This document shows, piece by piece, positions 1 through 37,021 of a stretch of DNA of 37,021 bases. The stretch is from a virus, in IMG/VR virus record IMGVR_UViG_3300025141_000310, positions 1-37,021 of that record, one strand, 5' to 3'. Made by a program: the position numbers and the translations under genes. The notes beneath the pieces were generated by a model, which saw only the letters and a list, made by a program, of their open reading frames with translations, searched no databases and had not been told where the DNA came from. Within the stretch, counting starts at the first letter, position 1. Every line of letters begins with the position of its first letter.

Positions 1-13
1 CCGCGCCCGGTTT
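1..13. repeat. 13-bp direct terminal repeat, left copy (possible cos)
   Basis: CCGCGCCCGGTTT at the left end is identical to the last 13 bases of the window. It lies just upstream (in the minus-strand sense, across the junction) of the ParB-terminase operon, where lambda-like phages carry cos. A filled-in 5' overhang would give exactly such a duplicate. A short assembly overlap of a circular molecule is the alternative. Confidence 0.6.
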
Positions 14-93
14 CCTAGGCCAAATTTAATTAAAAAAGAACCTATCCCGAGAGGGGGGGGGTTTGCCCCTGTTTTTGTGGGGTCAATCGTCAT
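1..93 (-). CDS. Possible small ORF running off the left end, open across the circular junction
   Basis: ATG at 93 opens a frame (MTIDPTKTGANPPPLG...) with no stop before base 1. If the 13-bp terminal repeats are merged, the frame continues from 37008 and stops at 36910, with its TGA overlapping the ATG of the ParB-like gene. The full product would be 63 residues. The IDPTKTG stretch is simply the translation of a DNA element (CCCCACAAAAACAGGGG on the minus strand) that recurs elsewhere, so coding is doubtful. No ribosome-binding site is visible. The frame mainly serves as weak evidence that the ends belong together. A shorter version starting at 36978 is listed separately. Confidence 0.25.
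   Translation of the reverse strand, partial: MTIDPTKTGANPPPLGIGSFLIKFGLGNRAR
66..82 (-). promoter_or_regulatory. Conserved CCCC/GGGG dyad element, copy near the left end
   Basis: On the minus strand this reads CCCCACAAAAACAGGGG, a 4-bp stem with an A-rich loop. Perfect copies are at 9969-9985, 13210-13226 and 14441-14457, with variants at 12151-12166 and 15205-15221, each upstream of an accessory transcription unit. This copy lies upstream of the terminase operon if the genome is circular, suggesting a shared regulatory element for early accessory and late transcription. Function unknown. Confidence 0.5.
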
Positions 94-115
94 GGCGGTG
101 GGTGTTAAGCCATTG

Positions 116-132
116 AAACCGGTCACCGGTTT
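116..132. repeat. 17-bp perfect inverted repeat near the left end
   Basis: AAACCGGT-C-ACCGGTTT is a perfect 8-1-8 palindrome in the 228-bp non-coding left end. Its AAACCGG half resembles the terminal repeat sequence AAACCGGGCGCGG on the minus strand. It could be a terminase or regulator binding site beside cos. The rest of 94-228 shows nothing else I can interpret. Confidence 0.45.
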
Positions 133-228
133 GAGGCCGGTGCCGGCTGACAGCTCCCCAACATTTTTGAGCGCGATGAAGATCACGGCTTGAAAAGGAG
201 GTGCTGGCGCTGTCAAAGGGTTGTTTGC

Positions 229-681
229 TCATTGCTTTGGTCGGTTGCGTTTTCGTTTTGTGTTCAGCTTTGCGGTCGCCCTGAGCTGGGCAGCGCGATA
301 GATTGATCGTGTGGCGTGATTGCGCTGAGTTGTGCCGCGCTGTTTAAACTCGATACTGATGTCTGTAACGTACTTATTGACCTCCTGCTGGCTCACGCGC
401 AGCTCATCAGCTAAAGCCCTTATTGTGCGGCCGTCTAGCAGATCAGGGCGATAAACGTAGCATAAGGCAATGAAGCGGCGGTAACCTGTGCGAAGGTTGG
501 CGTGGCCGTGGAGCGTCTTAGGGGCCTTGGCATGGCGGTGGTCTGACAAGCAAAAGGTTATCAGCCAAGCCAGCGTGCTGGCAAACACCTCGGCGGCTAC
601 CTTGTCAGGGCACTCGGCCTGCGGCTCGATTGCGCCCCAATCAAAGTGTTCACTCTCAGGGGGTGGTGGCGGCTCATTCAT
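229..681 (-). CDS. Helix-turn-helix DNA-binding protein, candidate late regulator
   Basis: The 150-residue protein has an acidic, proline-rich N-terminus (MNEPPPPPESEHFDW). Residues about 65-115 hold a helix-turn-helix-like stretch (TIRALADELRVSQQEVNKYV) similar in pattern to sigma region 4 or ArpU/RinA-type late activators. The C-terminus is strongly basic (KLNTKRKRNRPKQ), fitting nucleic-acid binding. The gene is the last of the early operon and the last before the packaging genes if the genome is circular. That is the usual place for a late-transcription regulator such as lambda Q. The DNA-binding call rests on the sequence pattern; the late-regulator role is inferred from position only. 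No Shine-Dalgarno sequence precedes the ATG. Confidence 0.6.
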   Translation of the reverse strand: MNEPPPPPESEHFDWGAIEPQAECPDKVAAEVFASTLAWLITFCLSDHRHAKAPKTLHGHANLRTGYRRFIALCYVYRPDLLDGRTIRALADELRVSQQEVNKYVTDISIEFKQRGTTQRNHATRSIYRAAQLRATAKLNTKRKRNRPKQ

Positions 682-693
682 GCCAGCCGTGGC

Positions 694-885
694 CTAGTCT
701 AAAGTGCCCTTGAAATTGGCGGTCAATTCAATCCATGCTTGGAGGAGCCTTTCGTTTTTCTCCATTTGCTCGGCACGTTCCTCCTTGGTGGTGGATAGAT
801 CAAGCCGCATTTTTGCGAGTTTATCGTGCGCCTCTTTGTAGTCCCTCCATGCTAAATCAATGGCTGGCCGGGTGCGGGGTATCAT
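694..885 (-). CDS. Small predicted coiled-coil protein
   Basis: This 63-residue product begins MIPRTRPAIDLAWRDYKEAH. The start at 885 is chosen because its ATG overlaps the TGA of the upstream membrane-protein gene (ATGA), the usual translational-coupling arrangement in this phage. The body is charged and heptad-like (KLAKMRLDLSTTKEERAEQM), suggesting one alpha-helical coiled coil and no membrane segment. An in-frame upstream ATG would add nine residues inside the neighbouring gene and is less likely. It may work with the membrane protein before it. No family recognised. Confidence 0.6.
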   Translation of the reverse strand: MIPRTRPAIDLAWRDYKEAHDKLAKMRLDLSTTKEERAEQMEKNERLLQAWIELTANFKGTLD

Positions 886-1091
886 GCCGGGGCGCCTCCC
901 GGCCACGCCCACACTATGCCGCGATATAATGCCAGCGATACAAATATCGCCGTGCCTATAATGAAAGCAATAAAGGCGAGGAACAGGGCCCAGCCTATGA
1001 GCTTGGTTAGCATGGTGAACAAAAGCCCATGCTCGTCTTTCATTTCTTCCACGACTTCAGTGGTGGTGGGAGGTTTATTTTCTTCAGTCAC
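882..1091 (-). CDS. Small membrane protein
   Basis: The 69-residue protein has a hydrophilic N-terminus rich in Glu and Thr (about residues 1-25), followed by a long hydrophobic stretch (ALFLAFIAFIIGTAIFVSLA) that makes one long or two short membrane helices. The start is GTG at 1091, with AAGGA about 12 bases upstream inside the end of the preceding gene. The stop overlaps the next gene's start (ATGA), so the two are probably co-translated. An inner-membrane role such as superinfection exclusion is possible but unsupported. No family recognised. Confidence 0.6.
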   Translation of the reverse strand: MTEENKPPTTTEVVEEMKDEHGLLFTMLTKLIGWALFLAFIAFIIGTAIFVSLALYRGIVWAWPGGAPA

Positions 1092-1098
1092 TATTTTT

Positions 1099-1461
1099 TT
1101 ATTCCTTATATGGCATCCTTGGCCGGGTTTTTTCTCCTTGTTTGCGTCCGTTCAAAACATTTCGCGCCGTGTCAATGACTGCTTGGCGCTTGAGTTTTTG
1201 CCTCGCCAAAAGCTCGCGGCATTGTGCCAGCGCTTCGGTTTTGGTGGGTGGTATGGTTTCAATCTCTCGCACTGTTTTGCGAATCAATGCATTGACCGCC
1301 TCGATTCTATCCTCGGCTTGTACGCATTCGTCGCAAAAGAATCGGGCCGTGAAGTCCCCAAGGCCCTCGATTTGCTCGGTGCGGTCGTGGCACAAGCCGC
1401 AATGCTCGCAACTGGCGGCGGTGGTGTCCTTGAGTTTGTAAAATGTCAGGTTTGTGGCCAT
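1099..1461 (-). CDS. Small zinc-binding protein with a helical C-terminus
   Basis: The 120-residue protein carries two cysteine pairs, CEHCGLC near residue 18 and CDEC near residue 43, spaced as in a treble-clef or DksA/TraR-like zinc site. A long basic, helical segment follows (residues about 48-120, including ELLARQKLKRQAVI). Such small zinc proteins in phage early operons often bind DNA or RNA polymerase. That is family-level expectation, not shown here. The start ATG lies 16 bp inside the end of the upstream winged-helix gene, so the two genes overlap. Confidence 0.6.
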   Translation of the reverse strand: MATNLTFYKLKDTTAASCEHCGLCHDRTEQIEGLGDFTARFFCDECVQAEDRIEAVNALIRKTVREIETIPPTKTEALAQCRELLARQKLKRQAVIDTARNVLNGRKQGEKTRPRMPYKE

Positions 1462-1850
1462 GAGAATTCAGTGGTTACATAAACGCCGGCCGAATTGCCG
1501 CTTGGGGTTGGCCGCTTGCCGTGTTTGAAAATCAGGCCCTCTTTTTTTAGCTCCGTAAATCGCCCGCTAACGGCGTTTGGTGTCGTGCCTAGTAGTTCGG
1601 CTGCCTCGTGGACCGTTAAGCCCGTCAGGCCCGCTTTCTGGATCAATGCGAGCACGTGGCGCCGCCTATGCGATAGGCTGGGTAATAGGGTTTGAAAGGC
1701 GGCCACGCTTTCGGCGTTTCCTCGGTGCCTGTTTTTGCAAATGTCGGTTTGTTGGCGGTCGTCACATTCAAAGCAAATTCGTGAGCCGTCTGGGAGCGTT
1801 TCCCAAACATGGCCGCCGGCGCTTTTGCAAATGTCGGTTTGGTGCGTCAT
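1446..1850 (-). CDS. Winged-helix protein with N-terminal cysteine motifs
   Basis: Residues about 60-134 of this 134-residue protein look like a winged helix-turn-helix: a helix (RRRHVLALIQKAGLTG), a recognition segment (TVHEAAELLGTTPNAVSGRF) and a wing (KHGKRPTPSGNSAGVYV). The N-terminal half has four cysteines (QTDICK, ICFEC, TDICK) that could bind zinc. The phrase QTDICK occurs twice, and the DNA behind it (GCAAATGTCGGTTTG) is an exact 15-bp repeat at 1737-1751 and 1827-1841, so the N-terminus may have arisen by internal duplication. It lies downstream of the replication gene and is a plausible regulator or replication accessory. Confidence 0.6.
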   Translation of the reverse strand: MTHQTDICKSAGGHVWETLPDGSRICFECDDRQQTDICKNRHRGNAESVAAFQTLLPSLSHRRRHVLALIQKAGLTGLTVHEAAELLGTTPNAVSGRFTELKKEGLIFKHGKRPTPSGNSAGVYVTTEFSWPQT

Positions 1851-2057
1851 TTAATTCTTGATAATCATTTGCTCGTGCTCGGCGGTTGCCTCATCGTGCA
1901 ATTCGTCTGGCGATTTGGGCGAGCCATCAGCGTGCGGAAATAAAACGGTTTTCCAAACACTCACCTCTGTGTTATCTAGTCTAAATTCTACCTCGTAGCT
2001 CCCCGGCACGATTGTTTGGCCTAAATCATCACCGTTGGCGTCGCATTTGTTTTTCAT
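1851..2057 (-). CDS. Hypothetical acidic protein
   Basis: The 68-residue product starts MKNKCDANGDDLGQTIVPGS. The ATG at 2057 overlaps the TGA of the upstream replication gene (ATGA). The middle looks like a beta strand pair (YEVEFRLDNTEVSVWKTVLF) and the end is acidic and helical (ELHDEATAEHEQMIIKN). No membrane segment, metal site or known family is visible. It belongs to the replication and recombination operon by position and coupling. Confidence 0.55.
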   Translation of the reverse strand: MKNKCDANGDDLGQTIVPGSYEVEFRLDNTEVSVWKTVLFPHADGSPKSPDELHDEATAEHEQMIIKN

Positions 2058-2818
2058 AGATTTGCTGTCTGCCTTTGTAGGTCTTTGATAATTGTCTCGG
2101 TGCTGTTGTTGCCTTGCGGCATTTGAAGCCGGCCATCTGCGTTGACTCCCCACTCGGCGGGGTCATCATCATAGCGCCCCTGCCTGAACCATGTGCCGGG
2201 GTGGGGGATAAATCTTTTTTCAACTTTGGCGGTAGCCTTTGCAAATGCCTTGACCGCCTCGTGTAATTCTTCAAAGCCCTTGGCATCAATGGCGGCCCTG
2301 ATTGGTTTCTCGGCGTCCTTGCGTCCTACCTTGCGAGGGTATGATTCATAAATCACACACCACCGCGACGCGGTGTTTGTTTTCTTTTCTATTCCATTCC
2401 CTTCTATTCTATTCGCCGCCGCTAATCTCCCAACGTCCGCCAACGTGTCGGCAGATTCTCCCAACGTGTCGGCAGATTCTCCCGGCGCCGGCTTGGCCAT
2501 GAGCCAGCCCGCTTTGCAAAGGTGCGGCAATGCTGCCTTGAAAATTCGCTCTGGTGCCCGTGTCTTGACTGCCATTTCCGCGGGCCCATAGGGGCGCCCG
2601 TCGCTAGAGGCTAACGTGCCGCGGATCGCGCACCGGCTGGCCAGTTGCACCATCAGAATCCACGCCGCGAAAATTTCGGGGCCGCCCTTGTGTTGCATCA
2701 ATGTGGCATAGGCAACCGAATCATGACTGTTCGGGATTGGCACCCAGCCCAACACCTTGAGCTTGCGGCTCGATGCGTTTTCAAATAGGGTGGCCCAATC
2801 TTTCACCACGTAGGTCAT
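2054..2818 (-). CDS. Replication initiation / replisome organiser-like protein
   Basis: The 254-residue protein resembles phage replisome organisers (lambda O or DnaD-like N-terminal winged helix plus a C-terminal helicase-loading part). The N-terminus (VLGWVPIPNSHDSVAYATLM) and the helical block after it fit a winged helix. The linker contains a repeated ESADTL segment. The C-terminal part has the signature IYESYPRKVGRKDAEKPIRA followed by FIPHPGTWFRQGRYDDD, which is common at the end of such proteins. It lies between the nuclease gene, overlapping its TGA by ATGA, and a small protein. Family assignment is from pattern recall, not a search. Confidence 0.65.
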   Translation of the reverse strand: MTYVVKDWATLFENASSRKLKVLGWVPIPNSHDSVAYATLMQHKGGPEIFAAWILMVQLASRCAIRGTLASSDGRPYGPAEMAVKTRAPERIFKAALPHLCKAGWLMAKPAPGESADTLGESADTLADVGRLAAANRIEGNGIEKKTNTASRWCVIYESYPRKVGRKDAEKPIRAAIDAKGFEELHEAVKAFAKATAKVEKRFIPHPGTWFRQGRYDDDPAEWGVNADGRLQMPQGNNSTETIIKDLQRQTANL

Positions 2819-3912
2819 TTTGCTTTTGCAATGCTGGCGGCTTTCTGTGATTTCTTGACAACGCCGTGCAATAGGCTTTCGAGTTCGGTTTCCAATGCTT
2901 TGCCCTTGAGCCCGCTCGCGGTCTTGAGTAAATCTTTCAGCTTTCCTTTCGGCACATCGCAGATTTGAACAAATTCATGCGGCAAAATGCTGTGCCGTTC
3001 GTTCATCCTGTTGAATAGTTTTTGAGGGTTCGCAATCTCTGAAACCTTGGCGCCGGCCCGGAGCATAAAGCCGGGCACCGCGTCCGGGTCGGCTGCCATG
3101 ACTTCCTTGGCCTTGGATCGAATGGCCTTGATAATTTTCTCGGCGGTGGCGCACGTGTCCAGCAATTCAGGCAACCGCTCCAGCGGGATCACCGCGGCAT
3201 CAACCTCGGTCAGTGACTCGGTGAGGGCTGCCGCTTCAGGGCAATCGGCTTTTGCTTTGCAATACAGGCATTGTTTCGGACCGGGGCGCCGGGGGGCGCC
3301 GGGGGTGTAGGCCCCATTGAGAATTTTTTCCAGCTCGGCGCGGGCGGCGGTCAGGTCGGCGGCATGGTATCTGACCACGCTCAACTCTGGCCGAATTCGT
3401 GGCTGAATTATGGCCGCCGTGATTTCGTTCACGCTTTCGTAATTCTCGGCCACCAGTACGGCAAGGCACCGCATTTGCAAATTGTGGGTGGCGTCGATCG
3501 GATCGAGGTAGCCAAACTTGAAATCGTAAATCAAGGCCCGCTTCCCATCCACCACCAGACCATCAAATTGACCGCTGACCGTGCCCCCAAGGCCGCGCAA
3601 GCGTTTCTCACGCTGGTGGTTTATCTCGACCCCGGCCAGTGTGGGCGCCATGTGGTAAAAATCATTTATCAATTCATCTCGTAATTCTGCGGCCTTCACG
3701 GCCAGCTTGATTTCTTCATCATCGTCAAGGGCGTCAATATTGCCGACTTCAAGCGCGGCATGGATTCGGGTGCCGGCCTCGGCCAATGGATTGGTCTGCC
3801 GGGGCTTTCCTTTTTCGGCGTCATGGCTGCCGGGGCATAGGGCCACTTTCGGCACGCCGCTTGCCGATACGTTGCCGGCTCTCGGATCAATCAATGTTGT
3901 TTCTTCTTTCAT
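2815..3912 (-). CDS. DUF2800 / Cas4-like PD-(D/E)XK nuclease
   Basis: This 365-residue protein matches the phage DUF2800 exonuclease type. Near the N-terminus is ALCPGSH, whose Cys is usually the first ligand of a 4Fe-4S cluster. The nuclease core is visible as SGQFDGL about 20 residues before IYDFKFGY, giving the acidic residues and Lys of the PD-(D/E)XK motif. Further on, CLYCKAKADCP supplies the remaining cluster cysteines. It probably makes 3' single strands for the RecT-like protein encoded just upstream, as in Red/RecET pairs. The ATG at 3912 has no Shine-Dalgarno sequence. The C-terminal third is helical and Lys-rich. Confidence 0.8.
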   Translation of the reverse strand: MKEETTLIDPRAGNVSASGVPKVALCPGSHDAEKGKPRQTNPLAEAGTRIHAALEVGNIDALDDDEEIKLAVKAAELRDELINDFYHMAPTLAGVEINHQREKRLRGLGGTVSGQFDGLVVDGKRALIYDFKFGYLDPIDATHNLQMRCLAVLVAENYESVNEITAAIIQPRIRPELSVVRYHAADLTAARAELEKILNGAYTPGAPRRPGPKQCLYCKAKADCPEAAALTESLTEVDAAVIPLERLPELLDTCATAEKIIKAIRSKAKEVMAADPDAVPGFMLRAGAKVSEIANPQKLFNRMNERHSILPHEFVQICDVPKGKLKDLLKTASGLKGKALETELESLLHGVVKKSQKAASIAKAK

Positions 3913-3930
3913 CGTTTTTTTAATTAATTA

Positions 3931-3972
3931 GCGCCGGCGGGGGGTATACGTTGATGAGACTCCCGCCGGCGC
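3931..3972. promoter_or_regulatory. Perfect 11-bp inverted repeat between recT and the nuclease gene
   Basis: GCGCCGGCGGG (3931-3941) and CCCGCCGGCGC (3962-3972) are perfect inverted arms with a 20-base loop. A second palindrome, CCTTGCGCAAGG, is at 3990-4001. The 93-bp gap 3913-4005 is thus highly structured. On the minus strand no T-run follows, so an intrinsic terminator is unlikely. An mRNA hairpin that partly blocks transcription or sets the nuclease-to-RecT ratio is possible. Confidence 0.5.
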
Positions 3973-4005
3973 CGGGGTCACGACAACCCCCTTGCGCAAG
4001 GTCTT

Positions 4006-4659
4006 TTAATCATTTGCGGCCACTGGTTCGCTTTCTTTATTTTCCATCTCGGCGCCGGGAGGTGCGTCATCACCGAACAGCTCCAGCTTTTTGCCGGGCT
4101 CGATTTCACCCATGACAGGCGCGGGCGTGGCGTCATCTTCTTCAATGGTTTCTGACTCAAACGTATCATCAGCATAACCGGCAAAGCCAAAGGCCACGCG
4201 CACGCATTGGCTGAGTGCCTTGTGCCTTAACATTCGAAAAGGGTATTGCCGCCATGGTTCTGAATTGCGTTTGCATTCATCATAAAATTCCGTAATGACC
4301 ACGGGATTCTCCCGCCCCTTCACCCAAATTGTGCACGCACAAGAAAACGGGTTTTTGTTATCGTCAACCTGATAGGCAAAGCTCACGCCGTTCATTTTGG
4401 GGTGCTGGTTCATTATCTTGATCCAGCCGTCAATTGAGATGACGGGCACAATGCCCCCGGCTTTGGCCGGGAATGCATAGATTTCTTTCTGTAGCGGGTT
4501 GAGTTTGTGCTCGTTGGCCACCACGACCAGCGTCATCATTTCTTCATCATTGGCCCCCTTGAAAACTGTATTTTTCAGGGTCGCGTGGAGCTTCGCCGGC
4601 TCAAGGTTCATGCGTTCGGCCATCACGGCCAAGGCGCTGTCTTTTTTTCCAGTATCCAT
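4006..4659 (-). CDS. bet: RecT/Bet family single-strand annealing protein
   Basis: The 217-residue protein follows the Bet/RecT pattern: LEPAKLHATLKNTVFKGA near the start, then MMTLVVVANEHKLNPLQKEI and PVISIDGWIKIMNQHPKMNG, and later PWRQYPFRMLRHKALSQCVR followed by FGFAGYADD. These are the conserved blocks of phage Red-beta-type annealing proteins, which pair complementary single strands during recombination. The C-terminal about 45 residues are acidic and variable, as is usual. Gene order with the DUF2800 nuclease downstream supports a two-component recombination system. The start ATG follows an A-rich leader with no Shine-Dalgarno sequence. Confidence 0.85.
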   Translation of the reverse strand: MDTGKKDSALAVMAERMNLEPAKLHATLKNTVFKGANDEEMMTLVVVANEHKLNPLQKEIYAFPAKAGGIVPVISIDGWIKIMNQHPKMNGVSFAYQVDDNKNPFSCACTIWVKGRENPVVITEFYDECKRNSEPWRQYPFRMLRHKALSQCVRVAFGFAGYADDTFESETIEEDDATPAPVMGEIEPGKKLELFGDDAPPGAEMENKESEPVAAND

Positions 4660-4824
4660 TTATTTTTTTGGTTTTGTGTTTCGGGTTTGGGTTTTGCTTC
4701 TTTTCAAGTCTTTGGTGGTTTTCATGAGGTTCATGCGTTGTTCGCTCAGGATGGAAGTCAAACACGGCTCGCAAACGTAGCTCGCGGGCGCCGGCCGATC
4801 AGCGCACAATATACAGCAATCCAT
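4660..4824 (-). CDS. Small zinc-finger protein
   Basis: The 54-residue protein (MDCCILCADRPAPASYVCEP...) has two Cys pairs, CILC and CEPC, about 14 residues apart, as in a short zinc finger. The C-terminal half is basic (MKTTKDLKRSKTQTRNTKP). A longer frame of 126 residues exists upstream but overlaps the excisionase-like gene out of frame and has a serine/arginine-rich, unlikely composition. The ATG at 4824 lies 7 bp after the excisionase-like stop. No specific function is assigned; it may bind nucleic acid. Confidence 0.55.
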   Translation of the reverse strand: MDCCILCADRPAPASYVCEPCLTSILSEQRMNLMKTTKDLKRSKTQTRNTKPKK

Positions 4825-4831
4825 ATCTTGT

Positions 4832-5062
4832 TCAATTCTTTGCACTGGATAAAAACTCGTTAATGCTTTCGAGGGTAATGCGTGAGCAATGCGGGCCGAG
4901 CTTGATCGTTTGCAGTTTGCCATCGGCACAAAGTCTGCTGACGAAAGACGGGTGACAGTCGAGGATTTTAGCGGCCGTCGTGCGCTTGACGACTTGCGCC
5001 GACTCGACCTTGGCGGCGAGGTGGTCAATGATGTTTGCATCAGTATTTTTTTCGGGGTCCAT
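4832..5062 (-). CDS. xis: Excisionase / AlpA-like helix-turn-helix protein
   Basis: The 76-residue protein has the pattern of a MerR-like helix-turn-helix (excisionase/AlpA family): helix RTTAAKILDCHPSFVSRL, then wing CADGKLQTIKLGPHCSRI, and a final helix ESINEFLSSAKN. The start ATG at 5062 (MDPEKNTD) is chosen because the longer frame upstream runs into low-complexity repeat translation. Such proteins bend attachment-site DNA and direct the integrase towards excision, or act as small transcription regulators. Being first in the early operon and on the other side of the repeat array from the integrase suits either role. Confidence 0.65.
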   Translation of the reverse strand: MDPEKNTDANIIDHLAAKVESAQVVKRTTAAKILDCHPSFVSRLCADGKLQTIKLGPHCSRITLESINEFLSSAKN

Positions 5063-5134
5063 TCTTTTGGCGGTTTGGATATTATGACGGGTTGCGAATC
5101 TGGGCGAGAGGTTTTTGCCCCTATGCAATTGACA

Positions 5135-5163
5135 CGGTTTACACCGGGTTATCCCCAATAACC
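5135..5163. promoter_or_regulatory. Two adjacent dyads upstream of the early operon (possible operator)
   Basis: CGGTTTACACCG (5135-5146, 4-bp arms) is followed directly by GGTTATCCCCAATAACC (5147-5163, perfect 6-bp arms around 5 bases). They lie 70-100 bp upstream of the excisionase-like start, where a regulator of the early operon would bind. A plus-strand TTGACA at 5130-5135 has no convincing -10. A 9-base C run follows at 5162-5170. Confidence 0.4.
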
Positions 5164-5187
5164 CCCCCCCAGAATTGTCACGGCCCG

Positions 5188-6414
5188 CCCGCTTCTGAAA
5201 AAAAGAAAAAACAGAGGCTTTTGACCTCTCAAAAAAAAGGCCACCGGTTTGCTTCCAAAAAAAGAAAAAACAGAGGGTTTTGACCTCTCGAAAAAACAGA
5301 GGTCGTTTTGCTTCGAAAAAACAAAAAAACAGAGGCTTTTGACCTCTCAAAAAAACGGAGGCCGTTTTGCTTCCAAAAAACAAAAAAACAGAGGCTTTTG
5401 GCCCCTCGAAAAAACAGAGGTCGTTTTGCTTCGAAAAAACAAAAAAACAGAGGCTTTTGGCCCCTCGAAAAAACAGAGGTCGTTTTGCTTCGAAAAAACA
5501 AAAAAACAGAGGCTTTTGGCCCCTCGAAAAAACAGAGGTCGTTTTGCTTCGAAAAAACAAAAAAACAGAGGCTTTTGGCCTCTCAAAAAAACGGAGGTCA
5601 TTTTGCTTCCAAAAAACAAAAAAACAGAGGCAAAAACCCCCTCGAAAAAAAGGCCACCGGTTTGCTTCGAAAAAACAAAAAAACAGAGGCAAATCAGTGC
5701 CCGAAAAAAAGGCCGGCGTTTTGCTTCGAAAAAACAAAAAAACAGAGGCTTTTGGCCCCTCAAAAAAAAGGCCGGCGGATTTAGTCCAAAAAATGCCCAA
5801 AACACCGGAAAACCCCTGTTTTTGGGGGGTTTTGGGGGGTTTTGGGGGGTTTCAGGGGGTAAAATTGCAAATGTGTTTGCCTCAAAATAAAGCATTTTCA
5901 GAGGCAAAAACCCCCTCGAAAAAAAGGCCACCGGTTTGCTTCCAAAAAAAGAAAAAACAGAGGCTTTTGACCCCTCGAAAAAAAGGCCGGCATTTTGCTT
6001 CTGAAAAAAGAAAAAACAGAAGCAAATCAGTGCCCGAAAAAACGGAGGCCGTTTTGCTTCCAAAAAACAAAAAAACAGAGGCAAATCAGTGTCCAAAAAA
6101 ACAGAGGTCATTTTGCTTCTGAAAAACAAAAAAACGGAGGCAAATCAGTGTCCAAAAAAACGGAGGTCATTTTGCTTCGAAAAAAAGAAAAAACAGAGGC
6201 AAATCAGTGTCCAAAAAAACGGAGGCCGTTTTGCTTCCAAAAAACAAAAAAACAGAGGGTTTTGACCCCTCAAAAAAACGGAGGCCGTTTTGCTTCCAAA
6301 AAAAGAAAAAACAGAGGCAAATCAGTGCTCAAAAAAACAGAGGCCGTTTTGCTTCCAAAAAAAGAAAAAACAGAGGCTTTTGACCTCTCAAAAAAACAGA
6401 GGCCGTTTTGCTTA
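5188..6414. repeat. 59-bp tandem repeat array (about 19 units, two blocks)
   Basis: The anchor TTTGCTTC recurs every 59 bp, ten times in 5188-5780 and nine times in about 5895-6414, with a non-repeat insert between. Each unit contains two A-rich half units ending in AACAGAGG. Units are mosaics of alternative modules, for example CTTTTGGCCCCTCG, CAAATCAGTGTCCA or CAAAAACCCCCTCG at one position. On the minus strand many units read as a short hairpin (AGAGG/CCTCT around TCAAAAG) followed by TGTTTTTTTGTTTTTT, resembling a series of intrinsic terminators between int and xis. The last unit abuts the integrase stop codon. Because 59 is not a multiple of 3, long frames are open in several phases; I do not regard them as genes. 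Confidence 0.9.
5824..5859 (+). other. G-quadruplex-forming sequence inside the repeat array
   Basis: Four G-tracts of 6, 6, 6 and 5 bases at 5824-5829, 5834-5839, 5844-5849 and 5855-5859 are separated by TTTT, TTTT and TTTCA. This is a textbook intramolecular G-quadruplex pattern, similar to TTTTGGGG telomere repeats. It lies in the insert (about 5780-5895) that splits the 59-bp array. A CCCC-TGTTTTT-GGGG hairpin overlaps its left edge. Confidence 0.8.
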
Positions 6415-7827
6415 TTACGCGGCCCGCGTCGCCTTGACCGTTTCCGGTTTGCCCAACAGGCTTGCGGTGATGTCCTCATATTCTGGATATGACACCATGG
6501 CCTCATAGGTTCCCTTGGTGGTGCCGTAATCGGCGTGGCCAAGCACGTGCATCACCTTCACCAAGTCCCCGGTTTTGTCTGCGATTTGAGCGCCAAACCA
6601 TTTGCGCATTTCGTGGCAGCATTGGCGCCGGGTCCAGCCGTGCGCCCTCATGTAGTTGGCGACCGCATGGCCAAGGTGGTGCGCCCTGAATTCATGGCCG
6701 CCGCCGATGACGTAGGTGGGGCTCGTTTCCATTTCGCATAACTGCCGGTAAAGTTCCGCGCTCAATTTGACGGGCCTTGACCGGCCGCTTTTGGTGCCCT
6801 TGTTCGTGCCGTTTGATTCCACCATGATCTGAACCATTGACGGCATCTCGCTGATTTGGCTCCACATTAGAAAGCGCAATTCGTCAAGCCGCAAGCCCGT
6901 GTCAACGGCGATCATGAAACCTTTCCACACTTCAGGCTTTTCGGCTTTCAGTTTTTCAAGGCCGCCCCAGAGCTTGTCCATGGTGCGCCGGTTGGGGAGC
7001 TTGTACGGGTGCGGCTCTGGCGCGATGAATGTGAAAGCGTGGGTGAATTCCCGCAGCGAATCGGGCAACCGCATATCAGTGTAGATTCCAGACACCGGGC
7101 AAATCAGGTTTTTAGTCAGCCGGCTTTTTTCTGCGAATAGGGCGCGGGCCCGGCGAAGCTCCGAAGCTATTGAGCGCTTGACGCGCTCCATGTCCAGCGT
7201 GTTCAGCTTTCCATTTTTGGCTTTCAGGTGGGCGGGCCGATCTTCAAAGCCGTAAATCTTCGGCCCTTCAGCTTTGCGCAATCTCACGTAGTCGGCCACG
7301 AGTTCCTTTGTCAGCACGTTGGCCGACAGATTCGCCACGGCGTCCTTGCGCCGTTGGGCCGCCTCGGCCGAGCCGGCAACCTTAATGGCCTTGAATTCTG
7401 CGCGGCGCCTGTTCTTTGGATCAACGCGGGTTTGGCCCTCGTTCATTGTCGTTTTGATATTCAGAGCCAATGCAATGACCCGCGTGAATTCGGTGACGTT
7501 TTGGCGCCGAGTCGATTCCTTCAAATTTTGGGTGCGGTCGTGGGTTTCATATCGTTCGATGATGTCGCCAATGGTCGCCACCCGCTCCTTGCGTTTTTTG
7601 GTTTCGGCAAGCGCCTTTTCATCGCCGGCCAAGGCCAGCCCGATGATGCGCTGGGCTTCGTCCATCACCGCTTCGGGAATTCTGCTTGCCTTTATACATT
7701 CGTCGGTGATCACGTCGAGCACTTGGCACAAGTAACGCCCGTTTATTTTTTTGCGCAGTTCCCACTTGCCTGATGGGGTTAACTTGATTGCCTTTGCACC
7801 GAGTTTGATATGGTGTTTTTTTGCCAT
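6415..7827 (-). CDS. int: Tyrosine-type integrase
   Basis: The 470-residue protein is a phage integrase. The C-terminal catalytic domain shows the full residue set: Arg313 in DTGLRLDELR, Lys346 in GTKSGRSRPVK, His405 and Arg408 in CCHEMRKW, His431 in VLGHADYGTT and the nucleophile Tyr441 in GTYEAM. The N-terminal 230 residues should hold the arm-binding and core-binding domains. ATG 7827 (MAKKHHIKLG) is chosen over an upstream in-frame start because the extension is unlike integrase; AGAAAG lies about 10 bases upstream. A probable attP is directly upstream and the 59-bp repeat array starts at its stop codon. It would catalyse insertion and, with an excisionase, excision. Confidence 0.95.
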   Translation of the reverse strand: MAKKHHIKLGAKAIKLTPSGKWELRKKINGRYLCQVLDVITDECIKASRIPEAVMDEAQRIIGLALAGDEKALAETKKRKERVATIGDIIERYETHDRTQNLKESTRRQNVTEFTRVIALALNIKTTMNEGQTRVDPKNRRRAEFKAIKVAGSAEAAQRRKDAVANLSANVLTKELVADYVRLRKAEGPKIYGFEDRPAHLKAKNGKLNTLDMERVKRSIASELRRARALFAEKSRLTKNLICPVSGIYTDMRLPDSLREFTHAFTFIAPEPHPYKLPNRRTMDKLWGGLEKLKAEKPEVWKGFMIAVDTGLRLDELRFLMWSQISEMPSMVQIMVESNGTNKGTKSGRSRPVKLSAELYRQLCEMETSPTYVIGGGHEFRAHHLGHAVANYMRAHGWTRRQCCHEMRKWFGAQIADKTGDLVKVMHVLGHADYGTTKGTYEAMVSYPEYEDITASLLGKPETVKATRAA

Positions 7828-7935
7828 CTGTTTTTTGTTCTTTCTTGGTTGGTTAAGGCCGAGCGTACCACGGGCCCACGGGCTGACGGTTAAAAGTTGC
7901 GGCCACGAAATCCACCGACTTGCCCACAATTCGGG

Positions 7936-8177
7936 CGGCAAAGTTAAGTAAAAAGTTAAGCACCGGCGCCGCTGAATTCGGCGCTTTGCGGTTTGGCGCT
8001 GTTATACCGAGCCGAAAACGATCACCGCCAAGCCCGGCAAGCGTGCGACATCCTGCTCCCAAATTAGCAGGGCAGCGCTCTCGGTGTTTACTTGTGTTCA
8101 CTTTTCGGGGGTTTTGTTGTGAGGACGCATCACAAGTAATCACAAAGAGCGTCGGCAAAGTTAAGTAAAAAGTTAAG
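7936..8177. promoter_or_regulatory. attP: Probable phage attachment site (attP) with arm repeats
   Basis: Two identical 25-bp direct repeats (7936-7960 and 8153-8177), each with two AAGTTAAG words 12 bp apart, flank a central inverted repeat. On the minus strand the centre reads CCTGCT-AATTTGGG-AGCAGG (8051-8070), 6-bp arms with an 8-bp spacer, as expected for tyrosine-recombinase core sites. The distances from core to the repeats are about 90 and 83 bp. The site is directly upstream of int. The stretch TTTGGGAGCAGGATGTCGC resembles the anticodon arm of proline tRNA(UGG) genes, a possible attB. The 363-bp gap 7828-8190 holds no other credible gene. Confidence 0.6.
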
Positions 8178-8190
8178 TAACCGCGGGCGC

Positions 8191-8634
8191 TCATTTCGTT
8201 GCCTCCACCGTCCAACTTGATTGGCCTTGATGCTGCTCTAGGTCCGCCCGTCTGTAATGAATAAAAGTTACATCCATAATCTTGCCGTCAGGGCTAAAAC
8301 TCCCCACCACCTTTAGGGGTGATTCATTCATGACGGCATTTTTCAAGACCGGCAAGGGGAGGTCAATCCCGCTCGAAAACATGGTGGCAGAAAGCAGCAT
8401 TTCGTCAGTAACCCCGCAACCAGTTTCGGGCTTTGGGGTTCGGACTTCTGCTAGTCGTTTCCACCCATTACGGTTGCCATCGTGGCCATCAAAGTTAATC
8501 GCAGCAAAGTTTTCGTTTAGCCATAAGAAAGCCGCGACATTTTCACCCATGGCAAACGTAAATGCCTTTGCGATTTTGGTTGGTGAGAATGTCCAACGCG
8601 CTTGCGTTGCTTGTAATCTTTTTTTGGTTTTCAT
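8191..8634 (-). CDS. Hypothetical protein
   Basis: The 147-residue product begins MKTKKRLQATQARWTFSPTK. Its ATG at 8634 overlaps the TGA of the upstream small basic protein gene (ATGA). The sequence looks like a mixed alpha/beta soluble protein, with NFAAINFDGHDGNRNGWKRL and GKIMDVTFIHYRRADLEQH. There is no membrane segment, metal site or known motif. It is the last gene of the accessory region before attP. The function is unknown. Confidence 0.55.
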   Translation of the reverse strand: MKTKKRLQATQARWTFSPTKIAKAFTFAMGENVAAFLWLNENFAAINFDGHDGNRNGWKRLAEVRTPKPETGCGVTDEMLLSATMFSSGIDLPLPVLKNAVMNESPLKVVGSFSPDGKIMDVTFIHYRRADLEQHQGQSSWTVEATK

Positions 8635-8825
8635 TTCGTTTCCGCCCCCTCGGTTTTTTTGTTTTTCTGCGCGGCTCGCCACTTGGCCCAGCGTGCGTTG
8701 ATTGCGGCCTTGGCCTGTTTGCGTCGCTTGGCGGTCCCGGCCGGGTTGGCCTTGCCCCCCTTGGCGCCGATCTTTGCCATGTAGGCCGACACCTCGGCCG
8801 GCACTTTAGTTTTGTTGGTTTTCAT
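8631..8825 (-). CDS. Small very basic protein, possible DNA-binding
   Basis: This 64-residue protein (MKTNKTKVPAEVSAYMAKIG...) is rich in Lys, Arg and Ala. It contains AKGGKANPAGTAKRRKQAKA, a GGK-containing segment like small stress or nucleoid-associated proteins, and a helical AINARWAKWRAA stretch. It resembles short phage or bacterial proteins annotated only by their Lys-rich helix. It overlaps the end of the upstream gene by 20 bp and is coupled to the downstream gene by ATGA. Nucleic-acid binding is inferred from charge alone. Confidence 0.55.
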   Translation of the reverse strand: MKTNKTKVPAEVSAYMAKIGAKGGKANPAGTAKRRKQAKAAINARWAKWRAAQKNKKTEGAETK

Positions 8826-9033
8826 AATAAATTTTACAGGCCGCTTCATTCTCCTCGCGGCCGCGTTGCCATGCGCTCGCCCATGCTTCAGAATGGTCGG
8901 CGCCGGGCTCGCGGTATTGCACCGGGAGGGTCGGCGAATTGTGGGGGAATTTATTCCACCCATCATTGAACGCGGTAAAAGCGATTTCAGCTTCCCGCGT
9001 CTTGAATAATTTAAGTCGTATGCCTTTAATCAT
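8806..9033 (-). CDS. Hypothetical protein
   Basis: The 75-residue protein starts MIKGIRLKLFKTREAEIAFT. Aromatic and charged residues are spread throughout (FNDGWNKFPHNSP, EAWASAWQRGREEN), suggesting a small soluble helical domain. The leader upstream contains one copy of the reused G-rich element (9048-9067). Its 3' end overlaps the next gene by 20 bp. No family recognised. Confidence 0.55.
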   Translation of the reverse strand: MIKGIRLKLFKTREAEIAFTAFNDGWNKFPHNSPTLPVQYREPGADHSEAWASAWQRGREENEAACKIYYENQQN

Positions 9034-9047
9034 GGTCGTCGTGTTTT

Positions 9048-9067
9048 TTTAAGGGGTTGGGGTTTAG
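9048..9067 (-). repeat. Reused G-rich intergenic leader, copy 1
   Basis: The plus strand reads TTTAAGGGGTTGGGGTTTAG, identical at 9328-9347 and nearly so at 9662-9679. The copies at 9048 and 9328 span the stop codon of the gene upstream and reach almost to the start of the gene downstream, so cassettes seem to be exchanged exactly at gene borders. Confidence 0.6.
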
Positions 9068-9324
9068 GAAAGTTTTTTAATGCCGGCGCGGTGCAAATCG
9101 TATTTGGTGGCTGGCTTTGCGCTGGCGTAATCGTCCGGGGTGACTTGTAGAACCTCGCCGCCTTTAGCCAGTTTTATTTCGTAAAAGTCGTCATCGCCGC
9201 AATCGGAAAGGCAACCCAGCCTGTAAGCCAAAACGTCGGCCACGATTGACCGGCCGCGAAACTCGCCCCAAGTCTTGACGGGCTTGCTGATGTTCTTGAA
9301 TAAAAAGATTGTGTTGTCGTTCAT
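9064..9324 (-). CDS. Hypothetical protein with MNDN leader
   Basis: The 86-residue protein begins MNDNTIFLFKNISKPVKTWG. The start at 9324 is chosen because the same ATGAACGACAAC sequence starts the gene at 9658; the frame extends further upstream but only through the reused G-rich leader. The middle includes DCGDDDFYEIKLAKGGEVLQ and looks like a small alpha/beta protein. Function unknown. Confidence 0.55.
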   Translation of the reverse strand: MNDNTIFLFKNISKPVKTWGEFRGRSIVADVLAYRLGCLSDCGDDDFYEIKLAKGGEVLQVTPDDYASAKPATKYDLHRAGIKKLS

Positions 9325-9327
9325 AAT

Positions 9328-9347
9328 TTTAAGGGGTTGGGGTTTAG
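9328..9347 (-). repeat. Reused G-rich intergenic leader, copy 2
   Basis: Identical to 9048-9067. It runs from the stop codon of the gene ending at 9344 to just before the ATG at 9324. It carries no Shine-Dalgarno sequence on the minus strand. Confidence 0.6.
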
Positions 9348-9658
9348 AGAAAAGGAACAGAATCAACGCCGGTGAGTTTGGAAACGGCGCGGCGAAATGC
9401 TGCTTGCTCGCGGGGGTCGTTGCTCGCGTAGGTGTAAATGGTGCGGCCGTTGCAGGGTAGGTAGGCCCAATTTCCGCCCGAAGTTGTCACGCCGCCGATG
9501 TGGCTTGAGGTAACGCGCTCGGCATACTTAAGCACGCCGGCGCCGGTGAAGTAGTCGTTCCCGCTCACACCGATTTGCGCGGTGAATTTTTCACTCAGTT
9601 TGCGGCCGTACATCTTCGAACCTTTTAGAATTTGTTGGTTCGTGTTGTTGTCGTTCAT
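9344..9658 (-). CDS. Hypothetical protein with MNDNNTNQ leader
   Basis: The 104-residue protein begins MNDNNTNQQILKGSKMYGRK, a version of the shared leader that lacks only the Thr of MTND. The body has Gly/Ser-rich and aromatic segments (GGVTTSGGNWAYLPCNGRT) and a helical C-terminal part (NDPREQAAFRRAVSKLTGVD). It is preceded by a third, slightly diverged copy of the G-rich leader (9662-9679). No known family. Confidence 0.55.
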   Translation of the reverse strand: MNDNNTNQQILKGSKMYGRKLSEKFTAQIGVSGNDYFTGAGVLKYAERVTSSHIGGVTTSGGNWAYLPCNGRTIYTYASNDPREQAAFRRAVSKLTGVDSVPFL

Positions 9659-9661
9659 AAT

Positions 9662-9679
9662 TTTAAGGGGTTGGGGTTT
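9662..9679 (-). repeat. Reused G-rich intergenic leader, copy 3
   Basis: TTTAAGGGGTTGGGGTTT, matching the first 18 bases of copies at 9048 and 9328, and placed directly upstream of the ATG at 9658. Confidence 0.55.
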
Positions 9680-9688
9680 GGTTTTGGT

Positions 9689-9907
9689 TTAGAGGTTTCT
9701 CAAAATTGTCCGAAAAGTTTTACCGCAGCACTTACAGCGATCCTCGCGGCCCATTGCCCAAAGGGCATCTTGGCCACTGAATCCAACGAGCATTTTTTCA
9801 AATCCCTCATTCCACCGGGGAACGATTTTGATCTCGCCGCAATGCCCGCAGGGCACTGTCTGGCGGCTTTTCTTGGTGGCTTTTTTCTTGGTGCTGTCGT
9901 TCGTCAT
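9689..9907 (-). CDS. Small zinc-ribbon protein with MTNDS leader
   Basis: The 72-residue protein starts MTNDSTKKKATKKSRQTVPC. It has CGHC near residue 20 and CKCC near residue 58, a four-cysteine zinc ribbon. The basic N-terminus suggests nucleic-acid contact. The ATG at 9907 is chosen because it corresponds to the shared MTND start; a frame extending upstream simply reads through the promoter. It is the first gene after promoter E. Confidence 0.6.
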   Translation of the reverse strand: MTNDSTKKKATKKSRQTVPCGHCGEIKIVPRWNEGFEKMLVGFSGQDALWAMGREDRCKCCGKTFRTILRNL

Positions 9908-9915
9908 GGTGTAAA

Positions 9916-10006
9916 AGTATACCAAGCCGCCTCGTTTGTCCAACTTTATTTTTAGGGGTGGAATTAAACCCCTGTTTTTGTGGGGTCAATCGACGAAACT
10001 TTTTTT
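9916..10006 (-). promoter_or_regulatory. Promoter cassette E
   Basis: On the minus strand: -35 TTGGAC (9938-9943), 16-base spacer, -10 TATACT (9916-9921) with an upstream TGG that makes an extended -10. The spacer dyad seen in copies B and C is partly lost here. Upstream lie the CCCCACAAAAACAGGGG element (9969-9985) and an A-run (complement of T 10000-10006). The outer part overlaps the end of the upstream coding region. Confidence 0.65.
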
Positions 10007-10425
10007 CTCGTGCCCCGGTTCGTCAGAATTTTGATTGCCTTTTTGAAGTGCTTACGGCGCCCCCAGTAGTCTGCAATGGGGTGGCTGCCGCTTTGGTCGG
10101 TCACGATCCCATCACGAACGGCTTGCCAATGGTAGCCGGTTTGCACGATGTAACTCACGCCGGGCATGGCGTACCACTCAACCCAGTTCGCCAAGGTGCC
10201 CCGGCCCTCGGTGATCACCTCGTATTTGTAGCGGTATTGGTCCAGCATCTTTTTGACTTGCCACGTGTAGGTTCCGCCGCGCCACTTGTCGGCCATCTTC
10301 AGAGTTTTTTTGAAACCCTTGAAAACCTTTTCAGGATCGCGGCCGGTGACGTGGGCCACGGCGACCACGCCGCAAACGGGTTGGCCTTTGATCGCCTTGC
10401 CGTTGATGGTTTCGGCGCCGGTCAC
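9964..10425 (-). CDS. Papain-like / C39-like cysteine peptidase candidate
   Basis: The 153-residue protein has the order Cys-His-Asp expected for small papain-fold or C39-like peptidases: GQPVCGVVAVAHVTG near residue 18 (Cys, then helix), and later GVSYIVQTGYHWQAVRDGIV with the His, followed by TDQSG with a possible third residue. The last residues (SSIDPTKTGV) are simply the translation of the repeated regulatory element. The start is GTG at 10425, overlapping the stop of a 15-residue leader ORF (GTGA). The substrate is unknown; processing of a phage protein or attack on a host protein are both possible. A second protein of this type is at 12437-12883. Confidence 0.55.
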   Translation of the reverse strand: MTGAETINGKAIKGQPVCGVVAVAHVTGRDPEKVFKGFKKTLKMADKWRGGTYTWQVKKMLDQYRYKYEVITEGRGTLANWVEWYAMPGVSYIVQTGYHWQAVRDGIVTDQSGSHPIADYWGRRKHFKKAIKILTNRGTRKKVSSIDPTKTGV

Positions 10426-10469
10426 TTGGCGCCCCCTTGGTCAATGTGGAGTTTTGTTTTCTGTTTCAC
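10422..10469 (-). CDS. 15-residue leader peptide ORF
   Basis: GTG at 10469 opens MKQKTKLHIDQGGAK, whose TGA overlaps the GTG of the peptidase-like gene. The first six codons and about 25 upstream bases are the same as at the start of the gene at 10950 (repeat 10452-10497 and 10934-10977 on the plus strand). It may be a translational leader, or the remnant of a gene whose body was replaced. Confidence 0.4.
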   Translation of the reverse strand: MKQKTKLHIDQGGAK

Positions 10470-10503
10470 GTTCGTTTTTTTTCTGGGTTATGGTTCGAAT
10501 TGT

Positions 10504-10950
10504 TTAGCGGTTAACGGCGACGCTGGCGGCGTCCACGATTTGGCCAACCATTTTGCTGACCGCTGCTTTCTTTTTGTAGTCGTTGCGGAGGTCCGCCAAA
10601 TATGTCACCTCGGTTTTGTCGATCTTGGCGCCGTTGTGGTGTTTTTCGGTTTGGGCGCTTTCCTCCATCATTATTTTGTCAGCCGCGCATTGTCGGGCAA
10701 GGTTGCAATCTTCCGTAAGCTCGTAAAGCGCTTCGGTCAGTGAGCCGTTGTCGTCGATATTGATACCGGCGCGGATCGCTTCGTGGGTTTCGTAGATGTC
10801 GGCATATTGTGAGTCGTAAATATATGCAGCGCCGTATGTTTTCGACTCTTTGTCATAGGTCAAAGTTGCGCCCACGGTTAGGGCCGCCAAAACTAGGTGG
10901 CTCAGGTTTTTGTTTTCTTCGATCAACTCGGTTTTTGTTTTCTGTTTCAC
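10504..10950 (-). CDS. Hypothetical protein with MKQKTK leader
   Basis: The 148-residue protein begins MKQKTKTELIEENKNLSHLV from a GTG codon. The N-terminal helix is amphipathic and the middle has SKTYGAAYIYDSQYADIYET, followed by a long helical, acidic and then basic C-terminal part (EVTYLADLRNDYKKKAAVSK). The start is supported by the duplicated 45-bp leader shared with 10469. No membrane segment or catalytic motif is clear. Function unknown. Confidence 0.55.
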   Translation of the reverse strand: MKQKTKTELIEENKNLSHLVLAALTVGATLTYDKESKTYGAAYIYDSQYADIYETHEAIRAGINIDDNGSLTEALYELTEDCNLARQCAADKIMMEESAQTEKHHNGAKIDKTEVTYLADLRNDYKKKAAVSKMVGQIVDAASVAVNR

Positions 10951-10979
10951 GTTCGTTTTTTTTCTGGGTTATGGTTGGT

Positions 10980-11297
10980 TTATTCTTCAGCCGCCTCGCA
11001 ATAGGGGGCGACTTGTATTGTGTTTGATCCTCTAAAAATCACTTGGCGCTTGGTGTCGGTCTTAACGTCAAACAGCGTCGTGGTGCGTTGGGTCGTGGTC
11101 CGGGCCCACGCCGAGCATGGTGTGACGCGTGTCACCTCGTAGGTGGCGCCGCCCAGTTCGAACAGCTCGCCGATGCGGCGCAAAAGCGCGTTGCCCTTGC
11201 GGGCCGGTAGCCGGTCGGTGACATATTCCGCCGCGCCGTTCACCTCGACCACTTCGAGGCCGGCCGGGGTTTCCCTGTATTCGATTCGTGTTGTCAT
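10980..11297 (-). CDS. Hypothetical protein
   Basis: The 105-residue protein begins MTTRIEYRETPAGLEVVEVN and looks mainly beta-stranded, with Thr/Arg-rich stretches (ARTTTQRTTTLFDVKTDTKR). The upstream leader AACAGAATTATG is shared with the genes at 12883 and 14836. A small beta-barrel or regulatory protein is possible, but nothing identifies it. Confidence 0.5.
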   Translation of the reverse strand: MTTRIEYRETPAGLEVVEVNGAAEYVTDRLPARKGNALLRRIGELFELGGATYEVTRVTPCSAWARTTTQRTTTLFDVKTDTKRQVIFRGSNTIQVAPYCEAAEE

Positions 11298-11309
11298 AAT
11301 TCTGTTGTT

Positions 11310-11786
11310 TTAATTCTCGATAATATCGAAAGAAGGTTTTGCGGTTTCTAAAAAAGCAAGTTTTGCTTTTGCCCTTGCGACCACTGGGGGCTTGGCCAAG
11401 CTGGCGTAATTTTCCATCCAGCTTTTGGAACAGCGGAGGCCGCCGGCGATACTGCGCCTTGACTCATTCAAGCCGACTTCCTTTGCCATCTTCCTAGCAT
11501 CCTCGATAGTGTGAGCAAGGATTGTGAGTTTGGGGCTCAAGTTAACTCCGATAAAATTTCCGTTTTCTTCACAGGTCGCGGTTCCTTGAATTTTCCCGAA
11601 AGACTCAATCAGAATTTTGCGAATGCTAACAGTCACTTTTTGCGTCTCATAATTCTCTCCCCAGACCGAAACTCGAAAGGCCGTCATGCCCTTTTTGAAT
11701 TTGGAATTATCGGAAAGAAGGTTTGCGCAGTTTTCGAGCTTCTTGAGGAGTGCTTTCGTTTGGTTGCTGTTGTTGTCGTTCGTCAT
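11310..11786 (-). CDS. Hypothetical protein with MTNDNNSNQ leader
   Basis: The 158-residue protein starts MTNDNNSNQTKALLKKLENC. After the leader comes an alpha/beta body (FRVSVWGENYETQKVTVSIR) and a helical C-terminal half (EDARKMAKEVGLNESRRSIA). Here the MTND leader is preceded not by the promoter but by the 50-bp hairpin leader shared with the gene at 14026, so leader peptide and upstream cassette combine independently. No family recognised. Confidence 0.55.
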   Translation of the reverse strand: MTNDNNSNQTKALLKKLENCANLLSDNSKFKKGMTAFRVSVWGENYETQKVTVSIRKILIESFGKIQGTATCEENGNFIGVNLSPKLTILAHTIEDARKMAKEVGLNESRRSIAGGLRCSKSWMENYASLAKPPVVARAKAKLAFLETAKPSFDIIEN

Positions 11787-11833
11787 GTCTTTGGGTTTCT
11801 GTTGTTGTTCGTGGCGCCCTTTCGGGCGCCGGT
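11784..11833 (-). repeat. 50-bp hairpin leader, copy 1
   Basis: Identical to 14024-14073 over 50 bp, including the ATG of the gene. On the minus strand it forms GGCGCCC-GAAA-GGGCGCC (11813-11830), a 7-bp GC stem with a GNRA-type tetraloop, followed by an A/C-rich unstructured stretch to the ATG. No T-run follows, so it is an mRNA leader or processing site rather than a terminator. Confidence 0.7.
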
Positions 11834-11836
11834 GGT

Positions 11837-12088
11837 TTAGCCTAGTAGTGCGTCCAGAATCGCGAGGTGGCGCTCATCAATTGCGCGATCATGGGGGCAG
11901 ATAATGCAGTGCTTGAGACTTCCGCGAAGAACGTCACGATACGCCTTCTGTTCATTGAGTGGCATATTATTGAGTGCCAGCACGTCGTTGCTTGTGCGTT
12001 GGGGCGTGGCGGCCGTAACCTTGGCGGCGGCAAAAACCTGAGCCGCGCTCAGTCTGGTGATTTGGTTCGTGTTGTTGTCGTTCGTCAT
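11837..12088 (-). CDS. Hypothetical protein with MTNDNNTNQ leader
   Basis: The 83-residue protein begins MTNDNNTNQITRLSAAQVFA. A helical region follows (LNEQKAYRDVLRGSLKHC) and the C-terminal part has CIICPHDRAIDERH, whose Cys and His residues could bind a metal. The ATG at 12088 is chosen by the shared MTND start directly below promoter D. Function unknown. Confidence 0.55.
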   Translation of the reverse strand: MTNDNNTNQITRLSAAQVFAAAKVTAATPQRTSNDVLALNNMPLNEQKAYRDVLRGSLKHCIICPHDRAIDERHLAILDALLG

Positions 12089-12096
12089 GTTGTTAA

Positions 12097-12187
12097 AATA
12101 TACGAGGCCGGCTCGTTTGTCCAACTTTATTTTCAGGGGGTCCATAATAGCTCTGTTTTTGTGGGGTCAATTCTCCAAACTTTTTTT
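12097..12187 (-). promoter_or_regulatory. Promoter cassette D
   Basis: Minus strand: -35 TTGGAC (12119-12124), 16-base spacer, -10 TATATT (12097-12102). The spacer dyad CGAGGC-C-GGCTCG has one mismatch. Upstream is a degenerate copy of the dyad element (12151-12166), then the A-run (complement of T 12181-12187), which lies inside the end of the upstream gene. Confidence 0.65.
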
Positions 12188-12421
12188 ATCGATGGCGGGC
12201 CCTATTGAATAAATTCGATACTTTAGGCGGCCTCGCATTTCGGTGGCGCTGGTTAAGCGGTAAAAGTCGCCGGTGGCTTTTTCGCAAATAAGGCCCTCGC
12301 TTGCGAATGGCTGGGCGGCCCACCACGCCCACCCGCTTGCCAGCTCGCGAGGTGTGAACGCGCGGCAATCTTCATCAAATAGGTGCACCCCGTAGCCGGC
12401 CAATAATTCGCGGTAGATCAT
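12167..12421 (-). CDS. Hypothetical protein
   Basis: The 84-residue protein starts MIYRELLAGYGVHLFDEDCR. It has a Trp-rich helix (ELASGWAWWAAQPFASEG) and a beta-like C-terminal part (RLKYRIYSIGPAIDKKS). It follows the peptidase-like gene by 15 bp and is probably co-transcribed with it. The last codons overlap regulatory cassette D. No family recognised. Confidence 0.5.
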   Translation of the reverse strand: MIYRELLAGYGVHLFDEDCRAFTPRELASGWAWWAAQPFASEGLICEKATGDFYRLTSATEMRGRLKYRIYSIGPAIDKKSLEN

Positions 12422-12436
12422 TTTATTTTTTTGGGT

Positions 12437-12883
12437 TTAGTTGGTTTTGTAAACTGCATGAATCTCGGCGACCCGGCGGCGATCGTTCTTGCGGTTGTCG
12501 GTGTCGATCAGGGTGGTGCCGTCACGGTCTAAAACGATGGCGTGCGCCCAGCCGGCGCCGTGTACGATTGCAATATATTTTGCCGCTTGCGGGTCATCCA
12601 GCTTGGCGAGCTTCGTGCGGACCTTGCCGACTGTCGTATTATATCCGCCAACCGAGGAGAGGCGCGAACGCACCGCGAAACCGAACCGGCGTAAAATTGA
12701 GCCGCGGCGGTTGTCGGTGGCATACTTGCCATTTTTCCGCAAACCTTTACAGGTGTAATTGTAAGCGCTTGCCGGTACGCCGAAAAAGGAAAGGCAAGTC
12801 GAAACGCAAACGGTCTTGCGCTGGCCGCTGCCGTGGGTGATATGGTCCCGCAGCACGATGTTTGATTTTGTGAGAGTTGTCAT
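12437..12883 (-). CDS. Second papain-like cysteine peptidase candidate
   Basis: The 148-residue protein shows the same order of candidate catalytic residues as the gene at 9964: a Cys at the start of a helix in QRKTVCVSTCLSFFGVPAS, a His in GAGWAHAIVLDRDG and an Asp or Asn in TTLIDTDNRK. The spacing suits a C39-like or papain-fold peptidase. Overall it is Arg/Lys-rich, which is unusual for an endolysin, and it lies away from the lysis cassette. The AACAGAAATATG leader resembles those of the genes at 11297 and 14836. The assignment is from pattern only; an inactive fold or a transglutaminase-like enzyme are alternatives. Confidence 0.55.
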   Translation of the reverse strand: MTTLTKSNIVLRDHITHGSGQRKTVCVSTCLSFFGVPASAYNYTCKGLRKNGKYATDNRRGSILRRFGFAVRSRLSSVGGYNTTVGKVRTKLAKLDDPQAAKYIAIVHGAGWAHAIVLDRDGTTLIDTDNRKNDRRRVAEIHAVYKTN

Positions 12884-12909
12884 ATTTCTGTTGGTTGGGG
12901 GGTTGGGGT

Positions 12910-13137
12910 TTAGAGACCGAGCACATACTGGGTTTGCCCGTTCGCGAATGTGTAAGCGAGATGAAGTTTCTTTCCGTTGGGGCGCCGCAAGATCAGGTCC
13001 GCCACGATGCCGACATGGTTGCGGTGATTCACTAGGTTTACGCGGCCCGCTTTGCGGTGCTGCTCGGTGGTAATTACTTCTTCGACGTTGTAGGTGGTGC
13101 CGTTAAGTTTGATTTGGTTGCTGCTGTCGTTCGTCAT
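12910..13137 (-). CDS. Hypothetical protein with MTNDSSNQ leader
   Basis: The 75-residue protein begins MTNDSSNQIKLNGTTYNVEE, followed by beta-like segments (HVGIVADLILRRPNGKKLHL). The ATG at 13137 sits directly below promoter C. It may be a small beta-barrel. No known family, and no membrane or metal motif. Confidence 0.55.
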   Translation of the reverse strand: MTNDSSNQIKLNGTTYNVEEVITTEQHRKAGRVNLVNHRNHVGIVADLILRRPNGKKLHLAYTFANGQTQYVLGL

Positions 13138-13145
13138 GTTGTTAA

Positions 13146-13247
13146 AGTATACGAGGCCGCCTCGTTTGTCCAACTTTATTTTTCACCTTTTTCGAAATCG
13201 GCCATTTCACCCCTGTTTTTGTGGGGCCAAATGGCCAAACTTTTTTT
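13146..13247 (-). promoter_or_regulatory. Promoter cassette C with a perfect spacer dyad
   Basis: Minus strand: -35 TTGGAC (13168-13173), 16-base spacer, -10 TATACT (13146-13151). The spacer contains a perfect palindrome, CGAGGC-C-GCCTCG (13152-13164), placed where a repressor would block RNA polymerase. Upstream is a larger hairpin: GGCCATTT (13200-13207) pairs with AAATGGCC (13229-13236) around the CCCC/GGGG dyad (13210-13226), followed on the plus strand by T 13241-13247. The cassette is nearly identical to cassette B. Confidence 0.7.
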
Positions 13248-13253
13248 CAGTCA

Positions 13254-13282
13254 GAGGGGTTGCGCCCTTTCGGGCGCCCCTC
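13254..13282. repeat. GC-rich hairpin after the gene at 13295
   Basis: GAGGGG-TT-GCGCCC-TTTC-GGGCGC-CCCTC forms a long stem with the same GAAA tetraloop (minus strand) as the 50-bp hairpin leaders. No T-run follows on the minus strand, so it may protect the 3' end of the mRNA. Confidence 0.55.
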
Positions 13283-13294
13283 GCCTTGCTGGCT

Positions 13295-14026
13295 TTAGGA
13301 AATCTCTGCCTCTAGTTTCGCGCTCACTTCCTTTGCTGCGGCAAGTTGTCTTTGTAATTCCTCGACCTTTTGCGCTGCCTGTTTTGCTTCGGCCTTTGCG
13401 GCCTCTTTTGCCTCTTCGGCTTGCTCTGCCTCTAGGCGTGCCTTGTATTCGATTTGCGTAACTCTCTCGCGCTCTTGGGTGATTGCTGCGGCCTTGTGAA
13501 CCTTTTCAATCAAAACAGGATCAACCAGCGTAAGGCGTGCGAATGATCCGCCAAGCCAATGAGCGCCGGGGCAAGTGTCAGTTACTTCTTGGCATTTATA
13601 TTCGTTGTCGAAATACCATGATTCCCAAGTTGCGCCCAGATTGTAACTCACCTCGGCGGCGTCAAGATAGATTTCTGCATTCCCAACTGTTTGGCTTTCT
13701 GCATTCCACGTGATCTCTTCAAGAAACTGGCGGGCATATTCTTCGGCAAGTTGCTGGAAGTCTTTTTTTGTTTTTGGCGCTTCGTCTGGGAAATCCTTTT
13801 CTCTCAATGAGGCATAATCACCAAGCCCCTCTTGCGGGATCATCAGTGTCTCATGCCTGTCCCATTTCATGCGCTCGCCTGTTTTTGTGCCGCGCACAAT
13901 TTCAGTCGTAGGCTTTTCAAAATACTTGCGCTTGTCGCTGGCTATGTCGGCGGTGTATTGCGCGAAGGTTTGGTCGAATGGGAACAATTCAATTTTGATC
14001 CCGTTTAGTGTATATTCTTTTTCCAT
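13295..14026 (-). CDS. Hypothetical protein with a C-terminal coiled coil
   Basis: The 243-residue protein begins MEKEYTLNGIKIELFPFDQT. The N-terminal 180 residues look like a soluble alpha/beta domain with several Trp residues (GATWESWYFDNEYKCQEV). The last 60 residues are an Ala/Glu/Lys-rich coiled coil (KARLEAEQAEEAKEAAKAEA). It is one of the larger accessory proteins. It has the 50-bp hairpin leader but not the MTND leader peptide. Function unknown. Confidence 0.6.
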   Translation of the reverse strand: MEKEYTLNGIKIELFPFDQTFAQYTADIASDKRKYFEKPTTEIVRGTKTGERMKWDRHETLMIPQEGLGDYASLREKDFPDEAPKTKKDFQQLAEEYARQFLEEITWNAESQTVGNAEIYLDAAEVSYNLGATWESWYFDNEYKCQEVTDTCPGAHWLGGSFARLTLVDPVLIEKVHKAAAITQERERVTQIEYKARLEAEQAEEAKEAAKAEAKQAAQKVEELQRQLAAAKEVSAKLEAEIS

Positions 14027-14073
14027 GTCTTTGGGTTTCTGTTGTTGTTCGTGGCGCCCTTTCGGGCGCCGGT
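14024..14073 (-). repeat. 50-bp hairpin leader, copy 2
   Basis: Identical to 11784-11833, with stem arms at 14053-14059 and 14064-14070. The downstream genes (13295-14026 and 11310-11786) are unrelated, so the leader has been copied without its gene. Confidence 0.7.
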
Positions 14074-14077
14074 TCGT

Positions 14078-14368
14078 TTAGTGTTGGTCGGCGATCGCTT
14101 GCGCGAGGTAGCCGAAAAAGTGATTCAAATTGCCGTTTGCAAAATCAATTTTGCGAATGATGTTTTCGACCTGCTTGCGCTCGGCGCCGGCCGTCGTGGA
14201 AATGTGACTGATCACGATTTCGGTGTCGATGATGTGGAGGTTCCCGGCGCGGTCGGTCTTTTCAAAAATTTCGGTGCTGATATTCTTCTCGGAAAAAAAG
14301 CGGTTGAGGTATGTGCCGGCTTTGAAAAGTTGGCTCCGGGTTTCTTGCTTGCTGTTGTCGTTCGTCAT
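14078..14368 (-). CDS. Hypothetical protein with MTNDNSKQ leader
   Basis: The 96-residue protein begins MTNDNSKQETRSQLFKAGTY. The body is helical with an Ile-rich middle (GNLHIIDTEIVISHISTTAG) and a second helix (AERKQVENIIRKIDFANGN). The ATG at 14368 lies directly below promoter B. No known family. Confidence 0.55.
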   Translation of the reverse strand: MTNDNSKQETRSQLFKAGTYLNRFFSEKNISTEIFEKTDRAGNLHIIDTEIVISHISTTAGAERKQVENIIRKIDFANGNLNHFFGYLAQAIADQH

Positions 14369-14376
14369 GTTGTTAA

Positions 14377-14479
14377 ATTATACGAGGCCGCCTCGTTTGT
14401 CCAACTTTATTTTTCACCTTTTTCGAAATCGGCCATTTCACCCCTGTTTTTGTGGGGTCAAATCGCTAAACTTTTTTTT
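14377..14479 (-). promoter_or_regulatory. Promoter cassette B with consensus -10
   Basis: Minus strand: -35 TTGGAC (14399-14404), 16-base spacer, -10 TATAAT (14377-14382), the full consensus. The spacer holds the perfect dyad CGAGGC-C-GCCTCG. Upstream are the CCCC/GGGG element (14441-14457) and, on the plus strand, T 14472-14479. It is almost base-for-base the same as cassette C over about 110 bp, suggesting recent duplication. Confidence 0.75.
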
Positions 14480-14657
14480 GTGGAATTGCTCTCATTAGAA
14501 ACGGGGCCCCCGGATTGCAAGGGCACCAGACCTTCCCGCGGCCGATTTCTTCATGGCCGCACTCAGGGCACCGTTGTGGTCTGGGCTTCGCCTTGCGGTT
14601 GATCTGTTCCAAGGTGGGGCGGGCGGGGGTGCGAGTGTTTCCAGTGTAGCGATTCAT
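14466..14657 (-). CDS. Small zinc-ribbon protein
   Basis: The 63-residue protein (MNRYTGNTRTPARPTLEQIN...) carries CPECGHEE and, after 11 residues, CPC, giving a three- or four-ligand zinc ribbon. The N-terminus is basic. Its start overlaps the end of the upstream gene by 4 bp (ATGA type), so translation is coupled. The end (PQKKV) reads through the A-run of cassette B. A nucleic-acid-binding role is likely by fold type only. Confidence 0.55.
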   Translation of the reverse strand: MNRYTGNTRTPARPTLEQINRKAKPRPQRCPECGHEEIGRGKVWCPCNPGAPFLMRAIPQKKV

Positions 14658-14836
14658 TTTCCGAAGGCTTGAGAAAGTTTGTCGAAATGGCCGGCGTGCG
14701 TTCCCATGTTGTTGGCGTGTTGCAACGCCCGAAACAGGCCGGCGGCCTCGTTAAATGTTTCGCACGTTTTGGCAGCGGCTAAATTCTGCTCCATTGTGGT
14801 TGAAACGACGTTCTGCTCTTTTCCGTTTTTCTTCAT
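14654..14836 (-). CDS. Hypothetical small protein
   Basis: The 60-residue protein begins MKKNGKEQNVVSTTMEQNLA and is mostly helical (AAGLFRALQHANNMGTHAGH). The leader AACAGAATTATG is shared with the genes at 11297 and 12883. It is coupled to the zinc-ribbon gene by ATGA. No family recognised. Confidence 0.5.
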   Translation of the reverse strand: MKKNGKEQNVVSTTMEQNLAAAKTCETFNEAAGLFRALQHANNMGTHAGHFDKLSQAFGK

Positions 14837-14864
14837 AATTCTGTTGGTTGGGGGTTAGTTGGTT

Positions 14865-15143
14865 TTATTCTTTTTCCATTGTGGCGATTATGGAATTCAG
14901 ATTGTGCCGTATCCCCCACAATGGAGATAAAACGCTTTTGCGGTAGCCTTTAGTGGCCCCGGCTTTTTCGTCGCGGGCTTGTTGGTTTGTTTCGTCCGCG
15001 ATTTTTTTGTTGAGGTGGCGAAGTTCCTCGCGGCAAGCCATTGCGATTAGTTGTCTCCGAGGCCGATCAAGTTCGATGTTCATGCTGTAGTTGGTGTCGA
15101 TCTTCATGGCCTCGGTTTGGTTCGTGCTGTTGTCGTTCGTCAT
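14865..15143 (-). CDS. Hypothetical protein with MTNDNSTNQ leader
   Basis: The 92-residue protein begins MTNDNSTNQTEAMKIDTNYS. After the leader it is helical and basic (RPRRQLIAMACREELRHLNK), with a second helical segment (IRHNLNSIIATMEKE). It is the first gene of the accessory region as transcribed, directly below promoter A. A later in-frame ATG (MKIDTNYS) could be the ancestral start before the leader was added. Function unknown. Confidence 0.55.
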   Translation of the reverse strand: MTNDNSTNQTEAMKIDTNYSMNIELDRPRRQLIAMACREELRHLNKKIADETNQQARDEKAGATKGYRKSVLSPLWGIRHNLNSIIATMEKE

Positions 15144-15151
15144 GGTGGAAA

Positions 15152-15242
15152 TCTATACCAAGCCGCTTCGTTTCGCGAGCTTTATTTTTAGGGGTGAAAT
15201 AAAAGGCTTGTTTTTGAGGGGTGAAACGACGAAACTTTTTTT
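15152..15242 (-). promoter_or_regulatory. Promoter cassette A (diverged, extended -10)
   Basis: Minus strand: -10 TATAGA (15152-15157) preceded by TGG, an extended -10; the -35 (CTCGCG) is lost. The spacer dyad changes to AAGC-C-GCTT, with a compensating base-pair change relative to B and C (G-C to A-T). A variant CCCC/GGGG element is at 15205-15221 and a GACGAAA/TTTCGTC hairpin at about 15228-15246. Confidence 0.5.
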
Positions 15243-15320
15243 CGTCATTCTGTTGACGTTCTGGCTGCCGGCTGGGTTTTCGGTCGTTCGTTACCCGGTC
15301 GGTGGTCTTTTTTTATCGAA

Positions 15321-15347
15321 AACCGGGCCCCCATGAAAAGGGGGTTT
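15321..15347 (-). terminator. Possible weak terminator after the lysis cassette
   Basis: The minus strand has CCCCC-TTTTCAT-GGGGG followed by CCCGGTTTTCG just after the lipoprotein stop. The stem is short and the T-run only four bases, so termination may be partial. It would separate the late operon from accessory promoter A. Confidence 0.35.
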
Positions 15348-15351
15348 GCCT

Positions 15352-15606
15352 CTAGGGCGTTTCAGCCGGCAAGCCGCCGGCATACCACCCCGCCGGCAAG
15401 TGCACTTTGTTGGCGCTACGTACCCACCTCCCGGCCTTTTTATAGTAGACGTGCCCCTTTACGTCATCGGCCAATCTCACGACGTCCTGAGTGGTATCAA
15501 CGAAAATGACGTCCGGGCTTGAAACGCAGCTAGTCGCGCAGATCGTCAAGGTCGTCACGAATATGACGGCGCCAGCGCTCGCGTAATTTTTCAGGGGTCT
15601 CGGCAT
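15352..15606 (-). CDS. Small lipoprotein, possible outer-membrane spanin
   Basis: The 84-residue protein begins MPRPLKNYASAGAVIFVTTL and has a signal-peptide-like hydrophobic stretch ending ICATSC, a plausible lipobox with Cys at about residue 27. The mature part is short (VSSPDVIFVDTTQDVVRLAD). ATG 15606 is chosen to give a normal lipoprotein signal; a longer upstream start adds 16 basic residues. It overlaps the end of a small upstream gene out of frame, as Rz1-type outer-membrane spanins overlap Rz. The mature part is not proline-rich, so the spanin call is tentative. Confidence 0.5.
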   Translation of the reverse strand: MPRPLKNYASAGAVIFVTTLTICATSCVSSPDVIFVDTTQDVVRLADDVKGHVYYKKAGRWVRSANKVHLPAGWYAGGLPAETP

Positions 15607-15688
15607 CGGTCGCGGTATCTTTTCGCGCCACCCGTTCCTTGACCAATTCGGCAAGGAGCGAAAGCAGCGCCTTTAAAAAAGCGGTCAC
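15530..15688 (-). CDS. Small helical protein overlapping the lipoprotein gene
   Basis: GTG at 15688 overlaps the holin stop (TAGTGA) and opens a 52-residue frame VTAFLKALLSLLAELVKERV followed by a charged helix (KLRERWRRHIRDDLDDLRD). The N-terminus is only mildly hydrophobic. Its position between holin and lipoprotein, and the 77-bp overlap with the latter, is where an inner-membrane spanin would be, but a clear transmembrane segment is missing. It could be a short holin-associated protein. Confidence 0.5.
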   Translation of the reverse strand: MTAFLKALLSLLAELVKERVARKDTATDAETPEKLRERWRRHIRDDLDDLRD

Positions 15689-15900
15689 TACTTTTTAATC
15701 TTCGCGAGACCTCGGCTTACGCCATAACCCATGGCACTCAAGGCCCCGGCAATCAGGGCCGCGGCCTTGTTGGCCGTGCCGGCCGCGTCGGCGCCAAGGT
15801 CAATCACGCCGGCGCCCCAGAGGATGGAGAAAACTCCACACAATGAGCAAAGCCAAAACTCTGTCGATTTGATTCCCGGTTTCATATTTTCTTCAGCCAT
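15688..15900 (-). CDS. Holin
   Basis: The 70-residue protein begins MAEENMKPGIKSTEFWLCSL, a start typical of a small phage holin family, with one hydrophobic helix at about 16-35 (CSLCGVFSILWGAGVI) and a second Ala-rich one at about 45-62 (ANKAAALIAGALSAMGYGVS), ending in a basic tail (GLAKIKK). It would accumulate in the inner membrane and open holes to trigger lysis. The start at 15900 has the best Shine-Dalgarno in the window, AAGGAG 8 bases upstream, whereas most genes have none. It overlaps the upstream small membrane gene. Confidence 0.75.
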   Translation of the reverse strand: MAEENMKPGIKSTEFWLCSLCGVFSILWGAGVIDLGADAAGTANKAAALIAGALSAMGYGVSRGLAKIKK

Positions 15901-16057
15901 TTTTTTTCTCCTTATTATCAATTTCTAGTTTTTCGCGTAGCGCTTCCTCTACGCCGTTTTGTAAAAGCCCGAGGCCAACCGTCAGCAAAATCCAAAGAAT
16001 TGACCCCAGAAAAAACCCGCAAGCGCCCCCAACAAATAAAGCCTGTGCGGTGCTCAT
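15893..16057 (-). CDS. Small membrane protein of the lysis cassette
   Basis: This 54-residue protein starts MSTAQALFVGGACGFFLGSI, has one long transmembrane helix (residues about 5-33, through LWILLTVGLGLL) and a charged cytoplasmic tail (EEALREKLEIDNKEKKNG). Its ATG overlaps the TGA of the upstream gene (ATGA), and its 3' end contains the Shine-Dalgarno of the holin gene. Rz-like inner-membrane spanin or holin-modulating protein are the reasonable options. Confidence 0.6.
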   Translation of the reverse strand: MSTAQALFVGGACGFFLGSILWILLTVGLGLLQNGVEEALREKLEIDNKEKKNG

Positions 16058-16269
16058 CGTTTTGATAAAAGTTGATCTAATTTCTCCTCGATCCGGTCGA
16101 GCCGGTCATGCAAATCAATCTCGCTTTGTTTCATTCGAGCAAGTTCAATTTCGATTTGTGTCATTCGGCTTTGGCCATCGTCCAGCATGGTTAAAATTCG
16201 TTTAATGAAAAACCCGCAGACCGCTACCGCGAGAGCCATGCCGGCCTGTATTATTTCTATTAGTTCCAT
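16054..16269 (-). CDS. Membrane-anchored coiled-coil protein (XhlA-like)
   Basis: The 71-residue protein begins MELIEIIQAGMALAVAVCGF, a single N-terminal transmembrane helix, followed by a heptad-patterned helix (LHDRLDRIEEKLDQLLSKR). The layout resembles holin-associated XhlA-type proteins or inner-membrane spanins. It is the first gene of the lysis cassette and is directly preceded by a copy of the 28-bp late motif (16272-16299). Confidence 0.6.
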   Translation of the reverse strand: MELIEIIQAGMALAVAVCGFFIKRILTMLDDGQSRMTQIEIELARMKQSEIDLHDRLDRIEEKLDQLLSKR

Positions 16270-16271
16270 CT

Positions 16272-16299
16272 CTCTACTAATACCCTAGGTGTCAACCTT
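16272..16299 (-). promoter_or_regulatory. 28-bp late boundary motif, copy 1 (before lysis genes)
   Basis: On the minus strand it begins AAGGTTGACACC and ends TTAGTAGAG, two bases before the ATG at 16269. The stop codon TAG of the tail fibre lies inside the motif. Other copies are at 27162-27189, 30155-30182, 33102-33129 and 33952-33979. Confidence 0.7.
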
Positions 16300-19200
16300 T
16301 TGCATCTTCATTTTTGGGATATTCCAAAAAGCATTGTTAAACTCTGCTTGCGCTTTTGTGCGCGGTTCATGGCGCACATCTTTGCGGCCTTTGCGAATCC
16401 CACTTAGGTGCATCACAATTGTTTCGGGCACCTTGGTAATTGTATTCACCTCCGCAAAAATCATATTCCCTTCAATTCTGAATCCTACCAGTGCCGGGTC
16501 AGAGCACGAATGGCCCACAACCTGAATCGAATCAGGCTCGCAGGAATGATGATACTCAGAGCACATCTCTGCCTCGGTGATGTTTTTGCCGTTTGGATAA
16601 ATTGTTTGAACATCATCAAACCGAACCTCTGGTGATTCAGTACAGTAAACCGCGACATAAGAATCAGGGTCAGGGTCATTTGATTTTACAATGGCAGATT
16701 TATCAGCCGAAAAATCGAGGCCACCGGCTGATGTCGAAATGATGATTGAAGCATCGGTTGACTCAAAAGTTGTAGTGGTGCCGGTTTGTATCGCGATGGT
16801 GCCGTCATCAGCTTCGATGTCGAAAAGGTCAGTGCCCAGCTCCAGCTCACTGTTAATTGTTACGTCACCGGTGCCACTACCGCCCGTTGATGAGATAGTT
16901 ATATTATCACCCGCAATTATCGAATCTACACCACCACCACCACCGGCATCGGCCCAAACGGGTGAACCGGATGAAATCGTCAGCACTTGGTCATCGTCAC
17001 CGGCGGCGAGTCTTTGGCAACTGTTCGTGTCGTAACCGTAAAGAATGTCGCCCGCGGCCCAAGCGGATTGACCGGTGCCGCCATATACTTCATTCAAGAC
17101 ACCGGCCATCGTAATGGTGCCCGCTGCTGTTATCGGGCCACCGCTGAATGTTAATCCTGTTGAACCTCCAGCCACTTGAACTGATGTAACCGTGCCTTCA
17201 TATTCATCGGTTGAATCAATCGTGACGGTGCTCCCGGCGCCACCATCGGTGATCGAAATGTTGGTGCCTGCGGTCAGGACACGTTCTTCATCCAAATCAG
17301 CGTGGGCTGACAGGACAACATATTCAGCTTGAATGGCTGCGGCTGGATCGGCCCACGCAGCCACACCGTTTGTCTCGTGAACCGTCAGAACTTGGTTTGC
17401 TGAACCAATCCCCAAGCGACCTAAACTATCGGTTGACGGTGATGAAAGAATATCACCCTTTGTATATGAACCGGTGCCGGTGCCGCCATAACCCACCGCC
17501 AAAGTGCCGCCCAAAGTGATTGTCCCGCTGGATGTAATGGGGCCCCCGGTAGTGGTCAGGCCAGTTGATCCACCGGACACCGCAACGCTAGTGACCGTGC
17601 CCCCGGCTTCAGAGCTAATTGCCACATTGCTGGCAGACGTCACGCGGCCATAATCATCAACAGTAACCTGAGCCACATTATCCGCATCGCCATAAGTGCC
17701 CGCTGTGACCCCTGAAGTGCCAAGCGCAATTGTGCCGCTGGCCGTAATTGTGCCGCCGGTTAATCCGGTGCCCGCAGTTACACTTGTGACCGTGCCGTCA
17801 TATTGATCGGTTGAATTAATCGTGACGGTGGTGCCACTCACGCTGGTCGTGACATTAGTGCCGCCGCTGAAAGTCAAAGTGCCTGCCGTGGTGATAGCCG
17901 TGCCGCTGCCTGAGTCTGCCGCCGCTGTGATGCTCGTGACCGTGCCGCTGCCTGATCCACTTCCATCAGCAGCCGCAGTAATTCGGCCTTGCGCATCAAC
18001 TGTTATGTCAGCAGAGGTATATGACCCGGCAGTCACCGCCGTGTCATCCAGATTGACAGTGATTGTGCCGCTGCTTGTAACCGGCCCACCAGATGAAGTT
18101 AAACCCGTGCCCCCGGCCACGGTCACCGATGTAACGGTGCCTTCATATTGATCGGTTGAATTGATCGTGACGGTGGTGCCACTCACGCTGGTCGTGACGT
18201 TAGTGCCGCCGCTGAAAGTCAAAGTGCCTGAAGATGTGATTGCGGTGCCGCTGCCCGCGTCTGCCGCTGCGGTGATACTTGTTACCGTGCCCCCGGCTGA
18301 ACTGCTAATTGCCACATTGCTGGCAGACGTCACGCGGCCATAATCATCAACAGTAACCTGAGCCACATTAGAATCATCGCCATAAGTGCCCGCTGTGACC
18401 CCTGAAGTGCCAAGCGCAATCGTACCCGTGGCGGTGATTGTGCCGCCGGTTAATCCGGTGCCCGCAGTTACACTTGTGACCGTGCCGTCATATTGATCGG
18501 TTGAATCAATCGTGACGGTGCTTCCCGCACCCCCATCGGTGATCGAAATGTTGGTGCCAGCAGTTAACACCCGCTCATCGGTTAGCGTGCCATCAGTTGC
18601 CAGAGTTACATATTGCGCGTCAGCAGGGGCACCAGATGAGCTACTGCCATCTGCTGCTGAAGTGATTCGTCCTTGCGCATCAACTGTTATGTCAGCAGAG
18701 GTGTAGCTGCCCGGTGTCACCGCCGTGTCAGCCATCGATATTGTGCCGCTGTCGGTAATTGCTCCACCCGTCAATCCGGTTCCGGTGTCCACGCTGGTCA
18801 CCGTGCCTTCATATTCATCGGTCGAATTGATAGTGACGTCACCGGTGCCATCCCCACCCGTTGAAGAGATAGTTACATTGGTGCCTGCAATTATCTTTGT
18901 CACCCCACCCCCACCCGCTGCCCACGATGGAAGGCCACTTGCAACGGTCAACACATCATCGGTTGAACCAATTCCCAAAACGTCCAATGTTGGAATGCCA
19001 CCGGTTGCATCTGAGCAGTATATGATGTCCCCCTCGGTGTATGAGGTAGCACTCAAACCAGTGCCGCCGTAGTCAGCGAGGAGCACCGATGAATCGGCCA
19101 CCGAAATTGTGCCGCTGCTTGTAACCGGCCCGTTTTCAAATGCTAGGCCGGTTGAGCCACCGTCCACGTCCACACTGGTAACCGTGCCTTCATATTCATC

Positions 19201-22200
19201 GGTTGAATCAATCGTGACGGTGCTTCCCGCACCCCCATCGGTGATCGAAATGTTGGTGCCAGCAGTTAACACCCTTTCATCGGTCAACGTACCGTTTGCG
19301 GTTAGTACCACATACTCAGCATCAGCAGGGGCACCAGATGAGCTACTGCCATCTGCTGCTGAAGTGATTCGTCCTTGCGCATCAACTGTTATGTCAGCAG
19401 AGGTGTAGCTGCCCGGTGTCACCGCCGTGTCGTCTAAATTCAGGGTGACTGTGCCGCTGCTTGTAACCGGCCCACCTGATGAAGTTAAACCCGTGCCCCC
19501 GGCGACGGCCACCGATGTTACGGTGCCTTCATATTCGTCAGTGGAATTGATCGTGACGGTGGTGCCACTCACGCTGGTCGTGACATTAGTGCCGCCGCTG
19601 AAAGTGAATGTGCCTGAAGATGTGATTGCGGTGCCTGAGCCTGAGTCTGCCGCCGCTGTGATGCTCGTGACCGTGCCGCTAGATGATCCATCTGCTGCTG
19701 AAGTCAACCGACCTTGAGCATCTACTGTAATATCTGCGTTGGTGTATGACCCGGGGGTGACTGCCGTGTCTGCCATCGATATTGTGCCGCTGTCGGTAAT
19801 GGCTCCACCCGTCAATCCGGTTCCGGTGTCCACGCTGGTCACCGTGCCTTCATATTCGTCAGTCGAATCAATTGTGACCGTGCTTCCCGCACCTCCATCG
19901 GTGATCGAAATGTTAGTGCCTGCGGTCAGCACCCGTTCGTTTGTCAGATCGCCGTCAGCACCCATCGTGACATATTGGGCTCCGATTGGTGCGCCCTCTG
20001 TTCCATCTGCTGCTGAAGTCAATCGGCCTTGGGCGTCAACTGTAATATCTGCGTTTGTATATGACCCGGCGGTGACTGCCGTGTCATCTAAATCGAATGT
20101 GACGGTGCCGGGTGAATCGCTGACCGTGCTTGTCAAGCCGGTGCCACCGGTGAAGTCAACCGTGTCTGCGTCTGTAACCGTGAATGGAGTTCCACCGTCA
20201 CCATCACCATCCCATGAATACGAAGAAGTCGAACCGTCACTGGCATCAGTGATTCGGCCTTGAGCATCAACTGTAATATCTGCGTTGGTGTATGACCCTG
20301 CTGTGACTGCCGTGTCATCTAAATTCAGGGTGACGGTTCCGCTGCTTGTGATTGTGGTGTCACCGGTGGCTGTGAGTGCGGTTCCCCCCGCCACCTCGAT
20401 GGAAGTGACGGTGCCTTGATATTGATCAGTCGAATCAATTGTGACGGTACTCCCAGCCCCACCATCGGTGATTGAAATGTTAGTGCCTGCGGTCAGCACC
20501 CGTTCGTTTGTCAGATCGCCGTCAGCACCCATCGTGACATATTGGGCACCAATCGGGGCGCCCTCTGTTCCATCTGCTGCTGAAGTGATTCGGCCCTGCG
20601 CGTCCACTGTCAGATCGGTGTTTGTATATGACCCGGCGGTGACTGCCGTGTCATCCAGATTGACCGTCACGGTGTCGGTGGCACCTCCAACCGATGAAAG
20701 ACCGGTGCCTCCTGCGATTGTTACGGTGTCAGCATCTTCAATCGTTTGATTGCTGCCTGAATCCCCCGCAAGCGTGAAGCTATCAATCCCACCACTAGAT
20801 GAACCGTCAGCAGCCGCCGTGATTCGGCCCTGCGCGTCCACTGTCAGATCGGTGTTTGTATAACTGCCCGCAGTCACCGCTGTGTCATCTAAATTCAGGG
20901 TGACGGTTCCGGTGCTAGTGATTGTGGTGTCACCGGTGGCTGTGAGTGCGGTTCCCCCCGCCACCTCAATAGAGGTGACGGTGCCTTGATATTGATCAGT
21001 CGAGGCAATTGTGACGGTGCTCCCGGCGCCACCATCGGTGATCGAGATGTTGGTGCCTGCGGTCAGCACCCGCTCATCAGTCAGCGTGCCATTTGTTGAC
21101 AAGCAAACATACTGCGCATCAATCGGGGCGCCTCCACCACCGCCTGAGCCGTCACTGGCATCAGTGATTCGGCCTTGCGCATCAACTGTTATGTCAGCAG
21201 AGGTATATGACCCGGCAGTCACCGCCGTGTCATCCAGATTGACCGTCACGGTGTCCGTTGAACTGGCAACCGATGAAAGCCCGGTCCCCCCGGCGATGGT
21301 CACCGTGGCAGCGTCTATGATTGATTGCGTGGGCCCGGAGTCACCGTCTAGATCAAACCCCGTCATGCCTCCACCACCGCCTGAGCCGTCACTGGCATCA
21401 GTGATTCGGCCTTGCGCATCAACTGTTATGTCAGCAGAGGTATATGACCCGGCAGTCACCGCCGTGTCATCCAGATTGACAGTGACCGTCGTCGTTGCGC
21501 TTGCAACCGATGAAAGACCCGTGCCCCCGGCGATTGTTACTGTGTCCCCATCACTCACCGTTTCAGGTGAGCCACCGTCTCCAGCCAAATCAAAAGAAGT
21601 CATGCCGCCACCACCACCGCCTGCGATGGCTACGTCAACCACATCTGTGATTCGGCCTTGCTGGTCAACTGTGATTTGCGCCACATTGGAATCATCCCCA
21701 TAAGTGCCCGGAGTCACCGCCGTGTCATCCAGATTGACGGTGATTCCGCCGGGGCTTGCGCTTGTAATCGGGCCACCCGTTGTGGTGATTGCCGTGCCGC
21801 CTGTGACGGTTACAGACAGCACGCCATTATCCCCCCACTCCGGTACACCTCCAGCACCGACAAGCAACGCTTCACCGCCTATGCCAATGTTGAGCTTTTC
21901 CAAAATTGTGGTGGAGGTGCCGGCATAAATAATATCCCCTTCGTCATACGTATCCAGCCCGGTGCCACCATTGTCCGCCTCTAGCACCCCGCTCATCGTA
22001 ATGGTGCCGCTGTCTGTAATCGGGCCGCCGGTGAAAACCATGCCCGTGGTTCCACCCGACACATCAATCTCATCCACGCCGCGGTCAGCCCAAGATAAAA
22101 CCCCAGACCCATCCGTTGACAGAATTTGGTCAGCGGTCCCGTCCTCTCCGGGTAGCTCCCAGATTATAGTTGTGATTGAGCTAGCAGCCGGCGCTTTGAA

Positions 22201-22665
22201 ACCGACATAAACCGCGCCGCCGCCGGTCCAGCCGCCCAGCTTCACCGTTGAAGTCAATCCTGCCGCCGTGTCAGCCGGGGCATTTTGCGGCATCACCACA
22301 AACCCTTCATCGCCAAATTGATAATACCAACTCAGCTCTTTGCGTGCCCGAATTGAAAATGAATCCAGCTCAAGGTCAGCGCCCAGCTTTGGGTCAGTGT
22401 CATATTCAAGTGCCGTTTGTAAATCAAGCAACCACTGAGCTTGGCCGTCAGTCCCCAAATCTAAAGCGAATTTGTTAGCGGGTGGGCCACCTGAATTGAT
22501 TTTGTAGGTGGACCGAAAAACGATGTTTTCAATGAATGCCCGAACACGCTTCGCTTCCGCGGAATCAAGCAAGGTGGGCGTACTGCCTTTATTGAAATTG
22601 CCGCCAAACTGATAGGCTGAATTTGAAACCGACCCCTTGCCGTCTGCTGTAATGATTTCGCTCAT
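16285..22665 (-). CDS. Giant repetitive tail fibre
   Basis: The 2126-residue protein begins MSEIITADGKGSVSNSAYQF. Most of it (about residues 200-1850) is built from repeats: a unit like DTAVTAGSYTSADITVDAQG followed by RITSAADGS occurs 13 times, and AGTNISITDGGAGSTVTI six times, separated by VTSV and TGLTGG segments. This is the usual pattern of extended trimeric beta-structured phage fibres. The last about 170 residues are unique, with several Cys and charged residues (EMCSEYHHSCEPDSIQVVGH), and probably form the tip or a folding domain. No tail-spike chaperone motif is recognised. The stop codon sits inside the 28-bp motif. Receptor binding is the likely role. Confidence 0.8.
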   Translation of the reverse strand: MSEIITADGKGSVSNSAYQFGGNFNKGSTPTLLDSAEAKRVRAFIENIVFRSTYKINSGGPPANKFALDLGTDGQAQWLLDLQTALEYDTDPKLGADLELDSFSIRARKELSWYYQFGDEGFVVMPQNAPADTAAGLTSTVKLGGWTGGGAVYVGFKAPAASSITTIIWELPGEDGTADQILSTDGSGVLSWADRGVDEIDVSGGTTGMVFTGGPITDSGTITMSGVLEADNGGTGLDTYDEGDIIYAGTSTTILEKLNIGIGGEALLVGAGGVPEWGDNGVLSVTVTGGTAITTTGGPITSASPGGITVNLDDTAVTPGTYGDDSNVAQITVDQQGRITDVVDVAIAGGGGGGMTSFDLAGDGGSPETVSDGDTVTIAGGTGLSSVASATTTVTVNLDDTAVTAGSYTSADITVDAQGRITDASDGSGGGGGMTGFDLDGDSGPTQSIIDAATVTIAGGTGLSSVASSTDTVTVNLDDTAVTAGSYTSADITVDAQGRITDASDGSGGGGGAPIDAQYVCLSTNGTLTDERVLTAGTNISITDGGAGSTVTIASTDQYQGTVTSIEVAGGTALTATGDTTITSTGTVTLNLDDTAVTAGSYTNTDLTVDAQGRITAAADGSSSGGIDSFTLAGDSGSNQTIEDADTVTIAGGTGLSSVGGATDTVTVNLDDTAVTAGSYTNTDLTVDAQGRITSAADGTEGAPIGAQYVTMGADGDLTNERVLTAGTNISITDGGAGSTVTIDSTDQYQGTVTSIEVAGGTALTATGDTTITSSGTVTLNLDDTAVTAGSYTNADITVDAQGRITDASDGSTSSYSWDGDGDGGTPFTVTDADTVDFTGGTGLTSTVSDSPGTVTFDLDDTAVTAGSYTNADITVDAQGRLTSAADGTEGAPIGAQYVTMGADGDLTNERVLTAGTNISITDGGAGSTVTIDSTDEYEGTVTSVDTGTGLTGGAITDSGTISMADTAVTPGSYTNADITVDAQGRLTSAADGSSSGTVTSITAAADSGSGTAITSSGTFTFSGGTNVTTSVSGTTVTINSTDEYEGTVTSVAVAGGTGLTSSGGPVTSSGTVTLNLDDTAVTPGSYTSADITVDAQGRITSAADGSSSSGAPADAEYVVLTANGTLTDERVLTAGTNISITDGGAGSTVTIDSTDEYEGTVTSVDVDGGSTGLAFENGPVTSSGTISVADSSVLLADYGGTGLSATSYTEGDIIYCSDATGGIPTLDVLGIGSTDDVLTVASGLPSWAAGGGGVTKIIAGTNVTISSTGGDGTGDVTINSTDEYEGTVTSVDTGTGLTGGAITDSGTISMADTAVTPGSYTSADITVDAQGRITSAADGSSSSGAPADAQYVTLATDGTLTDERVLTAGTNISITDGGAGSTVTIDSTDQYDGTVTSVTAGTGLTGGTITATGTIALGTSGVTAGTYGDDSNVAQVTVDDYGRVTSASNVAISSSAGGTVTSITAAADAGSGTAITSSGTLTFSGGTNVTTSVSGTTVTINSTDQYEGTVTSVTVAGGTGLTSSGGPVTSSGTITVNLDDTAVTAGSYTSADITVDAQGRITAAADGSGSGSGTVTSITAAADSGSGTAITTAGTLTFSGGTNVTTSVSGTTVTINSTDQYDGTVTSVTAGTGLTGGTITASGTIALGTSGVTAGTYGDADNVAQVTVDDYGRVTSASNVAISSEAGGTVTSVAVSGGSTGLTTTGGPITSSGTITLGGTLAVGYGGTGTGSYTKGDILSSPSTDSLGRLGIGSANQVLTVHETNGVAAWADPAAAIQAEYVVLSAHADLDEERVLTAGTNISITDGGAGSTVTIDSTDEYEGTVTSVQVAGGSTGLTFSGGPITAAGTITMAGVLNEVYGGTGQSAWAAGDILYGYDTNSCQRLAAGDDDQVLTISSGSPVWADAGGGGGVDSIIAGDNITISSTGGSGTGDVTINSELELGTDLFDIEADDGTIAIQTGTTTTFESTDASIIISTSAGGLDFSADKSAIVKSNDPDPDSYVAVYCTESPEVRFDDVQTIYPNGKNITEAEMCSEYHHSCEPDSIQVVGHSCSDPALVGFRIEGNMIFAEVNTITKVPETIVMHLSGIRKGRKDVRHEPRTKAQAEFNNAFWNIPKMKMQKVDT

Positions 22666-23325
22666 TTACAAAGCTGGGGTACGGTATGAAACACGCTCCC
22701 AAATGTTGCCCACGCCATAACACCTCCGGCCGATTGGTTCGCGTACATAGATCAAATCGCCAGCCGTCACCATGTCCGTATATTCAGTGTATGTTCGTGA
22801 GCCGCCAACAGGTTGCACCGTGGTGTTATCATCGACATAATCGACATATTCACCACGCGCATTCATATATAGTTCCTTTTGTTCGTAAGCGTACATCACG
22901 AAATCTGTAACCGGGTCATTAGTTTTCAGAAATTCGTGGCGTACCTCAACCGGCACAATCAGAGTGTAGGGTGGTCTAAAATTTGAATCAGTATCGTAGC
23001 TGTCATAGTAGCCGGGGAATGTCACCGCCTCATAACTGTAAGTTGAATAATCACCGGGAACAGTCCCATACCACCTTTGCCACTGAACAAGCCCGCCGCC
23101 GATGTCGGTTGGCACCGTTTCCTCGATCAAAAACATTCCTGAATAGTCCGGATCAACTGTATTCAATCCCGTCAGGTAGAAGTCATCGCGGTTGATAACA
23201 AACGTGTAGCCGATTTTATAAAGGCCGAATCCACCGATAGCAAATTGTGGATACTGAAAAGTGGTAGTGCCGATTTTTGCGGCATCTTGAAAATCAGTGC
23301 TGGGTGCGTCGAATGTTCTTGCCAT
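22666..23325 (-). CDS. Unknown tail protein between tape measure and fibre
   Basis: The 219-residue protein begins MARTFDAPSTDFQDAAKIGT. It is rich in Tyr, Asp and Thr and appears mainly beta-stranded (PDYSGMFLIEETVPTDIGGG, YTLIVPVEVRHEFL). It abuts the fibre gene and follows the tape measure by 4 bp. This is where distal tail, tail-tip and baseplate-hub genes are normally found, so it probably links tail tube and fibre. The sequence gives no direct family match. Confidence 0.55.
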   Translation of the reverse strand: MARTFDAPSTDFQDAAKIGTTTFQYPQFAIGGFGLYKIGYTFVINRDDFYLTGLNTVDPDYSGMFLIEETVPTDIGGGLVQWQRWYGTVPGDYSTYSYEAVTFPGYYDSYDTDSNFRPPYTLIVPVEVRHEFLKTNDPVTDFVMYAYEQKELYMNARGEYVDYVDDNTTVQPVGGSRTYTEYTDMVTAGDLIYVREPIGRRCYGVGNIWERVSYRTPAL

Positions 23326-23329
23326 GATT

Positions 23330-26137
23330 TTATTGGTTTACAAATTTGCCTTTAAGGGTTCTGTCAATTGACTTCAATGACCCATCCATTGACGTGAGTT
23401 TTTCCACGATCGGTTTCAGTGATGTATTGAGGGCGCCCGCTGTAATACCGCCACCACCGCCACTGTGCGGGCGCCGGCCGGCGCTACCACTACCGCCACC
23501 GCCGCCACCGCCGCCGGTTAATTTGTTGAAGATGCCGCCAAGCGCACCGCCGACCCCCTTCATTAACCCGCCAACCAAGTCCTTGAGTTTGCTGCCAAGG
23601 CTCAAAATTTTGTCAAAGATTTTAGAAACAAAATCCCCCATTGACTTGAACGCATTTGACACGCCGTCAATGCCCATTTTGATCCCATCAAATACGGTTT
23701 CAAAAATGCTCTGGATTTTATCAAGCACCTCCATGACCACCTCTCGAATGTAATCAAATGCTTTTTTGAAATCCTTGGTGATAGTGCCGCCAAATAAAAT
23801 GTGAAATACAAAATCCTTGAGGGCTTGAAATACTTCTTTGAGTTTCGCCCACGAGTCCTTGACTGTGTTGGTGATTTTATAAAACGCCGTCACGAATAGC
23901 TCGGCTAGTGATCCAAGTTTTTCCTTCCAAAAGTTCCAAAGCGCCTTCACTCCATCAAAGATTTTGCCGACCGCAAATTGCCATGCCTTGTATAGTAAAC
24001 CAATGATGACTGCCAAGGCTTTGAGGACCGGCTTTAGTCTGTTCAATTGCTCGAAAATTTTTGCCCAGCCGTTGAAAATCATTGCAAGCACGTTGACAAA
24101 AACCGTCAGCCCTTTCAGGAGAAAGAAGACCACCGATCCCAAGGCACTCAGTTCCTTTCCAGCGGTTGTACCGTTTAATGAAAGCCCAAACATAAGGGCC
24201 GCGCATTCAGCGAGCGTGCCGAGAAATGTACCAAGCGCGGCGCCAAGTTTCATGAATTCAATAAATAGTTTTACTAGGGCGACCGCCAATTCGCTCAGAG
24301 CTTCCTTTAATGGCGCGGCGGAGTCGGTGGCGGAGAGCATCTCCTCCATAAATAGCGTAAAGGCTGGCCTCAGAATGTCCCATGCTGCTTTCAATGAGGT
24401 TTTGACACTCTCCCACATTTCTGCGAGTCCCTCCGCGGCTTCAGTGAAGCCGGGGAATTGCTTCAGCCACTTTGCGCCGGCCCTAATCAATTCCCCAAAC
24501 ATTGCCATAATTATGGGCACAACGATTTTTTTAATTTCGTTGAAAACAGTCATTGCGACGCTTTTCAAATCTTTTCCCAATGCCTTGAAATTTTTCCAAA
24601 TCTCCTTCAGCTTGGTTTTCGTAAAAGTCATAAACGCTTCAAAATTTTTCTGTGTCGGCCATAAGAAAAACAGAAATGCGGTGCGGGCAATTTCCCAAAC
24701 ATTTTTGAAGATTTGGCCGAGGGTAGGCGCCAGCTTTGCCACTAGCGCCACCATTAGGAAAAAGTTTTTATAAATAATAATAAACAAATTTCCCAGCAGG
24801 GCGATGCCCGGCACGATGGCCGGGGCCAAACCAATGGCGATCTTGATTAGATTCTGGATGGTCTTCACGATGACAGTTGCAACCGGCAGAAGCGTGGTCA
24901 ATAGATTGCCCCATGGGAGACTTGAAAGCACCTTTGTCAACTGATCAAAAAGCGGTTTGATTCCAATTACCCACACCCGCGCAAACCCGTTTATTATTCC
25001 AGCCCAATCAATTGAACCAATGGCGGCAATCACCTTTTGAATCGCCGGCGTCACTTTTTCAATAAGGGGCGCCAAGGCTTTGCCAAATTTTATCATTGCG
25101 ACTTTTGCGTTGGCGGTGATCTTTTCCCAAGATCGGGCAAGCCCTTTGTCCATCATGTTGAAGGCGGTCGTCGCTTGGCCGGTGGTCGTGGACATCCCTT
25201 CCAAAACCGCATTAAACTGTTTGCCCTTGTCGCCTGTGAGAGTGAGCACCGCGCTGATTGCTTCCACTGAGCCAAGCAACTTGCGCAGGGTAATCATGTC
25301 GCCATTAGCGGCCTCGACAATCATATTCATGGCTTTCACAAGTCCACCCGGCCCTGCCACAACTTTGGCCAACTCTCTCGCGTCAAGTCCCAGCTCGGCA
25401 AATTTCTTTTGGCTCCGCGTGGATGGCGCAATGATGGATTGAATTGCTGCCTTGAGCTGCGTCATCACTTGGGCGGTGGGGGTGCCCTTCGATGTCATCG
25501 TGGCGACGGCAGAGGACAAATCCTCAAACGATACATTTGCGGCATTAGCAATCGGCAGGACGTTATACATCGTCGAGGCCATTTCCCCAAAAGTGGTTTT
25601 GCCCATCTTCACCGCTTCAAACATGATGTCAGCAGCGCGGGCAGCGGTAATATTTTCACTGCCGTAAGTGTTCACCACGGTTGAAAGGGCATCCACCGCA
25701 GTATTTAGATCGACCACCCCAGCCTTGCTTGCTTTCACCGCTGATTCTAAAAACTGAAAAACATTATCAGCCGGCACGCCGGCCGATAACGCCGAATAAA
25801 GAGCGGGCACAATCTCCTCGGGAATCACCCCCATTTTTTGCGCTAATTGCAAGACCTGTGATTCCATATCTGCCATGGCCGCTTCGGAAATTCCGGGCAA
25901 TAAGGTGAAAACCTCTCCCATTCCTTTTTCTAGCTGGGCAAATGCCTTGACCCCTTTGACGGCGAAAATGGCGAACGCGGCGCCGGCGAGTAGCATACCC
26001 GCTTTGGCAATGGCGGCCATTCGCGCCATGGTCGCCTTTGCCCACGCCCGCATTTTTTTCCCGGCAGTTTTTAAGCCCCGAACCATGGCCGAGCTGTTAA
26101 CCCCGATTAGAGCTGTAATTGCTACTTTACCCGCCAT
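23330..26137 (-). CDS. Tail tape measure protein
   Basis: The 935-residue protein has a tape measure layout. A basic, Ala-rich N-terminus (MVRGLKTAGKKMRAWAKATM) is followed at about 60-330 by the TP901-type core (GMGEVFTLLPGISEAAMADM; later VDLNTAVDALSTVVNTYGSE). A central hydrophobic region (about 400-480, with APAIVPGIALLGNLFIIIY) probably inserts into the host membrane during injection. Long helices and a Gly-rich linker near residue 870 complete it. The length would set a tail of very roughly 140 nm by the usual 0.15 nm per residue. It overlaps the upstream chaperone-like gene by 11 bp. Confidence 0.9.
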   Translation of the reverse strand: MAGKVAITALIGVNSSAMVRGLKTAGKKMRAWAKATMARMAAIAKAGMLLAGAAFAIFAVKGVKAFAQLEKGMGEVFTLLPGISEAAMADMESQVLQLAQKMGVIPEEIVPALYSALSAGVPADNVFQFLESAVKASKAGVVDLNTAVDALSTVVNTYGSENITAARAADIMFEAVKMGKTTFGEMASTMYNVLPIANAANVSFEDLSSAVATMTSKGTPTAQVMTQLKAAIQSIIAPSTRSQKKFAELGLDARELAKVVAGPGGLVKAMNMIVEAANGDMITLRKLLGSVEAISAVLTLTGDKGKQFNAVLEGMSTTTGQATTAFNMMDKGLARSWEKITANAKVAMIKFGKALAPLIEKVTPAIQKVIAAIGSIDWAGIINGFARVWVIGIKPLFDQLTKVLSSLPWGNLLTTLLPVATVIVKTIQNLIKIAIGLAPAIVPGIALLGNLFIIIYKNFFLMVALVAKLAPTLGQIFKNVWEIARTAFLFFLWPTQKNFEAFMTFTKTKLKEIWKNFKALGKDLKSVAMTVFNEIKKIVVPIIMAMFGELIRAGAKWLKQFPGFTEAAEGLAEMWESVKTSLKAAWDILRPAFTLFMEEMLSATDSAAPLKEALSELAVALVKLFIEFMKLGAALGTFLGTLAECAALMFGLSLNGTTAGKELSALGSVVFFLLKGLTVFVNVLAMIFNGWAKIFEQLNRLKPVLKALAVIIGLLYKAWQFAVGKIFDGVKALWNFWKEKLGSLAELFVTAFYKITNTVKDSWAKLKEVFQALKDFVFHILFGGTITKDFKKAFDYIREVVMEVLDKIQSIFETVFDGIKMGIDGVSNAFKSMGDFVSKIFDKILSLGSKLKDLVGGLMKGVGGALGGIFNKLTGGGGGGGGSGSAGRRPHSGGGGGITAGALNTSLKPIVEKLTSMDGSLKSIDRTLKGKFVNQ

Positions 26138-26732
26138 TCTTATTGGCCTCCGTGATTGCTTTCAGCATTTCGTGACGTGTTTTGTCAGCTTCGGGTGAAA
26201 AATCCGGGTTAGTCTTTTCTGAAACGCGGGCAGACATGGCCGACGAAAGCAGGGAAGCACGCTCAACGGGCATTTGAAGAATGTCGGCGGCCGTCCAATG
26301 ATATTGAGACGCGAATGCGTCCACCATTTGAGGCAGCCAGTTCGATTCAAGCACGCCGTTATCATCGGCGCCCAGTTGCTCGGCAATGCTCTCCATGTAC
26401 TCAGCAATTTTGACGGCGTACTTTCGCCAGCGGATCATGCAATGATTCAGGCAGAAGCGTTTGCCGTATTTATTGCCCACCCGAAATTTGGGCGAGTTTA
26501 TCCAGAGAAAGGCCAGCACGTCCATGCGTTCAGGCTGGCGCCCGGTCACGAAAGGGCTCTTGACTTGCTCCAGCCAAAGCAGCCTTTCAATCGTCAGGGG
26601 TGCAATATCAAACCGGCCCAGCGGTATTATAATCGGAAGAAAAGACAAGGCGACGTTTGCCCTGTCTTGCTCCCGCGCCGCGGCCAGCTTCGGTTTGAAT
26701 TCCTCCCAAACCTCGGCGGCCGTTTGGGCCAT
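26127..26732 (-). CDS. Probable tail assembly chaperone
   Basis: The 201-residue protein begins MAQTAAEVWEEFKPKLAAAR and lies directly upstream of the tape measure and downstream of the probable tube gene, where lambda G/GT-type chaperones are encoded. It is helical, with PPL-type contacts such as RFDIAPLTIERLLWLEQVKS. I see no obvious frameshift product in this sequence, unlike lambda. Its stop overlaps the tape measure start, and its ATG overlaps the stop of the tube gene by one base. The call rests on position and general character. Confidence 0.5.
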   Translation of the reverse strand: MAQTAAEVWEEFKPKLAAAREQDRANVALSFLPIIIPLGRFDIAPLTIERLLWLEQVKSPFVTGRQPERMDVLAFLWINSPKFRVGNKYGKRFCLNHCMIRWRKYAVKIAEYMESIAEQLGADDNGVLESNWLPQMVDAFASQYHWTAADILQMPVERASLLSSAMSARVSEKTNPDFSPEADKTRHEMLKAITEANKNGG

Positions 26733-27100
26733 TAGTTAATTTTCTCGTAAAATGAAACGCTGCATTTCGCATAATCACCTTGGCTCTGGGCGTCGCCCAC
26801 CTCGGTTATGACGTAAGTGCTATTATTGCGGGCGTTCGTGGTTGATGTTACAATCTCGTGTCCAATGCTCGGATTGGGTGCGGTCGCCGATGAGTCTGTG
26901 GAATATTGCAAAGTTGCCGATCCCTCGACGCGGTTGGGGATCAATACAGTGCCCAGAGGTTCGCCGTTTGAGTCGTTCAAATCCACGCGGTTGGCGCCGT
27001 AGGTGAATGACATTGATTCCACCACGTAGGTGATGGAGTTAATTGTAACTGGTGAGTCTTGAATCCCAAAACTTTGGGTTCCGTCTTGTGTAATGGCCAT
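26732..27100 (-). CDS. Probable major tail tube protein
   Basis: The 122-residue protein begins MAITQDGTQSFGIQDSPVTI and is beta-rich throughout (SITYVVESMSFTYGANRVDL, STYVITEVGDAQSQGDYAKC). The pattern and the place two genes before the tape measure fit a small tail tube subunit. It has a fair ribosome-binding site (AAAGGA about 10 bases upstream). The 87-bp leader contains a copy of the 28-bp motif, so it may begin a separately controlled tail unit. Confidence 0.55.
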   Translation of the reverse strand: MAITQDGTQSFGIQDSPVTINSITYVVESMSFTYGANRVDLNDSNGEPLGTVLIPNRVEGSATLQYSTDSSATAPNPSIGHEIVTSTTNARNNSTYVITEVGDAQSQGDYAKCSVSFYEKIN

Positions 27101-27161
27101 TTTTTCGTTTTCCTTTAGCTGAGTTTGCTCGGCGTTTAGTGCCGTGACGGTCGTTGCCGCC

Positions 27162-27189
27162 TTCTATAAATGGGCCCGGTGTCAACCTT
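27162..27189 (-). promoter_or_regulatory. 28-bp late boundary motif, copy 2 (before tail tube)
   Basis: Differs from the 33102 copy only in the last base on the minus strand (A instead of G). It directly follows, and overlaps by two bases, the stop of the upstream gene. Unlike the other copies it lies about 60 bp before the next ATG, so it is not simply a start-codon context. Confidence 0.7.
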
Positions 27190-27670
27190 ATGCCGGCCAA
27201 GCGTCGTCGCGTATTTCAAAAATTATGGTGTAGGATAGCTGCGTGATATTCATATCACCGTCTACCTCGTAATCGGCCGCCTCTGGTTTGAGGTATTTTA
27301 CGCCGTAATATTCCAGCGTTGTGGCGTCCCAATTGTCCGCGCTGTGCATCAATGCCGTGCGCATTTTTGCGCAATAGGTCGCATGATCGGGGGCGCCCCC
27401 GGTCGCGTTATCAGTCACCAGCTTTGCAATGAATGTTGCGCCGAATGAGCGATAATCTAGCGTAGAGCTTGAGGCCCCACCGTTGCGGGGCGCCACTGGC
27501 TCGTTTGACCCCTCCATCATGAGTTGTACCTCGATCCGCGGGGTGTTGAGTGTATCCTCGACCACCGTGCGGGTGACGGTAATGCCTACGTCAGTATTGA
27601 GAAACGTCACCGCCGCCGTTTCAAAGTGATATTCGAAATTGTTAAGGTCGTTAAGGTCGGTGGCAGCCAT
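27188..27670 (-). CDS. Probable tail terminator / tail completion protein
   Basis: The 160-residue protein begins MAATDLNDLNNFEYHFETAA, with alternating strands and helices (PRIEVQLMMEGSNEPVAPRN, MNITQLSYTIIFEIRDDAWP). Size and position between the head-closure-type gene and the tail tube match tail terminator proteins such as lambda gpU. No specific motif proves this. It starts 3 bp after the upstream stop codon. Confidence 0.45.
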   Translation of the reverse strand: MAATDLNDLNNFEYHFETAAVTFLNTDVGITVTRTVVEDTLNTPRIEVQLMMEGSNEPVAPRNGGASSSTLDYRSFGATFIAKLVTDNATGGAPDHATYCAKMRTALMHSADNWDATTLEYYGVKYLKPEAADYEVDGDMNITQLSYTIIFEIRDDAWPA

Positions 27671-27673
27671 GGG

Positions 27674-28015
27674 TCAGGGCGTCGATTGATATTGTGAAAC
27701 GCAAGAGAGCTTGAGGAGCACGCCGGCGGCGCCAACGTCTGTTTCCCATACCTTATAGCTTCGGCCCCCGGTGGAAAGCACCCACCCTTTACTCGGCACC
27801 GTGCTCAATCCGTTTTGGTTGATGTAAAATTTTTGATCGACCATTTCCTCGCGGCCGTTCATTTCCACCATAAACCGCTGCGTTAGTTCCTGCTTGGACG
27901 CGGTGAATTCCACCCCCACCGAGCTGGTGGGCAGCACCGTCACCAAGGTCACTTGACAATCTAGGTTTGCAAAATCCAAGTCTGCCGAAAGCTGGGCTGT
28001 GCTGTAACTGGCCAT
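27674..28015 (-). CDS. Probable head-tail joining protein
   Basis: The 113-residue protein begins MASYSTAQLSADLDFANLDC and continues with beta-like segments (SSVGVEFTASKQELTQRFMV; GRSYKVWETDVGAAGVLLKL). It is the first gene after the capsid terminator, where head completion or closure proteins lie. The ATG follows the terminator's T-run by only about five bases, so it is only expressed from transcripts that read through. Confidence 0.45.
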   Translation of the reverse strand: MASYSTAQLSADLDFANLDCQVTLVTVLPTSSVGVEFTASKQELTQRFMVEMNGREEMVDQKFYINQNGLSTVPSKGWVLSTGGRSYKVWETDVGAAGVLLKLSCVSQYQSTP

Positions 28016-28019
28016 AATT

Positions 28020-28061
28020 AAAAAAACCCCCCGACCACGATGCGCTACGCGTGGCCGGGGG
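28020..28061 (-). terminator. Strong intrinsic terminator after the major capsid gene
   Basis: On the minus strand the stem CCCCCGGCCACG / CGTGGTCGGGGG (28050-28061 and 28028-28039, one G-T pair) with a 10-base loop is followed by GTTTTTTTAATT. It is the best terminator in the window. It lies inside the late operon, so read-through must supply the tail genes and the capsid genes should be transcribed in excess. Confidence 0.85.
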
Positions 28062-28087
28062 CGGCGGTTCCTTCACCCCTTGGCTAA

Positions 28088-29014
28088 TTATGCACCGCTA
28101 ATAATCTCGCCGGCATTGCTGTTGATGATAATCTCATCCACGCAATTTCGGACACGCACCACGCTGGCCGGTGGCTGCTCGGTGCGATATGTCTCACTGA
28201 CGAACTGGCCGCCTCTAGCGTTGTAGGCGAGAGTTCGGCCAATGCCGCCATTGCTAAACGGTCCATTTGCAAGGCTGGCAACGTAGTAGCTTGTGGTGGG
28301 CCATACTTTAGAACGGCTGGCCGTTTGGCCTTTCACCGCGGTATTATATTGGCTTTTACAGATCACGACATCATCAACGCCGAGCACTCTGGCCACCTGA
28401 TCGGTTGCCCATGCCATTGTTCCCGATCCATTTATGAGGTTCCTCATGTCATCGGTCTGGAGCATTTCTTGATATAGACTCGCCTCAATAATGAGATGAA
28501 TTCCCTTAAAAATGCCGTTGGCGTTTATGCGCATAACTGCGTTATTTATGTCCAGAATCGGCGTTGCCGTGCTCGCGGCACTCATGGCCGCGGTGGCGGC
28601 CGTGCTGTTGAATCCTGAGCCGCTCAATGCGGTGGCAGTCCGTAGCTCGTGGCCCACCATTAGATCATCGGCAAGTTGATTTGCGGCAACTGTGGCGATG
28701 TCAAGCAGGGCGTCGGTCTGGGCGTTTGCGATGTCTAGATCATCTAGGCTATTCTCTACGCCATACTCGATGCACTCAAAACTTGCGCTCTCGTATTCCC
28801 CCGATGCGCTGGCAAAGTTGCTGCCGGGTGCGCGTGGTTTGCTGACGTCATTGTCAAACTGGTTTGACTTGATTAAAACATATTTACCCGTTTGAGAGTC
28901 AGACCCTTGGACCGGTAAAATGCGTGTGCCGACAAATTCCTGACGGTCAACCTCGTTGACGGCCTCATTAATTATCGGGTTAAAACTTGCTGATGCTGAT
29001 GAAAATACACTCAT
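28088..29014 (-). CDS. Major capsid protein
   Basis: The 308-residue protein begins MSVFSSASASFNPIINEAVN. It resembles HK97-fold capsid proteins of the type found after a decoration protein: an N-terminal arm, then GTRILPVQGSDSQTGKYVLI (start of the core), helical spine (ALLDIATVAANQLADDLMVG) and a beta C-terminal part (PPASVVRVRNCVDEIIINSN). Its place after protease/scaffold and decoration genes and before the strong terminator supports it. No Shine-Dalgarno sequence precedes the ATG, despite the high expression expected. Confidence 0.8.
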   Translation of the reverse strand: MSVFSSASASFNPIINEAVNEVDRQEFVGTRILPVQGSDSQTGKYVLIKSNQFDNDVSKPRAPGSNFASASGEYESASFECIEYGVENSLDDLDIANAQTDALLDIATVAANQLADDLMVGHELRTATALSGSGFNSTAATAAMSAASTATPILDINNAVMRINANGIFKGIHLIIEASLYQEMLQTDDMRNLINGSGTMAWATDQVARVLGVDDVVICKSQYNTAVKGQTASRSKVWPTTSYYVASLANGPFSNGGIGRTLAYNARGGQFVSETYRTEQPPASVVRVRNCVDEIIINSNAGEIISGA

Positions 29015-29023
29015 GATTTTTTA

Positions 29024-29404
29024 TTATGCTAAGAATGTTTGGTGAGGTATTAACTCGATGACGTCGCCATCGGTGGAAGATGCCTGAACGGCAACACCTA
29101 TTTTAGTATTTGACGAATCCGTGCCTATCTTGCCTGTTCCGTCCACATAGCACGTGTCTGCGACGGCGATTGTGTCACCTCCAGCCAGCACTTGAATGGT
29201 GCCGCCGGCGTTCAATAATTGGACGTTGCCCCATGCTGATGCGGCCACGTCCTCTGTTGTCACACCTATAATTTGCTCGGTGGCATTGTCGCCAGATGCG
29301 GCGATGGTGCCGCTTGAGTCTAGTGTGACTAGACTATATGCGGAGATAGCCACGGCAGTTGCTTGGAAGCTGCGGCCGCTGGCTTGATTTGTTGTTGATC
29401 CCAT
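29024..29404 (-). CDS. Capsid decoration protein
   Basis: The 126-residue protein starts MGSTTNQASGRSFQATAVAI. It is small, beta-rich and Gly/Thr-rich (AWGNVQLLNAGGTIQVLAGG; STDGDVIELIPHQTFLA), like DUF2190-type head decoration proteins encoded just before the capsid gene. The start at 29404 has AAAGAG about 8 bases upstream. An in-frame extension upstream would add 26 basic residues that overlap the scaffold gene and is rejected. It would bind the outside of the shell after expansion. Confidence 0.7.
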   Translation of the reverse strand: MGSTTNQASGRSFQATAVAISAYSLVTLDSSGTIAASGDNATEQIIGVTTEDVAASAWGNVQLLNAGGTIQVLAGGDTIAVADTCYVDGTGKIGTDSSNTKIGVAVQASSTDGDVIELIPHQTFLA

Positions 29405-29414
29405 TTTTTTCTCT

Positions 29415-30152
29415 TTAGTTTTGTTGGAATAATTCCGGGTTTTTCTTTGCCACCGCCAGAACAGCCGTCGAGCGGGTGTCACCGGGGTGGAGTTCTAAAT
29501 GCTTTTCGATGAGATGTTTTTTTGCGTCCTTGACGCTACCGAAAGCCGCGGCGGTTGGTTCCTTGATCGGGGCCGTGCCGGCGTGGAGTTTGGTGAGTTC
29601 ATCGACGCGGGCCCGCAGCTCGGCTATTTCGCCCATTTCCTCGGCTTCCTCTTTCCGGGTATCAGGCACGCCGGTCATGTCCATCACTTCACGTAATCGG
29701 TTTAGGGCGTTTTCCATGTGGCTGTAAACTTCCTCTACGGCAGCCCGCATTTTTTCCTGATATTCGTCCTCTGGCTCCTCCATTTCTTCCTCCTCTTCAG
29801 GCTCCTCGTCTTCAGGCTCCTCGTCTTCAGGCTTCTTTTCGGGGTCATCTTCCGCGAGCTTGTCGGCATCTTCTTTTTCCTCGTCATCAACAGGCTCCTC
29901 ATCGCCTTGTTCCTTTTCGGCAATTTCTTCCTCTTCCCCACGCTCCTCGTCTTTTTTGTCTTCCTCATCCTGCTCGGCAAGGGCCTTTTTCTTTTTGGCC
30001 TTTTTCTTTGCGGGTTCAGGTTCAGGTTCAGGCGCGGGCGGCGTGGGTGTCTTGAAGCGGTCGTCTGTCGCGTGACGGCTTGAGGCTGATTCGTTAGAGG
30101 CTCGCTCTAGCTCCATGGCGAGCGTTTCAAGTTCTAGGTTTCCTGTGTTCAT
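29415..30152 (-). CDS. Scaffold protein from an internal start in the protease gene
   Basis: The in-frame ATG at 30152 (MNTGNLELETLAMELERASN) would give a 245-residue protein made of a helical start, a Pro/Lys linker, a very acidic stretch (EEDKKDEERGEEEEIAEKEQ), a coiled coil (AAVEEVYSHMENALNRLREV) and a charged C-terminal end (HLIEKHLELHPGDTR). This is a normal scaffold composition. The 28-bp motif found before other late genes lies directly upstream (30155-30182), which is the strongest evidence that this start is used. Lambda C/Nu3 and Mu I/Z use the same nested arrangement. Confidence 0.65.
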   Translation of the reverse strand: MNTGNLELETLAMELERASNESASSRHATDDRFKTPTPPAPEPEPEPAKKKAKKKKALAEQDEEDKKDEERGEEEEIAEKEQGDEEPVDDEEKEDADKLAEDDPEKKPEDEEPEDEEPEEEEEMEEPEDEYQEKMRAAVEEVYSHMENALNRLREVMDMTGVPDTRKEEAEEMGEIAELRARVDELTKLHAGTAPIKEPTAAAFGSVKDAKKHLIEKHLELHPGDTRSTAVLAVAKKNPELFQQN

Positions 30153-31232
30153 ATCTCTATTAATAGGCTGGGTGTCAACCTTACTGAACAACGCGCCATT
30201 TGCGGCGGGTGTATCAACAAAATCGGCACTGGTTATTTTTAGGGGTCGCACGGTGGGAAGATCGAACCGGGCATTTTCTGGCGCATCTAGTCCCACCTCC
30301 ATGGTGCGCTCGGTGCCGTCAGACATTTCCCAGAATAGTTGACCCTCGAAAACGATTGAGACGCCAAAGGTTTCGGGCGCCACCTCGGCAATTTCGAAAA
30401 GCCGCTCGAATTTTTCGCGGTCGTATTTTTTGAAACTCTCTAAAGCCGTAAAGCGCGAGGCCCTTATGCGGTCCTTGTCGCGGTAGAAACCCGAAAAGTA
30501 ACCGGCCTCAGTGAGCAGCCGGTCGCCGCTGGCGCCCGCGTGGCTCAAGTAAGCCGGGATAGCCTTGCCGAGCATCAACGTGATTGATGACTCCAGAGTT
30601 TTTTGGCTGATCATCATTTGATGACCTTTTGCCTCGCCGGTGGTCAGGATTGAGATGCCCTCAATAACTCCGTTTTCCCGGTCAACTTTCGACGGGCTTT
30701 GCGCCTCTAGGCAAATGGTTTCAAAATTGGTTTCGTCCTCCCATCGGCGCCGAGGTATCCAGCCACGGGGGCCACCGTAATCAGGTGGGAGCCGTTTGGC
30801 GCGGGGTAGGCGCGGGGCGGCCGGTAGCCACGGCGCACGGGGTAGCCAGCGGGGCGCCAGTTCCTCCTCTTCAACGCCGGCCTTTTCCTTGGCAGCGTCG
30901 AGCAGTTTGCCGGCGGTGGCAAAAATTTCATCTTCCTCGGTCTGGGCGGCGCGGGTGCGAATGGCCCGCAAGCCGTTTAGTGAAACGCTGGCGAAATCGG
31001 CAGAGAAAGGGTATTTCCAGTGGGCTTTCGTGTCCGCCGGGAAGTCCTTGTCTTGGCCAAGATGGAAAGCGCCGTATTTGGCCCAGCCGTTCGCCTCAAT
31101 ATATTTATCTTGGGCGGCATTCGACGGGCCTTTCCATTTTCCAGACTCGGTGATTTTACCGGCCGCGATTAGCTTGGCCGCCTTGGTTGCGCCAGCTTTA
31201 TTGCGCGTCGTTGCAAGTTCCGTTGCTTCCAT
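29415..31232 (-). CDS. Prohead protease fused to scaffold
   Basis: The 605-residue protein starts MEATELATTRNKAGATKAAK. ATG 31232 is used because it overlaps the stop of the upstream small gene (TAATG); the frame extends further upstream only as overlap with portal. Residues 1-125 are a helical domain and 126-164 a Pro/Arg/Trp-rich linker. Residues about 170-350 look like an assemblin-type (S78-like) protease, with candidate His231 in AYLSHAG and Ser292 in ETFGVSIVFEG, ending SADFVDTPAANGALF. From residue 361 on it is identical to the nested scaffold. It would mature the prohead and remove the scaffold. Confidence 0.7.
   Translation of the reverse strand: MEATELATTRNKAGATKAAKLIAAGKITESGKWKGPSNAAQDKYIEANGWAKYGAFHLGQDKDFPADTKAHWKYPFSADFASVSLNGLRAIRTRAAQTEEDEIFATAGKLLDAAKEKAGVEEEELAPRWLPRAPWLPAAPRLPRAKRLPPDYGGPRGWIPRRRWEDETNFETICLEAQSPSKVDRENGVIEGISILTTGEAKGHQMMISQKTLESSITLMLGKAIPAYLSHAGASGDRLLTEAGYFSGFYRDKDRIRASRFTALESFKKYDREKFERLFEIAEVAPETFGVSIVFEGQLFWEMSDGTERTMEVGLDAPENARFDLPTVRPLKITSADFVDTPAANGALFSKVDTQPINRDMNTGNLELETLAMELERASNESASSRHATDDRFKTPTPPAPEPEPEPAKKKAKKKKALAEQDEEDKKDEERGEEEEIAEKEQGDEEPVDDEEKEDADKLAEDDPEKKPEDEEPEDEEPEEEEEMEEPEDEYQEKMRAAVEEVYSHMENALNRLREVMDMTGVPDTRKEEAEEMGEIAELRARVDELTKLHAGTAPIKEPTAAAFGSVKDAKKHLIEKHLELHPGDTRSTAVLAVAKKNPELFQQN
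30155..30182 (-). promoter_or_regulatory. 28-bp late boundary motif, copy 3 (inside the protease gene)
   Basis: This copy lies within the protease frame (it encodes KVDTQPINR) and ends two bases before the scaffold ATG. As it is kept inside coding sequence and lies exactly at the protease-scaffold border, it marks an internal start. Confidence 0.7.
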
Positions 31233-31387
31233 TATTTCCCTTTCGGCTTCGGTGTCTCTGGCGCCGCGCTGGGCTTTCCGTCCTTGGCTTTTTTGAGGCG
31301 CTCGGCATACCGTTGCTCTTCTGTTGTCAACTTGGCTTTTTTCTTTTCGCTTGGGTTTTCGATGTAGTCCCAGAATTTTTTTCTCAT
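31232..31387 (-). CDS. Small charged protein between portal and protease
   Basis: The 51-residue protein begins MRKKFWDYIENPSEKKKAKL and ends in a Pro/Lys tail (APETPKPKGK). Its ATG overlaps the portal stop (ATGA) and its TAA overlaps the protease ATG (TAATG), so it fits exactly between two genes and is very probably translated. It is helical and basic with no recognised family. A role in portal or prohead assembly is inferred from position only. Confidence 0.65.
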   Translation of the reverse strand: MRKKFWDYIENPSEKKKAKLTTEEQRYAERLKKAKDGKPSAAPETPKPKGK

Positions 31388-32871
31388 GGTTTGTTTTGGT
31401 TGGTTGTTTCTTCGGCTTCAGGTGCGGCGCCCGGTGACATTGCCAACAGCTCCGCAAAATTCGCGCTGGCGTTGGTTTGAATCTGATTGAATAGCTCGCG
31501 GTAATCGTCAACGCCGAATTCTTCGGCAACCTGTTTGGCGTCGGCGATGTTTTGCGCCTTGCGTCGCATAATGTTCAGGGCTGAATCGCCGAAACTGCTG
31601 GCCACGTCGTCAAGGCTCATGGCCCCAAGGGCCACATATTTCATGTCTGATTCGACCTGACTGCTGCGGTTGATCCAGCGAAAGCGCGGCGGCTGAAAGC
31701 GGACCTGAAAGGGGTCATCCACTTCAGGGGGCACCGAAAGTTCACCATCAGCCACCCATTTGCCCACGCGCCACCGATAGATTTTTTTCATCAATTCAAT
31801 GATGCAATTTTGCTCCTCTTCCACTTGGGCCTGATATTGCATGACGACGCCCTGCGAGGCGCTGAACGAACTGCCGCCGATGTCGCCCAGTAAAAATTCG
31901 TAAGGTATGCCGATCGCCGCGCCCACCTTGCGCAATTCAAAGGCAAGCCACTCAATGCCGTTGACATTCGGGCGCCCGTTGGCCGCAATCGTGGACACAT
32001 CCTCGCCCGGCTCTAGGTAGTGGAATGTTCCCGGCTCGAAATTCTCCAGCCGGCCCACGGTGTCCTGATCGCCGTCGGCCTCGCGGTTGGCCAGCTCGAA
32101 ATTGACGGCGCCCTCGCGCTTGATAACCGCTGACAATGATGCCGCGACCTTGGCGGCGATCATTTCAATTTCCTCGTATTCACTCACGTCCATGAGCGTA
32201 TTCACGCAAGGGGCGAGAGTAGGAACGCCGCGCCACTGGCTTGGGCGCTGGCGCTTCATGTACAAAGTAAAGTCAGCGGCCGGCACGTTGGTCACGTCGG
32301 TCAGCACGCCATTGACCCGGCGGCCGACCATGTATTCAAGGGGGCGCCCGTAGTCGTCAACAATCACGCCGTTTTTGTCGGGGTCATCCTCATTGAAACC
32401 CGTGATCCCCATGGGCGACCCAATGCGGCTACCCTCGAAAATTTGAAGCTGGCCGTTTGAGCCGTATAAAATCCCGATGTCACCAAAGAAAAGCGGCGCG
32501 TCAACGATTTCCTGTTGCACCGCCTTCATGTTCATCATGTGGGTGACTTCAGGCGCCTCGGCCCATGCGTGCCAAAGGTCGAGCAGTTGCTCGTTGAAAT
32601 CCTCGGCGGCCGTCGCCGGCTGGGGCACGATCCCAGACCCCACCACGTCAGTGCGTTTCAGCCGTGAAATGCTTTTTACAATGGGATTATTCCGCTTCAT
32701 GTTCAGCAAATTGCCGACCAGTTGGTCACGGTCATAGGGCGGCAGTTCGACGTTTTCGTCGCGGATAGGATGAAAGCCCTTTGCCTTTCTGTAGCGGTTA
32801 GACCGCACCGCGTCATACCCGAACAGGATACGCGCCGCCGTCTTGGCTCTATTCCAAATTTTCAATTCCAT
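31384..32871 (-). CDS. Portal protein (lambda family)
   Basis: The 495-residue protein begins MELKIWNRAKTAARILFGYD. It matches the lambda-type portal (Phage_portal_2) pattern: YRKAKGFHPIRDENVELPPY, NNPIVKSISRLKRTDVVGSG and LRKVGAAIGIPYEFLLGDIG followed by GSSFSASQGVV. It forms the dodecameric ring at the capsid vertex through which DNA is packed. Its start overlaps the end of the gpW-like gene by 10 bp and its stop overlaps the next small gene. Length is normal for the family. Confidence 0.9.
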   Translation of the reverse strand: MELKIWNRAKTAARILFGYDAVRSNRYRKAKGFHPIRDENVELPPYDRDQLVGNLLNMKRNNPIVKSISRLKRTDVVGSGIVPQPATAAEDFNEQLLDLWHAWAEAPEVTHMMNMKAVQQEIVDAPLFFGDIGILYGSNGQLQIFEGSRIGSPMGITGFNEDDPDKNGVIVDDYGRPLEYMVGRRVNGVLTDVTNVPAADFTLYMKRQRPSQWRGVPTLAPCVNTLMDVSEYEEIEMIAAKVAASLSAVIKREGAVNFELANREADGDQDTVGRLENFEPGTFHYLEPGEDVSTIAANGRPNVNGIEWLAFELRKVGAAIGIPYEFLLGDIGGSSFSASQGVVMQYQAQVEEEQNCIIELMKKIYRWRVGKWVADGELSVPPEVDDPFQVRFQPPRFRWINRSSQVESDMKYVALGAMSLDDVASSFGDSALNIMRRKAQNIADAKQVAEEFGVDDYRELFNQIQTNASANFAELLAMSPGAAPEAEETTNQNKP

Positions 32872-33101
32872 GACTCGAAATCTACGCGGTTTTTGCCATA
32901 GGCTTTGTAGGTGGTGGAGCGTGCCAAAATTTGCGTTTCAAGGGTTTGGATTTCCTTCCACAAGTCGGCCCGGTTGGCATAGGTAAAGGTGCGGTCACCC
33001 ATGCTATAGGACGCGGTTGCGTTGCTGCTTATATTGGTGTAGGCCGTGACTAAATTATCGCGCAGCGTAATTAGCGTGGCTTGGCTTGTACGTTCGGCCA
33101 T
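32862..33101 (-). CDS. gpW-like head-tail connector
   Basis: The 79-residue protein (MAERTSQATLITLRDNLVTA...) resembles lambda gpW: two helices around a short beta hairpin (GDRTFTYANRADLWKEIQTL). gpW plugs the portal and joins the head to the tail. The gene lies between terminase and portal as W does in lambda. The start at 33101 is chosen because the 28-bp motif ends immediately before it; an upstream start would translate the motif. Confidence 0.75.
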   Translation of the reverse strand: MAERTSQATLITLRDNLVTAYTNISSNATASYSMGDRTFTYANRADLWKEIQTLETQILARSTTYKAYGKNRVDFESWN

Positions 33102-33129
33102 CTCTATAAATGGGCCCGGTGTCAACCTT
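33102..33129 (-). promoter_or_regulatory. 28-bp late boundary motif, copy 4 (before gpW)
   Basis: On the minus strand: AAGGTTGACACC, then GGGCCC, then ATTTATAGAG, immediately before the ATG. It starts just after the stop of the upstream gene. The only Shine-Dalgarno-like sequence is the AAGG at its far end, too distant to act in the normal way. Confidence 0.7.
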
Positions 33130-33135
33130 TGGGGG

Positions 33136-33861
33136 TTATTTGACCAAAATACCGGGGTATTTTTTTGCCGTTTCCTGTGCGCTTTTGAAAACGCCTCGCC
33201 GGTTGTTTTGTTGAAAAAACTGGAGGCGGCCTTTGATTGCCCGCTTTATTGCACCCCGGCCCTTGGCGTGCTCGTTAAGGCAGCAATCAGCCCCGTTAAA
33301 AATCTCGATTGCGTATTTTGAGCCGGTGCCGCGGGGGGTGCCGTTTTCGGTGCTGTTGGATTTATACGACCCGGCCTGTGCGGCAATTGCTTTATTCATC
33401 GACCCGGCCGCCTTGAATTTTGAAAGTTGAGCACTTCTGATTCCCGCTTTTTTTGCACATAAATACCATGTCGCTTTGCCTGAAAAAATGCGGGCGACTG
33501 CCCGGTCCTCGTAAAATTTCATGCGAGCTTTGAGGCGGTCCCAAACCTTTTGCGGGTAATAATTTTTAGTGTAGTATTTTTTGCCGCCTTTTTCCAGCGG
33601 TATAAAGGGCACTAACTTTTCACTTTGCGGCGTTCTACCGCCAGCGCTGAGTTTTTTAGTTCGGGCCTTGATTTTGTATTTTTTCCTAATGTCTGCCGCC
33701 TTGGCGCGTTGTGTAAATCCAGCCGCGGCCGACAGAATTGAAACGGCCTCGCCCTTAATTAGTGTTTCCCAAGTGGTTTTGCGGCCCATCTTTCGTTTTA
33801 GGGCCAACAGGTAGGCGTCAAATTGAGCGGGAGAGACTGAGAGTTTTGGAGAAACGGGCAT
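33136..33861 (-). CDS. Unknown basic protein in the head module
   Basis: The 241-residue protein begins MPVSPKLSVSPAQFDAYLLA and is strongly basic (KKYKIKARTKKLSAGGRTPQ; QQNNRRGVFKSAQETAKKYP). The ATG at 33861 overlaps the TGA of the upstream small gene. It lies between terminase and gpW, where no homologue exists in lambda. DNA binding or a minor head role is possible; I do not recognise a domain. Codon use and start context look like the neighbours. Confidence 0.6.
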   Translation of the reverse strand: MPVSPKLSVSPAQFDAYLLALKRKMGRKTTWETLIKGEAVSILSAAAGFTQRAKAADIRKKYKIKARTKKLSAGGRTPQSEKLVPFIPLEKGGKKYYTKNYYPQKVWDRLKARMKFYEDRAVARIFSGKATWYLCAKKAGIRSAQLSKFKAAGSMNKAIAAQAGSYKSNSTENGTPRGTGSKYAIEIFNGADCCLNEHAKGRGAIKRAIKGRLQFFQQNNRRGVFKSAQETAKKYPGILVK

Positions 33862-33953
33862 CAATTAACCTTCAAAAGTTTATAGATCAGGAAACAGAAA
33901 AAACCCGCGGCGGTCAGGTCGAACCACAAAGCTAATTTTTTATTGGTGCCCAT
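33861..33953 (-). CDS. 30-residue single-pass membrane protein
   Basis: ATG at 33953 opens MGTNKKLALWFDLTAAGFFC followed by FLIYKLLKVN, a basic start, one hydrophobic helix and a basic end. The stop overlaps the ATG of the next gene (TGATG). The 28-bp motif overlaps its start, as it does for other real late genes. A membrane peptide between terminase and head genes is unusual; it could be a pinholin-like or host-membrane-targeting peptide. Confidence 0.55.
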   Translation of the reverse strand: MGTNKKLALWFDLTAAGFFCFLIYKLLKVN

Positions 33954-33979
33954 CTACTAAAGGGCCCGGTGTCTACCAA
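33952..33979 (-). promoter_or_regulatory. 28-bp late boundary motif, copy 5 (after terminase)
   Basis: This copy is the most diverged at its left side (minus strand TTGGTAGACACC then GGGCCC). The change creates TAG, the stop of the large terminase. Its right end merges with the ATG of the 30-residue membrane protein. Confidence 0.6.
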
Positions 33980-35772
33980 ATGGACGGTTTTTTTGCGCGG
34001 GGGTTTTTTTGCGCGGGTTTGGCCTTGTCGGTGTCGGCCAAGTCTTTGCCCTTTCTGATGACGGCGCCCCCAAGGCCAAACACGTGCGAAAGCGTCAAAA
34101 TGTAGGTTTCGCAATCCCAATAATGATCTTGTTTGTGGCCCTCGACAACCCATTCCCATTTGACTTTGCCCCTGCGGTCGGTGCGTTCGATGTGATTGGT
34201 CGAAAGCATTTGCCGAACATATTCGGCATCGGTGTCTTTGTAGGTGAACCAGTTCAGGTTAGTGCCGTTGCGCCGCTTCAAAAGTTCACCCTGCCACACG
34301 TCTTTATTTATATTCAGCAGATTGATGACCGCTTTTTTCACCTTGCCCTGCTTGACCGGGCTGAATGGATCAACGCCCGTCATTTTGTAGGGGTGGGGCA
34401 ATCGCTCCCAGCCTTTGGCCCCAAACCAGAACGGGCGCCGGGCGTGGATTTCCTCGTAGATTTCTTGGGTGCGGTATCCCGTGTCAATAATCCCGTAAGC
34501 GCATTCGTATGTTTGGGCAACGGCGGTCAGGTCATCAAAGGCCGGCGCGGTGCCGTGGTCAACTAACCAGCTTTTGCCGTCCCGGTCAAATCCACGGATG
34601 ACCCAGAAAAAAATCGAGCGTTGAACGTCCACCCCGATGATGCGGTAGTCGCCCTTGATCGTGCCGCGTTTATATTTTTGTTCCACGATCTTAAATTTTT
34701 CGGGGTCAATTGAGCCCTCGTCTGGGTTGTAGGGTTCGGCCAGCCACCCATTGACAAAGGCGCCCATTGCCCCCGGCGCCGCCTTGGCTTTCAGGTATTC
34801 AAGGGCCACCCGGCCGAATGTGATCACGGGCGAATATATGGAATTGAGATGATACGAATGGAAACCCAGCTCGCTGCTTGAACTGGTTGCCTCCCAATTT
34901 CCATCGCGCAACATTTTGGTTTTGTGCCCGTCCAGAATTTTGCCGCCGCACTTTTCGCAAACGTAAAACGCAGATTTTTGAACCACGCCAAGGTCAAATT
35001 CATTGGCCGCAAGATTGGCTTTTTTGTCCCACTTGATATTTAACTCGCCCTCGTCATCCTTGAGCCTGAATATCATCGGCTTCGAGCAATGGGGGCAGGG
35101 CATCATGTACCGGCGGCGGTCGCCCAGTTGGAATTCTTCCCAGATGCCGCCGTGGACCATCACCGGCGTGGAGCTTTGCAAAACCTTGTAATCATGCTTG
35201 CCCTTGATTCGGTCCATACATTCCCGGCGCGTCCGCTCGTCAATCACGTCAATTTCATCCAGCACCAAGACGCTGACCGGGTAGCTGCGCACGTTCGCCG
35301 CGGAGCCGGCGCCGACCAAATTCATGGTGCACCGCGCAAATTCCTGTTTGGTTAAGCTGAACCGGTCTTCGTCAATTGTCCCGTCCATGTATCGCGGGAG
35401 GTGTTTCAGCAGCGCTTTTGATTCCCGGCAGAATGGCTGCCAACGCTCCGAGCTGAACGCTTTGCACAAGGCCAGATTGGGAAACACCCAAAGAATTGCC
35501 CGCGGCTCGCGGTCGATCACGTGGCCGAGCATCACGTAAAAAGTGGTGGTCTTCGCGGTCTGCGATCCCCAGCAAAGCGAAACGCGTTTTACGTAGGGGT
35601 CGGCGACGGCCTCCAGAATTTCGTCAACATATGGATGTAACCGTGTCGAATAGGGGCCCGGCTGCTCGGTAATGCGTGGCGACAATTCCACATTGCTGGT
35701 GGCCCATTCGTGAACGGTTAAAACCTCAACGCCATCGAAAAACGCCCAGCCGTATAAATCCAGCGGTTTAAT
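33973..35772 (-). CDS. Terminase large subunit, GpA-like
   Basis: The protein is 599 residues if translation begins at ATT 35772. The N-terminal TVHEWATSNVELSPR then PGPYSTRLHPY is the conserved GpA start, and only part of it is included from the first GTG (35691), so an unusual start is likely. AAGG lies 6 bases before the ATT, which overlaps the small-subunit stop by one base. ATPase: GSQTAKTT (about 69-76, Walker A) and VLVLDEID (about 168-175, Walker B). A zinc ribbon (CPHC and CEKC) lies at about 226-275. The nuclease part has IIGVDVQ and YGIIDTGY. It packages DNA and cuts it at cos. Confidence 0.9.
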   Translation of the reverse strand: MKPLDLYGWAFFDGVEVLTVHEWATSNVELSPRITEQPGPYSTRLHPYVDEILEAVADPYVKRVSLCWGSQTAKTTTFYVMLGHVIDREPRAILWVFPNLALCKAFSSERWQPFCRESKALLKHLPRYMDGTIDEDRFSLTKQEFARCTMNLVGAGSAANVRSYPVSVLVLDEIDVIDERTRRECMDRIKGKHDYKVLQSSTPVMVHGGIWEEFQLGDRRRYMMPCPHCSKPMIFRLKDDEGELNIKWDKKANLAANEFDLGVVQKSAFYVCEKCGGKILDGHKTKMLRDGNWEATSSSSELGFHSYHLNSIYSPVITFGRVALEYLKAKAAPGAMGAFVNGWLAEPYNPDEGSIDPEKFKIVEQKYKRGTIKGDYRIIGVDVQRSIFFWVIRGFDRDGKSWLVDHGTAPAFDDLTAVAQTYECAYGIIDTGYRTQEIYEEIHARRPFWFGAKGWERLPHPYKMTGVDPFSPVKQGKVKKAVINLLNINKDVWQGELLKRRNGTNLNWFTYKDTDAEYVRQMLSTNHIERTDRRGKVKWEWVVEGHKQDHYWDCETYILTLSHVFGLGGAVIRKGKDLADTDKAKPAQKNPRAKKPSIW

Positions 35773-36406
35773 GGTCGGCCTTTTTGTTTTTCTCCATCAT
35801 TGCAAAAATTTTGTGAAGCCCTTCACGCACCGCGGCCTCGGCCTGTTGTGGGTCGGTTGGGTTTGCCTGAATTGCCACCGCTTTCGGGTGGGCGTCGAGT
35901 AAAGCCCGGAGCGGCGCCAGCACCTTTTTGATTGTCGCCTTGGCCTCCGCCATGGGCACAAGCCCGGCCTGTGCGCGTTCATATTCAAGCTCTTTTAGTT
36001 TGCGCTGGGCTTCCTCTTTGCCGGCTTGCGCCCGGAGGAGCTTCGTGCGCAGGGCTTTCATTTCATCGCTCTGGTGCTCGGCGTTTGTGTGGTGCGGGTT
36101 TTCGTCAGCTCGTTTTTGCAAGAATTCCTGCCACGCCTTCACCTCCATGGTGGCCGGGCCGCCGTGATGGTCGCGCAAATCCCACACCGTCTTTCTGCTC
36201 ACGCCTAAAACCTTGGCCAAGGCCGACCAGCTTCTTGGCTTTTTCGTGGTTGGCTTTTCGGCCTGAGTAGCGGCTATCGTGTCGAGCAAATCCAGCTCGC
36301 GCTTGCTCAGTACCTTGCCGGCGCTCACTTTGCGCACGATGTTTTCAAGGTTTTTGCGCTGAATTAGCGCGGCTTGCTTGGCCGTGATTTCCTGATTGGC
36401 TGCCAT
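35768..36406 (-). CDS. Terminase small subunit
   Basis: The 212-residue protein begins MAANQEITAKQAALIQRKNL. Residues about 57-85 hold a helix-turn-helix (SWSALAKVLGVSRKTVWDLR) like Nu1-type DNA-recognition domains. A long helix (about 115-155, EMKALRTKLLRAQAGKEEAQ) should oligomerise. The C-terminal end is acidic then basic. It recognises the packaging site, presumably at the nearby genome end. It abuts the ParB-like gene and its stop overlaps the large-subunit start. Confidence 0.8.
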   Translation of the reverse strand: MAANQEITAKQAALIQRKNLENIVRKVSAGKVLSKRELDLLDTIAATQAEKPTTKKPRSWSALAKVLGVSRKTVWDLRDHHGGPATMEVKAWQEFLQKRADENPHHTNAEHQSDEMKALRTKLLRAQAGKEEAQRKLKELEYERAQAGLVPMAEAKATIKKVLAPLRALLDAHPKAVAIQANPTDPQQAEAAVREGLHKIFAMMEKNKKADH

Positions 36407-36913
36407 TTATTTGGGGCCCCATTGGTGGCCGCATTTTGGGCACGTCATTTCGGTTTCTGGCTTGTTGTCGTCGTCGGTTTCAAACTGGTCAACCATCCGG
36501 GCCAGCGCCTTTTCATCGTACCCGGTCAAGGTCAAATCCATGGCGCCGGTGTCGAGTTCAATCAACAGGTTCGCCAAGTCGCTTTGATTCATTTCGGCCA
36601 GCTCGGCCAGCCGGTTGTCGGCAATCAGGTGCGCCCATTCATCGGCCTCGGTTTTGAAATCTTGAAAATTTACCGGCACCGATTCCACGCCAAGAATCAA
36701 GGCCACCTCATAACGGCCGTGGCCGTTGACAATGAAACCCGATTGATTGCTCACCACGATCGGCGCCCGCCAACCTTGATGCGTAATAATTTTGGCGAGG
36801 GCCTTGAGCTGTTCGGGCGGGTGGTGGTTCGGGTTGCGCGGGTTCGGTTTTAATTCCTCGACGCGCCACTGGCAATCGTGAGCGCAATTAATTTCGAGCA
36901 GATTATTTTTCAT
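36407..36913 (-). CDS. ParB/Srx-like protein with zinc ribbon
   Basis: The 168-residue protein begins MKNNLLEINCAHDCQWRVEE. It shows the ParB N-terminal nuclease-like pattern: LKPNPRNPNHHPPEQLKALA, APIVVSNQSGFIVNGHGRYE and VALILGVESVPVNF. A CPKCGHQW segment at the C-terminus forms half a zinc ribbon with no visible partner cysteines. In phages this family often lies beside small terminase genes and may help in DNA modification, segregation or packaging. It is the first gene of the late operon. The upstream ORF may be translationally coupled (ATGA). Confidence 0.75.
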   Translation of the reverse strand: MKNNLLEINCAHDCQWRVEELKPNPRNPNHHPPEQLKALAKIITHQGWRAPIVVSNQSGFIVNGHGRYEVALILGVESVPVNFQDFKTEADEWAHLIADNRLAELAEMNQSDLANLLIELDTGAMDLTLTGYDEKALARMVDQFETDDDNKPETEMTCPKCGHQWGPK

Positions 36914-36978
36914 GGTTTGGTTTGAACTGGGTTTTGATCTCGGTTCGAACCGGAAAAATGCGGTTCGTTACCGTTCAT
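36910..36978 (-). CDS. Possible 22-residue leader ORF before the ParB-like gene
   Basis: ATG 36978 opens MNGNEPHFSGSNRDQNPVQT and stops at a TGA overlapping the ATG of the ParB-like gene. It may be a coupled leader peptide, or the end of a longer ORF that crosses the genome junction. No Shine-Dalgarno sequence is visible. Confidence 0.3.
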   Translation of the reverse strand: MNGNEPHFSGSNRDQNPVQTKP

Positions 36979-37008
36979 ATTCAAACAGGTGTTTGAAGAA
37001 AGAGCGAC

Positions 37009-37021
37009 CCGCGCCCGGTTT
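37009..37021. repeat. 13-bp direct terminal repeat, right copy
   Basis: CCGCGCCCGGTTT, identical to bases 1-13. It is about 100 bp upstream of the ParB-terminase operon. See the left copy for the cos interpretation. Confidence 0.6.

Follow-up and report, generated by a model that had tools for sequence, protein, structure and literature searches.

Why do eight small proteins of one phage locus begin with almost the same residues? The locus lies in an IMG/VR virus record (IMGVR_UViG_3300025141_000310), and the whole stretch analysed, 37,021 nucleotides, is referred to as the window. The initial annotation listed six MTND-type and two MNDN-type starts on unrelated proteins, and all eight are in frame and genuine. 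The phage carries a lambda-family portal, a minor tail protein and an integrase. In the overall explanation given below, which we consider probable, this is a temperate, siphovirus-like phage and the locus one of its accessory regions, moron-like in kind. The phage family with such start cassettes is marine, the relatives compared are IMG/VR phages, and every genome compared is an uncultured contig. Genes near the locus that matter for the argument are:

2815-3912, minus strand: PD-(D/E)XK/DUF2800 nuclease, probable RecT partner (domain search)
4006-4659, minus strand: RecT-family single-strand annealing protein (Pfam PF03837, E 1.4e-20)
6415-7827, minus strand: tyrosine integrase, downstream border of the accessory locus (PF00589, E 1.1e-9)

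Several related phages have RecT and/or PD-(D/E)XK-type nuclease genes, and a homologue of the integrase is found in one contig (G009). Integron gene cassettes have an attC site at the gene 3' end and an IntI integrase; here the integrase matches the generic Phage_integrase family only, and Rfam gave no matches. A terminase search of genome contigs returned only two Verrucomicrobia MAG loci at 31-32%, too distant for host assignment. The phage GenBank collection holds no DNA match to the accessory locus, and the C-terminus of the tail fibre, used as bait, brought up no relatives.

The shared start is conserved as DNA, as had been claimed. With up to three mismatches, ATGACGAACGACAAC occurs ten times against 1.27 expected, and six of these matches are the MTND starts, each with 0-1 mismatch. 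Mean identity over codons 2-6 of the six MTND genes is 0.92, compared to 0.37 (maximum 0.48) for composition-shuffled leaders and 0.29 for 23 other phage genes. The exact MTND DNA pattern has 12 matches among all viral contigs, none with the window's leader or promoter, and these were judged to be chance. Upstream of five MTND genes the similarity continues over a promoter segment of about 130 bp, present in five copies in the window:

14345-14478, minus strand: promoter + MTND cassette of gene 14078-14368, matching the 13137 copy at 96% across 134 bp
13114-13247 (inner end approximately 13114), minus strand: promoter + MTND cassette of gene 12910-13137, with the strongest stem-loop (-26 kcal/mol, centroid)
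12058-12187, minus strand: promoter + MTND cassette of gene 11837-12088, 77% identity, stem-loop degenerate
9888-10007, minus strand: promoter + MTND cassette of gene 9689-9907, 77% identity
15116-15247, minus strand: promoter + MTND cassette of gene 14865-15143, further diverged than the others (pieces 15116-15189 and 15209-15247, 78% and 83%)

The cassette at 14368 comprises a stem-loop (CCCCACAAAAACAGGGG), a -35-like TTGGAC, a palindrome (ACGAGGCGGCCTCGT) and a -10 TATAAT that ends 8 nt before the ATG, followed by the first codons ATGACGAACGACAACAGC. The stem-loop is present in the 13137 and 14368 cassettes and weak or absent at 12088 and 9907. No T-run follows the cassette stem-loops on the coding strand; terminator-like sites on that strand of the window lie apart from them and total no more than expected by chance. 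The palindrome ACGARGCGGCYTSGTATA is confined to the promoter segments (both orientations counted; 0.11 expected) and is individually weak in several copies; a search for its regulator identified none. The window's -35 departs from the consensus, and only one of the five promoters is recovered when sigma70 sites are scanned for strictly, with total matches at chance level. Once 15 residues are removed, the five proteins behind the segment have no mutual BLASTP match at E<0.01 (the proteins at 11786, 9658 and 9324 were left out of this test), so these five are not paralogues sharing more than a leader. The upstream cassette end reaches into neighbouring genes: at 12088 it consists of the last codons (KKSLEN*) of ORF 12167-12421, with the stop at -81, and ORF 9964-10425 terminates within the 9907 cassette, with the stop at -59. 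The downstream border lies about 6-8 codons inside the gene and not at the start codon, where the initial annotation had placed it.

Further leader families occur in the same locus:

11772-11832, minus strand: hairpin leader (GGCGCCCGAAAGGGCGC...ACGAACAACAACAGAAACCCAAAGAC) followed by MTND codons, gene 11310-11786 (fold z -4.0)
14027-14072, minus strand: identical hairpin leader without MTND, before gene 13295-14026, which starts MEKEYT (fold z -5.4)
13262-13278, minus strand: third copy, only the hairpin, past the stop codon of gene 13295-14026 (repeat match, fold)
9644-9678, minus strand: C/A-rich leader AACCCCAACCCCTTAAAATT + ATGAACGACAACAAC (MNDN), gene 9344-9658 (repeat match)
9310-9344, minus strand: C/A-rich leader + ATGAACGACAACACA (MNDN), gene 9064-9324 (repeat match)
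9047-9064, minus strand: C/A-rich leader, third copy, before gene 8806-9033 (repeat match)
10933-10974, minus strand: 42-bp leader + GTG start + codons MKQKTK, gene 10504-10950 (exact repeat)
10452-10493, minus strand: exact second copy of the 42-bp leader
14833-14854, minus strand: A/C leader CCCCCAACCAACAGAATTATGA, gene 14654-14836 (repeat match)
12880-12901, minus strand: A/C leader CCCCCAACCAACAGAAATATGA, gene 12437-12883 (repeat match)

The hairpin copies at 11786 and 14026 match exactly, with and without MTND as had been described. The leader called G-rich is C-rich on the coding strand; its two MNDN copies stand, and the third lacks MNDN. The exact 42-bp repeat takes in the GTG plus five more codons. 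In its second copy the start codon opens a frame of 15 amino acids (10422-10469); its TGA shares bases with the GTG that begins gene 9964-10425 (GTGA), that is, the cassette is joined out of frame. Leaders with CCCCCAACCAACAGAA precede the genes at 14836 and 12883.

One gene allows leader and body to be followed separately:

11310-11786, minus strand: gene body with other leaders elsewhere (relatives G031/G030, L126 and L129)

Its relatives start with a promoter and MTTTNETK in G031/G030 and L126, and with a Shine-Dalgarno leader and MKTKT in L129, a phage otherwise unrelated to that of the window. Since the L129 version is leadered and has a Shine-Dalgarno, leaderlessness is not universal. 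Window and L129 are 86% identical at the DNA level from about codon 4 exactly through the stop codon, while the flanks are at 0.58-0.61 identity versus 0.59 for random sequence. In L129, the homologue and the unrelated next gene share this further kind of leader together with MKTKT, and the sequences downstream of the family members differ. The proposal that cassettes combine freely with gene bodies is supported.

At least four other phages have the same cassette design with different sequences. Promoter cassettes precede 12 genes in G031, four in G040, three each in G043 and G033, and one in G025. In G031, the 12 genes lie behind a 91-bp segment encoding MTTTNET, with sharp borders (-67 to +24); for nine of the 12 cassettes the stop codon of the preceding ORF falls between -57 and -87. 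All 28 promoter cassettes have a -35-like element, a spacer of 15-17 nt and a -10-like element ending 6-9 nt before the ATG; the repeated start regions were taken from targeted lists, as an untargeted scan was swamped by tail-fibre repeats. Within a phage, leaders on unrelated genes share 0.86 identity over codons 2-6 and 0.84 over the 45 nt upstream; between phages these values are 0.41 and 0.36. This difference was reached in none of 5000 label permutations and persists without G031. By the initial annotation, cassette exchange would not be needed if relatives had the same genes, in the same order, under the same leaders; this is not so, as the leaders of orthologues differ, even in class. 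Divergence of leaders between phages is little proof by itself, however, because the upstream identity of structural orthologues is likewise at chance (0.28), with codons 2-6 keeping 0.61; lost upstream similarity between orthologues was dropped as proof of exchange after this control. The weight of the case for exchange lies in the sharing within phages and in the replaced first codons.

We consider it probable, judging from sequence, that start cassettes with (near-)leaderless starts, each phage having its own kind in multiple copies, drive expression of swapped small genes, that the peptides are by-products and that the recombination is probably of RecT type. The sequences themselves show the repeats, the unrelated bodies, the specificity for each phage, the change of leader on one gene and the borders; transcription start, leaderless translation, operator role and route of recombination are inferred. 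A first type of cassette would carry, in the window, a stem-loop upstream, and then a sigma70-like promoter whose spacer holds an operator-like palindrome; transcription would start at the AUG or immediately ahead of it, and the first 5-8 codons would also belong to the cassette. A second type, A/C-rich leaders without promoter, would serve the genes further along in each short operon. Recombination between gene bodies and cassettes, probably by RecT-type annealing at the repeats, would give a gene the cassette of its current phage. The observation behind the initial annotation is confirmed and its interpretation partly supported, with the refinement that cassettes are specific to each phage. 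Free combination behind standard modules is supported; a dedicated placement system would not be needed, since homologous recombination of the ordinary kind, or of RecT type, acting at repeats would be enough. No exchange was observed directly. The RecT gene invoked is present, as is a nuclease gene, and RecT with an exonuclease could drive the exchange. A bolder version is tentative and perhaps somewhat doubtful: the locus as a gene-capture platform, in which promoterless, start-less bodies, with limits close to the start and at the stop codon, are swapped between phages and fuse at the A/C-rich codons to a resident cassette; from it they would gain both a phage-specific operator and a leaderless start, and so enter one regulon in one step.

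Alternatively, stem-loop, promoter and codons could be the moving unit, copied before resident genes in a PeSL-like manner. The position of the cassettes' 5' ends among the final codons of preceding ORFs (KKV* as well as KKSLEN*), the different ages of the copies (96% vs 77%) and an opposite-strand copy in G031 agree with this. Nonetheless, we regard it as unlikely: the L129/window pair has the gene body and not the cassette in common, and other viral contigs yielded no copy of the window promoter core, which therefore does not resemble an element that spreads.

Exchanged start cassettes, our preferred reading, also have to account for the peptides. None of the 15 accessory starts in the window shows a Shine-Dalgarno; the late genes are poor in them as well (4/16). 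Folding at the accessory starts is -3 versus -9 kcal/mol for late genes, the first codons in promoter cassettes are A/C-rich and unstructured (without T in codons 2-8 of the window's promoter class), and the A/C fraction of internal leaders is 0.78-0.96 versus about 0.52 genome-wide. Leaderless translation is boosted by CA repeats after the start codon (PMC9031893), and ACA motifs enhance initiation (PMC3879156). As in these systems, the cassettes have A/C-rich first codons and leaders and, by prediction, an AUG close to the 5' end of the transcript or right at it; in the phages, however, the A/C-rich start would be a repeated, transferable cassette. Such codons may let ribosomes start on (near-)leaderless, Shine-Dalgarno-free mRNA, and MTND in the window, like MTTTNET, MLNGTN and others elsewhere, would be by-products. 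The shared start peptide is better explained as a side effect of copying a (near-)leaderless, A/C-rich translation-start element along with the promoter than as a functional leader peptide. That the peptide is itself a tag marking one phage's accessory proteins (for chaperone binding, co-ejection with DNA, localisation or stability) is rather improbable. It is near-identical on six window and twelve G031 proteins, and the peptides of different phages are alike in character (rich in T, N, K, E, D and Q), but this bias follows from A/C-rich codons, and untranslated leaders are A/C-rich too. Moreover, synonymous positions are conserved as strongly as promoter bases, which indicates copied DNA, and both the hairpin leader lacking MTND and the out-of-frame 42-bp copy argue against a tag. 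An ordinary regulon of duplicated genes or old paralogues under selection on promoter and operator, without exchange, draws some support from an AGC-N-GCT-like palindrome centre near -22 in several phages, which suggests a common regulator, but is highly implausible and already largely contradicted by bodies without residual homology, identity spanning codons and stem-loop alike, and different leader classes on orthologues.

The nearest known kinds of repeat are PeSL, SAS/ESAS and EGeRS, relative to which the extension into coding sequence and the phage-specificity are new. PeSL were reportedly described as mobile regulatory cassettes of T4-type phages by Arbiol et al. in 2010 and Comeau et al. 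in 2014; we know of none that extend into coding sequence or have common start peptides. According to PMC4503421, these 'mobile regulatory cassettes' are repeated composites of a stem-loop and a sigma70-like promoter, lie around small genes whose function is not known and are linked to modular shuffling. The window likewise has stem-loops and promoters between small accessory genes. PeSL belong to T4-like myoviruses and early promoters, whereas the present phage is temperate, siphovirus-like and not of T4 type (lambda-family portal, minor tail protein, integrase), its starts are predicted to be (near-)leaderless, its cassette differs per phage, and its stem-loops, without T-run, are not intrinsic terminators on the coding strand. 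SAS/ESAS of Cluster K mycobacteriophages and Microbacterium Cluster EF phages (PMC3203893, PMC7302621) are likewise short repeats, placed immediately ahead of the start codons of small genes that are unrelated to one another, and the consensus of their inverted-repeat part differs between subclusters. The SAS, however, is a 13-bp element with a Shine-Dalgarno core at the RBS position, upstream of the start only, while the cassettes lack a Shine-Dalgarno and include codons; no such element occurs at the 15 accessory starts. The ESAS largely follows its gene family across genomes, unlike the leaders here. EGeRS of pLS20-family conjugative plasmids (PMC8708921) similarly place one regulatory sequence before several operons, with types differing between plasmids. 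They span 420-750 bp before plasmid establishment genes and end just before the RBS, without codons, whereas the cassettes are phage-borne, measure 91 bp in G031 and about 130 bp in the window, and reach codons 6-8. Phage morons, finally, are inserted genes with independent transcription, and the present small genes resemble them in having their own promoter and stem-loop. In G031/G030, a cassette + gene unit, with predicted transcription of its own, is inserted in reverse between the terminase and portal genes and is absent from the window. In ordinary morons, to our knowledge, promoter and first codons are not common to unrelated neighbours.

If correct, the exchange of start cassettes offers a testable route from a foreign gene body to an expressed, regulated phage gene, with promoter, operator-like site, transcript end and first codons supplied by the resident cassette. 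It would explain common N-termini of unrelated small phage proteins, which could mislead homology searches, and predict, for many small genes whose function is not known, the start site and the timing of expression. With the cassettes as markers, such loci can also be located in uncultured phages and exchanged accessory genes enriched, for which counter-defence is a candidate role. Searches against Pfam, PHROGs and PADLOC gave no match of the accessory proteins above curated cut-offs except one:

9964-10425, minus strand: small protein, PHROG 3754 (unknown function), E 1.4e-8

Weak PADLOC matches (best E 0.0003) were discounted as evidence, and the structure model of 12437-12883 is too poor for use (pLDDT 45). 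The model of 9964-10425 resembles C39 (papain-like) peptidase domains, with low confidence (pLDDT 57; best fold-search E 0.018).

All eight MTND- and MNDN-type starts (the N-terminal peptides common to small accessory genes) described in the initial annotation exist in the window. Matches to ATGACGAACGACA with at most three mismatches number 10, against 1.27 expected, and codons 2-6 of the six MTND genes show an identity of 0.92, compared to 0.37 after composition shuffling and 0.29 in 23 of the phage's other genes. The upstream segment said to be common to five MTND genes was likewise found; it combines a sigma70-like promoter with a stem-loop and a palindrome. The claimed unrelatedness of the leader-sharing proteins holds, beyond the leader, among the five encoded behind this segment. 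An exact copy of the stem-loop (CCCCACAAAAACAGGGG; 66-82, minus strand) also lies near the contig end, where promoter and MTND are absent. Further leader families recur in the window:

Hairpin leader: two copies, plus one hairpin alone
C/A-rich leader: three copies
Exact 42-bp leader including the start codon: two copies
CCCCCAACCAACAGAA leader: two copies

Upstream ORFs (14466-14657, 12167-12421 and 9964-10425) terminate within the cassettes. The second 42-bp leader copy (10452-10493) opens a 15-codon frame whose TGA overlaps the GTG of gene 9964-10425, and this out-of-frame junction supports a unit at the DNA level.

Other phages of the group carry orthologues of the window's accessory genes, with leaders that match within a phage and differ between phages. 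In viral contig G031 (L089), 12 unrelated genes begin with ...TTGACAGCACAGCCGCTTTGCAC..(12 nt)..ATGACAACAACGAACGAGACA, encoding MTTTNET (one lacks the first two Thr codons). This cassette has sharp borders at -67 and +24, and in 9 of the 12 the stop of an upstream ORF falls between -57 and -87. Two unrelated G031 genes (25889; 4059, minus strand) have nine further bases in common past the cassette (ACTTCAAAA), possibly a recombination joint inside the gene. Contig G040 has an MLNGTN start on three genes behind TTTACA promoters, and G043, G033 and G025 each have their own version.

The same gene can also occur behind different cassettes. For 12437-12883, the window shows an A/C leader and G031 the promoter cassette. 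In the window, 11310-11786 begins with the hairpin leader and MTND; its counterparts in G031, G030 and L126 begin with promoter + MTTTNETK, and that in L129, an otherwise unrelated phage, begins with a Shine-Dalgarno leader + MKTKT. The next L129 gene, which is unrelated, repeats this leader and start. The two MKTKT genes are adjacent (around 7431-8070 of the reverse complement), behind a promoter-like sequence, TTGACACAAGCGGTTG. Between window and L129, 11310-11786 shows 86% DNA identity that begins at about codon 4 and ends precisely with the stop codon, with 60 nt on each side at random-level similarity; the L129 phage has one other weak match to the tested window proteins (37% over 86 aa). 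Because structural orthologues also show random upstream identity (0.28; codons 2-6, 0.61), exchange is not argued from upstream divergence. Rather, sharing within phages, the replacement of first codons and the borders in L129 point to cassette exchange. An inverted unit of cassette and gene lies between the terminase and portal genes in G031 (3598-4059, minus strand), G030 and L126; in G031 and G030 it carries the counterpart of 11310-11786. The unit's second gene resembles an accessory gene of contig G009.

In 28/28 promoter cassettes, 6-9 nt separate the end of the proposed -10 hexamer from the ATG, so transcription is predicted to start at or a few nt from the ATG. Of 15 accessory starts analysed in the window, none has a Shine-Dalgarno sequence (late genes: 4/16), and their folding is weak (about -3 versus -9 kcal/mol for late genes). 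Promoter-class accessory starts have no T in codons 2-8, and internal leaders have an A/C content of 78-96%, compared to about 52% genome-wide. Leaderless translation is strongly enhanced by CA repeats after the start codon (PMC9031893), and initiation by ACA motifs (PMC3879156). On these combined grounds, the shared peptide would represent the coding portion of a translation-start element. In the window, G031 and G025, the palindrome (AGC-N-GCT-like centre) precedes the ATG by 21-23 nt, and G040 has weaker versions of it; perfect copies have a shuffle probability of 0.001-0.004, and other copies are unremarkable. A common regulator (repressor or activator) is plausible; the search identified none. 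RecT and/or nuclease genes occur in the window, G033, G040 and G031, and their products would take part in gene exchange.

Repeated regulatory sequences before unrelated genes are known as PeSL in T4-type phages (PMC4503421), SAS/ESAS in actinobacteriophages (PMC3203893, PMC7302621) and EGeRS in pLS20 plasmids (PMC8708921). We place the start cassettes with this kind as a new form: in the available descriptions, none of these systems includes first codons, whereas the window cassettes do. Moreover, an ESAS mostly remains with its gene family, while window-type leaders change on the same gene, and SAS has a Shine-Dalgarno core, which the window accessory starts lack.

The 37,021-bp IMG/VR virus record, with its main genes all on the minus strand, encodes a terminase, lambda-type portal, minor tail protein, tyrosine integrase, RecT and a PD-(D/E)XK/DUF2800 nuclease. 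Relatives of the terminase are uncultured IMG/VR contigs; its only cellular matches are two distant loci, both in Verrucomicrobia MAGs. The accessory locus (8990-15250) has the integrase on one side and, on the other, small genes lying downstream of the tail fibre that probably make up the lysis region; the stretch between such genes and the integrase is a usual site of accessory genes. The accessory genes had no Pfam family match above cut-offs and no informative PHROG or PADLOC match. Two (9964-10425 and 12437-12883, minus strand) encode small proteins in which Cys, His and Asp are conserved, and the model of the former resembles, with low confidence, C39 (papain-like) peptidase domains. Directly downstream of the integrase, a long tandem array (5191-6413) is built from a ~59-bp unit with many A/T runs; it comprises 9.8 + 8.7 copies with a break around 5770-5900, and gives rise to long spurious ORFs. 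In the structural or late region, a second start-linked repeat, AAGGTTGACACC-N6-ATTnnTAGAG, lies next to start codons (four copies found, none expected by chance):

16272-16299, minus strand: repeat copy
27162-27189, minus strand: repeat copy
30155-30182, minus strand: repeat copy
33102-33129, minus strand: repeat copy

Among the fetched loci, only the window and G001, a near-identical relative, contain an exact short form of this repeat.
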